From contig CP070777.1 of NCBI GenBank assembly GCA_020346225.1, positions 1,681,403 to 1,745,402 on the forward strand: a stretch of 64,000 bases of DNA. The letters are read 5' to 3'. This document shows, piece after piece, positions 1-64,000 of the stretch. The notes below the pieces were generated by a model, which worked only from the letters and a program-made list of their open reading frames with translations, made no database searches and had not been told where the DNA came from. This DNA is from Candidatus Zixiibacteriota bacterium (lineage in GTDB: Bacteria > Zixibacteria > MSB-5A5 > GN15 > FEB-12). The position numbers and the translations under genes are program-made. Within the stretch, counting starts at the first letter, position 1. Every line of letters begins with the position of its first letter.

Positions 1-1
1 A

Positions 2-616
2 GAAATCAAACAGGCAGCCGCTATGGGCGTGCTTGACGGCGTCACCACCAATCCGTCGCTGGCCGCAAAGGAATCCGCCCCGTACCGGGACATTCTCAAG
101 GACATCTGCAAAATCGTTTCCGGCCCTGTTTCGGCTGAGGTCATCGCCACCGACTCCGAGGGTATGGTCAGGGAAGCACGCGAACTGGCCAAAATCGCCG
201 ATAACATCGTTGTCAAGATACCGACCATTCTCCAGGGTCTGAGCGCCATAAAGACTCTCAGCGGCGAGGGTATCATGACCAACGCCACGCTGGTGTTCAG
301 CCCCTCGCAGGCGCTGCTGGTGGCCAAGGCGGGTGCCACCTATGTTTCGCCCTTTGTCGGGCGGCTGGATGATATCTCGAGCGACGGGATGGGTTTGATA
401 AACCAGATCGTGACCATCTACGCCAACTACAACTTCACCACCGAGGTTCTCGTTGCTTCCGTGCGCCACCCCATGCATCTGGTCGAGGCCGCCATGATGG
501 GTGCCGACGTGTGCACCATGCCGTTCAAGGTAATTCAGAACCTGATAAATCACCCGCTGACCGATATCGGTCTGGAGAAGTTCATCGCCGATTTCAAGAA
601 AGCGAATAAGGGCTGA
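2..616 (+). CDS. Transaldolase, FSA/TalC-type (5'-truncated by window edge)
   Basis: Small class I aldolase of the transaldolase/fructose-6-phosphate aldolase family, acting in the cytosol on sugar phosphates. The frame is open from base 2, upstream of the first Met at 23, and reads [20 protein letters not shown], the usual family N-terminus, so only about the first dozen residues lie outside the window. The Schiff-base lysine is in the block VVKIP (Lys codon 215-217). The later blocks SPFVGRLDD and [13 protein letters not shown] are also family features. Its stop overlaps the purB start by one base (TGATG), so it is probably co-translated with purB. Whether it acts as transaldolase or F6P aldolase cannot be decided from sequence. 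Confidence 0.93.
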
Positions 617-1911
617 TGATAAAACGTTACACGCTGCCGGATATGGGGGCGCTCTGGTCGGAGGAGAACCGGTTCAGAACCTGGCTGGAGGTTGAGCTGG
701 AAGCCGCCCGCGCTATGGCCCGCAACAAAATAATCCCGCTTAAAGCCTACAATACCATCAAGAAAAAGGCCCGCTTCGATATTGACCGCATAAACGCTAT
801 CGAGAAAGAGGTCAACCACGACGTGATCGCCTTCTTGACCTCGGTTTCGGAGTTTGTGGGCGAAGACGCCAGGTATCTCCACTACGGCATGACCTCGTCG
901 GATATGCTTGATACCTCGCTTTCGCTCCTGATGAAACGTGCCTCGGCGATTATCGACAAGAAAATCGCCGCCGCCCTAAGGCTGATAAAATCTCTGGCCA
1001 TGCGCCACAAGACGACACCCTGCATGGGGCGCACCCACGGTGTGCTCGCTGAACCGACCACCGTGGGTCTGAAGTTCGCCGTCTGGTACACCGAGCTGGC
1101 CCGCGCCAGGGAAAGGTTCGCCGCCGCCACCGATGCCGTTTCGGTCGGCAAGCTGTCCGGGGCGGTGGGCAATTTTGCCAACCTCGATCCCAAAATCGAG
1201 GCCGCCGTTTGCCGCAAGCTGGGGCTCAAGCCCGCCGCGGTGAGCACCCAGGTGGTTCAGCGCGACCGTCACGCCCACTATGTCACGGCTCTGGCGCTGC
1301 TGGGTTCGTCGGTGGAAAAGTTCGCCACCGAGGTTCGCAATCTGCAGCGCAGCGAGATAGGGGAGATGGCCGAAGGTTTCACCAAGGGGCAAAAGGGTTC
1401 TTCGGCCATGCCGCACAAGAAGAACCCCATCACCGCCGAGCGCATCACCGGCATTGCGCGACTGTTGCGCGGCTATGCCGTTTCCGCCATGGAGAACATA
1501 CCCCTCTGGCATGAGCGCGATATCGCGCATTCCTCGGTCGAGCGGGTGATTATACCCGATGCCACCACCGTGACCGACTACGGTCTGGAGAAGTTCAACG
1601 AACTTCTCAAGGGACTGGTCGTAAATGAGAAGAGGATGCTGGAGAACATCTTCTTCCGCGGGGGTGTCGTTTTTTCGCAGCGGCTGCTTCTCAAGCTCAC
1701 CGGACCGGCCGGTTCCCGCGACAAGGCCTACCGCCTGGTTCAGCGCAATGCCATGGCAGCCTACGAAGGAAAGGGGATGTTCCGCGACCTGGTTAAAGCC
1801 GACCGGGAGATTCGTCGATACCTCAGCGAAAGCGACATCGATCGCTGTTTCGACCTGAAGTACTATATGAAGAACGTGAACAAGATATTCAAGCGAGTGT
1901 TCGGGCGATGA
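616..1911 (+). CDS. purB: Adenylosuccinate lyase
   Basis: Cleaves SAICAR to AICAR and adenylosuccinate to AMP, serving both purine synthesis and AMP formation; a cytosolic homotetramer in the family. At 431 aa it has the normal short bacterial length. The fumarase-superfamily signature GSSAMPHKKNP lies at about residues 261-271. The conserved HYGMTSSDMLDTS block is near residue 90 and GRTHGVLAEPTT near 137, holding the catalytic acid/base histidine region. The start codon overlaps the upstream aldolase stop and its own stop overlaps the psd start (ATGA), so the gene is inside a translationally coupled operon. purS and purQ lie downstream, interrupted by psd and pssA. Confidence 0.97.
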   Translation: MIKRYTLPDMGALWSEENRFRTWLEVELEAARAMARNKIIPLKAYNTIKKKARFDIDRINAIEKEVNHDVIAFLTSVSEFVGEDARYLHYGMTSSDMLDTSLSLLMKRASAIIDKKIAAALRLIKSLAMRHKTTPCMGRTHGVLAEPTTVGLKFAVWYTELARARERFAAATDAVSVGKLSGAVGNFANLDPKIEAAVCRKLGLKPAAVSTQVVQRDRHAHYVTALALLGSSVEKFATEVRNLQRSEIGEMAEGFTKGQKGSSAMPHKKNPITAERITGIARLLRGYAVSAMENIPLWHERDIAHSSVERVIIPDATTVTDYGLEKFNELLKGLVVNEKRMLENIFFRGGVVFSQRLLLKLTGPAGSRDKAYRLVQRNAMAAYEGKGMFRDLVKADREIRRYLSESDIDRCFDLKYYMKNVNKIFKRVFGR

Positions 1912-2612
1912 TTGCTCGCGAGGGACTTCATCTAATCGCTATCGGGGCGATTGTGACCCTCGCCCTCGTCTTGACGGCCTCCAAGCTGGACAGCAAGGTG
2001 CTTTTCGGGATGAGTCTGGTTTTGGCCGTGCTGACCCTGTTCACCGTTTTCTTCTTTCGTGACCCGGACCGCCGGGCCCGGTACGATGACCTGGTCGTGG
2101 TGGCGCCCGCCGACGGCAAGGTGATAGGTGTTGAGAAGGTGTACGAAGAGAGCTTCCTGGCCGCCGAGGCGCTCAAGATTTCTATATTCCTGTCCATTTT
2201 CGACGTTCACATCAACCGCGTCCCGGCTACTGGTCGGATCGAGTATGTTCGGTACAACCCCGGCAAGTTCTTCCCCGCCTTCAAAGACAAGGCGTCGGAA
2301 TTTAACGAGCAGACCGAAATAGGCATGACCGGCCCGGCTGGGCATCGGCTCATCTTCAAGCAGATCGCCGGCATTCTGGCGCGGCGAATCGTCTGTCGGC
2401 TCAGCCCGGGAGACAGCGTATCGGCGGGGCAGAAGTTCGGTCTGATTCGCTTTGGCTCGCGGCTGGAACTGTACCTCCCGGCTGCGTCGGACCTTCAGGT
2501 GAAGCCCGGCGACCATGTCACTGCCGGGCGGACGGTCATGGGCCACCTCCCATCGCAGCCGGTCTCTCGGAACGTCGAAGAACAAGGCAAGGGGACCAAT
2601 GTCGAAATATAG
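1908..2612 (+). CDS. psd: Phosphatidylserine decarboxylase proenzyme
   Basis: Decarboxylates phosphatidylserine to phosphatidylethanolamine at the inner membrane; pyruvoyl enzyme made by self-cleavage. It is 234 aa, the short family form. A hydrophobic N-terminal region (about residues 7-50, probably two membrane segments) precedes the catalytic domain. The cleavage motif is FGSR with Gly183-Ser184. The charge-relay Asp lies in APADGKV and the His in FDVHINRVP. It overlaps purB by 4 bp upstream and the pssA coding region by 14 bp downstream, matching its pathway partner. The last ~20 residues are poorly conserved and may be dispensable. Confidence 0.95.
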   Translation: MIAREGLHLIAIGAIVTLALVLTASKLDSKVLFGMSLVLAVLTLFTVFFFRDPDRRARYDDLVVVAPADGKVIGVEKVYEESFLAAEALKISIFLSIFDVHINRVPATGRIEYVRYNPGKFFPAFKDKASEFNEQTEIGMTGPAGHRLIFKQIAGILARRIVCRLSPGDSVSAGQKFGLIRFGSRLELYLPAASDLQVKPGDHVTAGRTVMGHLPSQPVSRNVEEQGKGTNVEI

Positions 2613-3360
2613 GGGACTCTTTCCCGGCACTTTCACCATGGGCAATGTGGTCTGTGGTTTTCTGGCCATTCTCTCGGCCTTTGAGGGAAATATCACCACT
2701 GCCTGCTGGTTTATCATACTGGCCGGGTTTCTCGACGCTCTCGACGGCAAGGTGGCCCGCCTTAGCGGCGGCGCCTCGCAGTTCGGTGTCGAGCTCGATT
2801 CCCTGGCCGATTTTCTCTCGTTCGGGGTGGCCCCGGCCACGCTGGTCTACGCCATCAAGATTAACACCCTGGGTAAGTGGGCCTGGATCATACCCATCGT
2901 CTATATCATGGCGGCCGCCTACCGGCTGGCGCGGTTCAATCTTCTGGCCGACACCGACGAGAAGAAGGACTTTGTCGGCCTGCCGGTGCCGAGCGCCTCG
3001 GTAACGATCGTGTCGTTTATCATCTTCAGCTATTACCTGTGGGGCGGACTGGAATACGCCGAATGGCTCATAACCATGATTGTCCTGTTTGCCTTCCTGA
3101 TGGTGTCCCAGGTTCAGTACGATAGTTTTCCGGAGAGTTTCGACACGGTGCAAAACCGCATCAAACTGGTCGTGCTGGTAGTGGCGGGGATTATTGTCAT
3201 CTTCAAGCCCAGACTGTTGTTGTTTCCCATGTTGGCTTTGTATATATTGTTCGGGATGGCGCGAGAGGTGTACCGCCTGTTCCACGCCGGGGTGGGCAGA
3301 GTGACCGGCCGGCCTTACGGCAGGCGAAAGACAGACCGAGGAGACAGCCATGAGCGGTGA
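2599..3360 (+). CDS. pssA: CDP-diacylglycerol-serine O-phosphatidyltransferase
   Basis: Makes phosphatidylserine from CDP-diacylglycerol and serine, the substrate for the preceding psd product; integral inner-membrane enzyme. The CDP-alcohol phosphatidyltransferase signature D-x2-DG-x2-AR-x8-G-x3-D-x3-D is complete at residues 46-71, starting DALDGKVAR. Several hydrophobic membrane segments follow. I chose the ATG at 2599 because it has AAGGGGA just upstream and begins with the family-typical MSKYRGLFPG; the longer frame from 2515 only re-reads psd. The gene overlaps purS by 11 bp. The C-terminus ends in a basic Arg-rich tail. Confidence 0.95.
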   Translation: MSKYRGLFPGTFTMGNVVCGFLAILSAFEGNITTACWFIILAGFLDALDGKVARLSGGASQFGVELDSLADFLSFGVAPATLVYAIKINTLGKWAWIIPIVYIMAAAYRLARFNLLADTDEKKDFVGLPVPSASVTIVSFIIFSYYLWGGLEYAEWLITMIVLFAFLMVSQVQYDSFPESFDTVQNRIKLVVLVVAGIIVIFKPRLLLFPMLALYILFGMAREVYRLFHAGVGRVTGRPYGRRKTDRGDSHER

Positions 3361-3598
3361 AAAGAAAGCGGTCGTTTATGTCAGACTCAAGGAAGGCGTC
3401 CTTGACCCCCAGGGAGTCACTATCCACAAGGCTCTGTTGCAGATGGGATATAAAGACTTCCTGTCGGTGCGCTCGGGTCGGTTCTTTGAGCTGACGGTCC
3501 GGGCTGATGGTGACGATATCGATCGTCAGATTGACGAGGTCTGTGCCAGGCTTCTGGCCAACCCTGTCATAGAATCTTACTCCGTGGAGAAAAGCTGA
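3350..3598 (+). CDS. purS: Phosphoribosylformylglycinamidine synthase subunit PurS
   Basis: Small subunit of the three-part FGAM synthase (PurS-PurQ-PurL), which bridges glutaminase and synthetase to pass ammonia. Its 82 aa match the family. The hallmark [14 protein letters not shown] is at residues 9-22 and a VRSGRFFEL strand follows. It starts inside the pssA 3' end (11 bp overlap) after GAGGAGA and its TGA overlaps the purQ ATG. purL is not in this window, so the large subunit must be encoded elsewhere. Confidence 0.95.
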
Positions 3599-4305
3599 TG
3601 AAATTCGGCGTCGTTACTTTTCCGGGCTCCAACTGTGATTATGACGCCTATGCTGCGGTCAAGCACATCCTCAGGGAGGAGGTTGAGTTCCTCTGGCACA
3701 AGTCGCACGATCTGCTCGGATGCGACGTGGTCATCCTGCCGGGCGGCTTTTCCTACGGGGACTATCTCCGGGCCGGTGCCATCGCCAAGTTCTCGCCCAT
3801 AATGGACCGGGTCGTTGCTTTCGCCAAATCGGGCGGCCTGGTGGTCGGCATTTGTAACGGCTTTCAGGTTCTTACGGAATGCGGTCTTCTGCCGGGTGCG
3901 CTCATCCGCAACAGCCATCTCAGATTCTCATGCAAATACGTTTACCTGCGGGTCGAGAACGACGCCACCAGTTATACCTCGGCCTGCCGGAAGGGCGACG
4001 TTCTCAAAATCCCCATTGCTCATGGTGAGGGGAGTTACTACCACTTTGAGGGAGAGATAAAGAAACTGGAGGACGCCGGTCAGGTTGTTTTCAGGTATGT
4101 CGACGCCGGCGGCAAAGTCACCCGGCAGGCGAATCCCAACGGCTCGATTAACAACATTGCCGGTATTGTCAACGTTGAGGGCAATGTTCTGGGCATGATG
4201 CCGCATCCGGAGAGGGCGGTGGAAGAGATCCTGGGGTCGGTTGATGGTCTCCGCGTGTTTGAATCACTCCGGTCATCCGTGACCAGCACCCCGGCGGTAG
4301 GTTGA
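3598..4305 (+). CDS. purQ: FGAM synthase glutaminase subunit PurQ
   Basis: Class I glutamine amidotransferase that supplies ammonia to FGAM synthase. At 235 aa it is the normal length. The nucleophile is Cys86 in [10 protein letters not shown]; the other triad residues are His203 and Glu205 in MMPHPERA. The N-terminal [10 protein letters not shown] and the oxyanion-loop block [13 protein letters not shown] are characteristic of PurQ rather than other glutaminases. It directly follows purS with a one-base overlap. The following DUF4321 gene begins within a few bases of its stop. Confidence 0.97.
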
Positions 4306-4307
4306 AG

Positions 4308-4574
4308 ATGAAAAGACGTGAGCTTACCTTCATCATCGTGGCGCTGATACTCGGGGCCGTCATCGGCGGCCTGATCGGCGATATCATAGGTACCTTCCTG
4401 CCGGCCGGAGCGGCCAAGACGGTATTCACCAAGTCTATCGTCATCGGCTTCGACACGGTAAAAGTTGATTTTTATGCTCTCTCGTTTACTTTTGGGCTGA
4501 AACTCAAGATAAATTTTGTTTCTATGCTGGTGGTTTTGCTGGTTATCATTTATTTCCGCTGGTGGTATATTTAG
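4308..4574 (+). CDS. DUF4321-like small membrane protein
   Basis: 88-residue protein with two hydrophobic helices, about residues 7-30 and 66-85. Between them is a block containing FTFGLKLKINFVS, which resembles the DUF4321 family. No function is known for that family; bacterial members are often found near tatA or peptidoglycan genes, as here. I placed the start at ATG 4308; a TTG at 4302 overlapping the purQ stop would add two residues. It probably ends the purQ transcription unit or continues into tatA 28 bp downstream. Confidence 0.7.
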   Translation: MKRRELTFIIVALILGAVIGGLIGDIIGTFLPAGAAKTVFTKSIVIGFDTVKVDFYALSFTFGLKLKINFVSMLVVLLVIIYFRWWYI

Positions 4575-4589
4575 ATGAGGCTGTTTAGC

Positions 4590-4599
4590 AGGAGGTGAT
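4590..4599 (+). promoter_or_regulatory. Strong Shine-Dalgarno site of tatA
   Basis: AGGAGGTGAT, close to a full complement of the 16S rRNA 3' end, placed just before the tatA ATG at 4603. It is the strongest ribosome-binding site noticed in the window and fixes the tatA start. Confidence 0.8.
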
Positions 4600-4602
4600 G
4601 AT

Positions 4603-4809
4603 ATGTTTGGAATGGGTCCCTGGGAACTGTTGATTGTCTTTCTCGTGATCCTGCTTCTGTTTGGAGCCAGGAGGCTGCCCGATATCGCGCAGGGCCTGGG
4701 CAAGGGTATAAGGGAGTTTCGCAAGGCGATGAAAGACACCACCGATGAGCTGAAGGGCTCGATGAACGAAACGCCGCCTCCGGACGACAAGGAAAAGAAA
4801 AACGAATAG
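4603..4809 (+). CDS. tatA: Twin-arginine translocase subunit TatA/E
   Basis: Pore-forming component of the Tat pathway, which exports folded proteins across the inner membrane. The 68-aa protein has the expected layout: a short N-terminal membrane helix (WELLIVFLVILLLF), the FGxxxLP hinge (FGARRLP), an amphipathic helix (DIAQGLGKGIREFRKAM) and a charged acidic/Lys-rich tail. tatC is not in the window. The perfect ribosome-binding site implies high translation, consistent with TatA being the abundant subunit. Confidence 0.93.
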   Translation: MFGMGPWELLIVFLVILLLFGARRLPDIAQGLGKGIREFRKAMKDTTDELKGSMNETPPPDDKEKKNE

Positions 4810-4829
4810 CACGCTGCAGCGCCAGACAA

Positions 4830-5300
4830 ATGGAAAAGAAAGCTGACAAGAAGCGCCGCTTCGCGGCAGCCGAGGCAGAGAAAATCGGCGCCCTGCTTGG
4901 AGCCGAGAAAATAACCGAGGAAAAAGACCGCTTCCGGCTGCGCATAGTCAATCGCGAAGAGCGCCGCAGCCTGTCGCTGGAGATTTTCCCGGAAACCACC
5001 CTCGGCAAGAGCCGCGGCATGCTGGTGCTGGTCTATACCGGTAACTCCCACCTGCAGCTTCATAACTGCACCGGCTATGTCCTTTCGGAAGAGCTGGGCG
5101 AGGTTACCTTTGTCTCCGAGTCCGGCAAGCGGCTTTCGGGTCTGGTTATCGAACGCGGGGCCTCGTGCTCGCTGTACGCCGCTCTCAACCGCGAGCTGAT
5201 TTCTTCCGATTTTACCCAACTCGGGGTCGAGGTTATGCTCTCGGGAGTGGCTCTATCGCTGGCCGAGGACATTCTCTCCGCGGACAAAGACGAGAAATAG
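4830..5300 (+). CDS. Hypothetical soluble protein, 156 aa
   Basis: I do not recognise this protein. It has a charged N-terminal part (Lys/Glu-rich, residues 1-50) followed by a beta-rich region with alternating hydrophobic residues (LSLEIFPETTLGKSRGMLVLVYTG) and an SGLVIERGAS segment. No signal peptide or membrane helix is visible. It lies 20 bp after tatA in the same direction and is followed by a terminator, so it is probably the last gene of the operon. Coding is supported by length, codon use like its neighbours and the tight spacing. Confidence 0.6.
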   Translation: MEKKADKKRRFAAAEAEKIGALLGAEKITEEKDRFRLRIVNREERRSLSLEIFPETTLGKSRGMLVLVYTGNSHLQLHNCTGYVLSEELGEVTFVSESGKRLSGLVIERGASCSLYAALNRELISSDFTQLGVEVMLSGVALSLAEDILSADKDEK

Positions 5301-5340
5301 GCCGCGGCTCGGTCAAGCCAGAATTTTCCGCCCCAAACTT

Positions 5341-5372
5341 AAAAGCCATCGCCTGAAAAAGCGACGGCTTTT
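5341..5372. terminator. Bidirectional terminator hairpin between convergent operons
   Basis: AAAAGCCATCGC and GCGACGGCTTTT form a 12-bp stem with one mismatched pair and an 8-base loop, flanked by A and T runs. It lies between the plus-strand operon ending at 5300 and the minus-strand kinase ending at 5396 and can serve both. Confidence 0.75.
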
Positions 5373-5395
5373 GATTCATCGGCCAGGTAACAAGT

Positions 5396-7870
<2,475 letters not shown>

Positions 7871-7882
7871 GGTGTCCTCACT

Positions 7883-8611
7883 CTATCTGCCGAAGCTCAG
7901 GCGGGCGATTAACATTCGGGGCAGATTGGCCTGCTCCATTTTCTCCTGTGCTGTGTCTATATCGTAATCTACACGGTGGTACAGGACTTCGTATTCCTTA
8001 TCGTCAAAAACGGCGTAGCAGGCGCGGGGGTCGTTATCGCGCGGCTGCCCGACCGAGCCAACGTTCACCAGATACCGGCTGTCCGGGTCCGGCAGGAAGT
8101 CGTGGCCGGCCTGCATGCGCGGCAATTCCTCATCGCGCTCACAATAGATTTGCGGCACGTGCGAGTGACCCAGGAAGCAGAGCTTCTGCTTCAGCTCGAC
8201 GAATGCATCCAGAGCCGCTTCTGGAGTCAAAACGTACGGCCACTGTTCCGGTTCGTACGGTGACGCGTGCACCATCAGGATCTGGTCGAGCACGTGTGAC
8301 ATCTCAAACTCATTAACAATCGACTGCGCCCGGTCGGTCAGCTGGTGCCTCGTCCACTCGGCGGCTTTCTTGGCGGCCGGGTTGTAATCACTCGTATCGT
8401 CGAGACCGAGCGCGGCATGTTCGTGATTGCCCATCAGTTTGATATCGCAATGCTCGCTTATCAGCTCGAGACAGCCAACCGGGTCACCACCGTAGCCGAC
8501 TACGTCACCCAGGCAATGGATCTTGTCTACCTTCTGCTTTTCTATATGGCGCAAGACTGAAACTAATGCCTCAAGATTACCATGGATGTCTGATATAATG
8601 GCAAGTCTCAT
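7883..8611 (-). CDS. Metallophosphoesterase (YfcE/MJ0936-like)
   Basis: Calcineurin-like phosphoesterase, 242 aa, cytosolic. All five metal-site motifs are visible in order: SDIHGN, GDVVGYG, GNHE, HASP and GHSH. The length and the GDVVGYGGDP variant fit the group of small two-metal phosphodiesterases/phosphatases with broad or unknown substrates. It starts immediately after the FHA gene stop (TAGATG, no gap) and is followed 12 bp later by the kinase gene. In this context a role in reversing or modulating kinase signalling is possible but not shown. Confidence 0.9.
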   Translation of the reverse strand: MRLAIISDIHGNLEALVSVLRHIEKQKVDKIHCLGDVVGYGGDPVGCLELISEHCDIKLMGNHEHAALGLDDTSDYNPAAKKAAEWTRHQLTDRAQSIVNEFEMSHVLDQILMVHASPYEPEQWPYVLTPEAALDAFVELKQKLCFLGHSHVPQIYCERDEELPRMQAGHDFLPDPDSRYLVNVGSVGQPRDNDPRACYAVFDDKEYEVLYHRVDYDIDTAQEKMEQANLPRMLIARLSFGR

Positions 8612-9307
8612 CTACTTGCAGCCCTCCACGTACTTAAAGGTGGTCCTGCCGACGGTAATCAGGTCACCGTTTTTGAGATTACACATGGTTACCGGCTCAC
8701 CGTTCACCAGCGTCTTGCCCTTCTTGCCGAGATTGGTCAGCACGTGGTGACCGTTCTCATTGGTGACCTTGGCCTGGATGGGCGAAATCCAGAATCCCTT
8801 AACCTTGATGTGTACGAATTTGGCCTTGCCGATGGTGGTCACCTCACGGTCCAGCCTGAATTCCGTGAACTCGGCGTTTTCTTCACCGAGCAGGACCGAG
8901 CCACCGTACTTGCTTACCAGCTCCTTCTCAACCCGGTCATTTTCCAGCAGCTTCTTCTGCCGTTTGGTGTTGAGGATCATGGTACCGTCGAAGTCGGCAC
9001 CGGTATCGTGTTCCTGGCTGTGTTCGGTATGGTAAATCAGCTGGTATTTGCCAATCGTGATCACGTCCTCGTCCCGGAGGACTTCCTCGGTGATCTTGCG
9101 ATTGTTGACAAAGGTACCGTTGAGGGACTCGTTGTCCATAACGATGGCGGCCCTGTCATTGAACTCGATCATGGCATGCTTCCGTGATACGCCCCTGTTT
9201 TCCAGGACGATATCATTGTCCCGGGTGCGCCCTATCGAGATCCGCTTTTTCTCGGTTACGATGCGCTCGATAACCTTGTCATCGAATTTCACAATAATCT
9301 CGGGCAT
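8612..9307 (-). CDS. Protein with two FHA domains
   Basis: 231-aa cytosolic protein. The first forkhead-associated domain (about residues 5-95) has the phosphothreonine-binding set: GRTRDNDIVL, VSRKHA and SLNGTFVN. The second (about 145-228) keeps the fold pattern (TIGK, TLVNG, GDLITVG) but lacks the SRKH pair, so it probably no longer binds phosphopeptides. It heads a three-gene operon with a phosphoesterase and a transmembrane Ser/Thr kinase, so it likely reads kinase-made phosphothreonine. SD AAAGGGTGG precedes the ATG. Confidence 0.9.
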   Translation of the reverse strand: MPEIIVKFDDKVIERIVTEKKRISIGRTRDNDIVLENRGVSRKHAMIEFNDRAAIVMDNESLNGTFVNNRKITEEVLRDEDVITIGKYQLIYHTEHSQEHDTGADFDGTMILNTKRQKKLLENDRVEKELVSKYGGSVLLGEENAEFTEFRLDREVTTIGKAKFVHIKVKGFWISPIQAKVTNENGHHVLTNLGKKGKTLVNGEPVTMCNLKNGDLITVGRTTFKYVEGCK

Positions 9308-9391
9308 CGGTCCACCCTTTCAATCTAAAGATTCATTCTTATCTTGCTTAGTTAAAACACTATAAATGTATATCCGCACCTTGCGGTCTTG

Positions 9392-9419
9392 TTGCCTGAA
9401 AATCAGTTAGTTATATTAT
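9392..9419 (+). promoter_or_regulatory. Candidate promoter of dus, possibly leaderless
   Basis: TTGCCT (9392-9397), 16-base spacer, TATTAT (9414-9419). The dus ATG at 9424 begins five bases after the -10 box, about where transcription should start, so the mRNA would be leaderless or nearly so. No Shine-Dalgarno sequence is seen before the ATG, which fits. Confidence 0.4.
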
Positions 9420-9423
9420 CGGC

Positions 9424-10395
9424 ATGCGGTTAGGAAACTTAAACCGGTCCCGACCGGTTCTGCTGGCTCCTCTGGCCGGGGTGTCGGATCGACCCTTCCG
9501 GCTTCTGGCCGGTCGGGCGGGAGCGGCCCTGACTTACACGGAAATGGTTTCCTCCGAAGGAATTATCCGTCGGCAGCGGCGCACTCTGGACCTGATGCGC
9601 TTTGGTTCCGACGAGCGTCCGATCGGCATCCAGTTGTTCGGCGCCAATCCGGAAGTCATGTGTCGGGCGGCCCGGTTCGTAGCGGAGAATTTGAATCCTG
9701 ATTTGATAGATATTAATCTGGGCTGTCCGGTCAAGAAAGTCGTCAGAAAATCCGGTGGAGCGGCGATACTCAAGGATTTGGCGCTGACAGCGGACCTGCT
9801 CGGGGCGGCGGTGGATGGCGCCTCGCCTCTGCCTGTCACGGCCAAGATACGCACCGGGTGGGATGACAACAGCCCGGTGTACATTGAAGTCGGTCAGATC
9901 GCCGAGAAAAGCGGGGTAAAGGCGTTGACTCTGCACGCCCGAAGCCGGGCCGGAGGATACGGCGGTGAAGCTGATTGGTCGGCCATCAAAGACCTGAAGG
10001 AAGCACTCGGTATTCCTGTTATCGGCAATGGCGATGTCTTCAGTGCATCGGACGCCGGGCGCATGTTTGCCCGGACCGGTTGTGACGCCATCATGATTGG
10101 CCGGGCCGCCATCAGAAATCCGCTCATATTCGGCCATATAAATCACTTTCTTCAGACCGGTGCGCTTCTCCCCGAGCCGACTGCCAGGGATAAAATGGAC
10201 ATGGCTTTGCGTCATGCCGCTCTCATGGCCGAGCAGTACGGTGAAGAACGCGGAACCGTCAGGATGCGCAAGTACCTCGGCTGGTACATCAGAGGTTTCC
10301 CCGGTGCCGGCAAGCTCCGACCTCGGCTCCTCCAAGTCGACACGATCGACGACATCAGATGTATTTTCGACGACTATTGCTTAACCGACAGGTAA
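9424..10395 (+). CDS. dus: tRNA-dihydrouridine synthase
   Basis: FMN-dependent enzyme that reduces uridine to dihydrouridine in tRNA D-loops. The 323-aa protein has the family order: LAPLAGVSDRPFR, EMVSSEGI, IGIQLFGANP, the catalytic loop INLGCPVKKV with Cys101, KIRTGWDD, LTLHARSR and IGNGDVFS, then IMIGRAAIRNP. The NLGCPVKK version and overall length are DusB-like. No other modification genes are nearby; it lies divergently from the FHA operon and upstream of etfA, with its own candidate promoter. Confidence 0.93.
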   Translation: MRLGNLNRSRPVLLAPLAGVSDRPFRLLAGRAGAALTYTEMVSSEGIIRRQRRTLDLMRFGSDERPIGIQLFGANPEVMCRAARFVAENLNPDLIDINLGCPVKKVVRKSGGAAILKDLALTADLLGAAVDGASPLPVTAKIRTGWDDNSPVYIEVGQIAEKSGVKALTLHARSRAGGYGGEADWSAIKDLKEALGIPVIGNGDVFSASDAGRMFARTGCDAIMIGRAAIRNPLIFGHINHFLQTGALLPEPTARDKMDMALRHAALMAEQYGEERGTVRMRKYLGWYIRGFPGAGKLRPRLLQVDTIDDIRCIFDDYCLTDR

Positions 10396-10464
10396 AGCGA
10401 TCGGACCGGCATTGTCGACAAGTCGGGCCCGGGCAAAAAAATCCCGGCGCGGCGGTCAAAACTA

Positions 10465-10493
10465 TTGCCTTGGGCGGCTGTCCTTCTTATATT
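10465..10493 (+). promoter_or_regulatory. Candidate promoter of etfA
   Basis: TTGCCT (10465-10470), 17-base spacer, TATATT (10488-10493), giving a leader of about 38 bases to the ATG at 10538. It lies in the 142-bp gap after dus. The -35 hexamer is the same as the one proposed for dus. Confidence 0.35.
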
Positions 10494-10537
10494 TGGCCTA
10501 AATTATTTAACTTTGAGTTTCGGGTTAAGGTGTTGGG

Positions 10538-11503
10538 ATGAAGATACTTACGATAGCATTACAGAAAGACGGAAGGCTCCTGGCCGCCTCCTATGAACTT
10601 ATCGAGGCCGCCAAATCGCTCAATGGGGAAATCTCTACTGCCATCCTTGCCGACGAAGCCTCGTCGCTTGCTTCAGAACTCGCTGCACGTGGCGGTGGCA
10701 GGGTTTTGGCAGTTTCCCATCCGGAATTGAAGCACTTCAACGATGAGGTTTACGCGAAAGTCCTGGCTCATCTGATTGAGAAACACCGTCCCGATCTGGT
10801 GATCGGTCCGGCCTCGTTCTACGGGAAGGCTCTCGTCGGGCGCCTGGCCGCCGTCGTCGGCGCTCCCATGGCTTCGGATATTACCTCGATAGGCTTGGAT
10901 GGCGATAGCCTGGTCGCCACCCGTCCCAGCTACGGCGGTTCAGTTGTTGCCGAGGTGACGAGAAACGATGTCGGCGGACCGTTCCTCGTCACGTTGCGGA
11001 TGAAAATCTACCCGGAGTCAAAAGACGGGAATGGCGAAGTCGTCGAAGAAACCGTCGACAACTCGGTCTTTGAAAACAAGACGAGAGTCAAAGAACTGAA
11101 TGTCGCCTCCTCCGGTGCCGTCAATCTTACTGAAGCCGACATTATAGTCTCGGCCGGTCGCGGATTGAAGGGGGCCGAGAACCTGCCCATGGTAAAGGAG
11201 CTGGCCGACGTTCTCAAGGGAGCCTTCGGGGCGTCTCGGGCTATCGTCGATGCCGGTTGGACGGAGTACGCCAACCAGGTGGGTCAAACCGGCAAGACCG
11301 TCAACCCCAAGCTCTACATTGCGGTCGGCATATCCGGTGCCATTCAGCATCTGGTCGGAATGCAGTCCTCGAAAACCATCGTTGCCGTCAACCGCGACAA
11401 AGACGCACCGATATTCAATATCGCCAATTACGGCATCGTGGGAGACGCCTTCGAGATAGTTCCTGCTCTCACCAACAAATTTAAAGCGGAGCTGGCCGAC
11501 TGA
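10538..11503 (+). CDS. etfA: Electron transfer flavoprotein alpha subunit
   Basis: Large FAD-binding subunit of ETF, which carries electrons from acyl-CoA and related dehydrogenases (or takes part in bifurcation). The 321-aa protein ends with the diagnostic FAD-binding domain: SRAIVDAGW, QVGQTGKTV, YIAVGISGAIQH and APIFNIANYGIVGD. The N-terminal domain (LVIGPASFYGKALVGRLAA) is also typical. etfB, which usually sits directly upstream, is absent: dus precedes it and a terminator follows, so the beta subunit must be elsewhere. The weak ribosome-binding site AAGGTG precedes the ATG. Confidence 0.95.
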   Translation: MKILTIALQKDGRLLAASYELIEAAKSLNGEISTAILADEASSLASELAARGGGRVLAVSHPELKHFNDEVYAKVLAHLIEKHRPDLVIGPASFYGKALVGRLAAVVGAPMASDITSIGLDGDSLVATRPSYGGSVVAEVTRNDVGGPFLVTLRMKIYPESKDGNGEVVEETVDNSVFENKTRVKELNVASSGAVNLTEADIIVSAGRGLKGAENLPMVKELADVLKGAFGASRAIVDAGWTEYANQVGQTGKTVNPKLYIAVGISGAIQHLVGMQSSKTIVAVNRDKDAPIFNIANYGIVGDAFEIVPALTNKFKAELAD

Positions 11504-11538
11504 CGCGCGACTGCGGCCGCATCGAACAGTGTGATACG

Positions 11539-11572
11539 CGGAGGGCTCGCCTCAGGCGAGCCTTCCGGTTTT
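11539..11572 (+). terminator. Rho-independent terminator after etfA
   Basis: 13-bp stem (11539-11551 with 11555-11567) containing one G-U pair, 3-base loop TCA, then GTTTT. It separates etfA from the convergent PKD gene. Confidence 0.8.
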
Positions 11573-11591
11573 AAACTGATTGCGACTATCC

Positions 11592-13046
11592 TTACAAAGA
11601 AGGCACTATCAGGGTGTCTTCCAGTTCCACCAGACCGCACGAATTCGATTGCTGAAGAGTCACGATCTTCTCACCCTCGACGTCGAAAACAGTGTCGAAC
11701 TGGAGCACGTCCTGGGCTACCAGGGTGCCGTTTATCAGCCAGTTTCTGCTCGTGATCACACCGGTGGTGGAGACGTCAGAGAACCTGAATGTGCTGAAAA
11801 CGTCGCCGATGCCGTCCACCGTGTCGATCTGAATAAGGACGTTGGAGACCAGAAGTTGGTCGGATACGATTATCAAACTATCATAGGCCAGACTGTCAAA
11901 GCCGCAGGGGTTGATGACCTTGAGGCCGACCGTGTAGAAACCGGGTTGTGTGTAAGCATGGGTGGGATTCTGCTCGGTGCTGTCGTAAGTACCGTCACCG
12001 AAATCCCATATCCATTGTTCGCCCAAACCCATCGACTGATCGGTAAACGTTACCAAAAACTGCCGGTACGGCGAATAGCAGATCTCGGTGACGCTGGGGA
12101 GCATGCTCACGACAGGAGTGGTGTAGGCCGTGATGTAGTCCACGAAGGTATCGGTGGCCACCCCCTGATCCTCGTTTGTTACCGTAAGGATCACGTCGTG
12201 GCGGCCGCCCTGGGTGTAAGTCACCACCGGGTCGGAAGCGACCGAGTTGAAGGGATTGCCACCCGGAAATTGCCAGGCCCAAACAACTACATTGGAACCG
12301 TTGCCGTCACTGGCATCGTGAAACGGTATTTCCAGGCTGGCGCCGTCAGCGACACAACCGCTGGTGCTGTCGGCGGCAATGGCCACAGTCGGGCATTGCC
12401 GTATGTTTATCTGCATCGTGGCCGTATCCTCACCGCAATCATCTGTGGCCACCAGGGTGCAGATGTAGGTGCCGACATCGCCATAGGTGTGCAGGGGGCT
12501 GGCTTCGATGGAACTGCTGTTGTCGCCGAAAAGCCACGAGTATGACTTGACATTGCTGTACTCCAGCGGCCGGAACTGGACCTCGGTGCCGGGGCAGCCC
12601 GAATTCGGCTCAGCCGAAAACTCCGCCGATGTCAGGCCCACGTACACGAAACGCGGTTTCACGCGACGATCCACGCCATCCAGTGCAGTGTCTTTGACGG
12701 TCAAGGAAACGTCATAGATGCCCGGCGCGGTGTAAATGTGAAGCGGGGGATCGTACGCTATCGAGGAGTCGGCGGGAATAGTGTCGTAGGCGGTGTCGCC
12801 GTCACCAAATGACCATGTGAGGACCTGGTGCGGGCCATTGGACTCATCCACGAATTTCACCGTGCAAGGGACGCAGCCGACACCGCTGCTGTAGCCGGTG
12901 TCGAGACTGAAGTCGGCCGTGGGATGCCCGGCCTCGGTAATGAAAACCTGTTCGGTAATCAGTTCGTCGCATCCTGTCTGCAAAGCCAGGACCAGTGCGA
13001 CTGAAAAGATAGTCAGTATCAGAAGGCGTCTGGTTTTCGCGCTCAT
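11592..13046 (-). CDS. Exported PKD-repeat protein
   Basis: 484-aa cell-surface or periplasmic protein. An N-terminal hydrophobic signal ends at ALQTGC; this resembles a lipobox with Gln instead of Leu at -3, so it may be a lipoprotein or a normal secreted protein. Four PKD-type beta-sandwich repeats are visible by their cores (WSFGDGD, WLFGDNSS, WAWQFPGG, WIWDFGDGT), and a fifth degenerate one ends the protein. The many cysteines in pairs suggest disulfides. PKD domains mediate binding or spacing in surface proteins; no catalytic domain is present. It stands alone, with its own promoter and AGAGGAGTCC before the ATG. Confidence 0.82.
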   Translation of the reverse strand: MSAKTRRLLILTIFSVALVLALQTGCDELITEQVFITEAGHPTADFSLDTGYSSGVGCVPCTVKFVDESNGPHQVLTWSFGDGDTAYDTIPADSSIAYDPPLHIYTAPGIYDVSLTVKDTALDGVDRRVKPRFVYVGLTSAEFSAEPNSGCPGTEVQFRPLEYSNVKSYSWLFGDNSSSIEASPLHTYGDVGTYICTLVATDDCGEDTATMQINIRQCPTVAIAADSTSGCVADGASLEIPFHDASDGNGSNVVVWAWQFPGGNPFNSVASDPVVTYTQGGRHDVILTVTNEDQGVATDTFVDYITAYTTPVVSMLPSVTEICYSPYRQFLVTFTDQSMGLGEQWIWDFGDGTYDSTEQNPTHAYTQPGFYTVGLKVINPCGFDSLAYDSLIIVSDQLLVSNVLIQIDTVDGIGDVFSTFRFSDVSTTGVITSRNWLINGTLVAQDVLQFDTVFDVEGEKIVTLQQSNSCGLVELEDTLIVPSL

Positions 13047-13082
13047 GGACTCCTCTGGTTAGTATGAAATGGTTTAACTGCT

Positions 13083-13111
13083 TATATAAACCAGCGCCCC
13101 GAAAGTGTCAA
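13083..13111 (-). promoter_or_regulatory. Promoter of the PKD gene
   Basis: On the minus strand TTGACA (13106-13111), 17-base spacer, TATATA (13083-13088). The predicted start near 13076 gives a leader of about 30 bases carrying the ribosome-binding site of the gene starting at 13046. Confidence 0.6.
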
Positions 13112-13250
13112 ATTATTTTTGCCGGGCTCGGGTTTTGTCGTTCCCGGCGTGCTTTCTCGGACCGGTCGGCCCGCCCGGGGGCCCTTTAAGAAATTCACGA
13201 TTCTGACGAAATAAATAGAAAACGTCAAATCCAATAAGCAGAGAGAAACC

Positions 13251-14384
13251 ATGTCTTTACTGATTGAGGTCATCGAATGGATGGACCCTTCCGGCGATGA
13301 GATGATTCACCGTCTTCCGCAGGAGGGGTCAGCCGATTTCAAGCTGGGCGCCCAGCTTATCGTTCGCGACAGCCAGATGGCGATTTTCTTCAAAGACGGT
13401 CACGCCGCCGATTCTTTCAGCGTCGGCCGGCACACCCTCACCACCCTGAACCTGCCGATCCTGACCCGTCTGCTGGCCTTTCCCTTCGGATTCAACTCGC
13501 CGTTCAGGGCCGAAGTCTACTTCATGAACCTGAAGGTGTTCACCGATCTGAAGTGGGGCACGAAACACCCCGTAACTTTTAAAGACAGCAAGCTGGGACT
13601 TATCCGTCTGCGTGGCCACGGTGCTTTCACCATGCGCATTGCAGAACCGATACTGTTTCTGAACTCGATCGTCGGGCGCCAGGCGCGTTACACCACCGCC
13701 GACATACAGGACTACCTTCGCGATGTCATCATCGCACGTCTCAACGACATGCTCGGCGAAAATCTGGAAACCATCCTCGACCTGCCGGCCATTTACACCG
13801 AGCTGGCGGCGCAGTTCAAAGAGAGCGTGCGGGTCGAGTTTGACAAGTACGGCCTGGAGCTGGTCGATTTCTACATCTCGTCGATCACTCCTCCTGAAGA
13901 GGTTGCCAAGCTGATCGACAAGCGTTCCGGTATGGAAGCGGTCGGCGACCTCGACAAGTTCCTTAAGTTCGAGGTGGCCAGAGGCCTCGGGGCGCCCGGC
14001 GGCACCGCCGGCGCGGGGGCCGGAATCGGTGTCGGCGCCGGTGTTGGCCTGATGGTTCCCACCATGATGGCCAGGGCCTTCTCTCCGGACCAGAAGGAAC
14101 TCAAGCAGGAGCCGGTCCCTACCGTGACCTGTCCCAAGTGCCACACCGACACGCCCGAACAGTCGCGTTTCTGCTATCGCTGCGGCCACCAGATGTTCGT
14201 GCAAAACACCTGTCCATCGTGCCGGGAAGCTCTCCCGACCGAGGCCAAGTACTGCCTGCACTGCGGCTTCAGACTTGATACCCAACTGACCTGCCCGCAC
14301 TGCTCGGCGCAGCTCATTGCCGGGTCGAAATTCTGTGGCGAATGCGGAAAGGCCGTCGATGAAGGTGGCGACGAAAAAGCGTAA
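13251..14384 (+). CDS. SPFH-domain protein with three C-terminal zinc ribbons (YdjI-like)
   Basis: 377-aa protein. Residues about 1-235 match the SPFH/'virion core protein' type ([19 protein letters not shown] near the start; [13 protein letters not shown] near the end). A Gly/Ala-rich hydrophobic stretch (about 243-270) follows. The tail has three paired CxxC zinc ribbons: CPKC/CYRC, CPSC/CLHC and CPHC/CGEC. Bacillus YdjI, of this type, acts with PspA and a zinc-ribbon partner in membrane stress; by analogy it may scaffold membrane proteins. The next gene, overlapping by 26 bp, also encodes a zinc-ribbon protein, so the two probably work together. Confidence 0.85.
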
Positions 14385-15768
14385 GAGCGGCTTCTATATC
14401 GAAATCACCTGCCCCGGTTGCGGCGGCGGTCTGGAGCTTGACGACGATTTCTTTGTTCTCGAGTGCAATCACTGCGGGTCGGTACACCGGGTAGTCAGGC
14501 CCGAGACCCCGGCGGCATACCTCACGCCGGCTCGCGTCGACCGCCGGCAGGCCCGCTTCAAGATCGACCGTTACCTCAAGAAGCGCTCTCTGCCGCTCAC
14601 CGGCTCGGGCATGCATCTCAAGTGCCTCTACTACCCGTACTGGAAGATTGATGCCATCCTCTTTCGGGTTCGCAATAAAGTCATCGAGCAGGTGCTGGTG
14701 GAGGGAGACCAGTATCAAAGCGAGGTCAAGGTGTCGAAGAATCGTACGGAGATCAGTCTTTCACCCTACACCACCACCACTGCCGCCGGAAACTGTCTTG
14801 ACGGCGTACCGGTCTCGCTCGGTATGCGGACCGAGTATGTCAAGCTGCTACCGTATTCGACTGAGAATATTGATGATGACTTCGACTCGCTGCCCGTCGT
14901 GACTACCTGGGACGACGTCCGCAAAGATCTTCTGCTGAACGTAAGCCGGATTGCTGAAATTGATGCAGGAAGCTCCGGTCCGAACCAGACGAAACTGTTT
15001 CACCCGAAAGCCGCCCTCGTTTATTTCCCGTTTTTGATCTTTGAATCGTATCACGGAGGCGATTTCAACCGCTATGTGGTCGACGGCGTCTCCGGACGGA
15101 TGCTGGGCCATGTCACCGAAATGAGCGATGAAAGCCGGGGACAAAAGGGGGACGCCGCCCTCCTGGAACTGGGGGCTCTTACGGTGGAACATCATCGCTG
15201 CAGTAATTGCGGCCTTGACCTTCCCCCGGAGCAGTCATTCATATATATCTGCCGGAACTGCCACTGGCTTACGGTCCTTGGTGATACCGGCAACGCCGTT
15301 TCGGAGATCTTCCTCGCCGGCGAAATAGCCCGGCCCGGCGACCGCATGTGCCCCTTCTGGTCCTTTCAGTTGCCCGAGGACACGGCGCCGCGAATCAAAC
15401 GAATGTTCAAGGGTATCTACGACTCCGACCGCCTCGCCATTCCCGCTTTCAAGATGGCCAATTTCGAGGCCATGTCTAACCTGAGCCGCCGTGTCTCGGC
15501 GGCCATGCCCCAGATGGCTCTGAGCGAACTGGAATCGCTGGATAACCGCTTTGCCGCTGTCAGCGTCAGTCTGGACGAGGCTTTGACGCTGGCTGAGGTA
15601 ATTATCTACCGGCAGAATTTCTCCGGCCCGACCGGAATCGATTCGGCCGACCGGCCGCTGCAGGTCAAGGACATACAAATGGTGTATGTCCCCTTCCGCC
15701 GCGAGAATTACTTCATGGTCGACTCCAATCTCAACGCCATAACTTTCGCCAAGACTCTTGCCCCGTAA
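14359..15768 (+). CDS. Zinc-ribbon protein of unknown function
   Basis: 469 aa from the ATG at 14359 (AAAGG just upstream); an upstream frame only re-reads the SPFH gene. A zinc ribbon (CPGC...CNHC) lies at about residues 17-40, followed by a large domain with aromatic-rich blocks ([23 protein letters not shown]), then a second ribbon (CSNC...CRNC) at about 282-305. No signal peptide or clear membrane helix is present. I recognise no family. Overlap with the SPFH/zinc-ribbon gene and shared ribbons suggest a two-protein system, perhaps comparable to Bacillus YdjG/YdjI. Confidence 0.72.
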
Positions 15769-15939
15769 CATTTCTGGAACTGGTTGTTGCCTCTGAGTTT
15801 ATAACCAGCGAGAGGACGAACCCGACCCGGCTTAATTATCTTGCTATTGGCCGTATTATTGGCTATTTTCGTCCCTTAATCGGCAACCTGAGTGCTTGTG
15901 AACAAAGGGATTCTCAAAGACGAATTATCTGTTGCTACC

Positions 15940-15978
15940 GTGCCGCCGGGTGCTGACAGGCAGGTGCGGCGCTTTTTT
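15940..15978 (+). terminator. Terminator or attenuator in front of the beta-propeller gene
   Basis: GTGCCGC (15940-15946) pairs with GCGGCGC (15966-15972), followed by TTTTTT, ending only 13 bases before the start at 15991. It may close the zinc-ribbon operon or act as an attenuator if the propeller promoter lies in 15769-15939. Confidence 0.55.
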
Positions 15979-15990
15979 ATGGAGTGAAGT

Positions 15991-18585
15991 GTGAAGAAAC
16001 TTATTGCCTGCCGGCTGATGCCGGCCGCTCTCCTGACCATGATTGCTTCCGGCCCATCGTATGCCGGAGTGGCCACCACTTTTGATATGCCGGATACCGG
16101 GTACATCAGTAATGTCGTGATCGATATTGTCGAACACAACGGCGGTGTCTGGCTGGTTACCAGCGAGGGGCTGAATTTCTCGTTCGACGACGGCGAGACC
16201 TGGCTCTCCTATGACGAAACCAACGGTCTGGTCAGCAGCAGCATCTCGGCCATGCTCTCGATACCGATCGACGGCGGCGACCGCATCTGGATTGCGTCCA
16301 GCCATGAAGAAACCATAGGTGATGACATATACCGCATGTCCGATGGCGTGTCGTATTCCGATGACGGCGGCGATCTGTGGACTCAGATTATTTTTGACTC
16401 GAGCGGACTGAATATCCCCTTCGTCTGGGGCGGCGACCGGACCATTTATGATATTACGGGTCACTTTGATGACGCCGACGCTGCCGATAACTGGCTGTTT
16501 TTCACAGCATTCGCCGGCGGCTTTCTGGCTTCGCGCGACGGCGGTATGAGCTGGCGGCGCATCTTCCCCTCGGTCACCGACTCCATCCAGTTCAACGACC
16601 CCCTGCAGTTTCCGTCGCTGCGCAACCGCTATTTTTCGTGCGCCGCTGACACCTCCCACGGCGACTCCCTGTTCGTCTGGGCCGGTACGGCCGAGGGATT
16701 CTTTCAGTACATCTTTGCCGCCCCGGGAGATAAAGCCTACTCGGAAAAGATCAGCCGGATTGCCTTTTGCGAAACGTGCGGCGCAGACGACAGCAACTTT
16801 GTCTATTTCGGGGGGGACGCCGGGTTCATGCGGTCGATAAAACCCGGCGGCCCTTTCATTTCCCGGTTTGAGGAGGACGGCTTGCCGGGACAGTCAATCA
16901 CGTCGCTGATAGATTTCGGCGGTAAGATCTTCGCCGGCACCATCGACCCGTCCGATAGCAGTTCTACCGGCCTGGCCGAGTCGGTCGACTTCGGTGAGAG
17001 TTTTGCGGCTTCCCCGTCGTTTACTGAAACCGGCCCGGGCAAGCGGATTCTGGATTTCGCCGCCATGGGCGACCGGCTTTACATGGCTGTTGAAGAGGCT
17101 GGTTTGTACGTCACGAGGGACACGGGCCAGATCTGGACCCCGGTGGCCGTCGATGCACCCGACCTTGCTGCCGGCAACCGGCGCAATGTCGTTCACGCCT
17201 TGAACACCTGGGGCGATACTCTGAGACTCGGCACCGATTCCGGGCTCGTCAATCTTTTCCTCGACCCGAACGGCGTCGTCGACTCCTCTCGCTTTTTTGT
17301 ATATGCCGAATCGGATACGAGCGGCTCGCGGGTCGTTCGCGTCAAAACACACCGCTTTGCCAGCACTGATGTAATCTGGACCATTAACCGCGCCGTCACA
17401 CCGGCCGGAATTGATATGGTCAGTCGCTCTGCCGACGGCGGCCTTACTTACACGTCGCTTCAACGGGCGACACTGTCCAACGATATCAATTTCTTTGGCG
17501 ACACCACGTTTGTGGTGGGCGAAGCCGGTATACGGTTCTCTCCCGACGGCAGCAATCCCGGGCAGCAGGACGACTGGATCGTTTATATAAGAGACTTTGT
17601 CGGCGAGACGGCGGTTGACTCGCTTATCAACGACCGGCTTACCGTGATGGAGGTTCTCGGCGATACTGTTTATATCGGTACCGACAGCGGCTTTGCGGTT
17701 TCGCTTGACCGCGGGGAGACCTATGACATAAGGCGCATCAACCGGGATTCGCTGAAGGCCGACGGCATCCTTCAGTACACCCGTGAAGTGGACGGCCTGA
17801 CCGGGAATTTCATTCCGGCCCTTGAGGTACAGCACCTGCCGGACACTTTGGCCCGGGTCTGGGCTTCCAACCGCAGGACGTATGAAGGCACCGAGGGCAT
17901 TTCGGTCGGGCGCATCGACCTTGCCACACGGATTGTCGTCGATACCGTCACCGATGATACCACGGTCGACTCGGTATACATTTACAACTGGGATAATGTC
18001 TATGGCCAGTTCGCGTGGAACTTCGCCTTCAACGGCGACACCGTGTTTGCGGCCACGGACAGCGGGCTGATTTACACCTGGGGCGATAATATCTTCCTTG
18101 GCCAGTGGGATACCCTCGAGCTTCGAGATGACAGCGGCAACCCTTTGCTTTTGCCGGGGACGCCGACCTATGCCGCCCGGGTTGTCGGCGACTTCCTGTG
18201 GGTCGGGACCGGAGACCGAACCGTCCGCGCCGACCTGGCCACTCTCACCGGCCAGATACCCTTCTCGGTTATCGACCCGGCCGACGAGGTCTATGCCTTT
18301 CCGGTGCCCTTCAGCCAGAGCCTCGACCGCTTTCTGGAGTTTCACTTTCTGGTTCACAGTGACGCCTACATCACACTCGAGATATACGATTTCGCCATGA
18401 ACCTCGTCCGGCGCGTGGTCGACAACGAGTTCTTCCCGGCCGGGGTGTCAACGACGCAGCCGGTCCGAAGACCCTGGGACGGGCTTAACGGCCGGGGGGA
18501 TATAGTCGCTGTAGGTGTCTACTATTTTAAAGTTGAATACTCCACGGGCGAAGTCCGCTGGGGCAAACTGGCCGTGATCCCGTAA
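15991..18585 (+). CDS. Exported beta-propeller protein with FlgD-like C-terminal domain
   Basis: 864 aa, GTG start (GGAG at 15981). An N-terminal signal peptide ends near SYAGVA. The body carries many Asp-box/BNR-like turns of the type SxDxGxTW (SFDDGETWLSY, SDDGGDLWTQ, SRDGGMSWRR, SLDRGETYDI), typical of multi-bladed beta-propellers. The last ~90 residues (AYITLEIYDFAMNLVRRV ... WDGLNGRGDIVAVGVYYFKV) form a FlgD-like Ig domain, common as the C-terminal part of secreted FCB proteins and possibly a sorting signal. The next two genes encode PorV/PorQ-like outer-membrane proteins, so export or surface display is likely. Ligand unknown. Confidence 0.82.
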   Translation: MKKLIACRLMPAALLTMIASGPSYAGVATTFDMPDTGYISNVVIDIVEHNGGVWLVTSEGLNFSFDDGETWLSYDETNGLVSSSISAMLSIPIDGGDRIWIASSHEETIGDDIYRMSDGVSYSDDGGDLWTQIIFDSSGLNIPFVWGGDRTIYDITGHFDDADAADNWLFFTAFAGGFLASRDGGMSWRRIFPSVTDSIQFNDPLQFPSLRNRYFSCAADTSHGDSLFVWAGTAEGFFQYIFAAPGDKAYSEKISRIAFCETCGADDSNFVYFGGDAGFMRSIKPGGPFISRFEEDGLPGQSITSLIDFGGKIFAGTIDPSDSSSTGLAESVDFGESFAASPSFTETGPGKRILDFAAMGDRLYMAVEEAGLYVTRDTGQIWTPVAVDAPDLAAGNRRNVVHALNTWGDTLRLGTDSGLVNLFLDPNGVVDSSRFFVYAESDTSGSRVVRVKTHRFASTDVIWTINRAVTPAGIDMVSRSADGGLTYTSLQRATLSNDINFFGDTTFVVGEAGIRFSPDGSNPGQQDDWIVYIRDFVGETAVDSLINDRLTVMEVLGDTVYIGTDSGFAVSLDRGETYDIRRINRDSLKADGILQYTREVDGLTGNFIPALEVQHLPDTLARVWASNRRTYEGTEGISVGRIDLATRIVVDTVTDDTTVDSVYIYNWDNVYGQFAWNFAFNGDTVFAATDSGLIYTWGDNIFLGQWDTLELRDDSGNPLLLPGTPTYAARVVGDFLWVGTGDRTVRADLATLTGQIPFSVIDPADEVYAFPVPFSQSLDRFLEFHFLVHSDAYITLEIYDFAMNLVRRVVDNEFFPAGVSTTQPVRRPWDGLNGRGDIVAVGVYYFKVEYSTGEVRWGKLAVIP

Positions 18586-18596
18586 GGAGGCTGACG

Positions 18597-19580
18597 ATGT
18601 TTCGATATATTGCCATTCCGCTTGCCGCTCTTCTCGCTCTTGCCGCCGTCGTTTCGGCTGAAGACGGTGATGGTGGCTACGCTGCCCCGTTCCTTCAGAT
18701 TCCCGTGGGTGCTCGGCCTTCCGGAATGGGCGGGGCCTTTCTGGCTATCTCCGACGATGGTGCTGCTGCCTTCTTCAATCCGGCCGGTGTCGCCGGACTG
18801 AGAAAAGTGCTGTTTTCCACGTCGTATCGACTGATGGATCTGGATCGCACCCTTGGCTATGCCTCCCTCACTTTCCCCACCCGGGGGAATTCGGCCCTGG
18901 GTTTTAGCTGGCTGTATGCCGGGTCGGGCTCGGTCGCGGCGCGTAACGACGACGGCGACCAACTCGGGTTCGATTTGAATCAACATAACCATGTCTTCTC
19001 GGTCATCTTTGCCAAGCGCTTCGAAGACTGGTTTGCGGCCGGGTTCCGGGGCAGTTACCTGCACACCCGGTTTGCCGAGATGTCGGCTTTCACGGTTTCC
19101 TTCGACCTCGGTCTTATGTTCTACTTCAGTCAGTTGGTCTCGCGAGAAACACGTGACCTGATGGCGGTGCAGGACATCCAGGGCGGGCTGGTTGTGAGAA
19201 ATCTGGCCGCTACCTATCGCTGGAACAACGAAGACTATCTTAACGCCCACACGACCACCGACCTCTTCAGCGACCAGAAAGATCGCGTGCCGCTGGAGGT
19301 CGGCGTCGGCGGTTCGGCGCGATTCTTCAAGCGCAAGCTGGTAATTGCCGCCGACCTGCTCAAGAACGAACATCAGAGTTTTGTTGCGCATGCCGGCGCC
19401 GAGTTTTTTATCTCGCCGCAGTTCGCCGCGCGGGGGGGATATTCCGACAAACACCTCACCGCCGGCACCGGATATGTGTTCAAAATCGGCGCACGAACGC
19501 TCGCTATCGACTATGCCTTCTCGACGGATAAGGTCGACGAAGGCTCGGAGCACATATTCTCCTTTGATATGCTCTTTTGA
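18597..19580 (+). CDS. PorV/PorQ-family outer-membrane protein 1
   Basis: 327 aa with a signal peptide (about residues 1-21). The signature of the PorV/PorQ/UPF0164 group, GARPSGMGGAF followed by DDGAAAFFNPAG, is at about residues 37-63. The rest is alternating beta-strands typical of FadL-like barrels and the protein ends in Phe, as outer-membrane proteins do. In type IX secretion PorV carries cargo at the outer membrane; whether this one does is not known. It follows the propeller gene by 11 bp (GGAGG upstream) and precedes a paralogue. Confidence 0.85.
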   Translation: MFRYIAIPLAALLALAAVVSAEDGDGGYAAPFLQIPVGARPSGMGGAFLAISDDGAAAFFNPAGVAGLRKVLFSTSYRLMDLDRTLGYASLTFPTRGNSALGFSWLYAGSGSVAARNDDGDQLGFDLNQHNHVFSVIFAKRFEDWFAAGFRGSYLHTRFAEMSAFTVSFDLGLMFYFSQLVSRETRDLMAVQDIQGGLVVRNLAATYRWNNEDYLNAHTTTDLFSDQKDRVPLEVGVGGSARFFKRKLVIAADLLKNEHQSFVAHAGAEFFISPQFAARGGYSDKHLTAGTGYVFKIGARTLAIDYAFSTDKVDEGSEHIFSFDMLF

Positions 19581-19591
19581 GGATGACCGCG

Positions 19592-20488
19592 ATGCGCCCG
19601 GTATACCTGACAGCCGTTCTTCTTCTGGTGCTGATCTTCGGCGGCCGTGCCGCTGCCGATAACGGTCTGGCTCTTCTGCAAATCGAACACGGAGCCCGGC
19701 CCGCCGGCATGGGCGCCGCCTTTGTTTCCGTAACCGATGACCCTAACGGCGTCGCCTACAACCCGGCCTCGATTGTCGCTCTGAGCAAATTCACGGCCTC
19801 CTTCGGACATACCGTCTACTGGGAGAACGTTCGGCTGGAATCCGGGTTTTTCGCCATGAACCTGTCATCGCGCACCTTTCTGCACGGCGGTATCCGCTTT
19901 GCCGTGGTCGATGAGATCGAGCAGCGGGTGCTGCCCACTTCCGAACCGGAGAGCTATTTTGATGTTCACGATGTATCGTTCAAATCGGGGCTGTCATATC
20001 GCTTTTCCGAGAATATTTCCGCCGGGCTGTCGCTCGGCTGGTTCGTTGAGAAGATCGAAGCCTGGCGGGGCTCGGCCTTCAATGTGGACATCGGCGTCAC
20101 GGTCCGGCCTCAGGCCGACGTGAATATCGGTGCCTCGGTGACCGGCCTCGGTTCCGACTTCAATCTCTCGAAACCCGGCTCTGTCGGCTCCCGCGACATC
20201 TCGCTGCCCACCACCTGTACCGTCGGCGGCTCATATACACGCGGCCGCATCCTGGCGGCGGCCGATATCGTCTATCTGGCCGATCAGGCGCACCTTCATC
20301 TGGGTGCCGAGGGCAGGCTGCACGAGATATTTCAACTGCGGGCCGGCGTTATGACCGGTTACGACAGCAAGAACATCACGGCGGGAGCGTCATTTACAAA
20401 ACGCAACTTGACCATTGATTATGCTTTCGTACCATACAGCAACGACCTGGGAACGTCCCATATGTTTAACCTTACATTCACACTGTAA
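19592..20488 (+). CDS. PorV/PorQ-family outer-membrane protein 2
   Basis: 298 aa from the ATG at 19592, chosen because GAGG lies nine bases upstream and it gives a clean signal peptide; ATG 19583 and TTG 19577 are alternatives. It shares GARPAGMGAAF and DPNGVAYNPAS with the preceding protein, placing it in the same family, and continues as a beta-barrel ending SHMFNLTFTL. It is a tandem paralogue of the previous gene, clearly diverged. The trio may assemble or display surface proteins. Confidence 0.83.
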   Translation: MRPVYLTAVLLLVLIFGGRAAADNGLALLQIEHGARPAGMGAAFVSVTDDPNGVAYNPASIVALSKFTASFGHTVYWENVRLESGFFAMNLSSRTFLHGGIRFAVVDEIEQRVLPTSEPESYFDVHDVSFKSGLSYRFSENISAGLSLGWFVEKIEAWRGSAFNVDIGVTVRPQADVNIGASVTGLGSDFNLSKPGSVGSRDISLPTTCTVGGSYTRGRILAAADIVYLADQAHLHLGAEGRLHEIFQLRAGVMTGYDSKNITAGASFTKRNLTIDYAFVPYSNDLGTSHMFNLTFTL

Positions 20489-20508
20489 CAGTGCAGGAGT
20501 CGAATTCT

Positions 20509-21627
20509 ATGGCAAAGTACAAGATCGCATGGCTGCCCGGTGATGGTGTTGGCAACGACGTTATGGAAGCGGCCAAAATCGTTCTGGACAAGCTGGCGCT
20601 TGATGCGGAATACATTCACGGTGATATCGGCTGGGAGTTCTGGCGCACCGAGGCCAACCCGCTGCCTGACCGCACCATCGACCTCCTCAAGAAAACCGAT
20701 TGCGCCCTCTTCGGCGCCATCACGTCAAAACCGAAGGAGGAGGCCGAGCGGGAGTTGATTCCCGAGCTTCAGGGCAAGGGACTGGTCTACTCGTCGCCGA
20801 TCGTTCGCCTGCGCCAGGAATTCAACCTGCGCACCAACCTTCGTCCGTGCAAAGCCTACGCGGGTAACCCGCTCAACTACCGCGACGATATAGATATCGT
20901 CGTGTTCCGTGAGAACACCGAGGACCTGTACGTGGGTATCGAGTTCCATCCGCTGCCTGACGAGGTCCGCGCGGCCGTAAAGAAGCACCACAAGAAGATG
21001 GCTCGTTTCGACTCGACCCCGGGCGATGATATCGCCGTCTCGCTGCGCATAAACACCCGCAACGGTTGCCGCAATATCGTCACCGATGCTTTCGAGTACG
21101 CCAAAAAGCACGGTCGTAAGACGGTCACGGTCGTGGAAAAACCCAACGTCATTCGCGAAACTTCCGGCCTGATGGTGCGCACCGCCCGCGAAGTGGCCAA
21201 GAACTACCCCGGCATCGAGCTGTGGGAGACCAATATCGACGCCATGTGTATGTGGCTGGTCAAAAATCCGCAGGATTATTCAGTGCTGGCGACCTCGAAT
21301 ATGTTCGGCGACATCGTCTCCGACCTGTGCGCTCAGCTGGTCGGCGGCCTCGGCTTTGCGTCGTCCGGTAACATCGGCGACAAATATGCCGTCTTCGAGC
21401 CGACCCACGGCTCCGCCCCCAAGTATGCCGGCAAGTACAAGGTCAACCCGATGGCCATGCTGCTGACCACCAGAATGATGCTGGACTGGCTGGGCGAAGG
21501 GCCGATGGCTCAATCATTGGAGGGGGCTATTGCTGAGGTGATCAAAGAGGCCAAGGTCCGCACCTATGACATGGGCGGCACCAGCAGCACGCTTGATGTC
21601 GCCAACGCCGTCGTAGCGAAGCTGTAA
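20509..21627 (+). CDS. icd: Isocitrate/isopropylmalate dehydrogenase family protein, probably isocitrate dehydrogenase
   Basis: 372-aa beta-decarboxylating dehydrogenase. The ATG at 20509 is preferred (AGGAG ten bases upstream) over the GTG at 20491. Conserved blocks: FRENTEDLYVG (residues 133-143), the substrate/metal signature around NMFGDIVSDL, and the cofactor loop EPTHGSAPKYAGKYKVNP. The Lys-Tyr in that loop is the pair that binds the 2'-phosphate in NADP-dependent enzymes, so NADP use is likely. Oxidative decarboxylation of isocitrate to 2-oxoglutarate is the probable reaction, but family members also use homoisocitrate or tartrate. It follows the PorV pair and ends at a terminator. Confidence 0.85.
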   Translation: MAKYKIAWLPGDGVGNDVMEAAKIVLDKLALDAEYIHGDIGWEFWRTEANPLPDRTIDLLKKTDCALFGAITSKPKEEAERELIPELQGKGLVYSSPIVRLRQEFNLRTNLRPCKAYAGNPLNYRDDIDIVVFRENTEDLYVGIEFHPLPDEVRAAVKKHHKKMARFDSTPGDDIAVSLRINTRNGCRNIVTDAFEYAKKHGRKTVTVVEKPNVIRETSGLMVRTAREVAKNYPGIELWETNIDAMCMWLVKNPQDYSVLATSNMFGDIVSDLCAQLVGGLGFASSGNIGDKYAVFEPTHGSAPKYAGKYKVNPMAMLLTTRMMLDWLGEGPMAQSLEGAIAEVIKEAKVRTYDMGGTSSTLDVANAVVAKL

Positions 21628-21657
21628 TCGGTCCTTCTTCAGAGTTACTCGTATCAG

Positions 21658-21690
21658 GCGGGCAAATCTCACGATTGGCCCGCTTTTTAT
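21658..21690 (+). terminator. Rho-independent terminator after icd
   Basis: GCGGGC (21658-21663) and GCCCGC (21678-21683) enclose a loop that can extend the stem by A-T pairs; TTTTTAT follows. Confidence 0.75.
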
Positions 21691-21728
21691 TGTGGACAAA
21701 CCGTCTCACGATACGTATGTATTAATCG

Positions 21729-22190
21729 ATGATCGACTTCAAGCAGGCTGAATCCAAAGCCCAGATAACGACCGTACGTTCGCTTTTTCTGGAATACGCC
21801 AAATGGCTCAATTACCGCACCTGCTTCGAGGGATTTCAGGCGGAAGTTGACGGCCTCCCCGGCGACTATGGCCCCCCCGACGGTTGCCTGCTTCTGGCCT
21901 ACTATGAAGATAAGCCGGCCGGTTGCGTGGCCGTGCGGAAAGTATCCGACGGCGTCTGTGAGATGCGGCGGCTGTGGGTGCGTGAAAAGTTCCGCGGCAA
22001 GAATGTTGGCTGGAACCTGGCCGAAGAAATCATCAAGCAGGCCGCCAAAATGGGATACAAAAAGATGATTCTTGAAACCATCCCGCTCATGGAACGGGCC
22101 ATCTCCATCTATCAGATCCTCGGCTTCAAGCAGACCGCGGTCAACAAGAGCGGCGACGACGACGTCATTCACATGGAGCTGAACCTGTAG
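21729..22190 (+). CDS. GNAT-family N-acetyltransferase 1
   Basis: 153-aa acetyltransferase. The acetyl-CoA-binding motif A appears as MRRLWVREKFRGKNVGWNLAEE and motif B as MILETIP...AISIYQILGFK, giving the usual GNAT fold. The substrate is unknown. It is followed 19 bp later by a closely related gene with the same N-terminal layout (VRSLFLEYAKWLNY versus VRELFLEYADSLNF), so the two arose by tandem duplication. Confidence 0.88.
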   Translation: MIDFKQAESKAQITTVRSLFLEYAKWLNYRTCFEGFQAEVDGLPGDYGPPDGCLLLAYYEDKPAGCVAVRKVSDGVCEMRRLWVREKFRGKNVGWNLAEEIIKQAAKMGYKKMILETIPLMERAISIYQILGFKQTAVNKSGDDDVIHMELNL

Positions 22191-22209
22191 TCTGCCGGGG
22201 GATTGGCCC

Positions 22210-22692
22210 ATGCTGGAAATTGTGCCGGCCGATACTCCCTCACAGCTCGCCACCGTCCGCGAGCTTTTTCTTGAATACGCCGACTCACTCAACTTCGAGC
22301 TGAACTTCCAGAGCTTTGACAGAGACATCAACGAACTGCCGGGGAAATACGCCCCGCCTGAAGGCAGGTTGTACCTAGCCCGGTGGGACGGCAAAGTGGC
22401 AGGCTGCATCGCCCTGAAAAAACTCGGCCCGGATACCTGTGAACTGAAAAGGCTCTGGGTAAAACCTGCTTTTCGGGGCAAAAAGATCGGCCGGGCGCTG
22501 GCCGAACGGGTTATCGCCGACGCCCGGGAGATCGGCTATCGCAAGATGATGCTGGACACTATCGATACGATGATCGAGGCCATGACGCTGTATCAGTCAC
22601 TCGGATTCGAAAAGACCGTTCCGTACTACGACAATCCCGTCAAGGGAGCTACCCACTTCGAAAAATGCCTGACTGAGTCGGAAGATAAATAG
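22210..22692 (+). CDS. GNAT-family N-acetyltransferase 2
   Basis: 160-aa paralogue of the preceding gene. Motif A is KRLWVKPAFRGKKIGRALAER and the C-terminal motif is MMLDTIDTMIEAMTLYQSLGFE. The core spacing is identical to that of its neighbour, while the C-terminal ~20 residues differ, suggesting different acceptor substrates. It converges on rdgB with only 7 bp between the stops and no visible terminator. Confidence 0.88.
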   Translation: MLEIVPADTPSQLATVRELFLEYADSLNFELNFQSFDRDINELPGKYAPPEGRLYLARWDGKVAGCIALKKLGPDTCELKRLWVKPAFRGKKIGRALAERVIADAREIGYRKMMLDTIDTMIEAMTLYQSLGFEKTVPYYDNPVKGATHFEKCLTESEDK

Positions 22693-22699
22693 GGGAGAG

Positions 22700-23311
22700 T
22701 CAGCCCAAGCCGCGCTGCTTGTTGAGGCGTTCCATGATGACGCCGCGGATCTCCTGAAGTGCCTTGCCCCGGTGCGAAACGAGGTTCTTTTCCTCCAGCG
22801 TCATTTCTGAGAAGCGTTTGTCGGAAGGCGGATAGTAGAAGACCGGATCGTATCCAAAGCCGCTGCCACCAAGTGACTCCTCGGCGATATACCCTTCCGC
22901 CACGCCTTCAACCGTCTCGACCTCCTCGACCCCCCAGCATACCGCGATAACGCACCTGAACCTTGCCGTGCGCTTTTCGTGGGGGACACCTTTAAGTTCC
23001 GCCAGCAGCTTGCGGTTGTTGTCGGCGTAGGTGGCGTTCTCGCCAGCGTAGCGCGACGAACGCACTCCCGGGGCGCCGCCCAGGGCATCGACTTCCAGGC
23101 CGCTGTCATCGGCCAGAGCGGGCAAATCGCAGAAGCCGCTTGCGGCCTGTGCTTTCAGGATGGCATTTTCGCGAAGGGTTGAGCCGGTTTCTTCGACATC
23201 GGGAAACTCAAGAAAATCGTCCCGGGTCATGATGGTAACCGGCAGGTCATCCAGCAGATCGCGGATTTCCCGGATTTTGTCTTCGTTATTTGTGGCGAGG
23301 ACGAGTTGCAT
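22700..23311 (-). CDS. rdgB: Non-canonical purine NTP pyrophosphatase (RdgB/HAM1)
   Basis: House-cleaning enzyme that hydrolyses ITP, dITP and XTP to monophosphates, keeping damaged purines out of nucleic acids. The 203-aa protein has TNNEDKIREI at residues 8-17, ADDSGLEVDAL with the metal-binding Asp pair, GVRSSRYAG, GFGYDPVF and SHRGKAL. It is the last gene of the smpB-amidase-murI-rdgB operon, 21 bp after murI; the murI-rdgB pairing is common in bacteria. Confidence 0.96.
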   Translation of the reverse strand: MQLVLATNNEDKIREIRDLLDDLPVTIMTRDDFLEFPDVEETGSTLRENAILKAQAASGFCDLPALADDSGLEVDALGGAPGVRSSRYAGENATYADNNRKLLAELKGVPHEKRTARFRCVIAVCWGVEEVETVEGVAEGYIAEESLGGSGFGYDPVFYYPPSDKRFSEMTLEEKNLVSHRGKALQEIRGVIMERLNKQRGLG

Positions 23312-23332
23312 GAATCATGTCAAGGAAAACAC

Positions 23333-24175
23333 TCAATACCTGCTTATATCCACTCGGGTAATGCGGGACACTTCCTGACCCAGAAACCGCGAGGCCACCC
23401 CGCCGAACTTCTCCGGCACGTCGCTGACAAAAAACCGCCGCTCACCCTCGGGACACGGCGTCTGCGACGCTCCCGGATTCAGAATATTCGTCTCCGACAG
23501 CACGTCGCGGGCCGCTCGGGCCGTTTCTTCGCCGCTGTCGATAAGAAGCACCTCGTCGCCCATGACGTCGCCGATGACGTGCTTGAGCAGGGGATAGTGC
23601 GTACACCCCAGAACCAGCGTATCGATATCAACGTCCCGCATCGTCTGCAGGTAATCGCGCGCGATGAGGTAGGTGGCCTCTTTGTCGATATACCCCTCCT
23701 CGGCCAGCGGCACGAACAGGGGACAGGCCAGCGAGAAAACTTTCAGCTTGGGGTCGATTTCGTGTATGTAGCGCGCATAGGCGTTGGAGTTCACCGTGGC
23801 GTGGGTGCCGATAATGCCAATACGACCCTTCTTCGTACGCTGTGCCGCCGCCCGCGCGCCCGGTTCGATAACACCCACCATTGCGACCGGGTAATCATCG
23901 CGGATATCTTCCAGCGCCACCGACGAGGCGGTGTTGCAGGCGCAGACGATGAACTTCACCTTCTGCTCCATCAGAAAGGCCACATCCTGACGGGTGAACT
24001 GGGTGATAATGTCCTTGGAGCGACCGCCGTAGGGCGTGCGCCCGACGTCTCCGAAATAAACGCAGTTTTCAAACGGCAGTATTTTGAGAACCTCTTTGAG
24101 CACGGTCAGCCCGCCGACACCGGAGTCAAAAATTCCCAGCGCGGCGGAGCGGTCTACGGCAGTGACGTTATCCAT
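23333..24175 (-). CDS. murI: Glutamate racemase
   Basis: Converts L- to D-glutamate for peptidoglycan. The 280-aa protein starts with the family block GIFDSGVGGLTVLKE. The two catalytic cysteines are Cys80 in CACNTAS and Cys191 in LGCTHYPLL, with the partner His193. It lies between a peptidoglycan amidase gene (8 bp upstream) and rdgB in a minus-strand operon, consistent with a cell-wall role. Confidence 0.96.
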   Translation of the reverse strand: MDNVTAVDRSAALGIFDSGVGGLTVLKEVLKILPFENCVYFGDVGRTPYGGRSKDIITQFTRQDVAFLMEQKVKFIVCACNTASSVALEDIRDDYPVAMVGVIEPGARAAAQRTKKGRIGIIGTHATVNSNAYARYIHEIDPKLKVFSLACPLFVPLAEEGYIDKEATYLIARDYLQTMRDVDIDTLVLGCTHYPLLKHVIGDVMGDEVLLIDSGEETARAARDVLSETNILNPGASQTPCPEGERRFFVSDVPEKFGGVASRFLGQEVSRITRVDISRY

Positions 24176-24183
24176 AAGTGAAC

Positions 24184-25683
24184 CTACTGGTTTTCGTACT
24201 TGTTTTTGAAACGTTTGATGGCATTATAGATGGCCTGGGCTACTTTCTTCCGATAATCCTTCTGCTTGAGAAGTTTCTCCTCCTGCACGTTGGATATGAA
24301 TCCCGCCTCGACCAGAACCGATGGCGCGAAAACCATGTTGAGAACATAGAATCCGGCCTGATCCACGCCGCGCGCCGGAATCCTCACGTGGCGCCGAAAC
24401 TCTCGATCCATCATCATGGCAAAATCGTGAGACTCGGCCTGGAATTCGGTCATGATCATCTCATTGAGAATGTTCAGAATCGGGTCATCGAAACTTCCGC
24501 CGTTATCTTCGTCCATCTCGGGATTCTCGTTAAACTTATCGCGGAAAAAGGCGCTGTTTTCGAACTGGGCCACGGCTCGCGCCGAGTCGTTCTTGGCCGG
24601 GGCCAGGAAAAACACGTTCCAGCCCCGGACATGTCTCTTCACGGAGGAGTTGGCGTGGATCGATACGAACAGATCGGCCTGGGCCTCGTTGGCCGCATCG
24701 GCCCGCTCCTGCAGGGTCACTGTCTTGTCCCGGTCGCGCGTCATGATGACCTTGAACTGCTTGTCCTTGCGGATCAGCTTGGCCAGCTCTTTGGCTATAT
24801 CGAGCGCTACGTCCTTTTCCCGGCTGCCCTTCGGTCCGATCGCGCCGTAGTGCGAACCGCCGTGCCCCGGGTCGATGACAACAATGTCGATTTTGTCATC
24901 AGGCCCGATCCGCGGGCTGGTGTCGACCTGAACCAGGTCGAAATTGACGTCGGGAATGGAAATCTGAATCCTGGGCGGGTCCTCCTGGATCTTGTGCGTC
25001 CAGCGTTCCACGCGCCGCCGAAGCCGGATGGAGACCTGACCGGTTTCCTTTTGCTGGTGTGTCTTCAGGTTGTACATGTACCGTGAATCCCGGCGTGATT
25101 GAATCCTCGGTGTGTTCAGCCGTCCGTCCCTGATGGACACGTTGATCCAGTTGCCTTCCGTTACGAAGATGTCATAGGCCAGGGCACTGGTCAAAAAGAT
25201 TTCGATCAGAAGACCGTTGGCCTTGGCCGATACGCTCAGGTCAGTGACGTTGAAGTATTCGGATTCCACGCGCACAGTGCGCGAATCCTTAATCCAGCTG
25301 ATCTTCTGCGGAAAGACCTGGTTGAAAAAGGGGATGAACGTCGCCGCCGGAACATAAAGCTGCCCGTCGTGAAACTCCGCCAGATAGGTCATGTTGAAAA
25401 CACTGTCGTTTCGTTTGAAGAACGGCGAGCCTATCACGAAGGTGAAGCGGTTGGTGTCATTAACGTACTCGATTTCATGGCCGACCATCTTCCAGTCGGC
25501 AACGCCTCCGATAACCTCGGCCAGCCCGGAAAACGAAATGAAGGTGACCTGCCTCTCGTCAAAGGCCTGGATTTCCGCGGTGGCCCCCGAGATAACGACT
25601 CGGGCCTTGTCAGCGGCTGCCCTGCCGCACAGGGCCGCTATGGCCGCCATGATCAACAGTGTCTTAAGCGTTCTGTGGCTCAC
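24184..25683 (-). CDS. Exported N-acetylmuramoyl-L-alanine amidase (Amidase_3)
   Basis: 499-aa zinc amidase that cuts the peptide stem from peptidoglycan, probably at division. GTG start with AAGGA upstream; a signal peptide covers about residues 1-24. The N-terminal half holds a stalk-like region (SEYFNVTDLSVSAKANG, then AMIN-like beta segments). The catalytic domain begins near residue 283: DPGHGG with the zinc His, a Glu in SREKDVALD, SIHANS with the second zinc His, and VLVEAGFISN with the catalytic Glu. An insertion of about 70 residues between SIHANS and the last motif is typical of AmiC-like enzymes. Confidence 0.92.
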   Translation of the reverse strand: MSHRTLKTLLIMAAIAALCGRAAADKARVVISGATAEIQAFDERQVTFISFSGLAEVIGGVADWKMVGHEIEYVNDTNRFTFVIGSPFFKRNDSVFNMTYLAEFHDGQLYVPAATFIPFFNQVFPQKISWIKDSRTVRVESEYFNVTDLSVSAKANGLLIEIFLTSALAYDIFVTEGNWINVSIRDGRLNTPRIQSRRDSRYMYNLKTHQQKETGQVSIRLRRRVERWTHKIQEDPPRIQISIPDVNFDLVQVDTSPRIGPDDKIDIVVIDPGHGGSHYGAIGPKGSREKDVALDIAKELAKLIRKDKQFKVIMTRDRDKTVTLQERADAANEAQADLFVSIHANSSVKRHVRGWNVFFLAPAKNDSARAVAQFENSAFFRDKFNENPEMDEDNGGSFDDPILNILNEMIMTEFQAESHDFAMMMDREFRRHVRIPARGVDQAGFYVLNMVFAPSVLVEAGFISNVQEEKLLKQKDYRKKVAQAIYNAIKRFKNKYENQ

Positions 25684-25695
25684 GCTGGTCCTTCA

Positions 25696-26160
25696 TCAGT
25701 AGTCTTTTCGAGTGGCCCGTTTGATTCTGCGGTCGGCCTCACTCTTGGCGATAGCCTGGCGTTTATCATACTTTTTACGCCCCACCGCCACGGCCAGTTC
25801 GATTTTGGCCACTTTGCCCTTGAAATAGACGGTCAGGGGAACGAGAGTCATGCCGCGTTGCTCCGTCTGGATATAGAGCTTGCGAATCTCACGCTTGTGC
25901 AGAAGCAAACGGCGCACCCGCAGGGGATCATGCCCCTCGCCGGCGGCCATGCGGTAAGGAGAGATGTGCAGATTGCGAAGAAACACCTGGCCATTCTCGA
26001 CCACGGCATAGGCGTCCGAAATGTTTATCTTGCCGTCCCGGATAGACTTCACCTCGCTGCCCACCAACTCGATGCCGACCTCGTAGGTATCCCGAATTTC
26101 GTAATCGTGGCGGGCCCGGCGATTCCGGGCGATTACCTTGATGTTCTCCGCCTTCTTCAT
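25696..26160 (-). CDS. smpB: SsrA-binding protein SmpB
   Basis: Binds tmRNA and loads it on stalled ribosomes for trans-translation. The 154-aa protein has the family blocks NRRARHDYEI, GIELVGSEVKSIRDG and the basic C-terminal tail (GRKKYDKRQAIAKSEADRRIKRATRKDY) that enters the mRNA channel. I placed the start at ATG 26160; a GTG at 26163 is directly upstream in frame. It leads the operon with the amidase, murI and rdgB. The tmRNA gene itself was not found here. Confidence 0.96.
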   Translation of the reverse strand: MKKAENIKVIARNRRARHDYEIRDTYEVGIELVGSEVKSIRDGKINISDAYAVVENGQVFLRNLHISPYRMAAGEGHDPLRVRRLLLHKREIRKLYIQTEQRGMTLVPLTVYFKGKVAKIELAVAVGRKKYDKRQAIAKSEADRRIKRATRKDY

Positions 26161-26339
26161 CACCTGCTACAATAGCCGCTTTGCCGGGCCTTAGCAATTA
26201 AAATAAGGCTGTCGGGCGGCCCCGGCCGGGGCAAACAGCTGGTGTTAAGCTAATAAGCCTCGCCGCCGAATAGATTAATATATAGTAAAGACCGCAGGGC
26301 AGAGCTATTGGGGGTCAAAGTAGAACCGGGGAGGATACC

Positions 26340-26741
26340 GTGACTTCCGCGACAACCGAGAAAAAGAGAACGATCCTTGTCATCGATGACGACATCCCGA
26401 TGACCGACCTGATTCGGGAAATCCTGATCATCGACGGCCACCGTGTTTGCATTGCCAACGACGGGCTGACCGGGATAAGACTGGCCGGGGAAGTGCAACC
26501 CGACCTGATTCTGATGGACATTACTATGCCTGTTATCGACGGCTACCGGACCACCGAGCAACTCAAGAAGTTACCGGGCCTTAAGGACATACCGGTGGTC
26601 TTTCTGACGGGCAGGAGTGCGGCCGATGATGCCGGCCGCGCCTTTGCCTGCGGCGGGGCTTCTTATCTGCTTAAGCCCTTCACCAATCAGCAAATCAGGG
26701 ACCTTGTCCGACTTACGCTCGAGCCGGGCGAGACGGGGTGA
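26340..26741 (+). CDS. Single-domain response regulator 1
   Basis: 133-aa stand-alone receiver domain, GTG start after a strong GGGGAGGA. The acidic pocket is Asp16-Asp17-Asp18, the phosphorylated residue Asp60 in LMDITMP, the switch Thr in FLTGRS and the Lys in LKPF. There is no output domain, so it probably passes phosphate to or binds another protein. No histidine kinase is nearby. A second lone receiver follows 81 bp downstream. Confidence 0.9.
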   Translation: MTSATTEKKRTILVIDDDIPMTDLIREILIIDGHRVCIANDGLTGIRLAGEVQPDLILMDITMPVIDGYRTTEQLKKLPGLKDIPVVFLTGRSAADDAGRAFACGGASYLLKPFTNQQIRDLVRLTLEPGETG

Positions 26742-26822
26742 AAGGTGAGTAAAGTTTTCCAAACCTCGTTCCGACAATATGCACAGGGATTAATGCACGT
26801 AAACAATTAAGCTGGCGGCCTT

Positions 26823-27224
26823 ATGTCGTACAAGATTCATATCAACACGGCCAAAATACTGGTGGTCGACGACGAACCGGAAATCACCGAGATTGTCGAC
26901 ACTTTTCTGACCGAAAACGGCTTCAAGGTCAAGACCGAAAATTCCCCCGAGAAAGCCGTCAAGCGGGCCAGAGAGTTCAAGCCCGATGTCATCCTCCTGG
27001 ATATCATGATGCCCGGTATCGACGGCTATGATATCTGCCAGGAACTGAAGGCCAACCCGGATTTCGCCAACGTACCGGTGATTTTCCTGACCGGCAAAGA
27101 CCGCAGCGACGATATGGGACGTTCCTTCAAGGCCGGCGGCGACATGTTCATAAAGAAACCCTTCTCCTGCGAGAGGTTGCTGGAGATTGTCAGCATCGTC
27201 CTCATGTCCACCGGCAAGCACTGA
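26823..27224 (+). CDS. Single-domain response regulator 2
   Basis: 133-aa receiver-only protein. It has the acidic pocket VVDDE, the phospho-Asp in LLDIMMPGIDGYD, the Thr in FLTGKD and the Lys in IKKPF. It is similar in length and layout to the upstream receiver but differs in most non-motif residues. Neither carries an effector domain and no kinase is encoded nearby. It ends at a strong terminator. Confidence 0.9.
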   Translation: MSYKIHINTAKILVVDDEPEITEIVDTFLTENGFKVKTENSPEKAVKRAREFKPDVILLDIMMPGIDGYDICQELKANPDFANVPVIFLTGKDRSDDMGRSFKAGGDMFIKKPFSCERLLEIVSIVLMSTGKH

Positions 27225-27235
27225 AACCAGCCACC

Positions 27236-27259
27236 GGCGGCCCGGCCGCCTTTTTTATT
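27236..27259 (+). terminator. Rho-independent terminator after response regulator 2
   Basis: GGCGGC-CCG-GCCGCC stem-loop followed by TTTTTTATT. The end of its T run merges with the -35 box of the next promoter. Confidence 0.85.
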
Positions 27260-27287
27260 TGACATATTTGGTGCAGCGCACTATAAT
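27259..27287 (+). promoter_or_regulatory. Perfect consensus sigma-70 promoter of the PhaR-like gene
   Basis: TTGACA (27259-27264), exactly 17 bases, TATAAT (27282-27287): both hexamers are perfect. The ATG at 27293 begins six bases after the -10 box, so transcription should start at or next to the ATG, predicting a leaderless mRNA. No Shine-Dalgarno sequence fits between the -10 box and ATG. Confidence 0.8.
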
Positions 27288-27292
27288 GAGGT

Positions 27293-27889
27293 ATGAGAGT
27301 AGTCAAAAGGCACAAAAACCGGCGGCTCTACGATACCGCAACCAGCCGGACTATCACGCAGACGGAACTGGCCGCGATAGTCAGGACGGGCAGCGATATC
27401 AAGGTGGTTGACAGCGCCACCGGTAACGATATCACCCTGGCCGTGCTCGGTCGCGTCATGCTCTCAGAGGCCTCCCGCTGGGAGGATATCCGGGAGTCGA
27501 AAGAACTGTTCAGGAAAGTAATATCTTTAGGAGGTGATAAATCCATGTCCGTGCTCAAAAACACCATCCTGGCGTCCATTGGAGCGATCCAGGTCACCAA
27601 GGCCAAGGCGGAGAAGATCATCGATGAGTTGATTCAGAAAGGCGAGCTAAACCGGTCGGACCGGAAAAAGGCCGTTATGGAACTGCTGGAGAAGACCGAA
27701 AAATCCACGGTTCAGCTCAAAGAGAAAATCTCGCGCGGAGCCGGTCGGACTCAGGAGGAAATCGGCAAGCTGGTCAGGTCGTTGAACGTGGCCAAGCAGT
27801 CAGACCTCAAGAGTCTCGAAGCGAAGGTTGACAAGCTGACCAAAGCCCTGAAAAACCTGGAGAAGAAGCTGGATCAAATGAACAAATAG
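27293..27889 (+). CDS. PHA regulator N-domain fused to a phasin-like coiled coil
   Basis: 198 aa. Residues 1-60 match the DNA-binding PHA accumulation regulator domain of PhaR (VKRHKNRRLYDTATSR, then VVDSATGNDIT), beginning at residue 2, which fixes the ATG. Residues about 80-198 are a Lys/Glu-rich helical region with heptad pattern like granule-associated phasins (ASIGAIQVTKAKAEKIIDEL, then ALKNLEKKLDQMNK). It may bind both DNA and polyhydroxyalkanoate granules or act as their regulator. No PHA synthase gene is in the window, so another role is possible. A perfect promoter lies directly upstream. Confidence 0.8.
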   Translation: MRVVKRHKNRRLYDTATSRTITQTELAAIVRTGSDIKVVDSATGNDITLAVLGRVMLSEASRWEDIRESKELFRKVISLGGDKSMSVLKNTILASIGAIQVTKAKAEKIIDELIQKGELNRSDRKKAVMELLEKTEKSTVQLKEKISRGAGRTQEEIGKLVRSLNVAKQSDLKSLEAKVDKLTKALKNLEKKLDQMNK

Positions 27890-27911
27890 GGCGGCTGGCG
27901 GCTGCCCCGTA

Positions 27912-28847
27912 TCAACGAACAGCTTCGCGTATCTCCTTGAGGAGAGACTCAGTCTCAATCCCGTGCATGCGGCAGGCCATGTCGACCGACTCGAAGGCCT
28001 GCCCGGGGCAATCAAAGCAGGCCGAGCCGAAATGTCTCTGAAAGACCGGTCTTGCCTTCGGATACCGTTTGATAATTTCGCCGATCAGGGTCTCCGGCAG
28101 AATGCTGCCTCCGTCGGTTACGGGCCGGGTCTCGGCCGATGCCGTTTGCACCCATTGTCCGCTGCGGGCCAGTTCCCGTTCCACCTCCTCTATTACCGTG
28201 TCCAGGTCAAGACCGTGATTCATGGCCGCCCTGCCCAGGGTCACCCCGGCGGTGCGAACGTGATCCAGATGACCCGGCATCCCAAGCGGCTGCAGTCCGC
28301 AGGCGATCAGGGTTTCCTTGAGCGACGGCAGGTAATCGACCAGATCGGCAACTTTACTGTCGGCGGTGACGGTTATGCCGGCTGTCCGGCTGCCGGGTGG
28401 TCTCGCCGGGATCGGCGCAGCGGCGGTGGCAGTTACGGAAACCTGCTTTTTCGACGGCGTTATTGAAATCCAGATATTGACAATGAACATCAGCAGCGAC
28501 ATAACCTGCAGCGTCGCCGAGACTATGAAGAAGACATGAAAGATATCATTTCCGGTTTCTACCGTCAGCCCCCGGAAAACCACCATGCCGATCAGGCTGA
28601 TATTGGCCGCCCAGAAATGAACCGGTACCCACGACGGAAAGCGCAGATCGGAGCCGCTGAAACGAGGGAGAATGAAATACCCGATTCCGAAAACCATCAT
28701 CGACATGAAGCCGAGCAGGCTGAAATGGGTGTGGGCGTATGCGGCATAGTAGCCGGGATTAAAGGCTCCGTCGAGAATACCGAAAACGGCCGCCAGGCCC
28801 AGATAAATCAGGGAAGCGTATACAAATCTTTTCATCCAGGGATTCAT
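27912..28847 (-). CDS. Four-helix oxidase-subunit-I-like protein fused to two DUF1858 domains
   Basis: 311 aa. The N-terminal half has four membrane helices (about 10-25, 43-60, 74-92, 102-128) and an AHTHFSLLGFM block like the haem-binding histidine region of short cbb3/NorB subunit-I relatives. A Pro/Ala linker is followed by two DUF1858-like repeats (about 160-215 and 245-311). The second keeps the redox-type CFDCPG pair; the first has only one cysteine. It may couple a membrane haem site to a thiol function, in oxygen or nitric-oxide response. GGAGAG precedes the ATG. Confidence 0.72.
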   Translation of the reverse strand: MNPWMKRFVYASLIYLGLAAVFGILDGAFNPGYYAAYAHTHFSLLGFMSMMVFGIGYFILPRFSGSDLRFPSWVPVHFWAANISLIGMVVFRGLTVETGNDIFHVFFIVSATLQVMSLLMFIVNIWISITPSKKQVSVTATAAAPIPARPPGSRTAGITVTADSKVADLVDYLPSLKETLIACGLQPLGMPGHLDHVRTAGVTLGRAAMNHGLDLDTVIEEVERELARSGQWVQTASAETRPVTDGGSILPETLIGEIIKRYPKARPVFQRHFGSACFDCPGQAFESVDMACRMHGIETESLLKEIREAVR

Positions 28848-28936
28848 AGGTACTCTCCGCAGTTAGCAACCCTCTCTTTAATAGTGTAGTATATAGACTT
28901 ATATTGTCCGCAATGTAAGGTGAGCGCGGGTCGGAG

Positions 28937-31018
<2,082 letters not shown>

Positions 31019-32170
31019 TCAGAACCTGACGTTCACACTCAGATTGATGTCGAAGTAAGAATACTCGAACAATCCCTGGTTCGATTTGTTGTCGACCCAG
31101 GCAAGTTGGACCATCGGCTTAATCAGCGTCCCCGAACTGGCGGAAATGGGCCGCTGCAGGCGGACATAGAGATTAAAGCGTTGGTCGGAACGCTGCTGAA
31201 GAACGAAATCGGTAACGAGCAAAGTGCTGTCGTTGGGGTCCTCATAAGTGACCACTTCGAGATTCTTCACGAATTCCTTGTCGATATACGAGAACCCGCC
31301 TTCGACAATGAAATCCTTGCCGGGATAGCTCTTGATGTAGGCTCCCAGGGTGGGACCTTCCCACAGCGAGGACCAGGGCGACAGATAATCTATGGTGAAA
31401 CCGTAGATGACCGAGTCGGCCTCCTCGACGAACTCGCTCAGGGTAAGGAATCCACCCAGGCCGACCCGCTTTCCCCACGGGCGGGAATAGCGAATCGAGT
31501 ACCGGAGAATGCCGAAATCGCTCGTGACCGTGGCGTTCTCACTGCGATCCCTGCCGCGCTGGACGTCGTCCTGCCATGACGCCGGGTGCTCGAATTGCTT
31601 ATAGTCCAGGCCGAGCTGCAAGTTGACACTGTTTGAGCCGAGAACGGTCATGTTGAGTCCGCCGAACACGTTCCAGGTTTTGCTGTCGCCGCTGAAGGAG
31701 TTGGTATAGTCGGACAGAGCGGCCGACGCTCCACCGCGCAGTATCAGGTCGGGGCGGAGGCGGTAGTTGAAGGCGCCGCCGCCGTTAAGGCCGTAGTTGT
31801 TGTAGGCGTCGTACCGACTGCCGTAGCGGCGGCCGGACAAGCCGCCCGACAGCATGAGGTTGAGATCCGCGTCTATAGCGGTGGGGATAATCGTGAACCC
31901 GGCATCGCCGGAGAAGTTACTGAGTTCTGATTCTTCGAAGTAGGCGGTGTATGCGGCCCCCAGCGTGATCTGGGAAGAAGGCGACGGATAGATATTGAGA
32001 CGGGGGCTGATAGCAGTGTAGGAGTCGTTCAGGGAAGCCGAGTCGTTAAACAGGTTGTCAGTATAACCTCCGCGAAAAGTTACTTCGGGGACCGTCTCAG
32101 CGCGCGTCGGTGTAGCCGCAAGCAGGAAAGCCGCAAAAGCTATCAACCCCAGAATCTCGTCGCGTATCAT
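31019..32170 (-). CDS. Outer-membrane beta-barrel protein
   Basis: 383 aa from ATG 32170; a TTG lies one codon upstream. A signal peptide ends near TRAETVP. The rest is repeated amphipathic beta-strands with many aromatic and Gly/Asn turn residues and the chain ends FDINLSVNVRF, with the C-terminal Phe of outer-membrane proteins. Roughly 18-22 strands are possible from length. It resembles uncharacterised barrels found with exopolysaccharide genes, but none are nearby. It lies upstream of ligA with a 69-bp gap. Function unknown. Confidence 0.75.
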   Translation of the reverse strand: MIRDEILGLIAFAAFLLAATPTRAETVPEVTFRGGYTDNLFNDSASLNDSYTAISPRLNIYPSPSSQITLGAAYTAYFEESELSNFSGDAGFTIIPTAIDADLNLMLSGGLSGRRYGSRYDAYNNYGLNGGGAFNYRLRPDLILRGGASAALSDYTNSFSGDSKTWNVFGGLNMTVLGSNSVNLQLGLDYKQFEHPASWQDDVQRGRDRSENATVTSDFGILRYSIRYSRPWGKRVGLGGFLTLSEFVEEADSVIYGFTIDYLSPWSSLWEGPTLGAYIKSYPGKDFIVEGGFSYIDKEFVKNLEVVTYEDPNDSTLLVTDFVLQQRSDQRFNLYVRLQRPISASSGTLIKPMVQLAWVDNKSNQGLFEYSYFDINLSVNVRF

Positions 32171-32200
32171 CAACGGTATCGGTAATTTTTAGTTTTTGGC

Positions 32201-32235
32201 AAAAAAAGAGGAATGGCGGCCGGAGCCGCCATTCC
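32201..32235 (-). terminator. Rho-independent terminator of the Gln/Tyr-rich protein gene
   Basis: Reading the minus strand, GGAATGGCGGC and GCCGCCATTCC form an 11-bp stem with a 4-base loop, followed by TCTTTTTTT. It isolates the small secreted-protein gene from the barrel gene. Confidence 0.9.
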
Positions 32236-32255
32236 CAAGTTTCTTCGTACACCCT

Positions 32256-32711
32256 CTATTCCGAGCCACCTTTGTGGCCGGTATTCTCTGAACCCTTGAT
32301 AGCGCTCTGGTTCATCTGGGCCGTTCCGCTGCCCTCACCGAGCTCGCCCAACTGATTTTGGAACTGTTCCGCAATCTGATAATTGAAAGTGAGCTGGGCC
32401 TGAGCCTGGACCATGGAAGCGGTCTGGTACTGATACTGGTAGGCGTTCTGGTAAGCATTCTCTTTCTGGTAAGCGTACGCATTCGCCTCTTTATCGGTAC
32501 CTTCGCCGGACTTCGCGAAATCGTCGTCTACGGCGTTCGGAATTCCGTCAGCATCGCTGTCTTTCATGTTGTCGTTGAAACCGTCTCCGTTCAGATCGAC
32601 GAAGCCTTGGCGGGTGGGTTCTTCATTTCCGGCATATACAGTGGTGCCGAAAAGAAAGAGCCCGGCCACTAGCACGACCAGGAGAGTCAGCATTCGGTTT
32701 GAGTTTCTCAT
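32256..32711 (-). CDS. Small secreted protein with calcium-loop motif and Gln/Tyr-rich tail
   Basis: 151 aa from ATG 32711, chosen for GGAGGT seven bases upstream and a clear signal peptide (MRNSNRMLTLLVVLVAGLFL, mature near AGNEE). Residues about 34-62 carry DLNGDGFNDNMKDSDADGIP, a type of Asp-rich calcium-binding loop seen in thrombospondin-3 and dockerin-like repeats. Residues about 68-105 are unusually rich in Ala, Gln, Asn and Tyr (AYAYQKENAYQNAYQYQYQ), and the tail is Gly/Gln-rich. A monocistronic unit with strong terminator suggests good expression. It could be a surface or matrix protein, perhaps self-assembling; no family recognised. Confidence 0.75.
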   Translation of the reverse strand: MRNSNRMLTLLVVLVAGLFLFGTTVYAGNEEPTRQGFVDLNGDGFNDNMKDSDADGIPNAVDDDFAKSGEGTDKEANAYAYQKENAYQNAYQYQYQTASMVQAQAQLTFNYQIAEQFQNQLGELGEGSGTAQMNQSAIKGSENTGHKGGSE

Positions 32712-32935
32712 GGTTCTACCTCCGTAAGTTTCTTCGTTTTCGCTTTTTCGTAATCCCACGTTCGATGTATTCATCAAACCACGTGCCAAACCGCCATGGA
32801 TGACTTAACAGTATGCCATGACAGTACTTATGGCTCGCCGCTCTCTGCAACCCCTTGCCCAAAATGTACCTTCAGGTACAGGTTGACAGACCGTGCCTTT
32901 GTAGGGACAGGTGAATGGCTCAGAATCCGCCACGA

Positions 32936-33472
32936 CTATACCTCCGCCGCCTCGCTGTGACGAGACCCCTTGCGGAAATCAGCTATCTCCTGCCCGGCAG
33001 AGTCATCAATTATATCAGTTACCCAGACCGCCGCGGCCCGATTATGACCGTCCACCTGCAATATTATCGACTGTGCCAAATAATAATTGAGTAAATCGGT
33101 CCTGTTATCGTCGAGGACTACTTTTGCGACGCTCCTGTTGCCGTTGGTCAGAATTACCGGCGACCTTATATGGCTGCGGAAGTCGAGCCAGCGGACATCG
33201 GCCGCCTCCACCCGCGGCGGAGAAGACAACTCGGCCTTTGTCTGCCACAGGCGGCGGGGAACGCTCACCTCCATGAAGATAAGCCGACCCCGACGGTCGA
33301 ACTCCAGAAGCAGGTTATCGGCCTCAAGGTATGAGTAAAACCTTCGCTGCCGATTGAAAACGCCCACCTGGACAAAAAGCGCCTCCTCCTCCAACTGATA
33401 GAAACCCCGACCGGGCGGGATCGGCTCGGCCGGGGAACTTACGTTCAGCTTGATGTGGTCAAGATGGTTCAC
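32936..33472 (-). CDS. Hypothetical protein at the end of the Tol-Pal operon
   Basis: 178 aa, GTG start overlapping the upstream stop as GTGA, so it is coupled to the CpoB-like gene. No signal peptide or membrane helix is seen. The sequence is beta-rich in the middle (ALFVQVGVFNRQRRFYSYL; DNLLLEFDRRGRLIFMEV) and I do not recognise a family. The coupling suggests a role with the Tol-Pal envelope machinery or simply read-through expression. Confidence 0.6.
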   Translation of the reverse strand: MNHLDHIKLNVSSPAEPIPPGRGFYQLEEEALFVQVGVFNRQRRFYSYLEADNLLLEFDRRGRLIFMEVSVPRRLWQTKAELSSPPRVEAADVRWLDFRSHIRSPVILTNGNRSVAKVVLDDNRTDLLNYYLAQSIILQVDGHNRAAAVWVTDIIDDSAGQEIADFRKGSRHSEAAEV

Positions 33473-34266
33473 AGGTCCTTGAGCCGTTCGCGTGCCTGGC
33501 TGGCTTCAAGGGTTTCCGGGTATTCGTCTATCAACTTCTGGAAGGTTCTTCGGGCATCGTCCGTCCGACCCATCTCCTGCTGCGACCGGGCCAGTTTATA
33601 ATATGCCCGGCTGGCGTTCACCGAACCTTTGTAGTTCTCTATCAGGTATTCGAACTCGGTGATGGCGTCCGCATACTTCTCCATCGAGTAATATGATTCG
33701 CCGATCCAGTAGTGGGCGTTCTCGGCCGATTCATGCTTTTCGCAATGCTCGAGAAAACGGCGGAAACCCTCAATGGCCTTTTCGTATTCGCCGCGCCGAA
33801 CGAGAATAAAGGACTCATCGTACACCTGGCCGCAGTCGATAGCCGGTCGAACCGGCGTTGAAACCTGACCGGCCGTGTCCGGTCCGACTGTCACCGCGGT
33901 CTGCTCTTGCGACCCCGGCGAGCTGCGGACGACATGCGTCACGGTTGGCTGGAGATTAAGCTGCCGGATCTGTGCCAGGAGGTCGTTGTAATTCTCCAGT
34001 AGCATATCGATCTGCTGCTGCAGGTTATTCACCGTCACGGAGACATCGGCGCGCAGCCGGCCGTTCGCCTCGGCCCCGGCGGCAATGGTGGAATCCATCC
34101 TTGCCAAAAGGTCCTGGGTCTCCTCGTTCTGCCTTTTGACATCGCGCACCTCGGCCTTGACCTCGTCGATATGCCGTTTGGTGGCGCATCCGGTTAGGCC
34201 GATACCGATATACAAAACCGCCATCGCTACGATGGCGGTCACGTATATTTTCCTTTTAGTCAGCAT
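33469..34266 (-). CDS. cpoB: Tol-Pal accessory lipoprotein, CpoB/YbgF-like
   Basis: 265-aa periplasmic protein that in other bacteria links Tol-Pal to peptidoglycan synthesis during division. A lipoprotein signal ends in LTGC (Cys27), unlike the non-lipidated E. coli protein. Residues about 30-110 form a coiled coil (HIDEVKAEVRDVKRQNEETQ; LQQQIDMLLENYNDL). A linker follows, then three TPR repeats (about 145-262: AHYWIGESYYSMEKYADAI; ASRAYYKLARSQQEMG). It follows pal by 19 bp. Confidence 0.9.
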   Translation of the reverse strand: MLTKRKIYVTAIVAMAVLYIGIGLTGCATKRHIDEVKAEVRDVKRQNEETQDLLARMDSTIAAGAEANGRLRADVSVTVNNLQQQIDMLLENYNDLLAQIRQLNLQPTVTHVVRSSPGSQEQTAVTVGPDTAGQVSTPVRPAIDCGQVYDESFILVRRGEYEKAIEGFRRFLEHCEKHESAENAHYWIGESYYSMEKYADAITEFEYLIENYKGSVNASRAYYKLARSQQEMGRTDDARRTFQKLIDEYPETLEASQARERLKDL

Positions 34267-34285
34267 AGGTAAACACCTTGCGACA

Positions 34286-34804
34286 CTATTGCGAGATTAT
34301 CTTGAACTCCGAGCGTCTGTTCTTGGCCCAGGCCTCCTCGTTATGCCCCTGATCAACCGGTCTCTCCTTGCCGTAACTTATGATGGAAATACGGCCGGGA
34401 TCGATACCGAGGCTGACCAGATAGTCCATAGATGACTTGGCCCTTTTCTCACCGAGTGACAGGTTGTACTCAACCGTTCCCCGTTCGTCGCAGTGCCCTT
34501 CAATCTTGACGATGACGTCAGGGAATTCCTGCAGCAGGCCGAAATTGTGGTCCAGCGACGCCTTGGCGTCATCACGGAGATTGTACTTGTCGAAGTCGAA
34601 GTAAACAGTCTGGAACTGTGTTTCCTGTAGTTTCGGCGCCGGCGGCGGTGGTGCCGGTTCTTCAGCCGGAGTCGTGTCTTCCTCGACCGGCGGAGCAGTT
34701 TCAACGGGAACTTCTTCGGGCACTTCCTTGGGACCACCACAGGAAATCGCCATCACTGCTACAGCCAGCATACCAATCAGAGCAAGGAGCGCTAGTCTTC
34801 TCAT
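34286..34804 (-). CDS. pal: Peptidoglycan-associated lipoprotein Pal
   Basis: 172-aa outer-membrane lipoprotein that binds peptidoglycan through an OmpA-like domain and contacts TolB. The signal ends in MAISC (Cys22). A Pro/Glu-rich linker (about 25-58) precedes the OmpA domain (about 62-172), which has VYFDFDKYNL, the binding motif EGHCDERGTVEYNLSLGEKRA and AKNRRSEF. It is preceded by its own candidate promoter and a palindrome; the gap to tolB is 219 bp, so it may be transcribed separately. GGGAGG lies nine bases before the ATG. Confidence 0.95.
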   Translation of the reverse strand: MRRLALLALIGMLAVAVMAISCGGPKEVPEEVPVETAPPVEEDTTPAEEPAPPPPAPKLQETQFQTVYFDFDKYNLRDDAKASLDHNFGLLQEFPDVIVKIEGHCDERGTVEYNLSLGEKRAKSSMDYLVSLGIDPGRISIISYGKERPVDQGHNEEAWAKNRRSEFKIISQ

Positions 34805-34819
34805 GATTTATGGCCTCCC

Positions 34820-34832
34820 TTAACGGCGTTAA
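34820..34832. promoter_or_regulatory. 13-bp palindrome TTAACGGCGTTAA upstream of pal
   Basis: TTAACG-G-CGTTAA, a perfect 6-1-6 palindrome, lies between the predicted pal transcription start and its Shine-Dalgarno. The identical 13-mer recurs at 38380-38392 upstream of another lipoprotein gene, so it is a candidate operator. Confidence 0.4.
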
Positions 34833-34845
34833 GAATTAGTTTTTT

Positions 34846-34873
34846 GCTATACGTCCCTATATTGTTCAGCCAA
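34846..34873 (-). promoter_or_regulatory. Candidate promoter of pal
   Basis: On the minus strand TTGGCT (34868-34873), 16-base spacer, TATAGC (34846-34851), giving a leader of about 35 bases that contains the palindrome. Confidence 0.3.
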
Positions 34874-34903
34874 TCTAACTTAAGACGATTTTACGGTCAA
34901 TAT

Positions 34904-34933
34904 AAAAAAGAGCTTTTTTTGGTTTCGGGCTCT
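34904..34933 (-). terminator. Weak terminator after tolB
   Basis: Minus strand: AGAGC, 15-base loop, GCTCT followed by TTTTT. The stem is only 5 bp, but the position between tolB and the pal promoter fits partial termination. Confidence 0.35.
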
Positions 34934-35023
34934 CTCGCAGGTTCTACAGCCGCCCCGACAGGAAAGTTCGAACGACCGGCCCCTTCTTTCTCAAAAAACG
35001 AAAACAATGAGTCGGTCGGCAAG

Positions 35024-36346
35024 TCACTTTCTTATCGGGCCCCAGTTGGGGTTGGAACACTTGCCCACCCGTGTCAACCGCCGCTGGTTGCGCCCGGTGA
35101 TGTCCATGGTGAAAATGTCCTTCGGCCCCAGTCGTGTCGACGAAAAGACGATGTGTTTGCCGTCGGGAGAAAAGTGGGGGTTTTCATTGTGGCCCACCTC
35201 GGTCAGGATGCGGTAGTCGTGCCCGGAGGTGTCGATTGACGCTAGGTCGAATCGGCCGTACTTGGTGCGGCTGACAAACGTTATCCGTTCGCCGCGCGAC
35301 GACCAGATGGGCGAGTCGTTGTAGCCGCCCTGGTAGGTGAGCCGCCGTACGTTGAGGCCGTCCGAATCCATCAGGTAAATCTGAGGGGAGCCGGTGCGGT
35401 CGGACGAGAAGGCTATCATCCTTCCATCCGGCGACCAGGTCGGGGCGGTATCGATTGAGCGGTGACGGGTGAGCCGTTTGATAATCCGGCCGCTCAGGTC
35501 GAGCACGTAGATCTCTGAATTCCCGTCCTTAGTCAAGACGCAGGCGATCTTGTTGCCGTCCGGCGAAACGGCCGGTGCCGCCACGATGCCGCTGTAGGCC
35601 GCCACCTTCTTGATTTCCCGGTTGCCGATGTTGATTCGGTACAGCTGTGGGTCCCCCCCCATGTAGCTGGTAAAGTATATCTCATCCCGGTCCGGGGAGA
35701 AAAAGGGCGATATGTTGATGGATCCGGTGCTCGTCAGCTGCCGCTCGTTGGCGCCGTCATAGTCGGCCAGAAAAAGCTCTTTGCCGCCCCCCACTTCGCG
35801 GCAGTAGACGACTTTGGTGAGGAAGATGCCCTCCTCGCCCGTCAGCGTGTGCACCATCTCGTTGGCGATCTCATGTCCCAGCACCCGCCACTGGCTCTTG
35901 GTTCGCTCCAGGACTCCCTTGGAAAACTGCTGCTGCCTGACGGTATCGAAAAGACGCCACCGCACCCGCAGCTTATCTCCCGGAAACTCCGCCTCCAGCC
36001 TCACCAGGATATCCGCCCCCAGGCGCCGCCAGCCCAGTACCGTCAGTTCGTTGATTTCGTAGGTCTTGAGGTAAAAACTGTCTATCGGGATCAACTCGAA
36101 GTCGGCGTAGAAGTCCAGGTCGCTCCGGACGATGCGGGTGGCGTAGTCCATCAGCACCGAATCGTCATGCGTGATATACCGATTGCCGATATACCTCATG
36201 TCGTCGACACCGATGGGTGTCGCCTGGTATTCGCCGGATATGGTGTCGAAGAAGATGTTGCGAACTTCATCACCCATCTGGGCGGATGCCGTTGAATAAA
36301 AAAGAAAGAAGCCGATTACTAAAGCCAGACGAACGCGCAATGACAT
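35024..36346 (-). CDS. tolB: Tol-Pal system protein TolB
   Basis: 440-aa periplasmic protein from ATG 36346; the longer frame only re-reads the upstream gene. A signal peptide ends at TASAQ. The N-terminal alpha/beta domain (about 25-170) is followed by a six-bladed propeller whose blades carry PD40-type repeats SPDRDEIYFTS, SPDGNKIACV, SPDGRMIAFSS, SSRGERITFVS and SPDGKHIVFSS. TolB docks on Pal and responds to TolA. It starts 5 bp after the TolA-like gene, whose 3' end carries GAGGTAG as ribosome-binding site. Confidence 0.95.
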   Translation of the reverse strand: MSLRVRLALVIGFFLFYSTASAQMGDEVRNIFFDTISGEYQATPIGVDDMRYIGNRYITHDDSVLMDYATRIVRSDLDFYADFELIPIDSFYLKTYEINELTVLGWRRLGADILVRLEAEFPGDKLRVRWRLFDTVRQQQFSKGVLERTKSQWRVLGHEIANEMVHTLTGEEGIFLTKVVYCREVGGGKELFLADYDGANERQLTSTGSINISPFFSPDRDEIYFTSYMGGDPQLYRINIGNREIKKVAAYSGIVAAPAVSPDGNKIACVLTKDGNSEIYVLDLSGRIIKRLTRHRSIDTAPTWSPDGRMIAFSSDRTGSPQIYLMDSDGLNVRRLTYQGGYNDSPIWSSRGERITFVSRTKYGRFDLASIDTSGHDYRILTEVGHNENPHFSPDGKHIVFSSTRLGPKDIFTMDITGRNQRRLTRVGKCSNPNWGPIRK

Positions 36347-36351
36347 GACAT

Positions 36352-37038
36352 CTACCTCGATGTATTGGTGAAAGGTACCGTTATACCGATTATCTCCTCC
36401 CGGAACTCGCGGGGCAGCGGCGGAAACGGCGCCGACTGCTCTATCGCCGCCGTACAAACCCGATCGAAAGCCGGTATGCCGGAAGACTGTTCCACCCTCA
36501 GCTCTATCAGGCGCCCGGAGCGAATCACCTGAAAATACACAACGCACACCACCCGGCCGTCGATAACAACGGTGTTGCGGAAATTTCCGGCGATCTTGTT
36601 GAAGGCCTGAGTGAACCAGTAGGGGTAGTCGAAGGAGGCGTTATCGATCGTGGCACTTCCGAACGGCGAACCGGCACCCGGCGAAGAAACGTCGACCTCC
36701 TTTTTGCCGTTGCCGGAAACCTTGGCTCCGGCGTCCAATCGGGCCGGCTTGTCCGTCTTCGCCCGCTTGGGTTTTTCGACCTTGGCCGGCTGTTTGACCG
36801 TAGTCGGGTCATCAATGGGTATCTCGGGGGTAGCTTCCTCAATCGCCTCGGGGATCTGTACCGGCTCAATCGCGACCGGCTCGGCGGCCGGCGGCGAAAA
36901 ACCCGGCATGGCCACGGCCCTTATCCTGATTACTTCGCCGTAATCGAATTTGCCGGCCGTGTCAAAGGGGGACGACATGACGGCCACCCCGAAAACAACC
37001 AGGTGTAAAACCAGCGACAGTACGATTTCGCGCTTCAT
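36352..37038 (-). CDS. TolA/TonB-like energy transducer
   Basis: 228 aa. One N-terminal membrane helix (about 5-22), then a Pro/Glu/Lys-rich periplasmic linker (about 50-115), then a TonB/TolA C-terminal domain (about 135-222) with YPYWFTQAFNKIAGNFRN, VVYFQVIRSGRLIELRVEQSSG and a final beta-strand. Its position between tolR and tolB makes it the TolA equivalent, carrying proton-driven force from TolQR to TolB-Pal. The linker is much shorter than in E. coli TolA and lacks its long helix, resembling TonB. Confidence 0.87.
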   Translation of the reverse strand: MKREIVLSLVLHLVVFGVAVMSSPFDTAGKFDYGEVIRIRAVAMPGFSPPAAEPVAIEPVQIPEAIEEATPEIPIDDPTTVKQPAKVEKPKRAKTDKPARLDAGAKVSGNGKKEVDVSSPGAGSPFGSATIDNASFDYPYWFTQAFNKIAGNFRNTVVIDGRVVCVVYFQVIRSGRLIELRVEQSSGIPAFDRVCTAAIEQSAPFPPLPREFREEIIGITVPFTNTSR

Positions 37039-37043
37039 ACCGG

Positions 37044-37478
37044 TTACCTCCGGCTCGGGCCGCTTGCCGCCTCCTCTTCGCGACCCGTCACCAGACCGAT
37101 ATCTTCAATGCCGGTCTCTTTGATGAGGGCGATTACCCGGATGGCGGTGCCGTAGGGCACCAGTGAATCGGCGCGCAGGTAAACCGAGGAAACATTCTTG
37201 GCCCGGAGTTCGCTGACCAGGTTGTCTTCGAAATTGTCCAGCCGCGACCAAACGTCATTTATATATATACCGCTCTTTTCGTCGATGGTGACCACCACCC
37301 CTTCGGCCTCCTCGCTGATGGCGGCCGCCCTTGTCTGCGGCAGGTTCACCTCGATTCCCGACTGCAGAAGGGGCGCCGAGATCATGAATATTATAAGGAG
37401 GACCAGGACCACGTCGACCAGATTGGCAATGTTGATATCGGCCAGCGCCCGGTATGTTCTCTGACGCCTTCGCGGCAT
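37044..37478 (-). CDS. tolR: Biopolymer transport protein TolR/ExbD
   Basis: 144 aa from ATG 37478 (a GTG lies one codon upstream). Basic N-terminus, one membrane helix (about 17-38: NLVDVVLVLLIIFMISAPL) containing the proton-path Asp22, and a periplasmic domain with VVVTIDEKSGIYIND and LRADSLVPYG. It works with TolQ as the proton-driven stator of Tol-Pal. The start overlaps the tolQ stop and the TolA-like gene follows 5 bp later. Confidence 0.95.
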   Translation of the reverse strand: MPRRRQRTYRALADINIANLVDVVLVLLIIFMISAPLLQSGIEVNLPQTRAAAISEEAEGVVVTIDEKSGIYINDVWSRLDNFEDNLVSELRAKNVSSVYLRADSLVPYGTAIRVIALIKETGIEDIGLVTGREEEAASGPSRR

Positions 37479-38194
37479 CACTGAACCTCTTTCTTGGCCT
37501 TGGCGATGAAGCTTAAGATGAAATTGTTGGCGAAATCGTTAATGAACTTCAGTTTGTTGTTGGCCCAGTTGAAGGCGATGACGGCCGGAATGGCCGCCCC
37601 CAGGCCGACGATCGTTGCCAGCAAAGCCTCGGCGATGCCCGGAGCAACCACCGCCAGCGAGGCCGAGCCGCGCTCTCCGATCGCCCAGAAAGACTCCATG
37701 ATGCCGACGACGGTACCCAGAAGACCCATAAACGGCGCCGAGTTCGCGGTGCTGGCCAGGAAGATGACTTTTTTTTCCAGAATACCCATCTGCTCCGCCA
37801 GACTCTTCTCCATGGTCATCTCCACGACCTCGAAATCATCGTTGTCCAGCCGGTGAACTTTCTCCTGCAGGGCACCGCCCTGGTTCTTTTTGTCCCACAA
37901 CTCCGTCATCTCCGAGTACCCGGCTAGATAGATTTTCGATACGGGCGAATTGCCGGCCGACTTGGCCTGGCCAACGGAGTCGGCAATCGAACGCGCTCTT
38001 TCAAAACTCTGCACAAATCGCAGGTTATCTGCCTCCACCGTTCGATATTGCCGCCATTTGTGAAATATGATGACCCACGAGACTATCGACATAAAGGTAA
38101 GCACGCAAAGTATGAACAGGCCGAAAGCCGACGTGCTGCCGACAATTTTCCACAGCGATCCTGAGAAAATACCTGCTAAGGTTAACTCGTTCAT
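37478..38194 (-). CDS. tolQ: Biopolymer transport protein TolQ/ExbB
   Basis: 238-aa inner-membrane stator protein with three membrane helices (about 20-43, 145-168, 182-205). The MotA/TolQ/ExbB signature covers STANSAPFMGLLGTVVGIM and VAPGIAEALLATIVGLGAAI. It uses proton motive force with TolR to move the TolA-like protein during outer-membrane constriction. It is the first gene of the Tol-Pal operon and has its own promoter about 80 bp upstream. Confidence 0.95.
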   Translation of the reverse strand: MNELTLAGIFSGSLWKIVGSTSAFGLFILCVLTFMSIVSWVIIFHKWRQYRTVEADNLRFVQSFERARSIADSVGQAKSAGNSPVSKIYLAGYSEMTELWDKKNQGGALQEKVHRLDNDDFEVVEMTMEKSLAEQMGILEKKVIFLASTANSAPFMGLLGTVVGIMESFWAIGERGSASLAVVAPGIAEALLATIVGLGAAIPAVIAFNWANNKLKFINDFANNFILSFIAKAKKEVQ

Positions 38195-38274
38195 ATCGTT
38201 TTCTACACCCGATCAGTATAAAAGTTACAGCCGGTACCGCCGAAAAAGCGGAAAATTCACCACATAAGCTTGGA

Positions 38275-38303
38275 AAAATACATGCCCATAAGTACTACGT
38301 CAA
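38275..38303 (-). promoter_or_regulatory. Promoter of the Tol-Pal operon
   Basis: On the minus strand TTGACG (38298-38303), 17-base spacer, TATTTT (38275-38280), predicting a start near 38268 and a leader of about 75 bases to tolQ. Confidence 0.45.
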
Positions 38304-38352
38304 CAAAAATAGACTTCCCCGAACTGCAGTCGGAATTGCCAAAACATTATGC

Positions 38353-38392
38353 TTGACAGAAAGTTTGTGACTGGTTTTGTTAACGGCGTTAA
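38353..38392 (+). promoter_or_regulatory. Candidate promoter with overlapping TTAACGGCGTTAA palindrome
   Basis: TTGACA (38353-38358), 17 bases, then a weak -10 TTTGTT (38376-38381). The palindrome TTAACG-G-CGTTAA (38380-38392), identical to the one upstream of pal, overlaps the -10 end and the likely transcription start, the usual place for a repressor site. The small lipoprotein gene begins at 38424. Confidence 0.42.
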
Positions 38393-38423
38393 ATCGATCC
38401 AAACTTAAGGGAGAGGAGTTCCG

Positions 38424-38627
38424 ATGAAGAAACTTCTGGTACTTCTAATGGTTGTGGTTCTGGCCGTAGCCCTGCTGACGAGCTGTGGCCAGAAGGCGGA
38501 GGAGGAAACCGACAAGGTGCCGGCTGAAGTTCAGCAGGCCGAGCAGATGGACACCACGCGGATGGATTCGGCGGCGATGGACACCACTGCCGCGGACACC
38601 ATGGAAGCACCGGCCGACAGCATGTAG
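38424..38627 (+). CDS. Small lipoprotein with Met/Asp/Thr-rich tail
   Basis: 67 aa with a good lipoprotein signal ending in LLTSC (Cys21). The mature part is acidic and low in complexity, with repeated Met-Asp-Thr/Ser units (MDTTRMDSAAMDTTAADTMEA). It has its own promoter, GGAGAGGAG upstream of the ATG, and a strong terminator, so it is a monocistronic gene. No family recognised; it may be a small outer-membrane lipoprotein. Confidence 0.75.
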   Translation: MKKLLVLLMVVVLAVALLTSCGQKAEEETDKVPAEVQQAEQMDTTRMDSAAMDTTAADTMEAPADSM

Positions 38628-38641
38628 GCCCTGTGCCAGAT

Positions 38642-38676
38642 AAAAAAGCCTCCCGACACGCCGGGAGGCTTTTTTT
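38642..38676. terminator. Strong bidirectional terminator
   Basis: Perfect 14-bp stem: AAAAAAGCCTCCCG (38642-38655) with CGGGAGGCTTTTTT (38662-38675), 6-base loop. It ends the small lipoprotein gene on the plus strand and the three-gene unit of the MutL-like locus on the minus strand. Confidence 0.92.
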
Positions 38677-38693
38677 GTCAGCTTCTGACGTGA

Positions 38694-39824
38694 TTACCTG
38701 CTCTCGATGGTTTCGACGTTGGCTCGCGGTACTATCGCCCGCTGGCCATCCTCAAACTCCACCTGAAGAACGCGCGCCTTCGATTCCGATTCCAGCACCT
38801 GAAGCTGGGGGGGAAGCTCGGTAACCTTGCCCAGCCGGCCGAAATAGGGGTGCCGAATTACCCGCACCGGCGAACCGATTGCCAGACCCTGCATTGAAGC
38901 GGCCGCTTCGGCTTCGGCAGCCGAAGCCTGGTCTTCGACCGGTATCACCAGTTCCGGCCGGATAACGCCGGCCCGAATCTGGGTAGCCCCGTTAATGCAG
39001 GCCATTTTACCCTCGTTTTCCCCAAGCAGGTCAAAGGTTTTTCGGGCCATGTTGATTTGTCCGAAACCCTCGGTTACCACCAGGGTCACGCCGATTTCCT
39101 CTGAGCCGGTAATGGCCACGCCGATATCGTAGCCGAGGAAGTCCCTCAGATCTTTGTCATCGAAACCACCCACGACTATCCCCTTAACGCCGATTCGGGC
39201 TGCCTTCTTGATGGCATCGGCCGTAACCAGAGAACCGCCGACGATCACTTTGTCCTTCATGCTGTCGACGATGAGGTCGTCGGTTAGAACCTGAGTGTTA
39301 TTGGAAACCGACGTTTGAAGCGTTCCTGAGGTTTCACCGCCGATGCCGAAAATGCCCTGGACGAACGCCGCCATACACTGAACGACCACTCCCTCCTCGG
39401 GCACCACTTCGGTTACTTCGCCGCGCAGGTACGCCTTAACCTCGACCGGAATAGGGTGGCCGCGCTGGAGAACCTGGCCGGTGACACTGGATATGGATTC
39501 CAGCGTCCCGTCAATGGTGGCCTGGCAGGGGCTGGAAAACCATTTGATGATCGATTTCTTCAGGGCGATGGTTTCTCCCTCTTTGATCGGGTCGCCCTCC
39601 TTCTTGAGCATCACCTCACTCATGTCTTCCGGCGGTATACCCAGCTTGTTGGCTACATTGAGGGGGACCACGTTGCCGGGAAGGTGCGTCCGCGCCACCA
39701 CATCGTCCGGGTTGACTCTGTCACCCACCTTCACGATAACCTCACCCTTCAGGGGCAGAATCCGGCGTTTTACCACCAGCAACTGCTCGGTGACTTTCAG
39801 ACCCGGTGTATATGCATGTGCCAT
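38694..39824 (-). CDS. Barrel-sandwich/KOW-like protein of the MutL-DUF6754 locus
   Basis: 376 aa from ATG 39824 (AGGGA seven bases upstream); a longer frame runs into the preceding gene. I recognise no named family. Residues about 15-150 show lipoyl-like barrel-sandwich patterns (GEVIVKVGDRVNPDDVVA; SPCQATIDGTLESISSVTGQV; YLRGEVTEVVPEEGVVV), without a lipoylation lysine motif I can identify. A central alpha/beta region (about 178-305) contains VIVGGSLVTADAIKKAARIG and GVTLVVTEGFGQINMA. The C-terminal ~50 residues (GSPVRVIRHPYFGRLGKV ... VEFEDGQRAIVPRANVE) resemble a KOW/SH3 barrel. It is predicted cytosolic and last in a three-gene unit with the MutL-like ATPase. Confidence 0.72.
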   Translation of the reverse strand: MAHAYTPGLKVTEQLLVVKRRILPLKGEVIVKVGDRVNPDDVVARTHLPGNVVPLNVANKLGIPPEDMSEVMLKKEGDPIKEGETIALKKSIIKWFSSPCQATIDGTLESISSVTGQVLQRGHPIPVEVKAYLRGEVTEVVPEEGVVVQCMAAFVQGIFGIGGETSGTLQTSVSNNTQVLTDDLIVDSMKDKVIVGGSLVTADAIKKAARIGVKGIVVGGFDDKDLRDFLGYDIGVAITGSEEIGVTLVVTEGFGQINMARKTFDLLGENEGKMACINGATQIRAGVIRPELVIPVEDQASAAEAEAAASMQGLAIGSPVRVIRHPYFGRLGKVTELPPQLQVLESESKARVLQVEFEDGQRAIVPRANVETIESR

Positions 39825-39847
39825 TCGATTATCCCTATCTGAGACTG

Positions 39848-40606
39848 CTATTTCGACTTTCTCAATTTCGTCACAGCTACAATCAAGATGATCAAAACAA
39901 AGACGGCGATGCTCAGGTAAAGTACCGTCCAAGACCGCTCGGTCAGAATATTTCCCTCTTCATCTGTCTTGATATCGGCTACCCTGAGTTGCTCGCGCGG
40001 AATCTTGCTCTTGATGTCCTCAGTGCTGAAGGAAGCCGCGATATCGCTGAAAACAGCTTTGCTCTGCTCGAACAGCGAATCGGTCGAGTAGAAATAGAAG
40101 GTGGCAATCCCCCGGTCGTAAAATTTCCACATGACCAGATTCTTCTTGTAAGCTTCCTGGCCCTGGTATATTTCATTCAGCACCGTCACCACTTGGTTGG
40201 CCCGGTCGTAGCTGGGGGTGTTTGATTTGAGGTCGGCCAGGAAACCGCCGGTCTCCATGTAGCTGATGTCGCCTTTGAAGCTCTCGCTCAGTTCGCTCAG
40301 GACGGAGTCAATCTGCTGCTGGTTCAACTGTCCGACCGTGTCCACGGTGAGAAAGAGGTAGTTTCCCTCGTGGAACGGGCCCGAAGTTTTCGGGGCAAAC
40401 ACGGCGTCATATCGGTACATCTCCGGACGGGCGTTGCTCGCATATAGATACAAGTCGGCGGTGTTGTAATCGATCTGCTCCCAGTTATCCGGGAAGGTTA
40501 AGTAGAACTTGCCGGCCAGGCTCACGTATGTGCCGGCCGCGGAGCCGGCGGCACCGATGAGCACCATCAAACCTGAAACAATAATGAGTCTTAAGATCTT
40601 TTGCAT
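39848..40606 (-). CDS. Exported protein with C-terminal membrane anchor
   Basis: 252 aa from ATG 40606; GAAGGTGG eight bases upstream decides this start over the GTG at 40627. A signal peptide (about 1-25, ending AGSAAG) is followed by a ~195-residue domain beginning YVSLAGKFYLTFPDNWEQI, with conserved-looking aromatic strands and a helical part (QLNQQQIDSVLSELSESF). A C-terminal helix (about 225-244) and a basic tail KLRKSK anchor it, placing the domain in the periplasm. No family recognised. It lies between the ATPase and the barrel-sandwich protein and may be the periplasmic arm of the system. Confidence 0.68.
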   Translation of the reverse strand: MQKILRLIIVSGLMVLIGAAGSAAGTYVSLAGKFYLTFPDNWEQIDYNTADLYLYASNARPEMYRYDAVFAPKTSGPFHEGNYLFLTVDTVGQLNQQQIDSVLSELSESFKGDISYMETGGFLADLKSNTPSYDRANQVVTVLNEIYQGQEAYKKNLVMWKFYDRGIATFYFYSTDSLFEQSKAVFSDIAASFSTEDIKSKIPREQLRVADIKTDEEGNILTERSWTVLYLSIAVFVLIILIVAVTKLRKSK

Positions 40607-40623
40607 AAATAAACCACCTTCGT

Positions 40624-42474
40624 TCACAATTTATCGGCGGGGTAGATGTTCAGTTCCGTCATCCACTTCTTGAGGTATGTAACGCGGTCATCTTCGCTCA
40701 GGGTGGAGAGATCGAAGGGGCGTCCCCGGCCGTCAAGAACGATACCGACCACGCCGCCGTGCAGTTCCTTCACCACCTTGTTACCCTTGCCGGCACCGAC
40801 ATCGAAGCCCCGCTCCGGCTCCAAAGTGGCTCTGGCGGTCATCGGAAGGCCGTTTTCCTGAAGTCCCAGTTCGAAACGTTTCATCTCCAGATACTCCAGT
40901 GTACCGGAGACCGGTCCGCCCGGCAACTCGATGCTGTATTTGAGTACCGGACCCGCCTTCTTGGTGGTGCCGGACGGCGCCACGCACGTGCCCAGGTGGA
41001 TGAGGCAGTCTTTTTCGAATACCTCCGTGGCCGCCTGCGCCTGCACCTCGGTTAGAACGCCCAGCTGCGGCATCATGAAGATGGAATCGACCGCCAGCCG
41101 GGTCACGCCTTCGGGAAGGAAGGCATCGATCATCATCAGGGCCGATTGCTGACGACGTGGTGCGTGAGACAAAACGCCGCCCGAACCGATCAACATATCC
41201 AGCGTCATCATGTTAACGATGGTGGCTCCCGAGGCCGACTGGTCGAAAGCATCAGCGATAGTTCGCTGCTGCTGCACCCCTTTGAGAACGGTGGCGAAAT
41301 TCTTGTGCTGGATTAAAGCCAGCCGGAGAGCTTCCTTGGCGATAGCCTGCTCGAATATCAGCTCTTCCATTGACTGGGGGATGGTCGTCGGGCGAATCAT
41401 CTTGTTCTTGACGCGGTTCCGCAGGTCACGCTCGTCCATCTTGAACGGCACCCAGCGCATTACCATCGGCAGCGTCGCTTCCGCGAACACGTTTGAGATC
41501 GAGTACGACATGCCCAGGTTCGCCGAAACCGTGCGGTTGAACACCGGGGTCTCACTATCCGGGCGGAAGACTGAAAAGACATCGGTGGTCGCCCCGCCGA
41601 TATCGACACCGACAGCCTCGATACCGTATTTATTGGCAATGGTCTGGATAATCAGGCCTACCGCGGCGGGCGTTGGCATGATGGGAGCATCCGTCCACGA
41701 CATCAGCTTCCTGTAACCGGGAGCCTGAGCCATAACGTGTTCCATGAACAGCTCGTGGATTTCCTCACGAGCCGGGCCCAGGTTCTCTCGCTCCAGAACC
41801 GGCCTGAGATTGGCCACCGTTTTGAGATCAACTTTGTCGGCCAGGGTATCGTGGACCAGCGTCGCGGCTTCCTTGTTGCCGGCGTATATGATCGGCAACT
41901 GATAGCTGGAGCCGAGACGCGGCTTCGGGTCAGCCGCGGATATCAGCTCCGCTATCTCAACCACGTGGGTCATGGTGCCGCCATCGATTCCGCCGGACAG
42001 CAGAATCATGTCCGGCCGCAAGGCCCGGATACGCTCTATCTGCTGGTGGGGGAGACGCTTATCGTTGGAAGCGATCACGTCCATGACGATCGCTCCGGCG
42101 CCCAGCGCCGCCCGCTCGGCCGATTCGGCCGTCATCGAGCGCACCACCCCCGCCACCATCATCTGAAGGCCGCCGCCGGCCGATGAAGTCGAAATGTAAA
42201 CGTCGGTGCCGGTCTTCCCCTGGCTGGGAGAAATGAAACGCCCGTTCTCGTCCAGCAGCTTGCGCCCGGATAATTCTTCCACCTCTGCCACGGCGTTAAG
42301 CGCACCCATGGTGACGTCCTCAAAAGGAGCCTCGACGGTGGTGGGAGCTTCACCTCTTACTATCAATCGAAATTCGCCGTTGATGTATTCGATCAGGATT
42401 GCCTTGGTTGTGGTCGATCCACAGTCAGTCGCAACGATTACCTTGATATCATCAGGATTTTCGAACCTTGCCAT
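40624..42474 (-). CDS. MutL-family ASKHA ATPase (glutamate mutase L-like)
   Basis: 616-aa cytosolic protein of the actin/Hsp70/sugar-kinase ATPase superfamily, MutL branch. Phosphate-1 motif DCGSTTTKAIL at residues 18-28, phosphate-2 motif VGVDIGGATTDVFS with Asp291, and a conserved SGGIDGG block between. The named family includes GlmL, which accompanies B12-dependent glutamate mutase, but no mutase subunit genes are here. Instead it is transcribed with the exported protein and barrel-sandwich protein and faces the 12-gene membrane operon. It may act as ATP-driven activator or assembly factor for those complexes; this is inference from context. Confidence 0.85.
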   Translation of the reverse strand: MARFENPDDIKVIVATDCGSTTTKAILIEYINGEFRLIVRGEAPTTVEAPFEDVTMGALNAVAEVEELSGRKLLDENGRFISPSQGKTGTDVYISTSSAGGGLQMMVAGVVRSMTAESAERAALGAGAIVMDVIASNDKRLPHQQIERIRALRPDMILLSGGIDGGTMTHVVEIAELISAADPKPRLGSSYQLPIIYAGNKEAATLVHDTLADKVDLKTVANLRPVLERENLGPAREEIHELFMEHVMAQAPGYRKLMSWTDAPIMPTPAAVGLIIQTIANKYGIEAVGVDIGGATTDVFSVFRPDSETPVFNRTVSANLGMSYSISNVFAEATLPMVMRWVPFKMDERDLRNRVKNKMIRPTTIPQSMEELIFEQAIAKEALRLALIQHKNFATVLKGVQQQRTIADAFDQSASGATIVNMMTLDMLIGSGGVLSHAPRRQQSALMMIDAFLPEGVTRLAVDSIFMMPQLGVLTEVQAQAATEVFEKDCLIHLGTCVAPSGTTKKAGPVLKYSIELPGGPVSGTLEYLEMKRFELGLQENGLPMTARATLEPERGFDVGAGKGNKVVKELHGGVVGIVLDGRGRPFDLSTLSEDDRVTYLKKWMTELNIYPADKL

Positions 42475-42569
42475 TTAATCTACCCGTATATTAGACTTTA
42501 GCCTTTGTCGGTTTGTACTATCTCTCACTACAATAATGAGATAAGCGGCTCTTCGCCGGCCGAGCCGCC

Positions 42570-42598
42570 ATTATAATATATCGCCCTCGGATTGTAAA
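42570..42598 (-). promoter_or_regulatory. Promoter of the MutL-like ATPase unit
   Basis: On the minus strand TTTACA (42593-42598), 17-base spacer, perfect TATAAT (42570-42575). The predicted start near 42563 gives a leader of about 88 bases to the ATG at 42474. Confidence 0.65.
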
Positions 42599-42649
42599 GA
42601 CCCTTTTTCCCCGCGGCCATTGCTCTCGCTATGGGCGGGCATTTTTCGC

Positions 42650-42678
42650 TTGACTTGAAAAAAGGCCACGGGTAGATT
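42650..42678 (+). promoter_or_regulatory. Promoter of the 12-gene membrane operon
   Basis: TTGACT (42650-42655), 17-base spacer, TAGATT (42673-42678). The predicted start near 42685 leaves a leader of about 140 bases before the first gene at 42826. Confidence 0.55.
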
Positions 42679-42825
42679 GGCACTTAATTGTTCCACATTC
42701 GGATGCCGTCAGCAGCAATAATTGTCAGGCTGCCCAAAGACATTGGACATTCCGGTATTCTCAAACGTTTATGGTACTTGTAGCCTCCGGCTGACCACCA
42801 GGCCCGAAAGACAAGGACAGAGCAT

Positions 42826-44112
42826 TTGAAGAGAACTTGCCCAACTCGCCCTGAGCTATCAAGCCGGCAATTCAAATCCCTGCTCGCGGCAGCCGCACTT
42901 TTACTGATATTCCCCGGCAGTTTATTGGCCCAGCAAACCTTCGTCCAAACGGATACGATCACATCCGCTGACACGCTGGGGGTCCAGTACACGCCGGCCC
43001 CTCCTCAAAATGTAGTCGCCATGGATACCCCCAACGACGGGGGCGGATCCATAATCATAACCTGGGGCCCCTCTCCCGATGACTTTGACGGCGGTAAGGT
43101 TAAACTGTATAGAATCTTGCGAGCAGAGTACAACGGTGGCCAACCGGGTGAATTTACGGAAGTGGGGGATGTTCCGTCCGGAAAAGCGGAGTACGAAAAC
43201 GAAGACGGTAATACCACTGACGACATCATGTATCTTTATAGGGTCATGGCCGTCAACCGGATGACTAATGAAGCGGGGGAAATTGAGGAATATACATCCG
43301 AGTCGCCAGCCACCGACCCGGTCACCTCATCCGCCCAGTGGTTCGACTCAAGGCGTATCAACGCCCTGGTCGGTGTTATTCTCCTGTGCTCCTTCATAAT
43401 CTATTTCATTCAGCAGGCGAGGGCCGGTAAGGAGCTCTATATCCGGAAGATTGCCGGTATGGAAGCTGTCGATGAAGCCGTCGGCCGGGCCACCGAAATG
43501 GGACGCAGCATCTATTATGTCTCGGGTCTGGGCGACATGGACAACATGCAGACCATTGCGTCCATGACGATTCTCGGCCGCGTTGCGGAGCTGGCCGCGC
43601 AGTATGAAACCCATTTGGCGGTGCCTGTCTGCCGCTCGCTGGTTATGGTTACCGGCCGCGAAGTGGTCAAAGAGGCCTACTCCAAGGTCGGCCGACCGGA
43701 TGCGTTTAAACCCGACCAGGTTCACTATTTAACCGATGATCAGTTCGGATACGCCGCCGCCGTCGACGGCATGTTTGTCCGCGAAAAGCCAGCCACGATC
43801 TTCTATATGGGTCAGTTCTTCGCCGAATCGTTGATTCTGGCGGAAACAGGCAACTCCATTGGAGCTATTCAGATAGCCGGAACGGCTATGCCCGCTCAGC
43901 TGCCTTTCTTTGTGGCTGCGTGCGATTACACCCTGATAGGGGAGGAGCTGTTTGCGGCTTCGGCTTATCTTTCGCGTGAGCCTAAGCTGCTTGGCTCGCT
44001 AAAAGGCCAGGACATCGGCAAAGGTCTTATTTTAATAGCTCTGATTGTGGGCATGTTACTGGAAACCTTTGGCATCTGGCAGTTTTCAAACCTCTTTTCG
44101 GTGATTGACTGA
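42826..44112 (+). CDS. Module protein A1: FN3 + DUF6754-like membrane protein
   Basis: 428 aa. Signal peptide (1-36, long basic n-region), then a fibronectin type III-like domain (about 57-165; IIITWGPSPDD, KLYRILRAEY, YLYRVMAVNR), a membrane helix (178-196), a DUF6754-like domain (200-395) and a last helix (399-416). The order puts FN3 in the periplasm and the conserved domain in the cytosol. Shared motifs: AVDEAVGRATEMGR (214-227), FFAESLILAETGN (331-343), CDYTLIGEELFAASAYL (366-382) and GSLKGQD (390-396). The start is TTG with AAGGA eight bases upstream; no closer ATG exists. Biochemical function is unknown. First gene of a 12-gene operon. Confidence 0.82.
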   Translation: MKRTCPTRPELSSRQFKSLLAAAALLLIFPGSLLAQQTFVQTDTITSADTLGVQYTPAPPQNVVAMDTPNDGGGSIIITWGPSPDDFDGGKVKLYRILRAEYNGGQPGEFTEVGDVPSGKAEYENEDGNTTDDIMYLYRVMAVNRMTNEAGEIEEYTSESPATDPVTSSAQWFDSRRINALVGVILLCSFIIYFIQQARAGKELYIRKIAGMEAVDEAVGRATEMGRSIYYVSGLGDMDNMQTIASMTILGRVAELAAQYETHLAVPVCRSLVMVTGREVVKEAYSKVGRPDAFKPDQVHYLTDDQFGYAAAVDGMFVREKPATIFYMGQFFAESLILAETGNSIGAIQIAGTAMPAQLPFFVAACDYTLIGEELFAASAYLSREPKLLGSLKGQDIGKGLILIALIVGMLLETFGIWQFSNLFSVID

Positions 44113-44114
44113 GT

Positions 44115-44765
44115 ATGCGTAGAGAAGTACCGCTGCTGATAACCGCCGTCGTCGGAATAACCTTCGTCGTGAAGTACTTCGTACCGCACTTTCCGTTCAA
44201 TCGAATGGATGCCTGGTTCGCTGACTGGTTCTCCATCGTCCAGGCTTGCGCCATCGTGCTGGGCGCCCTGAACCTGCTTAAGCTATCCGCTCTGAAAGTA
44301 ATCGGGCAGAAATCCGGCTGGGGTTATGCCCTTGTCATCATACTGTCGTTTATGCTGATAACAGTCATCGGTCTGGCCGAGGGTTCCGACTATCGTGACC
44401 CCGGTACCAGCTTCGATTGGCTCTATGTGAACATGTTTATCCCGCTTTCGGCGACCATGTTTTCGATCCTGGCCTTCTTTGTAGCATCGGCATCATACCG
44501 AGCTTTCCGGGCCCGCAATTACGAAGCAACCGTGCTCCTGATCGCTGCCTTTTTTGTTATGATCGGTCGAGTGCCGGTCGGCGACGTGATTACCGGTTTC
44601 ATGCCGGAAGGGTATCGTTTCTCCGATCTGGCCATCTGGATTATGGATTATCCGCAGACAGCCGGTCAGAGGGCTATTATGATCGGAATTGGCTTGGGAG
44701 TAGTATCGACTTCTCTGCGCGTAATACTCGGCATTGAAAGAGCCCATATTGGGACTGGAGACTAG
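44115..44765 (+). CDS. Module protein B1: polytopic membrane protein
   Basis: 216 aa with about six membrane helices (4-24, 38-58, 68-90, 103-128, 137-153, 188-208). Blocks shared by all three B proteins: FSILAFFVASASYRAFRARN in the fourth helix and its basic loop, and AGQRAIMIGIGLGVVSTSLR with ILGIER at the C-terminus. The short loops and Arg-rich turn suggest a packed membrane subunit rather than an enzyme. Starts 2 bp after A1. No known family recognised. Confidence 0.75.
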   Translation: MRREVPLLITAVVGITFVVKYFVPHFPFNRMDAWFADWFSIVQACAIVLGALNLLKLSALKVIGQKSGWGYALVIILSFMLITVIGLAEGSDYRDPGTSFDWLYVNMFIPLSATMFSILAFFVASASYRAFRARNYEATVLLIAAFFVMIGRVPVGDVITGFMPEGYRFSDLAIWIMDYPQTAGQRAIMIGIGLGVVSTSLRVILGIERAHIGTGD

Positions 44766-44767
44766 CC

Positions 44768-45775
44768 ATGACTACCAGGACCAAAGAACTCATCGCCGTT
44801 GCCGCTATTCTCGTCTTCGCCCTGATTTTCTATATCGGCCGGGTTTCCGGTTGGCAGGCTACTGAGTTCTCTACGGGAACCTCTATAGTTGTCGTCGTGC
44901 TTCTGCTGGCGTCACTGCTGTGGATGCTTGCCCTGACCATCCGGGGACGGCTTATCGGCCGTCGCGTTGTCTTCCTGTACGTGGGCGTCGCTGTGGCCAT
45001 GCCACTGTTTATGAAGCTCAGCCAGGAAATGCCTGTGTCGCTTGCCGTGCTGGGGGTCTATGACGCGGTTATGGAGCTTCAACCCGGCTCAAAAGTACTC
45101 ATCGCCTGTGACTACGACCCGCCCACCGCGCCTGAACTTCAGCCGATGGCGGAGACTTTCATCAGACTCTGTTTCCAGCGGGACCTGAAGATCATCATTA
45201 TGGGTATATGGCCGCAGGGACCGCAACAGGCCAACCTGGCCCTCGAAAAGATCCTTGCCGAACCCGAGATAGCCGCCAAGAACCTCGAGTACGGGATAGA
45301 CTACGTCAATCTCGGTTTTCAGGCCGGAAACGAGTTCGTCATCCAGCGTATGGGCGGTTCCTTCAAATCCATGTTCCGCACCGACTACGGCGGCATTCCC
45401 TATGACGATTTGCCGCTGGTCCGCAATGTCAGAAACTTTTCCAATATAGATTATTGCTTCAACCTGTCGTCCGGATTCCCCGGAACGGTTGAATGGGTTC
45501 AAATTGCCGTTGACCGCTATGGTGTCAAACTCGGCGCCGGCAACACCGCCGTTCAGGCGCCGACCGTCTACCCCTATCTCAGCGCCGGGCAGCTTACCGG
45601 GCTTCTCGGTGGTATGAGTGGTGCCGCCGAGTTTGAAATAGCCGCCGACGCTCGCGGCAAGGGCACCAAGTACATGCTCTCGCAGTCCGTTTCTCATATT
45701 GTCGTTATAGCTTTTGTCATTATCGGCAATGTCGCCTTCATCATGTCGGGACGGAGATCGGCGCTGAAGGGTTAA
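44768..45775 (+). CDS. Module protein C1: membrane-anchored alpha/beta protein
   Basis: 335 aa. Three N-terminal helices (about 8-26, 38-60, 66-84), then a soluble domain (about 95-300) of alternating strands and helices, then a C-terminal helix (about 308-328) and basic end. Blocks shared with C2 and C3: PGSKVLIACDYDP with ELQPMAE (after about residue 107), GIDYVNLGFQAGNE, DDLPLVRNVRNFSNIDYCFNL, GTVEWVQIAVDRYG, YPYLSAGQLTGLLGGMSGAAEFE. The DYDP and ELQPM acidic/Pro motifs may mark a binding site. Side of the membrane cannot be fixed from sequence alone. GGAG precedes the ATG. Confidence 0.75.
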   Translation: MTTRTKELIAVAAILVFALIFYIGRVSGWQATEFSTGTSIVVVVLLLASLLWMLALTIRGRLIGRRVVFLYVGVAVAMPLFMKLSQEMPVSLAVLGVYDAVMELQPGSKVLIACDYDPPTAPELQPMAETFIRLCFQRDLKIIIMGIWPQGPQQANLALEKILAEPEIAAKNLEYGIDYVNLGFQAGNEFVIQRMGGSFKSMFRTDYGGIPYDDLPLVRNVRNFSNIDYCFNLSSGFPGTVEWVQIAVDRYGVKLGAGNTAVQAPTVYPYLSAGQLTGLLGGMSGAAEFEIAADARGKGTKYMLSQSVSHIVVIAFVIIGNVAFIMSGRRSALKG

Positions 45776-45788
45776 AGAAGAGACCGAT

Positions 45789-46505
45789 ATGGAAGCATTT
45801 TTCGAACATTTCAGACTCTGGTTGGCCGCCTTCCTGACCCTGGGAATCTTCTCCTTCCTTTATAAGGACAATCCCTGGTATAAACTCACCGAGGCGATTT
45901 TCGTCGGTATCTCGGCCGGCTACTGGTTCGTGGTGCTCTTCTGGGACAATTTCCACGGCAAGTTCTGGGTTGGCGCAGGTGAATACAGCATTAACTGGGT
46001 CGTGGCCAAGTTGACGGGGGCTCAGGCGCCCCCGCCACCCGACAGCAGCATAGACTTCATGCTGTGGGTGGGGGCTTTCCTCGGCCTTTTGATGCTTCTC
46101 AGGCTGGTGCCGAAAATCGGCTGGATCTCGCGCTGGCCGCTGGCCTTCATTGTCGGCTCCACCGGCGGTCTCTGGCTCATAAATTACTTTGCTTCAAATG
46201 TAATGGTTCAGGCCCAGGCGACTATGGTGCCGCTGTTTTCGTCGGCCTTCGGAACCGGGTTTGACCAGAACGCCGATGCTGTCATCGGTGCGCTGATCAT
46301 ATTCCTTGGAACTTTCAGCGGCCTGGTTTATTTCTTCTTTTCCAAGGCTCATACCGGCGTCTTCGGCGGCACGGCCAGGGTGGGTGTGTTCTTTCTGATG
46401 ATCACCTTCGGCGCCTCGTTCGGATATACCGTGATGAGTCGTATGTCGCTTTTGATTGGACGTATCGATTACCTTTTGGGTGACTGGCTGGGAATGATAA
46501 AGTAG
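45789..46505 (+). CDS. Module protein D1: polytopic membrane protein
   Basis: 238 aa with about six membrane helices. Blocks shared by all three D proteins: FLYKDNPWYKLTEAIFVGISAGYW in the first helical hairpin, WISRWPLAFIVGSTGG in the middle, and LVYFFFSKAHTGVFGG with ITFGASFGYTVMSRMSLLIGRI at the end. A short Pro-rich loop (APPPPDSS) lies between helices two and three. This is the shortest D protein. Its TAG stop overlaps the next module's first gene by one base. Confidence 0.75.
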   Translation: MEAFFEHFRLWLAAFLTLGIFSFLYKDNPWYKLTEAIFVGISAGYWFVVLFWDNFHGKFWVGAGEYSINWVVAKLTGAQAPPPPDSSIDFMLWVGAFLGLLMLLRLVPKIGWISRWPLAFIVGSTGGLWLINYFASNVMVQAQATMVPLFSSAFGTGFDQNADAVIGALIIFLGTFSGLVYFFFSKAHTGVFGGTARVGVFFLMITFGASFGYTVMSRMSLLIGRIDYLLGDWLGMIK

Positions 46506-47764
46506 TGTTCTTACGGCCGCGGACAATCTCGCCAGTCAAATTCATATCAATGACATCAAAGCTCTTTCTAGCCTTGCTGCTGCTGCCTTTCTCGGGCCTC
46601 GCCCAGGATGACCCGGCCGGGGTTGATATGCTGGACACCGCGGTGGTCGTGGTGGCGCCTCCGACTTCGGTTATTGCTGTAGACCACAAGTACGACAAGG
46701 GCGAAAGAATCGACCTGACCTGGGTGCCGTCAATTGATGACCAGCTCGTCGAGGGCAAGGTCCTGGCTTATCGAATATATCGCATAGTCAACGACGGCGG
46801 GCCGCAGCTTGTCGCTGATGTCGCTACCGGCGTCGGTCCGTACCAGTACGCCGATGAGGACCTGCACCGTGATTCCATTTATAGCTACTATGTCGCAGCG
46901 GTCTCGAGTAACTATGAAGCCGCCTCGACGCGCACCGCGCCCATGTCGCCGCAGCGCGAATGGATGAATCTGGACAGAAAATGGCTGTTCCTTATCGCTC
47001 TGATAGTCGGCGGCTCGGTGCTGTTGTTTATCACCGCCGCGCGTCGCGGTACAAAACTGTTCGTGCGTAAGATTGCCGGTCTCGAGGCGGTTGATGAAGC
47101 CGTCGGCCGGGCGACCGAGATGGGTCGGCCCATCCTGTTCGTTCCCGGGATCCGTGACATGGATGATGTTCAGACCCTGGCTGCCCTGACCATTCTGGGA
47201 CGGGTATCGCGGGTTATCGCCGATTACGATACCCGCATCTTCATGCCGACTTCGCGGTCCCTGGTTATGACCGCCGGACGGGAAACCGTCAAGGCCGCTT
47301 ATCAGGCGGCCGGCCGACCGGACAAATACAGCGATGATATGGTGACCTACTACACCGACGAGCAGTTCGGTTATGTGGCGGCGGTCGACGGCGTAATGGT
47401 GCGTGAAAAACCGGCCACCGTGTTTCTGCTGGGAGCCTTCTTCGCCGAGTCGCTTATTCTGGCTGAGACCGGCAACTATATCGGGGCTATCCAGATCGGC
47501 GGTACGGCCCGTCCGGCGCAGCTGCCTTTCTTCATCGCCGCCTGCGATTTCACCCTGATCGGTGAAGAGCTCTTTGCCGCCTCGGCCTATCTCTCCGGCG
47601 AACCCATGCAGCTTGGTTCGCTCAAGGGGCAGGATGTTGGTAAAGCCATCGCCATGATCGCCATTATCGTCGGCGCCGTGGCCATCACGATCGGCGAGGC
47701 GTGGGATGTCGAATTCATGCATGATATAGTAACTTGGTTGAGTGGTGTCTTTTCCACCAGGTGA
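46505..47764 (+). CDS. Module protein A2: FN3 + DUF6754-like membrane protein
   Basis: 419 aa, same architecture as A1: signal peptide, FN3-like domain (RIDLTWVPSIDDQLVEG, YRIYRIVND), membrane helix, DUF6754-like domain, final helix. All A motifs are kept: AVDEAVGRATEMGR, AFFAESLILAETGN, CDFTLIGEELFAASAYL and GSLKGQD. GTG at 46505 is adopted because it overlaps the D1 stop and gives an n-region as long as A1's; ATG 46550 would give a shorter ordinary signal but has no ribosome-binding site. It is the closer of the two paralogues to A1 by eye. Confidence 0.8.
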   Translation: MFLRPRTISPVKFISMTSKLFLALLLLPFSGLAQDDPAGVDMLDTAVVVVAPPTSVIAVDHKYDKGERIDLTWVPSIDDQLVEGKVLAYRIYRIVNDGGPQLVADVATGVGPYQYADEDLHRDSIYSYYVAAVSSNYEAASTRTAPMSPQREWMNLDRKWLFLIALIVGGSVLLFITAARRGTKLFVRKIAGLEAVDEAVGRATEMGRPILFVPGIRDMDDVQTLAALTILGRVSRVIADYDTRIFMPTSRSLVMTAGRETVKAAYQAAGRPDKYSDDMVTYYTDEQFGYVAAVDGVMVREKPATVFLLGAFFAESLILAETGNYIGAIQIGGTARPAQLPFFIAACDFTLIGEELFAASAYLSGEPMQLGSLKGQDVGKAIAMIAIIVGAVAITIGEAWDVEFMHDIVTWLSGVFSTR

Positions 47765-47771
47765 TTGACGG

Positions 47772-48494
47772 ATGTTTAAACGACGGATTCCGCTTTTCAT
47801 TCTCGCTTTTGTCGGCACCTTGCTGATAGTCTCCGTCTTTATCCCCCCGATGGAAAATCTGGGTGAGGATTTTACTCTGTTTTTCGATATCATTGCCGTT
47901 TTTGCCTTCTTCCTCGGCGGCGGTAATCTGGTGCGCATTCACTTCGGCAAACTCCGGCGCCGCAAGAAGGACTGGGGTTTCTCAATCGTCACCCTCGTGG
48001 CCTTCTTTTTCATGTTGACTATCGGTCTGCTGAAAGTGAGCAGTGTCGGCGGCGTCTGGAACATCCCCCTGCTGGGAATTGGCGACCCGGCGGCCATCGC
48101 CGCCTCTCCGACCACCGAAGGTTCCTGGTTTCAGGAGACGTTCAACTATGTGATTAACCCGCTGCAGTCGACCATGTATGCCCTGCTGGCGTTCTTCGTG
48201 GCCTCGGCCTCGTACCGCGCTTTCCGGGCCAAGAATCGTGAGGCCACCCTTCTGCTGCTAGCCGCCTTTATAATTCTTCTCGGTCGCACGCCGTTCGGTA
48301 TGGAGCTCACCCGGTGGGTCCCGGAATCATTCTCGGTTCTTCAGATACCGAACATGGCCATCTGGATTATGAACTCGCCGAACCTGGCCGGGCAGAGGGC
48401 CATTCTCATCGGCATCGGTCTGGGTGTGGTCTCTATGTCGCTCAGGCTGATACTGGGCATTGAACGAAGCTATCTGGGAGAGGACCGTGGGTAA
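47772..48494 (+). CDS. Module protein B2: polytopic membrane protein
   Basis: 240 aa, homologous to B1 with about six membrane helices. It keeps YALLAFFVASASYRAFRAKN, then LLLLAAFIILLGRTPFG, and AIWIMNSPNLAGQRAILIGIGLG ... ILGIERSYLG. An extra ~20-residue loop (VWNIPLLGIGDPAAIAASPT) lies before the fourth helix. Its last 8 bp overlap the start of C2. Confidence 0.75.
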   Translation: MFKRRIPLFILAFVGTLLIVSVFIPPMENLGEDFTLFFDIIAVFAFFLGGGNLVRIHFGKLRRRKKDWGFSIVTLVAFFFMLTIGLLKVSSVGGVWNIPLLGIGDPAAIAASPTTEGSWFQETFNYVINPLQSTMYALLAFFVASASYRAFRAKNREATLLLLAAFIILLGRTPFGMELTRWVPESFSVLQIPNMAIWIMNSPNLAGQRAILIGIGLGVVSMSLRLILGIERSYLGEDRG

Positions 48495-49479
48495 GAGACA
48501 CTGGATATTGCTGGGCGCCATCGTCGCGGTGATAATAATTGCCGCCGTATTGTGGCTCTTCCCCAAAGAGCGGTGGGGCACCGTCTTCTCGCTGCTGCTG
48601 GTGTTCGGAGGCCTCGTGGCCCTTCTCTTGCGGTCTTTGTATGCCAAGGAAGTGGAACGAAGAATTATCTTTCTGTTTATACTCGTGGCCGTCGCCGCTC
48701 CCATCCTGTTCCCGATTACGTTCACCGAGAAACCGACAGCTGTCGTTCAGGCGGTTTTCGACAAAATCGAAAATCTTCCGTCGGGTTCCACCGTGCTGCT
48801 TTCGTTTGACTTTGACCCGGCCATGGCGCCTGAAGTCCAGCCGATGGCCAATGCTATCAGCCGTCACTGTCTTGAAAAAGGTCATAAAGTAATTTTCATG
48901 TCGCTGTGGGCCACCGGACAGGCGTTGCTGTCGCAGTCACTCAGCGATTATATCCTGCTCGGCTTTCCCGATAAGGTTGACGGCGTCGATTACGTCAATA
49001 TCGGTTACAAGGCGGGCAATGAAGGCGTCCTCAACGTCATTGTCAGCAATTTCGAAAAAATGTTCCCGACCGATGTCAACAGCGTACCGCTGAAAGATAT
49101 CCGGATATTCGATGATATAGCGTCGGCCAAGGACGTTGACTTCATCATGTCCATCGGGGGCGGCATGCCCGGACCCAAAGAATGGGTGCTGTTTGTCGGT
49201 GACCCGGGCGATGTCGATGTTGGTGTCGGCGTCGCTGCCGTGGTGGCGCCGCAGATGTATCCTTATTACCCGGCCCAGGTTATCGGTATCCTGGGTGGTG
49301 TCAAGGGCGCCGCCGAATATGAGTACGCGCTGAAGGACGCATATCCCGTGTTTGCCGATATGGATACCCCGGGTCTGCGCATGATGGGACCGCAGACGCT
49401 GGCTCATATCGTAATCCTGTCGTTTATCGTTATTGGTAACATAATCTATTTCCGGGGTCGCCGGGAGAGGAAGCAGTGA
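48487..49479 (+). CDS. Module protein C2: membrane-anchored alpha/beta protein
   Basis: 330 aa from the GTG at 48487, chosen for GGGAGAGG just upstream; a longer TTG-start frame from 48460 lies inside B2. Layout as C1: three N-terminal helices, soluble domain, C-terminal helix and basic tail. Shared blocks: SGSTVLLSFDFDPAMAPEVQPM, GVDYVNIGYKAGNEG, VDFIMSIGGGMPGPKEWV, YPYYPAQVIGILGGVKGAAEYE, then AHIVILSFIVIGN. Confidence 0.75.
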   Translation: MGKRHWILLGAIVAVIIIAAVLWLFPKERWGTVFSLLLVFGGLVALLLRSLYAKEVERRIIFLFILVAVAAPILFPITFTEKPTAVVQAVFDKIENLPSGSTVLLSFDFDPAMAPEVQPMANAISRHCLEKGHKVIFMSLWATGQALLSQSLSDYILLGFPDKVDGVDYVNIGYKAGNEGVLNVIVSNFEKMFPTDVNSVPLKDIRIFDDIASAKDVDFIMSIGGGMPGPKEWVLFVGDPGDVDVGVGVAAVVAPQMYPYYPAQVIGILGGVKGAAEYEYALKDAYPVFADMDTPGLRMMGPQTLAHIVILSFIVIGNIIYFRGRRERKQ

Positions 49480-50288
49480 AGAAATCAACGCTTATAGTCA
49501 TGGCGGTCGTCGTCGTCCTCTTCCTGTTGAGCTGGGTGCTCAAGGCCTCGGCTCTGCAGCCAGAGCAGGGCAGTTACATTCTCCGGGGCTTTCTGGTGAC
49601 TTTCGCGGCTTTTCTGACTCTGGCGGTCATGTCCTTCCTGTATCAGGACAACCCGTTTTACAAGTTCGCTGAACACCTGTTCGTGGGAGTATCGGCGGCT
49701 TTCTGGATGTGTATGGGTTTCTGGACGACTATAGTCCAGAACCTGATACCGCGGCTGTCAACCAGCCTGGCCGACTACTTCATGGTGCCGCAGCGGCCGG
49801 AGGGCCTCAACTTATTTTTCTACACCCCCGTTATTCTGGGTATCCTGCTGCTGATGCGCCTGTCTCCGCGCGGGGGATGGATCTCCCGCTGGCCGCTGGC
49901 CTTCATCGTTGGCACCACCGCGGGACTTAATTTTATCCGTTACCTGCGGTCCGACTTTATCAAGCAGATTTCTTCTACTTTCGTGCCGCTCCTGGGGACG
50001 CAGTGGGAGGGCATCGGTCCGTTTCTGTCCAACCTCGACCTGTCCGCCTCCGGTCAGCTGGTGCTGCTTCTGAGCAACTGGGTCGTTTTCCTTGGCGTTT
50101 TCACGGGGCTCATCTATTTCTTCTTCTCCAAAGAGCACAAAGGCGCCTTTGGGGTCGGGTCGCGGGTCGGCATCTGGATTCTCATGATCACCTTCGGGGC
50201 CTCGTTCGGTTACACCGTGATGGGGCGTATATCACTGCTGGTGGGTCGAATCACCTTCCTCTTTGGGACCTGGCTGGAACTGATTTAA
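49476..50288 (+). CDS. Module protein D2: polytopic membrane protein
   Basis: 270 aa, GTG start overlapping the C2 stop by 4 bp (GTGA) with GGGAGAGGAAG upstream. Homologous to D1 through FLYQDNPFYKFAEHLFVGVSA, WISRWPLAFIVGTTAG and LIYFFFSKEHKGAFG with ITFGASFGYTVMGRISLLVGRI. It has an additional N-terminal membrane helix (about 5-22) absent from D1. A 32-bp gap with a good ribosome-binding site separates it from A3. Confidence 0.75.
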   Translation: MKKSTLIVMAVVVVLFLLSWVLKASALQPEQGSYILRGFLVTFAAFLTLAVMSFLYQDNPFYKFAEHLFVGVSAAFWMCMGFWTTIVQNLIPRLSTSLADYFMVPQRPEGLNLFFYTPVILGILLLMRLSPRGGWISRWPLAFIVGTTAGLNFIRYLRSDFIKQISSTFVPLLGTQWEGIGPFLSNLDLSASGQLVLLLSNWVVFLGVFTGLIYFFFSKEHKGAFGVGSRVGIWILMITFGASFGYTVMGRISLLVGRITFLFGTWLELI

Positions 50289-50320
50289 ATAAATCCTTTC
50301 AATATCGAGGGAGCGTTTGT

Positions 50321-51790
50321 ATGAAGCTTAAGTTATTCGTTGTTTCCCTTGTTGTGCTGCTAAGCTTCAGTATCGCATTCGCCCAGGAAGACACCCTCAC
50401 CGTACCCCCCATTCCGCCGGACAGCGCTCTGCTTCCGGCTGCCGTGACCGGTCTCGTTGCCAAGGACACCGACAACGATCACGGCCACGCCATAACGCTC
50501 AAGTGGCAGCCGTCGGCGGATGACGGAGCGGGGAGACAATCGGTGGCGATGTACGAAGTCTTCAGGTGGGTGCCTGACCTGATGACGCGAATCCCCGCCC
50601 TTCGCGATACTCTTGAATACCTCAAACTACGGACCGGCGACGGCTGGAGTCCGCCGGAGCCGGGCAGCAGAACCGACTCAATCCATAACGTCTTCGCGAG
50701 CCTTGACGATGCTCAGCTTGAGGAGCGAAAGGAGTCACTCGAGCAAACGATATCGCAGGCTATTCGCGATCTGCCGGCCGCTCATGCCGCCTATCCTGAA
50801 GACGGCGACTGGCAGCAGGTGGCTGTTGCGCCGGCCGGGTCTGCTACGGCCGCCGACGTCGGTACCAAGGAGAAGGACACACCCGACTATCTTCCGGACT
50901 ACAGCGATTTCTATTACCGGGTCGATGCTGTCACGGCCGATCCGGCTATCCGAACCGCGTCGGAGATCGTCGGTCCGGTGCAGAGCTATGGTCAGTGGTT
51001 CAACAAGGGGCGGCTTGCCGTTTCCGTCTTCGTGCTGATCTTCGGTCTCCTCACCATCTTCTTCGTTCAGCATGCGCGCCGCGGAGCCGATTTGTACGTT
51101 CGCCCCATGGCCGGTATCGAGGCTGTCGACGACGCTATCGGCCGGGCCACCGAGATGGGACGCCCCATACTGTACGTCCTGGGCCTGGGCACGGCTGACA
51201 TGATCGCTACCATCGCTTCATTCACCATTCTGGGCCGGGTGGCCAGGCGAGTGGCCGAATACCAGACCAAGTTGATAGTTCCCGCGTATGAACCGGTGGT
51301 GATGGCGGTGGCCCAGGAGGTCGTGAAAACGGCGTACTACGATGCGGGGCGGCCTGACGACTACGACGAGGATATCGTCTTCTTCGTAACGAGTCTGCAG
51401 TTTGCGTATGTCGCCGCCGTGAACGGCCTGATGCTGCGTGAACTGCCGGCCACCAACGTCTACATGGGTAAGTTCTTCGCCGAATCGCTGCTTCTGGCGG
51501 AGACCGGCGCCGTGGCCGGTTCAATTCAAATCGCCGGAACCGACGAAATAGCTCAGATTCCTTTCTTCATCGTCGCCTGCGACTATACTCTGATCGGTGA
51601 AGAACTGTACGCGGCCTCGGCATATCTGGGACGCGAACCGATCCTGCTGGGATCGCTTAAAGCTCAGGACTGGGCCAAGGCCGGGGTAATCGCGCTGGCT
51701 GTGGCCGGGCTGGCGCTGTCCAATCTGGCCGTAGCCTATGACTGGTCCTGGGCCAGTTCCATCGTGGATTTCTTTCGGGTAGTGGATTAG
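50321..51790 (+). CDS. Module protein A3: expanded FN3 + DUF6754-like membrane protein
   Basis: 489 aa from ATG 50321 (GAGGGAG upstream); the longer upstream frame overlaps D2. Signal peptide ends at AFAQ. The FN3-like region (HAITLKWQPSADDG ... MYEVFRW ... DFYYRVDAVTA) is interrupted by about 80 extra, mostly charged residues, including LDDAQLEERKESLEQTI, a probable helical insertion. After one helix the DUF6754-like domain keeps AVDDAIGRATEMGR, FFAESLLLAETG, CDYTLIGEELYAASAYL and GSLKAQD. A last helix ends the protein. Confidence 0.82.
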   Translation: MKLKLFVVSLVVLLSFSIAFAQEDTLTVPPIPPDSALLPAAVTGLVAKDTDNDHGHAITLKWQPSADDGAGRQSVAMYEVFRWVPDLMTRIPALRDTLEYLKLRTGDGWSPPEPGSRTDSIHNVFASLDDAQLEERKESLEQTISQAIRDLPAAHAAYPEDGDWQQVAVAPAGSATAADVGTKEKDTPDYLPDYSDFYYRVDAVTADPAIRTASEIVGPVQSYGQWFNKGRLAVSVFVLIFGLLTIFFVQHARRGADLYVRPMAGIEAVDDAIGRATEMGRPILYVLGLGTADMIATIASFTILGRVARRVAEYQTKLIVPAYEPVVMAVAQEVVKTAYYDAGRPDDYDEDIVFFVTSLQFAYVAAVNGLMLRELPATNVYMGKFFAESLLLAETGAVAGSIQIAGTDEIAQIPFFIVACDYTLIGEELYAASAYLGREPILLGSLKAQDWAKAGVIALAVAGLALSNLAVAYDWSWASSIVDFFRVVD

Positions 51791-51803
51791 GAGGATATGT
51801 AAC

Positions 51804-52616
51804 ATGAAAAGACAAATTCCAGTAGTACTCGTGGGATTGTTCGGATTGTTCATGATCTTCCAGTATTTCGTTCCTCATGAATCTTCCGAATGGATCTACG
51901 AATTTCTTCTCGACTGGACCATAATCATCGGCATCTTCGCCATGGCCCTCGGTCTGTGGTCGCTGTATCGCGTCTCGGTTGAGAAGATAAGGACACGCAA
52001 GCCTGCCTGGGGTTACAACTACCTGACTCTGGTAGGCCTGTTCACCATGATGCTCTTTGGCTTTACCTCGCAGAACGGTGAGGCCTGGGGCTGGTTTTTC
52101 CCGTTCATGGTGGCGGCCAACTTGACCTTGGTGATGATCATTCAGGCGTCAGTTACCAAGGGCCATCGAGGACTGTTCCTCGGCACAGCCGGAGTATGCC
52201 TGGCCGTCTGCATAGTGATCATAATCTTCGATGATACCTGGGGCTTTCATTTTGAGACGGCGGAAGGGCTTCAGAGTACCATGTTCCGGGCTTTCTTCGA
52301 CAACATCCTGATTCCGATCTTCGCCACGATGTTCTCGCTGCTGGCTTTCTTTATCGCCTCGGCGGCCTACCGTGCCTTCAGGGCGCGCAACGTGATGGCC
52401 ACCCTGTTGCTGCTGGCGGCGCTGATCGTCATGCTCCGATTCAACCCCTATTTTGGACCGCTTTCGCCGTATATGTCGAAAGCCTCCAACTGGCTGATGA
52501 ATGTGCCCAATCTGGCCGCCCAGAGGGCCATCATTATAGGCGTTGGTCTCGGTATTGTGGCGACGGCCCTGAAGGTGATTCTGGGCATCGAACGCGGATA
52601 CATGGGGAAAGGATAA
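51804..52616 (+). CDS. Module protein B3: polytopic membrane protein
   Basis: 270 aa (GGAGGAT upstream). Homologous to B1/B2 by FSLLAFFIASAAYRAFRARN and WLMNVPNLAAQRAIIIGVGLG ... ILGIERGYMG. It has two more hydrophobic segments than B1 (FMVAANLTLVMIIQASV and LFLGTAGVCLAVCIVIII), giving about eight helices. Function unknown, as for the other B proteins. Confidence 0.75.
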   Translation: MKRQIPVVLVGLFGLFMIFQYFVPHESSEWIYEFLLDWTIIIGIFAMALGLWSLYRVSVEKIRTRKPAWGYNYLTLVGLFTMMLFGFTSQNGEAWGWFFPFMVAANLTLVMIIQASVTKGHRGLFLGTAGVCLAVCIVIIIFDDTWGFHFETAEGLQSTMFRAFFDNILIPIFATMFSLLAFFIASAAYRAFRARNVMATLLLLAALIVMLRFNPYFGPLSPYMSKASNWLMNVPNLAAQRAIIIGVGLGIVATALKVILGIERGYMGKG

Positions 52617-52627
52617 GGAGCGCCGCT

Positions 52628-53506
52628 ATGGATATATTTGAAAAATTGATGAAGCTTGACCGGCGCTGGGTGTTCCTCTTCCTGATTGCCGTCTGCGTGG
52701 TGACATACGCGGCCGATTTCGAAATTCCCGTCCTGGTGGAACCGGAGGTCGAGGCCATCTTCAACTTCGTGGACACCTTGCCGGCCGGTGCCGCGGTCAT
52801 GATCCCTATCGATTATGATCCCGGTTCTCTCGCGGAGCTGCATCCGATGACTTACGCCATCGTTGAACAGTGCTGGCGGAAAAACCTCAAAGTAGTCTTC
52901 TCGGCGCTCTCGCAAAACGCTCCCGGGATGGCCGATCAGGCCATCCGGGACATCTCCGATTCGCTCAAGGTCGAGAAGGAGTACAACGGAGTCGTTTATC
53001 CTCCGAGGGAGATAGTCAACGGCGTCGACTACTGCTTCCTGGGTTACAAACCGTACCCGGCGATCATCATTCTGAGCATGGGACAGAACTTCCGCCTGCC
53101 CTTCCCGCTCGATTACTACGGGACGCCGCTGGATTCACTCCCGATGATGAGAGATATTCAGAATTACGACGATCTCGCCTGCGTCATTGATATTTCCGGA
53201 ACCAACGCAACCGATTACTGGATTTCGTATGGTCAGGGTCGCTACGGTTTCCCGCTGGCTATTGGGGTAACCGGAGTCAGCACCGCCCAGTACTACCCCT
53301 ACTATGGTTCCGGTCAGATTTTCGGCATCATGGGCGGTATGCTGGGCGCGGCCCAGTACGAACAACTGGCCGATAACCCCGGCCTGGCCAAGGACGGCAT
53401 GCGAGTGCAGTGGTCGGCTCATATGATGATCATCGCTTTCATTGTTCTGGGTAATGTCGGCTACTTCGTCAGCCGCATCAGGGCCAGAAGAGGGGAGAGG
53501 AGGTAA
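52628..53506 (+). CDS. Module protein C3: shortened membrane-anchored alpha/beta protein
   Basis: 292 aa (AAGGAG upstream). It lacks the first two N-terminal helices of C1 and C2 and begins with a single one (about 13-31). The soluble domain keeps GAAVMIPIDYDP, ELHPM, GVDYCFLGYKP, LACVIDISG, YPYYGSGQIFGIMGGMLGAAQYE and the C-terminal helix MMIIAFIVLGNVGYFV. Loss of the first two helices keeps the same N-terminal side if they formed a hairpin. Confidence 0.75.
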   Translation: MDIFEKLMKLDRRWVFLFLIAVCVVTYAADFEIPVLVEPEVEAIFNFVDTLPAGAAVMIPIDYDPGSLAELHPMTYAIVEQCWRKNLKVVFSALSQNAPGMADQAIRDISDSLKVEKEYNGVVYPPREIVNGVDYCFLGYKPYPAIIILSMGQNFRLPFPLDYYGTPLDSLPMMRDIQNYDDLACVIDISGTNATDYWISYGQGRYGFPLAIGVTGVSTAQYYPYYGSGQIFGIMGGMLGAAQYEQLADNPGLAKDGMRVQWSAHMMIIAFIVLGNVGYFVSRIRARRGERR

Positions 53507-53508
53507 GC

Positions 53509-54324
53509 ATGGACTTTTCGACTTTTCTATGGACGACGTTCGCTGCCTTCCTGACCCTGGCGACCTATTCGTTCCTGTACAAGGACAATCCCTTTTACAA
53601 GATTGCCGAGCATATCGTCACCGGCGTGGCGGCCGGATACTTTGCCATTTTGCTGTGGCATAACGGCCTCGTTCCCAAGCTGTGGTTCCAGCGCATCGAT
53701 GACGGCGACTGGTGGTGGCTGTGGCTCAATTCTTCAAAGCCGTGGTATCTCATACCGGCTATCCTCGGCATGCTGATGTGGACCAGGTTTTCCAAGAAGT
53801 ACCAGTGGGTTTCGCGCTGGCCGATGGCCCTGTACATCGGCATCTCGGCCGGAATCGCCGTGCCGCTTGAAATGTCCAACCGGGTGAACAAGCAGCTCTA
53901 CGATACCATGGCCGATCTGAACTGGGCCAACTTCTTCGGCCAGGGGACCTATGCCATGTTCGATACCACCTCCGGTCTCTCCCAGTTGCTGATTGTCATA
54001 GGTGTGGTAGCGGCCCTGATATACTTCTTCTTTTCCAAGGCCCATACCGGCCTTTTCGGCGGGGTGGCCAAAGTGGGCATATGGACTCTGATGATTGGCT
54101 TCGGAGCCTCCTTCGGCTTTACGGTGATGGCTCGTATTTCGCTTTTCATCAACCGTATGCAATTCCTGGGAGGATGGGGCCAGGAGGCCTTCAATGCTTC
54201 CGGAACCACGCCCAATCCCAATTACAGCGCTTGGTATCAGGTGTTCTTCTGGCTTCTGGCTCTGCTGGTGATCGGATACGCCGCCTACGAGATTGTCAAA
54301 CACCTCAGGTCCAGGAAGACCTGA
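53509..54324 (+). CDS. Module protein D3: polytopic membrane protein
   Basis: 271 aa (GAGG before the ATG). Homologous to D1/D2 through FLYKDNPFYKIAEHIVTGVAAGY, WVSRWPMALYIGISAG and LIYFFFSKAHTGLFGG with GFGASFGFTVMARISLFINRM. It carries an extra C-terminal membrane helix (WYQVFFWLLALLVIGYAAYE) and a basic tail, whereas D2 has its extra helix at the N-terminus. Last gene of the operon, followed by a terminator. Confidence 0.75.
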   Translation: MDFSTFLWTTFAAFLTLATYSFLYKDNPFYKIAEHIVTGVAAGYFAILLWHNGLVPKLWFQRIDDGDWWWLWLNSSKPWYLIPAILGMLMWTRFSKKYQWVSRWPMALYIGISAGIAVPLEMSNRVNKQLYDTMADLNWANFFGQGTYAMFDTTSGLSQLLIVIGVVAALIYFFFSKAHTGLFGGVAKVGIWTLMIGFGASFGFTVMARISLFINRMQFLGGWGQEAFNASGTTPNPNYSAWYQVFFWLLALLVIGYAAYEIVKHLRSRKT

Positions 54325-54349
54325 TTGAAAGCGCCATGACCCGGATAAG

Positions 54350-54382
54350 TCCCACCGTCTCACGGCGGTGGGATGCTTTTTT
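54350..54382 (+). terminator. Terminator of the 12-gene membrane operon
   Basis: TCCCACCG (54350-54357) and CGGTGGGA (54366-54373) form an 8-bp stem with an 8-base loop, followed by TGCTTTTTT. Confidence 0.8.
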
Positions 54383-54629
54383 GGGCGGCCGACCTTAAAC
54401 TTTGCTTTGAGTAAAACGTATAACTTACATATAAGAATGAGGTTGTATGTCTGTCTTGGCATACTGAATGGTTTACCGGATGAAGGGCAATGAATTACAT
54501 GTTTATGGTTTATGCATGCTATCCTGCTGAAAAGTAGGCGATTGCATACTGGTTAAAAACCTCCAATAAGTAACTCTTTATTTTCATGAACGTTACAAGA
54601 AATATTTTTGAAAATGTGAAAAATTTTCC

Positions 54630-54657
54630 TTGACAGAGGACAAATTCAGTTTATAAT
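54630..54657 (+). promoter_or_regulatory. Promoter of the small basic protein gene
   Basis: Perfect TTGACA (54630-54635) and perfect TATAAT (54652-54657) with a 16-base spacer, in an AT-rich context. The start near 54664 leaves a leader of about 76 bases, with GTGAGGTAG before the ATG at 54741. Confidence 0.75.
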
Positions 54658-54740
54658 TCGCTTGGTGGTGGGACCAATCACTATCGACTTATCGGAAAAA
54701 AAGGGTAGTCACTTCTAGCACAGGGAAAGTGAGGTAGTTA

Positions 54741-55091
54741 ATGGCTCGGGCCAAGTCGGGCACTCCAGCCAACACCAACACTACCACTCAAGCAAAATCC
54801 GAAGGGAGAAAAGGCAGAAGAACCGGGAAACTTTCAACGGCGGAAGCCCGCCGCGAGTACCAGCGCCGCTACTACCAGATGCACAAAGAGAAAGCCAAGG
54901 AGTATCAGCGCCAGTACAACCTTACCCACAAGAAAAAGGCTCGAGGGGGTCGGGGAAGGTCAAGCTTTGTTGCTCCCCGGGAAGTAGTCCGTTCGACCTA
55001 TAACACCACTGATATCATGCATTCACCGGTGGAAAAAACTATCCGCATACTGGAGAAGATCATCAGAGGCGAGCGGTTCTTCACCATGTAG
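54741..55091 (+). CDS. Small basic protein with HKEK/YQR repeats
   Basis: 116 aa, strongly basic (Lys/Arg-rich). The N-terminus is a Thr/Lys-rich disordered-looking stretch. Residues about 38-66 contain two tandem units, YQRRYYQMHKEKAKE and YQRQYNLTHKKKARG, likely one long amphipathic helix. A Gly/Arg patch follows, and the C-terminal ~35 residues (MHSPVEKTIRILEKIIRGERFF) form a helix. No family recognised; charge and repeats suggest nucleic-acid binding. The gene has near-perfect promoter hexamers and its own terminator, so it is probably well expressed. Confidence 0.7.
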   Translation: MARAKSGTPANTNTTTQAKSEGRKGRRTGKLSTAEARREYQRRYYQMHKEKAKEYQRQYNLTHKKKARGGRGRSSFVAPREVVRSTYNTTDIMHSPVEKTIRILEKIIRGERFFTM

Positions 55092-55113
55092 TCGCGCCTT
55101 CGGACAAGCTTCG

Positions 55114-55152
55114 GGCGATTGGGAATATTAGCTGTCTCAATCGCCTTTTTTA
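55114..55152 (+). terminator. Rho-independent terminator after the small basic protein gene
   Basis: GGCGATTGGGA (55114-55124) pairs with TCTCAATCGCC (55135-55145), one G-U pair, 10-base loop, followed by TTTTTTAT. Confidence 0.8.
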
Positions 55153-55233
55153 TTGCGTCGTGGGTCTTTTTTTGATACATTCTTCAGTCAATATTCGGAC
55201 CATTTAGGTTTTGTAAACAAGGGAGATACAAAT

Positions 55234-58077
55234 ATGCCCGCCCGAAAAGCAGCTTCCATTAAGAAGACCGCTCCGAAAAAGCGTGGCAAGACAACAACTT
55301 CGCGGGCCAAAGCCCGGAAAATGCCGGCCGGGCGCAAAAGTGCCGCCAGGAGCACTCGCAAGAAAACCGGCGCCAAACCGTCCGCAAAATCTGCGGCCCC
55401 CATCAAGACCTCCGGAAAATACTACTACTTCTTCGCGGTTGGCAAAGCCGAGGGAAACGCCTCCATGCGCGATCTTCTCGGCGGCAAGGGAGCCAACCTG
55501 GCTGAAATGTGCAACGCCGATATCCCTGTTCCGCCCGGTTTCACCATCACCACCGAACTGTGCAACATCTATTATGAAAACTCGCTGAAGGTTCCGGGGG
55601 CGATCGACCGCCAGCTCGAGAAATACGTCGGGATGGTCGAGAAGGTTACTGGCAAGAAGTTCGGCGACCCGGAAAACCCCCTGCTGTTCTCGGTGCGCTC
55701 CGGCTCCAAGTTCTCCATGCCCGGCATGATGGATACCATTCTTAACCTCGGTCTCAACGAAAAGACGGTCGAGGGTCTGGGCAAGAAAACGGGGAATGTG
55801 CGCTTCGCGCTCGACAACTATCGCCGATTCATTGCCATGTTCGGCAATGTCGTTCAGGGTATCGACAAAGACCTCTTCGAGAGTGTTATCTCCCGCAAGA
55901 AGACCGAGCGGCGCATAAGGCAGGACAGTTCTCTTCAGGCCAATGATCTCAAAGACATTGTCAAGAAATACAAGCAGATAATCCGGCGTAAATCGGGTGA
56001 GGCGTTCCCCGACGATCCCTATGAGCAGTTGCGCATGGCCCGTGATGCCGTCTTTCGCAGCTGGAACAATCCCCGGGCTATTTCCTACCGCCGCATGAAT
56101 GACATCCCCTCCGATCTGGGGACTGCCGTTAACGTCCAGGCCATGGTCTACGGTAACATGGGCAACTCGTCCGGAACCGGCGTAGGCTTCACGCGGAATC
56201 CTTCCACCGGGGAGAAAGAGTTCTACGGCGAATACCTGGTAAACGCGCAGGGTGAGGACGTCGTGGCGGGAATACGCACGCCTCAACCTATCAGTCAACT
56301 GGCTGAAGAGATGCCCCAGGTGTTCAAGGAGCTCAAGAACATTACTTCCCGTCTGGAAAAGCACTATCGCGACTTGCAGGACTTTGAATTTACCGTTCAG
56401 GAAAACGAATTGTTCATGCTCCAGACCCGCGGCGGGAAGCGTACCGTTCAGGCGGCCGTGAAGATAGCCGTCGACATGGTCAAGGAGAAGCTGATTACCA
56501 AGCAAGAGGCGCTCATGCGCATCGAGCCCAAGCAGCTTGACCAGATGTTGCATCCCAGTATCGACCCGGCTGCGACCTATGAAGTCGTTGCCCGCGGGTT
56601 GCCCGCCTCGCCCGGGGCGGCCTCCGGGAAAGTCTATTTCACGGCCGACGATGCCGTGCGGCACGGCGCCAATCATAACGTGGTCCTGGTGCGCGAGGAA
56701 ACCAACCCGGATGATATCGAAGGTATGAGTGCCGCCGTCGGTATCCTGACCGCCCGGGGTGGCATGACCTCCCACGCCGCTGTAGTCGCCCGGGGCATGG
56801 GCAAATCCTGTGTCTCCGGTGCCGAGGCTATCCGCGTCAATCCGGCCAAGAAACGCTTCCAGGTTGGCAAACTGATCATCAAGGAGGGTGAAATCATAAC
56901 TCTCAACGGCTCTACCGGTGAGGTGATTCTCGGTGAGGTGCCGACTATCGAGCCGGAGCTCTCCGGAGAGTTCGGTGAGTACATGAGTTGGGCCGATGAG
57001 ATCCGGCGGCTGGGTGTGCGCACCAACGCCGACACGCCGCGCGATGCCGAGCAGGGCCGGAAATTCGGCGCCGAGGGTATCGGTTTGTGCCGCACCGAGC
57101 ACATGTTCTTCGCCGAGGAGCGCATCGCTATCGTACAGGAAATGATCTTGGCCGACTCCACCGAAGAGCGCCAGGCCGCCCTGGACCGGCTTCTTACCTT
57201 CCAGAAGAAGGACTTCAAGAAGATTTTCGAGGCCATGGGCGGTCTGCCCGTGACCATCCGTACCCTCGACCCGCCCTTGCACGAATTCCTGCCCCGCCGG
57301 GCCGAGATTGAGGAAAGGATAGAAAACCTCGACCGTAAGAGTGATGAATACGAGGAAGACCTCGAGCGGCTGAAGAAAGTGCTGAATCGCATTGACGAAC
57401 TGAGCGAACTGAATCCCATGCTGGGACACCGGGGCTGTCGCCTCGGCATTATTTATCCTGAAATCACGGAAATGCAGGCCCGGGCGATTCTCGAAGCCGC
57501 CTGTGATATGGTCAGAGAGAAGAAACCGGTGCAGCCGGAAATCATGGTCCCGCTCGTCGGCCACGTCAATGAATTCAAGCACCAGAAGGAGATCATCGAC
57601 CGCATTGCCAAGGAAGTGACCCACCGCAAAAAAGTCAAAACCCTCGAGTACCGGGTCGGCACCATGATAGAAATACCCCGGGCCGCTTTGACCGCCGATG
57701 AGATTGCCGAGTATGCGGACTTCTTTAGCTTCGGGACGAATGATCTCACCCAGATGGCCATGGGTTTCTCCCGCGACGATGCCGGCAAGTTTCTGGGGGC
57801 TTACGTCAAGAGCGGGATCCTGCCATACGACCCGTTCGTGAGTATCGACCGCGACGGCGTGGGCCAGCTGATCATCATGGGCAAGGATAAAGGTAAGGCC
57901 AGGCGTCCCGATCTCAAGGTCGGGATCTGCGGAGAGCACGGCGGCGATCCCGGTTCCATTGAGTTCTGTGACCTGACCGGCCTGGACTACGTCTCCTGCT
58001 CGCCGTTTCGGGTACCGATCGCGCGACTTGCAGCCGCCCGGGCCACTATTTCTCAGAAATCTAAGCCGAAAAAATAA
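55234..58077 (+). CDS. ppdK: Pyruvate, phosphate dikinase with basic N-terminal tail
   Basis: Interconverts PEP, AMP and PPi with pyruvate, ATP and Pi. 947 aa from ATG 55234 (GGGAG eight bases upstream). The first 62 residues hold 22 Lys/Arg, no acidic residue and many Ala/Pro, like histone H1-type tails; the enzyme proper begins at about residue 62 (KYYYFFAVGKAEGNASMRDLL). Nucleotide-binding domain: FSVRSGSKFSMPGMMDT; phosphohistidine domain: GGMTSHAAVVAR with His514; PEP/pyruvate barrel: GLCRTEHMFF and GICGEHGGDPGSIEF with the catalytic Cys. The enzyme is complete and looks active. The ADP-forming acyl-CoA synthetase gene follows. Confidence 0.96.
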   Translation: MPARKAASIKKTAPKKRGKTTTSRAKARKMPAGRKSAARSTRKKTGAKPSAKSAAPIKTSGKYYYFFAVGKAEGNASMRDLLGGKGANLAEMCNADIPVPPGFTITTELCNIYYENSLKVPGAIDRQLEKYVGMVEKVTGKKFGDPENPLLFSVRSGSKFSMPGMMDTILNLGLNEKTVEGLGKKTGNVRFALDNYRRFIAMFGNVVQGIDKDLFESVISRKKTERRIRQDSSLQANDLKDIVKKYKQIIRRKSGEAFPDDPYEQLRMARDAVFRSWNNPRAISYRRMNDIPSDLGTAVNVQAMVYGNMGNSSGTGVGFTRNPSTGEKEFYGEYLVNAQGEDVVAGIRTPQPISQLAEEMPQVFKELKNITSRLEKHYRDLQDFEFTVQENELFMLQTRGGKRTVQAAVKIAVDMVKEKLITKQEALMRIEPKQLDQMLHPSIDPAATYEVVARGLPASPGAASGKVYFTADDAVRHGANHNVVLVREETNPDDIEGMSAAVGILTARGGMTSHAAVVARGMGKSCVSGAEAIRVNPAKKRFQVGKLIIKEGEIITLNGSTGEVILGEVPTIEPELSGEFGEYMSWADEIRRLGVRTNADTPRDAEQGRKFGAEGIGLCRTEHMFFAEERIAIVQEMILADSTEERQAALDRLLTFQKKDFKKIFEAMGGLPVTIRTLDPPLHEFLPRRAEIEERIENLDRKSDEYEEDLERLKKVLNRIDELSELNPMLGHRGCRLGIIYPEITEMQARAILEAACDMVREKKPVQPEIMVPLVGHVNEFKHQKEIIDRIAKEVTHRKKVKTLEYRVGTMIEIPRAALTADEIAEYADFFSFGTNDLTQMAMGFSRDDAGKFLGAYVKSGILPYDPFVSIDRDGVGQLIIMGKDKGKARRPDLKVGICGEHGGDPGSIEFCDLTGLDYVSCSPFRVPIARLAAARATISQKSKPKK

Positions 58078-58101
58078 GACCTGGAGTTCCGACGAGACAT
58101 A

Positions 58102-58134
58102 CAGGCCACCCGGTTGAGCCGGGTGGCCTGTTTT
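58102..58134 (+). terminator. Rho-independent terminator after ppdK
   Basis: Perfect 12-bp stem CAGGCCACCCGG / CCGGGTGGCCTG with a 5-base loop, followed by TTTT. Confidence 0.8.
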
Positions 58135-58320
58135 CATCCTTGAGGTAAACCGTCAAGGCATGTCGGTACGGCCAACTTTGGCTTGACTTTTATTATAGAT
58201 TATGTTGATTCTCTATGGTAAGGGTGACGATAAATAAAGCAGGAAGCACTACTGCGAGGAGACGATCATCTCTGGCCGGGGCCGTTAAGCCAGGGGGAAC
58301 TTATTAAATAAGAATAACAT

Positions 58321-60435
58321 ATGAGACATCAGCTGGACCCCATATTCAGACCGAAGTCGGTCGCCGTCATTGGCGCGTCGACACGAAAAGGCACTATAGG
58401 TCGTGAAACTCTTCACAATATCCTGGTCGCCGAATTCAACGGAAAAGTGTTTCCGGTCAATCCCAAGGCGCCCGTTATTCACTCCATCAAGGCTTACTCG
58501 ACTATTCTCGACGTCCCCGACGCCGTCGATCTTGCCATCGTCATTATTCCGAAAGAGTTCGTGATCGACGTGGCCCGGCAGTGCGGCGAGAAAGGGGTCA
58601 AGGGACTGGTTGTCATGTCCGCCGGTTTTTCGGAGGTCGGCCCGGAAGGGAAACGTCGTGAAACGAAACTGCTGGAAGTCATCCACGAATACGGCATGCG
58701 CATGATCGGCCCCAACTGCTTCGGAGTGGTGAACACCAATCCGGAGGTCAGTCTCAACGCCACCTTCGGTAAGACCTTCGCCAAACAGGGTCGAATCGGT
58801 TTTATCACTCAGTCCGGAGCGATGGGTGAGGCCATCATAAATCAAGCGAAGGAAACCGGTATCGGCTTCTCCTTCGTAGCTTCAATAGGCAACAAGGCCG
58901 ATATTTCTTCAAACGACATCCTTGACTATCTGAAGGACGACCCTGACACCGACATAATACTGATGTATCTCGAGAACTTCGGTAATCCCCTCAATTTCAC
59001 CCGCATCGCTCGCGAGGTCTCCCGCAACAAACCGATTGTCGCGGTAAAATCGGGTCGCACCAAGCTGGGTGCCAAGGCCGCTTCCTCCCATACCGGCGCT
59101 CTGGCCGGACTCGATGTCGGCGTCGACGCTCTCTTCGAGCAAACCGGTGTTATGCGCGTCGACACCGTTGAGGAGCTCTTTGACGTCGCCGCGGCTCTGT
59201 CAATGCAGCCGATTCCGAAAGGTAACCGGGTGGCCGTGGTCACCAATGCCGGTGGGCCCGGTATTCTCGCCACCGACGCCCTCATCAATAACGGTATGGA
59301 AATGCCGGCGCTGTCGCCGTCAACGGTGTCAAAGCTGAAGGGATTTATTTCCTCCGAGGCCTCCTTCTCCAATCCCCTCGACCTGGTGGCCGGGGCGGGA
59401 GGCGACGAGTTTCGATTGACCCTCGACACCCTCAAGAACGACAAACGTTATGATTCGATCATACCGATCTTTGTTCCGCCGGTGACCATCGATCAGCTTG
59501 ATGTGGCCAGAAACATTTACGAATCGGTCAAGGATTCCCGCAAGACCATTCTGGCCTGCTTCATGGGTGCCGGCGAGAGTTCCGAAGGGATCGAGTTTCT
59601 CAAAGACCACAACATTCCCGTTTATATCTTCCCCGAAGCCATCGCTAAGACCCTGGCGGCCATATCCAATCATAATAAGTGGCTGGCCAGGCCGCGGGGG
59701 AAGCTGAAGAACTTCAAGGTCAATTCCGATTTGGTTCGCCAACTCATCAAGAGCGCTCTCGACAGCGGCCGCCGTGCTGTCGTCGGCGAAGACGCCATCG
59801 AAATCCTGGGCGCCTATGGTATCCCGGCGGCCGGTTACAGGTACGCCTTCTCGGCCAAGGAGGCTGTCACCGTTGCCAACAAAATCGGCTACCCGGTGGT
59901 CATGAAGATCAACACCCCGCCTATCCTGCATAAGACCGAGTTCGGCGGTGTCATGGTTGACCTCCGCACGGACAAGGAGGTTCGCGACGCTTTCACCGAG
60001 CTAAAAAAGCGGGTGGGAACCACCGAGAAGACCGGCCGGTTTTCCGTGGCCATGCAGCGCATGATCTCCGGCGGTATTGAGACCGTCATGGGCATGACCA
60101 TCGATCCGTCCTTCGGTCCGCTCATCATGTTCGGTTTGGGGGGCATCTACGTGGAGGTCATGAAAGATGTTTCCTTCAAGATCAATCCGCTTACCGATGC
60201 CAACGCGCGGGAAATGATAGAATCGATTCGCTCTTATCCTCTCCTTACCGGTTTCAGGGGGGCGCCGCCCGTTGATCTCGGTACGCTGCAGGAAACCCTG
60301 TTGCGACTCTCTCAACTGGTCAGCGATTTTGACTGTTTCGCCGAAATCGACATAAACCCCTTTATCGCCTCACCGGATAGGGGACTCTGCAAGGCCGTTG
60401 ACGCCCGCTTCATCATCAAGGAGTGTGTGCTCTGA
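58321..60435 (+). CDS. Acyl-CoA synthetase (ADP-forming), fused alpha-beta
   Basis: 704 aa. Converts acetyl-CoA or other acyl-CoA, ADP and Pi to acid, CoA and ATP, a substrate-level ATP source in fermenters. N-terminal CoA-binding domain (IFRPKSVAVIGAS), succinyl-CoA-ligase-like domains with GPNCFGVVNT, GFITQSGAMG and the phosphohistidine His257 in SSHTGALAG, and a C-terminal ATP-grasp domain (about 480-704) with VMKINTPPILHKTEFGGV, GIETVMGMTIDPSFGP and EIDINPF. Start at ATG 58321 matches the family N-terminus, although the purine-rich AGGGGGA lies unusually far upstream. Acyl specificity cannot be read off. Confidence 0.93.
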   Translation: MRHQLDPIFRPKSVAVIGASTRKGTIGRETLHNILVAEFNGKVFPVNPKAPVIHSIKAYSTILDVPDAVDLAIVIIPKEFVIDVARQCGEKGVKGLVVMSAGFSEVGPEGKRRETKLLEVIHEYGMRMIGPNCFGVVNTNPEVSLNATFGKTFAKQGRIGFITQSGAMGEAIINQAKETGIGFSFVASIGNKADISSNDILDYLKDDPDTDIILMYLENFGNPLNFTRIAREVSRNKPIVAVKSGRTKLGAKAASSHTGALAGLDVGVDALFEQTGVMRVDTVEELFDVAAALSMQPIPKGNRVAVVTNAGGPGILATDALINNGMEMPALSPSTVSKLKGFISSEASFSNPLDLVAGAGGDEFRLTLDTLKNDKRYDSIIPIFVPPVTIDQLDVARNIYESVKDSRKTILACFMGAGESSEGIEFLKDHNIPVYIFPEAIAKTLAAISNHNKWLARPRGKLKNFKVNSDLVRQLIKSALDSGRRAVVGEDAIEILGAYGIPAAGYRYAFSAKEAVTVANKIGYPVVMKINTPPILHKTEFGGVMVDLRTDKEVRDAFTELKKRVGTTEKTGRFSVAMQRMISGGIETVMGMTIDPSFGPLIMFGLGGIYVEVMKDVSFKINPLTDANAREMIESIRSYPLLTGFRGAPPVDLGTLQETLLRLSQLVSDFDCFAEIDINPFIASPDRGLCKAVDARFIIKECVL

Positions 60436-60603
60436 GCGCCCGATGGTCGCGGCGGATGCGCTCCCGGTGTTTATACCGATACTGATTTTCCTTGCCTCGG
60501 CCGATAAGCGGCCGCCCCGATATCGCTTTTTTGGTGTTGCCTTACCGATTTTTCTGTTTTACCATTCTTCTAATTTTAACGTCATTTATCGTCTGAGAAT
60601 GGT

Positions 60604-61119
60604 ATGCGATACGAGTTAAAGTCTATTCCCATCTGGCCTCTTACCAAAGTGGCCTTCTTCGTTCATCTGGTGGTCGGCTTCCTGGTGGGGTTGCTCTATG
60701 CGGCGTTGCTCTTTCCTTTCATGGCGGCGCTGATGAATCTACCCGAGTTTCAGGCGGAGGAGCTGGGCATCGTGGTGGCGCCACTTGGAATCGTGGCGAT
60801 CATGATGCCCTTCGTGATGGCTCTCTCGGGCGCTTTTTTCGGAACCATCTTTACTGTCATCCTCGCGGCTGTCTACAACTTGATTGCCAGACTGCTCGGC
60901 GGACTTGAGCTCAATCTGGCCGCGGTTGAATCAGCGGTGACCGCGAGTGGCGCGGCCGCTTCGCGATCGCCGGTCCAATCCGCCCCTGTCGACAGGCCGC
61001 CCCCGCCGCCCCCGCCGGTCGCTGATTCACCGCCCCCCCCGCCGCCGGTGGATCGACCTCCTGGCGATGACACCGCTCCGGGGGGTGCTGGAAGTGATGT
61101 GCGTGATGACCTGGCATGA
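60604..61119 (+). CDS. DUF3566-like membrane protein with poly-Pro tail
   Basis: 171 aa. Residues about 8-100 resemble DUF3566: WPLTKVAFFVHLVVGFLVGLL (helix 1), a middle hydrophobic segment (GIVVAPLGIVAIMMPFVMAL) and FFGTIFTVILAAVYNLIARLLGGLEL at the end. The C-terminal ~65 residues are Ala/Ser and Pro-rich with runs of six and seven prolines. The family is of unknown function and sits at the membrane. It ends 12 bp before gltX, so the two may be co-transcribed. A possible TTGCCT-N17-TACCAT promoter lies upstream. Confidence 0.68.
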   Translation: MRYELKSIPIWPLTKVAFFVHLVVGFLVGLLYAALLFPFMAALMNLPEFQAEELGIVVAPLGIVAIMMPFVMALSGAFFGTIFTVILAAVYNLIARLLGGLELNLAAVESAVTASGAAASRSPVQSAPVDRPPPPPPPVADSPPPPPPVDRPPGDDTAPGGAGSDVRDDLA

Positions 61120-61131
61120 TGTAAGGGTGCC

Positions 61132-62583
61132 ATGAGTGACAGCCAGATGGTGAGAGTCCGTATAGCCCCGTCCCCTTCGGGCTATCTTCATGTCGGCACG
61201 GCAAGAACTGCCATTGCCAATTACCTCTTTGCGCGCCACAACAAAGGCCGCTTTCTTATTCGCATCGAGGACACCGATGCGGCCCGCAGCGACCCGGCCC
61301 TGGTCCAGCCTATCCTTGATTCCCTCAATTGGCTCGGCGTCGCCTGGGACGAGGATATCGTCTATCAGTCCGCACGGCTCGGTGTTTACCGTGAATATGC
61401 CGAAGCGATTCTTCGGCGGGGCGCCGGCTACCGCTGCTTCTGCTCCCTCGACCTGCTCGAGAAGGACCGCCGGGAGGCCCGCGAGCAAAAACGGCCCCTT
61501 CACTATAATCGTCGCTGTTTGAAACTGACGCCTGAAGAGATCGACCGGAAGCTGGCTCGGGGTGAGGAATATGCTGTTCGTATAAGAATCCCCGAAGGCG
61601 TGACCACGTTTGCGGATATGGTGTCGGGTGAACTAAAGCGCTCCAACGATGAAATCGAGGATTTCGTGATTGCCCGCTCCGACGGCAGTGCCACCTACAA
61701 CCTGGCGGTGGTTGTTGACGACCACGATATGGGTATAACTCACGTCATCCGGGGCAACGACCATATCACCAACACCTTTAAGCAGCTGCACATTTATCGC
61801 GCCCTTGATTTCACAGCTCCGGCTTTTGCCCATATACCGCTGCTGCTGCGTCCGGACAAGCGAAAGGTGTCCAAGCGGCTGGGCGATAAGGACGTCGGCG
61901 AGTACCGGCAGGAAGGCATCCTGCCGGAGGCGCTGTTTAATTTCCTCTCGCTGCTCGGCTGGTCGCCCAAGACGAATCGGGAGATTTACACTCCCCATGA
62001 GCTGGTTGAGATATTCACGCCGGACAACTTCAATGTGTCGAACGCCATATTCGACGAGGAAAAGCTCGAGGCAGTCAACCGCGAGCACATTGCGAAGAAA
62101 ACCGATCACGAGTTGGCTGTGATGGTGGCCCCATTGCTGGTCGAGGCCGGCTTCACCACCAAGTACTGGCTTGAAACGAGGTGGGAGTACCTGCGTTCGG
62201 TCATCCGGCTCCTCCGTCAGCGCGTCCGCCGCATAACTGACTTCGTCAATCTCGGTTCTTACTTTTTCGATTTTGACTACAGCTATGATCCGGCCGCTGA
62301 CGAGAAGAACTTCACGCCCGAGGCGGCCGAGCTTCTCTCTGACCTGGCCGATCGCTTTGCCGGCCTGGCCGCTTTCACCGCCCCGGCGGCCGAATCCGTC
62401 CTCAATGAACTTGCTGAGGAGCGCGGACTTAAGAGGGCCAAACTCATTCATCCCGTCCGACTGGCTGTCTCCGGAGTGCCCGGAGGCCCCGGCCTTTTCG
62501 AAATGATGGAGCTGCTGACCGGTCCAGTTATTGTTGAAAGATTGATAAAAGCCGTAGAATATATCAAGAAGAAACCGTCCTGA
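61132..62583 (+). CDS. gltX: Glutamyl-tRNA synthetase
   Basis: Charges tRNA-Glu (and possibly tRNA-Gln) with glutamate. 483 aa, normal length. Class I motifs: HIGH variant in PSPSGYLHVGTAR (about 13-25) and KMSKS variant KVSKR at 245-249. Also IRIEDTD, GYRCFCS and IRGNDHITNT. The C-terminal anticodon-binding helical domain is present. AAGGG precedes the ATG. gatCAB genes are not in the window, so discriminating and non-discriminating forms cannot be told apart by context. Confidence 0.96.
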   Translation: MSDSQMVRVRIAPSPSGYLHVGTARTAIANYLFARHNKGRFLIRIEDTDAARSDPALVQPILDSLNWLGVAWDEDIVYQSARLGVYREYAEAILRRGAGYRCFCSLDLLEKDRREAREQKRPLHYNRRCLKLTPEEIDRKLARGEEYAVRIRIPEGVTTFADMVSGELKRSNDEIEDFVIARSDGSATYNLAVVVDDHDMGITHVIRGNDHITNTFKQLHIYRALDFTAPAFAHIPLLLRPDKRKVSKRLGDKDVGEYRQEGILPEALFNFLSLLGWSPKTNREIYTPHELVEIFTPDNFNVSNAIFDEEKLEAVNREHIAKKTDHELAVMVAPLLVEAGFTTKYWLETRWEYLRSVIRLLRQRVRRITDFVNLGSYFFDFDYSYDPAADEKNFTPEAAELLSDLADRFAGLAAFTAPAAESVLNELAEERGLKRAKLIHPVRLAVSGVPGGPGLFEMMELLTGPVIVERLIKAVEYIKKKPS

Positions 62584-62599
62584 AAGTGTGAAGCGGATT

Positions 62600-63100
62600 A
62601 TGACAGACCATAAGAACAAAATAGCCGAGATACTGAAACTGGCCATAAAGGGTGAAGAAGACGGCTGCCGATATTACGGCCTCCTGGCCGAGAAGGCGAC
62701 CAACGAAGACGCCCGGCGCAAGCTCTTGCGGCTGCGAGACGATGAGCTGCGCCATCGTAAAACGCTGACCGGCATGTATGCCGAGCATGTCGGCGGCGAG
62801 ATCGGCGAACTGCCGGCTAAAGGCATCACGCCGCTGGCCGAAGTCTTCAGCGAAGGGAATCTGGACCGGCGGAAAACCGAGATGGAATTCATCAACCTGG
62901 CCATCGAGGCGGAGCTGGCGGCCACCAGGTTTTACCAGCGGCAGCATGAGGCGGTCGATGACCCCGGCTTTCGTTCTATCTTCGAGCAGCTCGCCGATGA
63001 AGAGCACCGGCACTACGAGCTGCTGCAGGCCGAAAAGGAAGCTTTGTCCGGTAATTATTACTGGTTCGAGTACGGCGATACCTCGCCGCTCGAAGATTGA
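62600..63100 (+). CDS. Rubrerythrin-type ferritin-like di-iron protein
   Basis: 166 aa from ATG 62600 (a GTG at 62588 is an alternative). Four-helix di-iron domain: ligand-bearing blocks IKGEEDGCRYY, LRDDELRHRKTL, AIEAELAATRFY and LADEEHRHYELL give the two E-x6-Y and DE-x2-H pairs. It lacks the C-terminal rubredoxin domain of classic rubrerythrin; that part is encoded by the next gene. Likely an NAD(P)H/rubredoxin-linked peroxidase protecting an anaerobic cell. It starts 16 bp after gltX. Confidence 0.88.
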   Translation: MTDHKNKIAEILKLAIKGEEDGCRYYGLLAEKATNEDARRKLLRLRDDELRHRKTLTGMYAEHVGGEIGELPAKGITPLAEVFSEGNLDRRKTEMEFINLAIEAELAATRFYQRQHEAVDDPGFRSIFEQLADEEHRHYELLQAEKEALSGNYYWFEYGDTSPLED

Positions 63101-63129
63101 GATGTTGCTGGGTGCAGAAGGAGTTATCA

Positions 63130-63324
63130 ATGGAGTACGTCTGCGAAATCTGCGGCTACCTTCATGACGGCGATGAATTGCCGGATATGTGCCCCGTTTG
63201 TGGAGCTCCCAAAACCAAGTTCACGGAATGGACTGACGAGGAACCCGAATTCCTCAGCGATGAAACCGTCGAGGATAACGTCGATACTTTCAAGGATGAT
63301 CTCTACGGGGACTATGACGAATGA
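63130..63324 (+). CDS. Rubredoxin-like protein
   Basis: 64 aa from ATG 63130 (AGAAGGAG six bases upstream). Two CxxC knuckles, CEIC (residues 5-8) and CPVC (20-23), form a rubredoxin-like iron site; the short spacing between them (11 residues) is the rubrerythrin-tail type, not the longer classical rubredoxin. The C-terminal ~25 residues are strongly acidic. It probably passes electrons to the ferritin-like protein encoded 29 bp upstream and overlaps the peroxiredoxin gene by 4 bp (ATGA). Confidence 0.88.
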
Positions 63325-63821
63325 GCCGACCCGAGACGCCGCACGTTAACAACGAGCAGGACGGGCTGAAGGTCGGTGACCCGGCGCCGGATTTCACCCT
63401 GCCAACACACAGCGAGGGTGAGCTCAACCTGGCCTGGTACCGGGGGCGCAAGAACGTCGTTCTCGCCTTCTACCCCGGTGACTGGACCCCCGTTTGCGCT
63501 ACCCAGATTCCCGAATACCAGACGGTTATAGACCGTTTTGACCGGTACGATACCCAGCTGCTGTGCATCTCGGTGGACTCCATCCCTTGCCACCGGGCCT
63601 GGGCCGCCGCTCTGGGGGGGCTATCGTTTCCTCTCATGTCGGACTACTACCCCCATGGCGCCGTCGCTAAAGTGTATGGCGTTCTATCGAGCCGCGGCTA
63701 TGCCGAGCGGGCCGTCTTTGTCATCGAAAAAAATGGAATCATCAGGTACATCGAGCGGGTCGAGTTGACCCGCACGCCCGACAATGAAAACCTCTTCAGG
63801 CAGTTGGCCGAGCTTAAGTAG
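63321..63821 (+). CDS. Peroxiredoxin (AhpC/TSA family)
   Basis: 166-aa thiol peroxidase. Peroxidatic Cys59 lies in [13 protein letters not shown]; further cysteines at 82 and 90 ([12 protein letters not shown]) could serve as resolving residues. The thioredoxin-fold blocks PAPDFTLP and [17 protein letters not shown] are clear. Length fits the 1-Cys/BCP-AhpE-like range. It is translationally coupled to the rubredoxin-like gene, forming a three-gene peroxide-defence group after gltX. Confidence 0.93.
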
Positions 63822-63973
63822 CATATCGTCACAGTGGGGAATGATTGAACTATTGCATCGGCAGGTTGTTATTGTTTGGTAATTACAGTCATAAGGAATA
63901 CAGCCCCCTGCGCCCTCGCCGCCTTTGTGGCCGGCGCTCAGAGTGTTGACCGAATATCAGAGGTATTTTGAAC

Positions 63974-64000
63974 ATGGCAAACCGCAGCGAAGAATCAGAT
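63974..64000 (+). CDS. Possible start of a further gene (cut by window end)
   Basis: ATG at 63974 followed by MANRSEESD in an open frame to the window end, with AGAGG about ten bases upstream. Only nine codons are visible, so no identity can be given. Confidence 0.3.

Follow-up and report, generated by a model that had tools for sequence, protein, structure and literature searches.

A near-invariant block in the DUF6754 domain of a protein that heads a conserved four-gene membrane unit

Genes and features at the locus

Four genes, A, B, C and D, form a conserved membrane unit that occurs in three tandem copies in the window, by which is meant the whole stretch of 64,000 nucleotides analysed (Table 1). 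The first gene of the unit encodes protein A, and its three versions (A1, A2 and A3) had been noted to have in common a near-invariant block, CDYTLIGEELFAASAYL, and two further motifs, FFAESLILAETG and GSLKGQD; each of the three is found in each protein, with one correction to the block, as the start first given for it, 43924, is that of the Asp codon and the Cys codon lies one codon earlier.

Table 1. Features at the locus (positions in the window; residue numbers are those of A1)
Feature	Position	Strand	Remarks
Tol-Pal type cluster	35024-38194	-	MotA/TolQ/ExbB, ExbD/TolR, TonB C-terminal and TolB-like proteins
412-aa protein	38694..39932	-	no Pfam match; recurrent array neighbour
MutL-family protein	40624..42474	-	PF13941, E 2.4e-126; GlmL-related; divergent array neighbour
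A1	42826..44112	+	DUF6754 between two membrane helices, preceded by a hydrophobic N-terminal segment and Fn3; listed with a TTG start
FFAESLILAETG in A1	43816..43851	+	residues 331-342; F331, E334, L336, E340 invariant
Block CDYTLIGEELFAASAYL in A1	43921..43971	+	residues 366-382
GSLKGQD in A1	43993..44013	+	residues 390-396; D396 invariant, K399 just downstream
Invariant core positions, first half			207, 220, 224, 234, 250, 267, 289, 306, 319, 329, 331, 334
Invariant core positions, second half			336, 340, 352, 358, 361, 362, 367, 374, 379, 381, 396, 399
B1	44115..44765	+	polytopic membrane protein, below every Pfam cut-off
C1	44768..45775	+	membrane-anchored, soluble domain of ~215 residues, below every Pfam cut-off
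D1	45789..46505	+	polytopic membrane protein, no Pfam match
A2	46505..47764	+	second DUF6754 protein
FFAESLILAETG counterpart in A2	47438-47473
Block in A2	47543-47593
GSLKGQD counterpart in A2	47615-47635
B2	47772..48494	+
C2	48460..49479	+	start uncertain, overlaps B2
D2	49476..50288	+
A3	50321..51790	+	third DUF6754 protein; ATG start at 50321 inferred, longer ORF listed from 50003
FFAESLILAETG counterpart in A3	51473-51508
Block in A3	51578-51628
GSLKGQD counterpart in A3	51650-51670
B3	51804..52616	+
C3	52628..53506	+
D3	53509..54324	+
Small basic protein	54741-55091		after the last D

The B, C and D proteins are related within each set (31-45% identity among B1-B3, C1-C3 and D1-D3), and none of the nine in the window reaches a Pfam cut-off. 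Among their relatives the Pfam matches listed are weak; TMD0_ABC, the most frequent, appears in 9 of 21 members of the B alignment with an E of 1.3e-5 at best, and B1 of the window scores 19.1 bits for it against a cut-off of 27. Near-invariant arginines of B, R129 and R132, are located in a short loop that separates hydrophobic segments, and the last part of D holds R211 and R218; in the hydropathy plots of C1 and C2 adjacent helices run together. A search of PADLOC-DB with A1, B1, C1, D1 and two neighbours gave no match at E 0.01, an absence from a library that proves little.

The arrangement itself is highly constant. From 245 A records, 121 with less than 3 kb of downstream sequence were set aside and 3 duplicates were dropped; in the remaining 121, B, C and D are all present downstream of A in 115 and follow in that order in 113, and thus the constant partners of A are membrane proteins. 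Six of the eight exceptions lack one or more of B, C and D, for which assembly gaps may be responsible, while the two that fail on order (loci L128 and L154) are probably cases of merged ORFs. At another locus (L122, 9419-11597) approximately 2.2 kb with two other ORFs separate B and C of an otherwise compact unit. The small basic protein encoded after the last D in the window, which is below the Pfam cut-offs, recurs at 13 other unit loci.

Domain organization and predicted structure of protein A

Profile PF20539 (DUF6754, a family name that carries no function) matches A1, A2 and A3 with 417.5, 400.6 and 375.4 bits (gathering cut-off 27; E-values 1e-112 to 1e-125) over positions 2-256, 2-254 and 3-250 of its 257, a span that includes the block. 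To this domain protein A adds an Fn3 domain, of the kind found in titin, contactin and others, and hydrophobic segments on either side of the core. The Fn3 assignment is borne out by structure, as residues 55-170 of A1 superimpose on titin with a Z of 13.0 (rmsd 2.2 over 96 residues), and by profile matches of A1 to titin chains down to 1.3e-16; this part, which does not contain the block, is the variable half of the protein. No NCBIfam model matched A1, A2 or A3 at E 0.1. The 27 sequence matches of the profile in the PDB at E up to 1 all lie in the Fn3 part, none of them extending beyond profile position 155, and the sequence search therefore revealed no relative of the DUF6754 part with a solved structure.

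In A1 the core, residues 199-403, is flanked by hydrophobic segments at about 176-200 and 394-421, and the charges, read from hydropathy and not from a topology experiment, suggest that the core of A is placed in the cytosol and the soluble domain of C outside. We infer that DUF6754 has an alpha/beta fold and faces the cytosol, with a membrane helix holding it on each side. In A3, two extra segments within the core (286-307 and 355-373) rise above the hydropathy threshold.

The best of five full-length AF2 models of A1 reached 75.8, the others 64-66; the Fn3 part is good, parts of the core are fair and residues 301-370 are poor (mean pLDDT per ten residues 46-66, versus 78-86 over 371-410). 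A model of the DUF6754 domain by itself was worse than the full-length model (mean pLDDT 54), its second half being unreliable. Comparison of the full-length model with the PDB listed the Fn3 part alone, and the 50 viral structure matches listed for it are mostly Fn3, phage tail or unnamed proteins. The block begins ~15 residues beyond the last strand and ends ~12 residues short of the C-terminal membrane helix. The full-length model draws two helices here that are joined by a turn at C-D-Y-T-L-I-G-E, of which the turn and the helix preceding it are weakly supported (helices at 356-365, 373-383 and 386-414, broken at the turn).

Conservation of the block

No other part of the DUF6754 domain of protein A is as well conserved as the block, and this conservation is at the level of protein, not of DNA. 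Between A1, A2 and A3, 15-16 of its 17 residues are identical as opposed to 6-8 of the 17 codons; a degenerate DNA pattern for GEEL(F/Y)AA has 3 matches in the 64 kb where 0.01 would be expected. Relatives were collected as 246 hits, of which 6 partial ones were dropped, the 240 near full length giving 198 distinct sequences and a non-redundant subset of 123 (<90% identical; pairwise identities down to 43%, with a median of 61%). As the loci were built from the best matches of the genome searches, this set favours high-scoring sequences; ten genomes in which the best score was low were included deliberately, two of which (G118 and G259) gave partial matches only. Over the 123 sequences the block ranks first among the 189 windows of 17 residues in the 205-residue core, with a mean column entropy of 0.26 bit versus 1.10 for the core.

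The original prediction of an invariant Cys-Asp and an invariant Glu-Glu pair, to be given up if these residues varied freely in a wide alignment, holds for one residue of each pair. Asp367 and Glu374 are present in 198/198 sequences; Cys366 is kept in 193 and is Thr in the other five, and Glu373 is kept in 192 and is Asp in the other six (three and four such replacements, respectively, in the subset of 123). Gly372 is found in 197 of the 198, with Ala in one, and Ser379, Tyr381, D396 and K399 never vary. An earlier set of 111 sequences gave the same picture for Cys366 (Thr in 4), with Asp367, Gly372, Glu373 and Glu374 unchanged throughout.

These residues do not stand in an otherwise variable cytosolic domain, as had been supposed. 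Invariant residues occupy 24 of the 205 core positions in the 198 sequences, six of them acidic and three basic, with neither Cys nor His among them, and the core aligns without gaps in 27 rows, where its median identity is 64% as compared to 34% for the Fn3-side part. The statement that much of the A proteins differ is accordingly right for the part outside (identity A1/A2 41/120, A1/A3 41/123) and wrong for the cytosolic core (141/205 and 126/205); the contrast was misplaced because the variable half is the Fn3 side. Constraint is domain-wide and does not alone single out a catalytic site.

Spread and paralogues

All 132 genomes searched in the phylum of the window, whose near relatives carry the title Zixiibacteriota, contain DUF6754, as do 140 of the 147 searched in the Stahlbacteria/WOR-3 phylum (that of genome G134), with one to seven copies per positive genome. 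The domain is absent from the 14 control genomes searched, no relative was confirmed in viral contigs, and none was found in the plasmids or phages searched; a contig scan with a single sequence, which detects close relatives only, returned 12 loci titled Zixibacteria, Stahlbacteria or WOR-3. No paper was found by name for DUF6754 or PF20539.

The genome of the window has five copies, two of which are solo, with open frames of 298 and 283 aa that are too short to hold Fn3 as well as DUF6754. Both the paralogues of the array and the solo copies retain the block. A tree of 128 sequences has near-pure clades for the copies at array position 2 (20/24, support 0.995), at position 3 (20/24, support 1.0) and for one solo class (21/23, support 0.998), so that at least these copies separated early and have been maintained as distinct lineages since; array position 1 forms no such clade.

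Neighbouring genes

The divergently encoded MutL-family protein is related to GlmL, though it scores 231 bits where the NCBIfam cut-off for GlmL is 475. Of 41 genomes searched, 38 have its gene; in 16 of these an A gene is no more than 3 kb away, and in the other 22, some of which are assembled in many contigs, none is that close. At four loci (L041, L045, L124 and L129) the MutL-family gene and that of the 412-aa protein are located upstream of A-B-C-D units on the same strand, an order which suggests that both share a pathway with the unit. The gene of the 412-aa protein adjoins the Tol-Pal type cluster in the window.

One class of solo units has different company. At its 20 loci (L113, L133-L143 and L145-L152) the unit is followed by a gene for a nucleotidyltransferase in 18, with MetK at 17 and SahH at 16, one member per neighbour cluster having been confirmed with Pfam; by eye, the nucleotidyltransferase is GlgC-like.

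Possible roles of the block

Among the roles considered, the likeliest appears to be that of a juxtamembrane element which couples the alpha/beta domain to the membrane partners of A, and it is put forward tentatively, as one that falls short of being probable. The invariant Asp367, Glu374, Ser379 and Tyr381 would hold the turn, and the helix of small residues (AASA) would be packed against the rest of the domain and make putative contacts with loops of B and D; in this way a change of the alpha/beta domain, with ligand bound or not, could be passed on to the membrane part. The arginines R129 and R132 of B and R211 and R218 of D might pair with the invariant acids that A has in excess. Two observations do not sit well with coupling: the two extra core segments of A3 are left unexplained by a simple layout with two helices, and the invariant residues found after each of five proposed strands (G234; P267; Q306; G329, F331 and E334; G352 and Q358) would fit the crest of a ligand site better than a pure interface, provided that strands 4 and 5 are right.

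Those residues lead to the second-ranked role: DUF6754 would be an enzyme or sensor of Rossmann-like fold, and the block one wall of a pocket along the carboxyl edge of the sheet, where D367 and E374 would touch a nucleotide-type or other small ligand. In the predicted structure, helices and strands alternate in the first half of the core, as in universal stress proteins and SAM methyltransferases, and the weak structural matches are to alpha/beta folds binding small ligands, among them these two and PLP enzymes; the gap-free core and the presence of MetK and SahH beside one solo class can be read in the same sense. However, the best of these matches (Z 6.7, rmsd 3.5 over 104 residues) was obtained with the low-confidence domain model and is below the level that the tool regards as meaningful, and none of A1, A2 and A3 has a Pfam match to a nucleotide-binding family. 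Further, while strands 1-3 are taken from the full-length model, strands 4 and 5 were placed by eye (~323-328 and ~345-351), and the model draws strands at 335-341 and 344-350 which replace the fourth; the distance of the block from the last strand also speaks against a pocket wall. A pocket is rather doubtful, and the key interface that had been named beside catalysis and metal binding remains as good a reading.

It is less probable still that the block serves the structural core only, by packing of its small-residue helix or by formation of a DUF6754 dimer, and takes no part in functional chemistry. Conservation across the whole domain would agree with this, as would A377, A378, S379 and A380 within the block and the almost unvarying G372. 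But D367, E374, S379 and Y381, all of them polar, show no variation at all, whereas purely structural sites usually tolerate residue swaps, and the core is far better conserved than the outside part of the very same proteins.

A site in which D367, E373 and E374, together with E334, E340 or D396, might bind a divalent cation such as Mg2+ is improbable; the excess of invariant acids over bases and the replacement of E373 by Asp alone would suit it, and against it stands a core with no invariant His or Cys. The conserved His or Cys ligands expected of a site of the Zn or Fe type are likewise missing from the 24 invariant positions, which weakens a classical metal site of that kind as it does catalysis by cysteine. 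Least credible of all is a Cys366 nucleophile activated by Asp367, which the near-universal Cys and universal Asp might seem to offer, since a catalytic Cys should be universal and Thr takes its place in A genes that are followed by B, C and D (for example at L041 and L045), and since no His is invariant.

Whichever role is correct, it is probably the same in all paralogues, because the block hardly differs between them. By itself the block is the hallmark of a domain that is already catalogued, as one of unknown function; interest is raised by its setting in a four-gene membrane unit whose other three proteins in the window fall below the Pfam cut-offs. Near-universal retention in two little-studied phyla and paralogues that are old and separately kept make the unit a good target, for which the block designates the residues to mutate first: D367, E374, S379 and Y381.

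The A-B-C-D unit as a possible membrane machine

Taking coupling by the block one step further, A-B-C-D might be a four-subunit inner-membrane machine, not described before and basic to at least two phyla, in which DUF6754 would respond to a ligand, the domain of C would play the matching part across the membrane and the block would be the lever by which the ligand state reaches the membrane part. This larger proposal is speculative, and we consider it somewhat unlikely as a whole. Within it, the C domain would possibly have the same fold as DUF6754.

By eye, the order of strands and helices in the C domain resembles that in DUF6754, a likeness for which homology is unsupported. A and C had also seemed, by eye, to be alike in a stretch ahead of the last membrane helix; hhalign, run with whole A profiles, gave P of 0.099 and 0.017, and the best ungapped profile match between the A core and C scored 6.9, compared to a mean of 6.7 (sd 2.0) for shuffled and 7.3 for reversed profiles. 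The suspected pairing is outside the six listed profile matches, of which three of the top four are roughly collinear. Homology of B and D was not supported by hhalign either (P 0.087 and 0.19; 0.02 for the unrelated pair A/D). Both relationships are kept as a possibility. The C domain has, in C1 and its relatives, well-kept acidic motifs of its own, DYDP and PELQPM.
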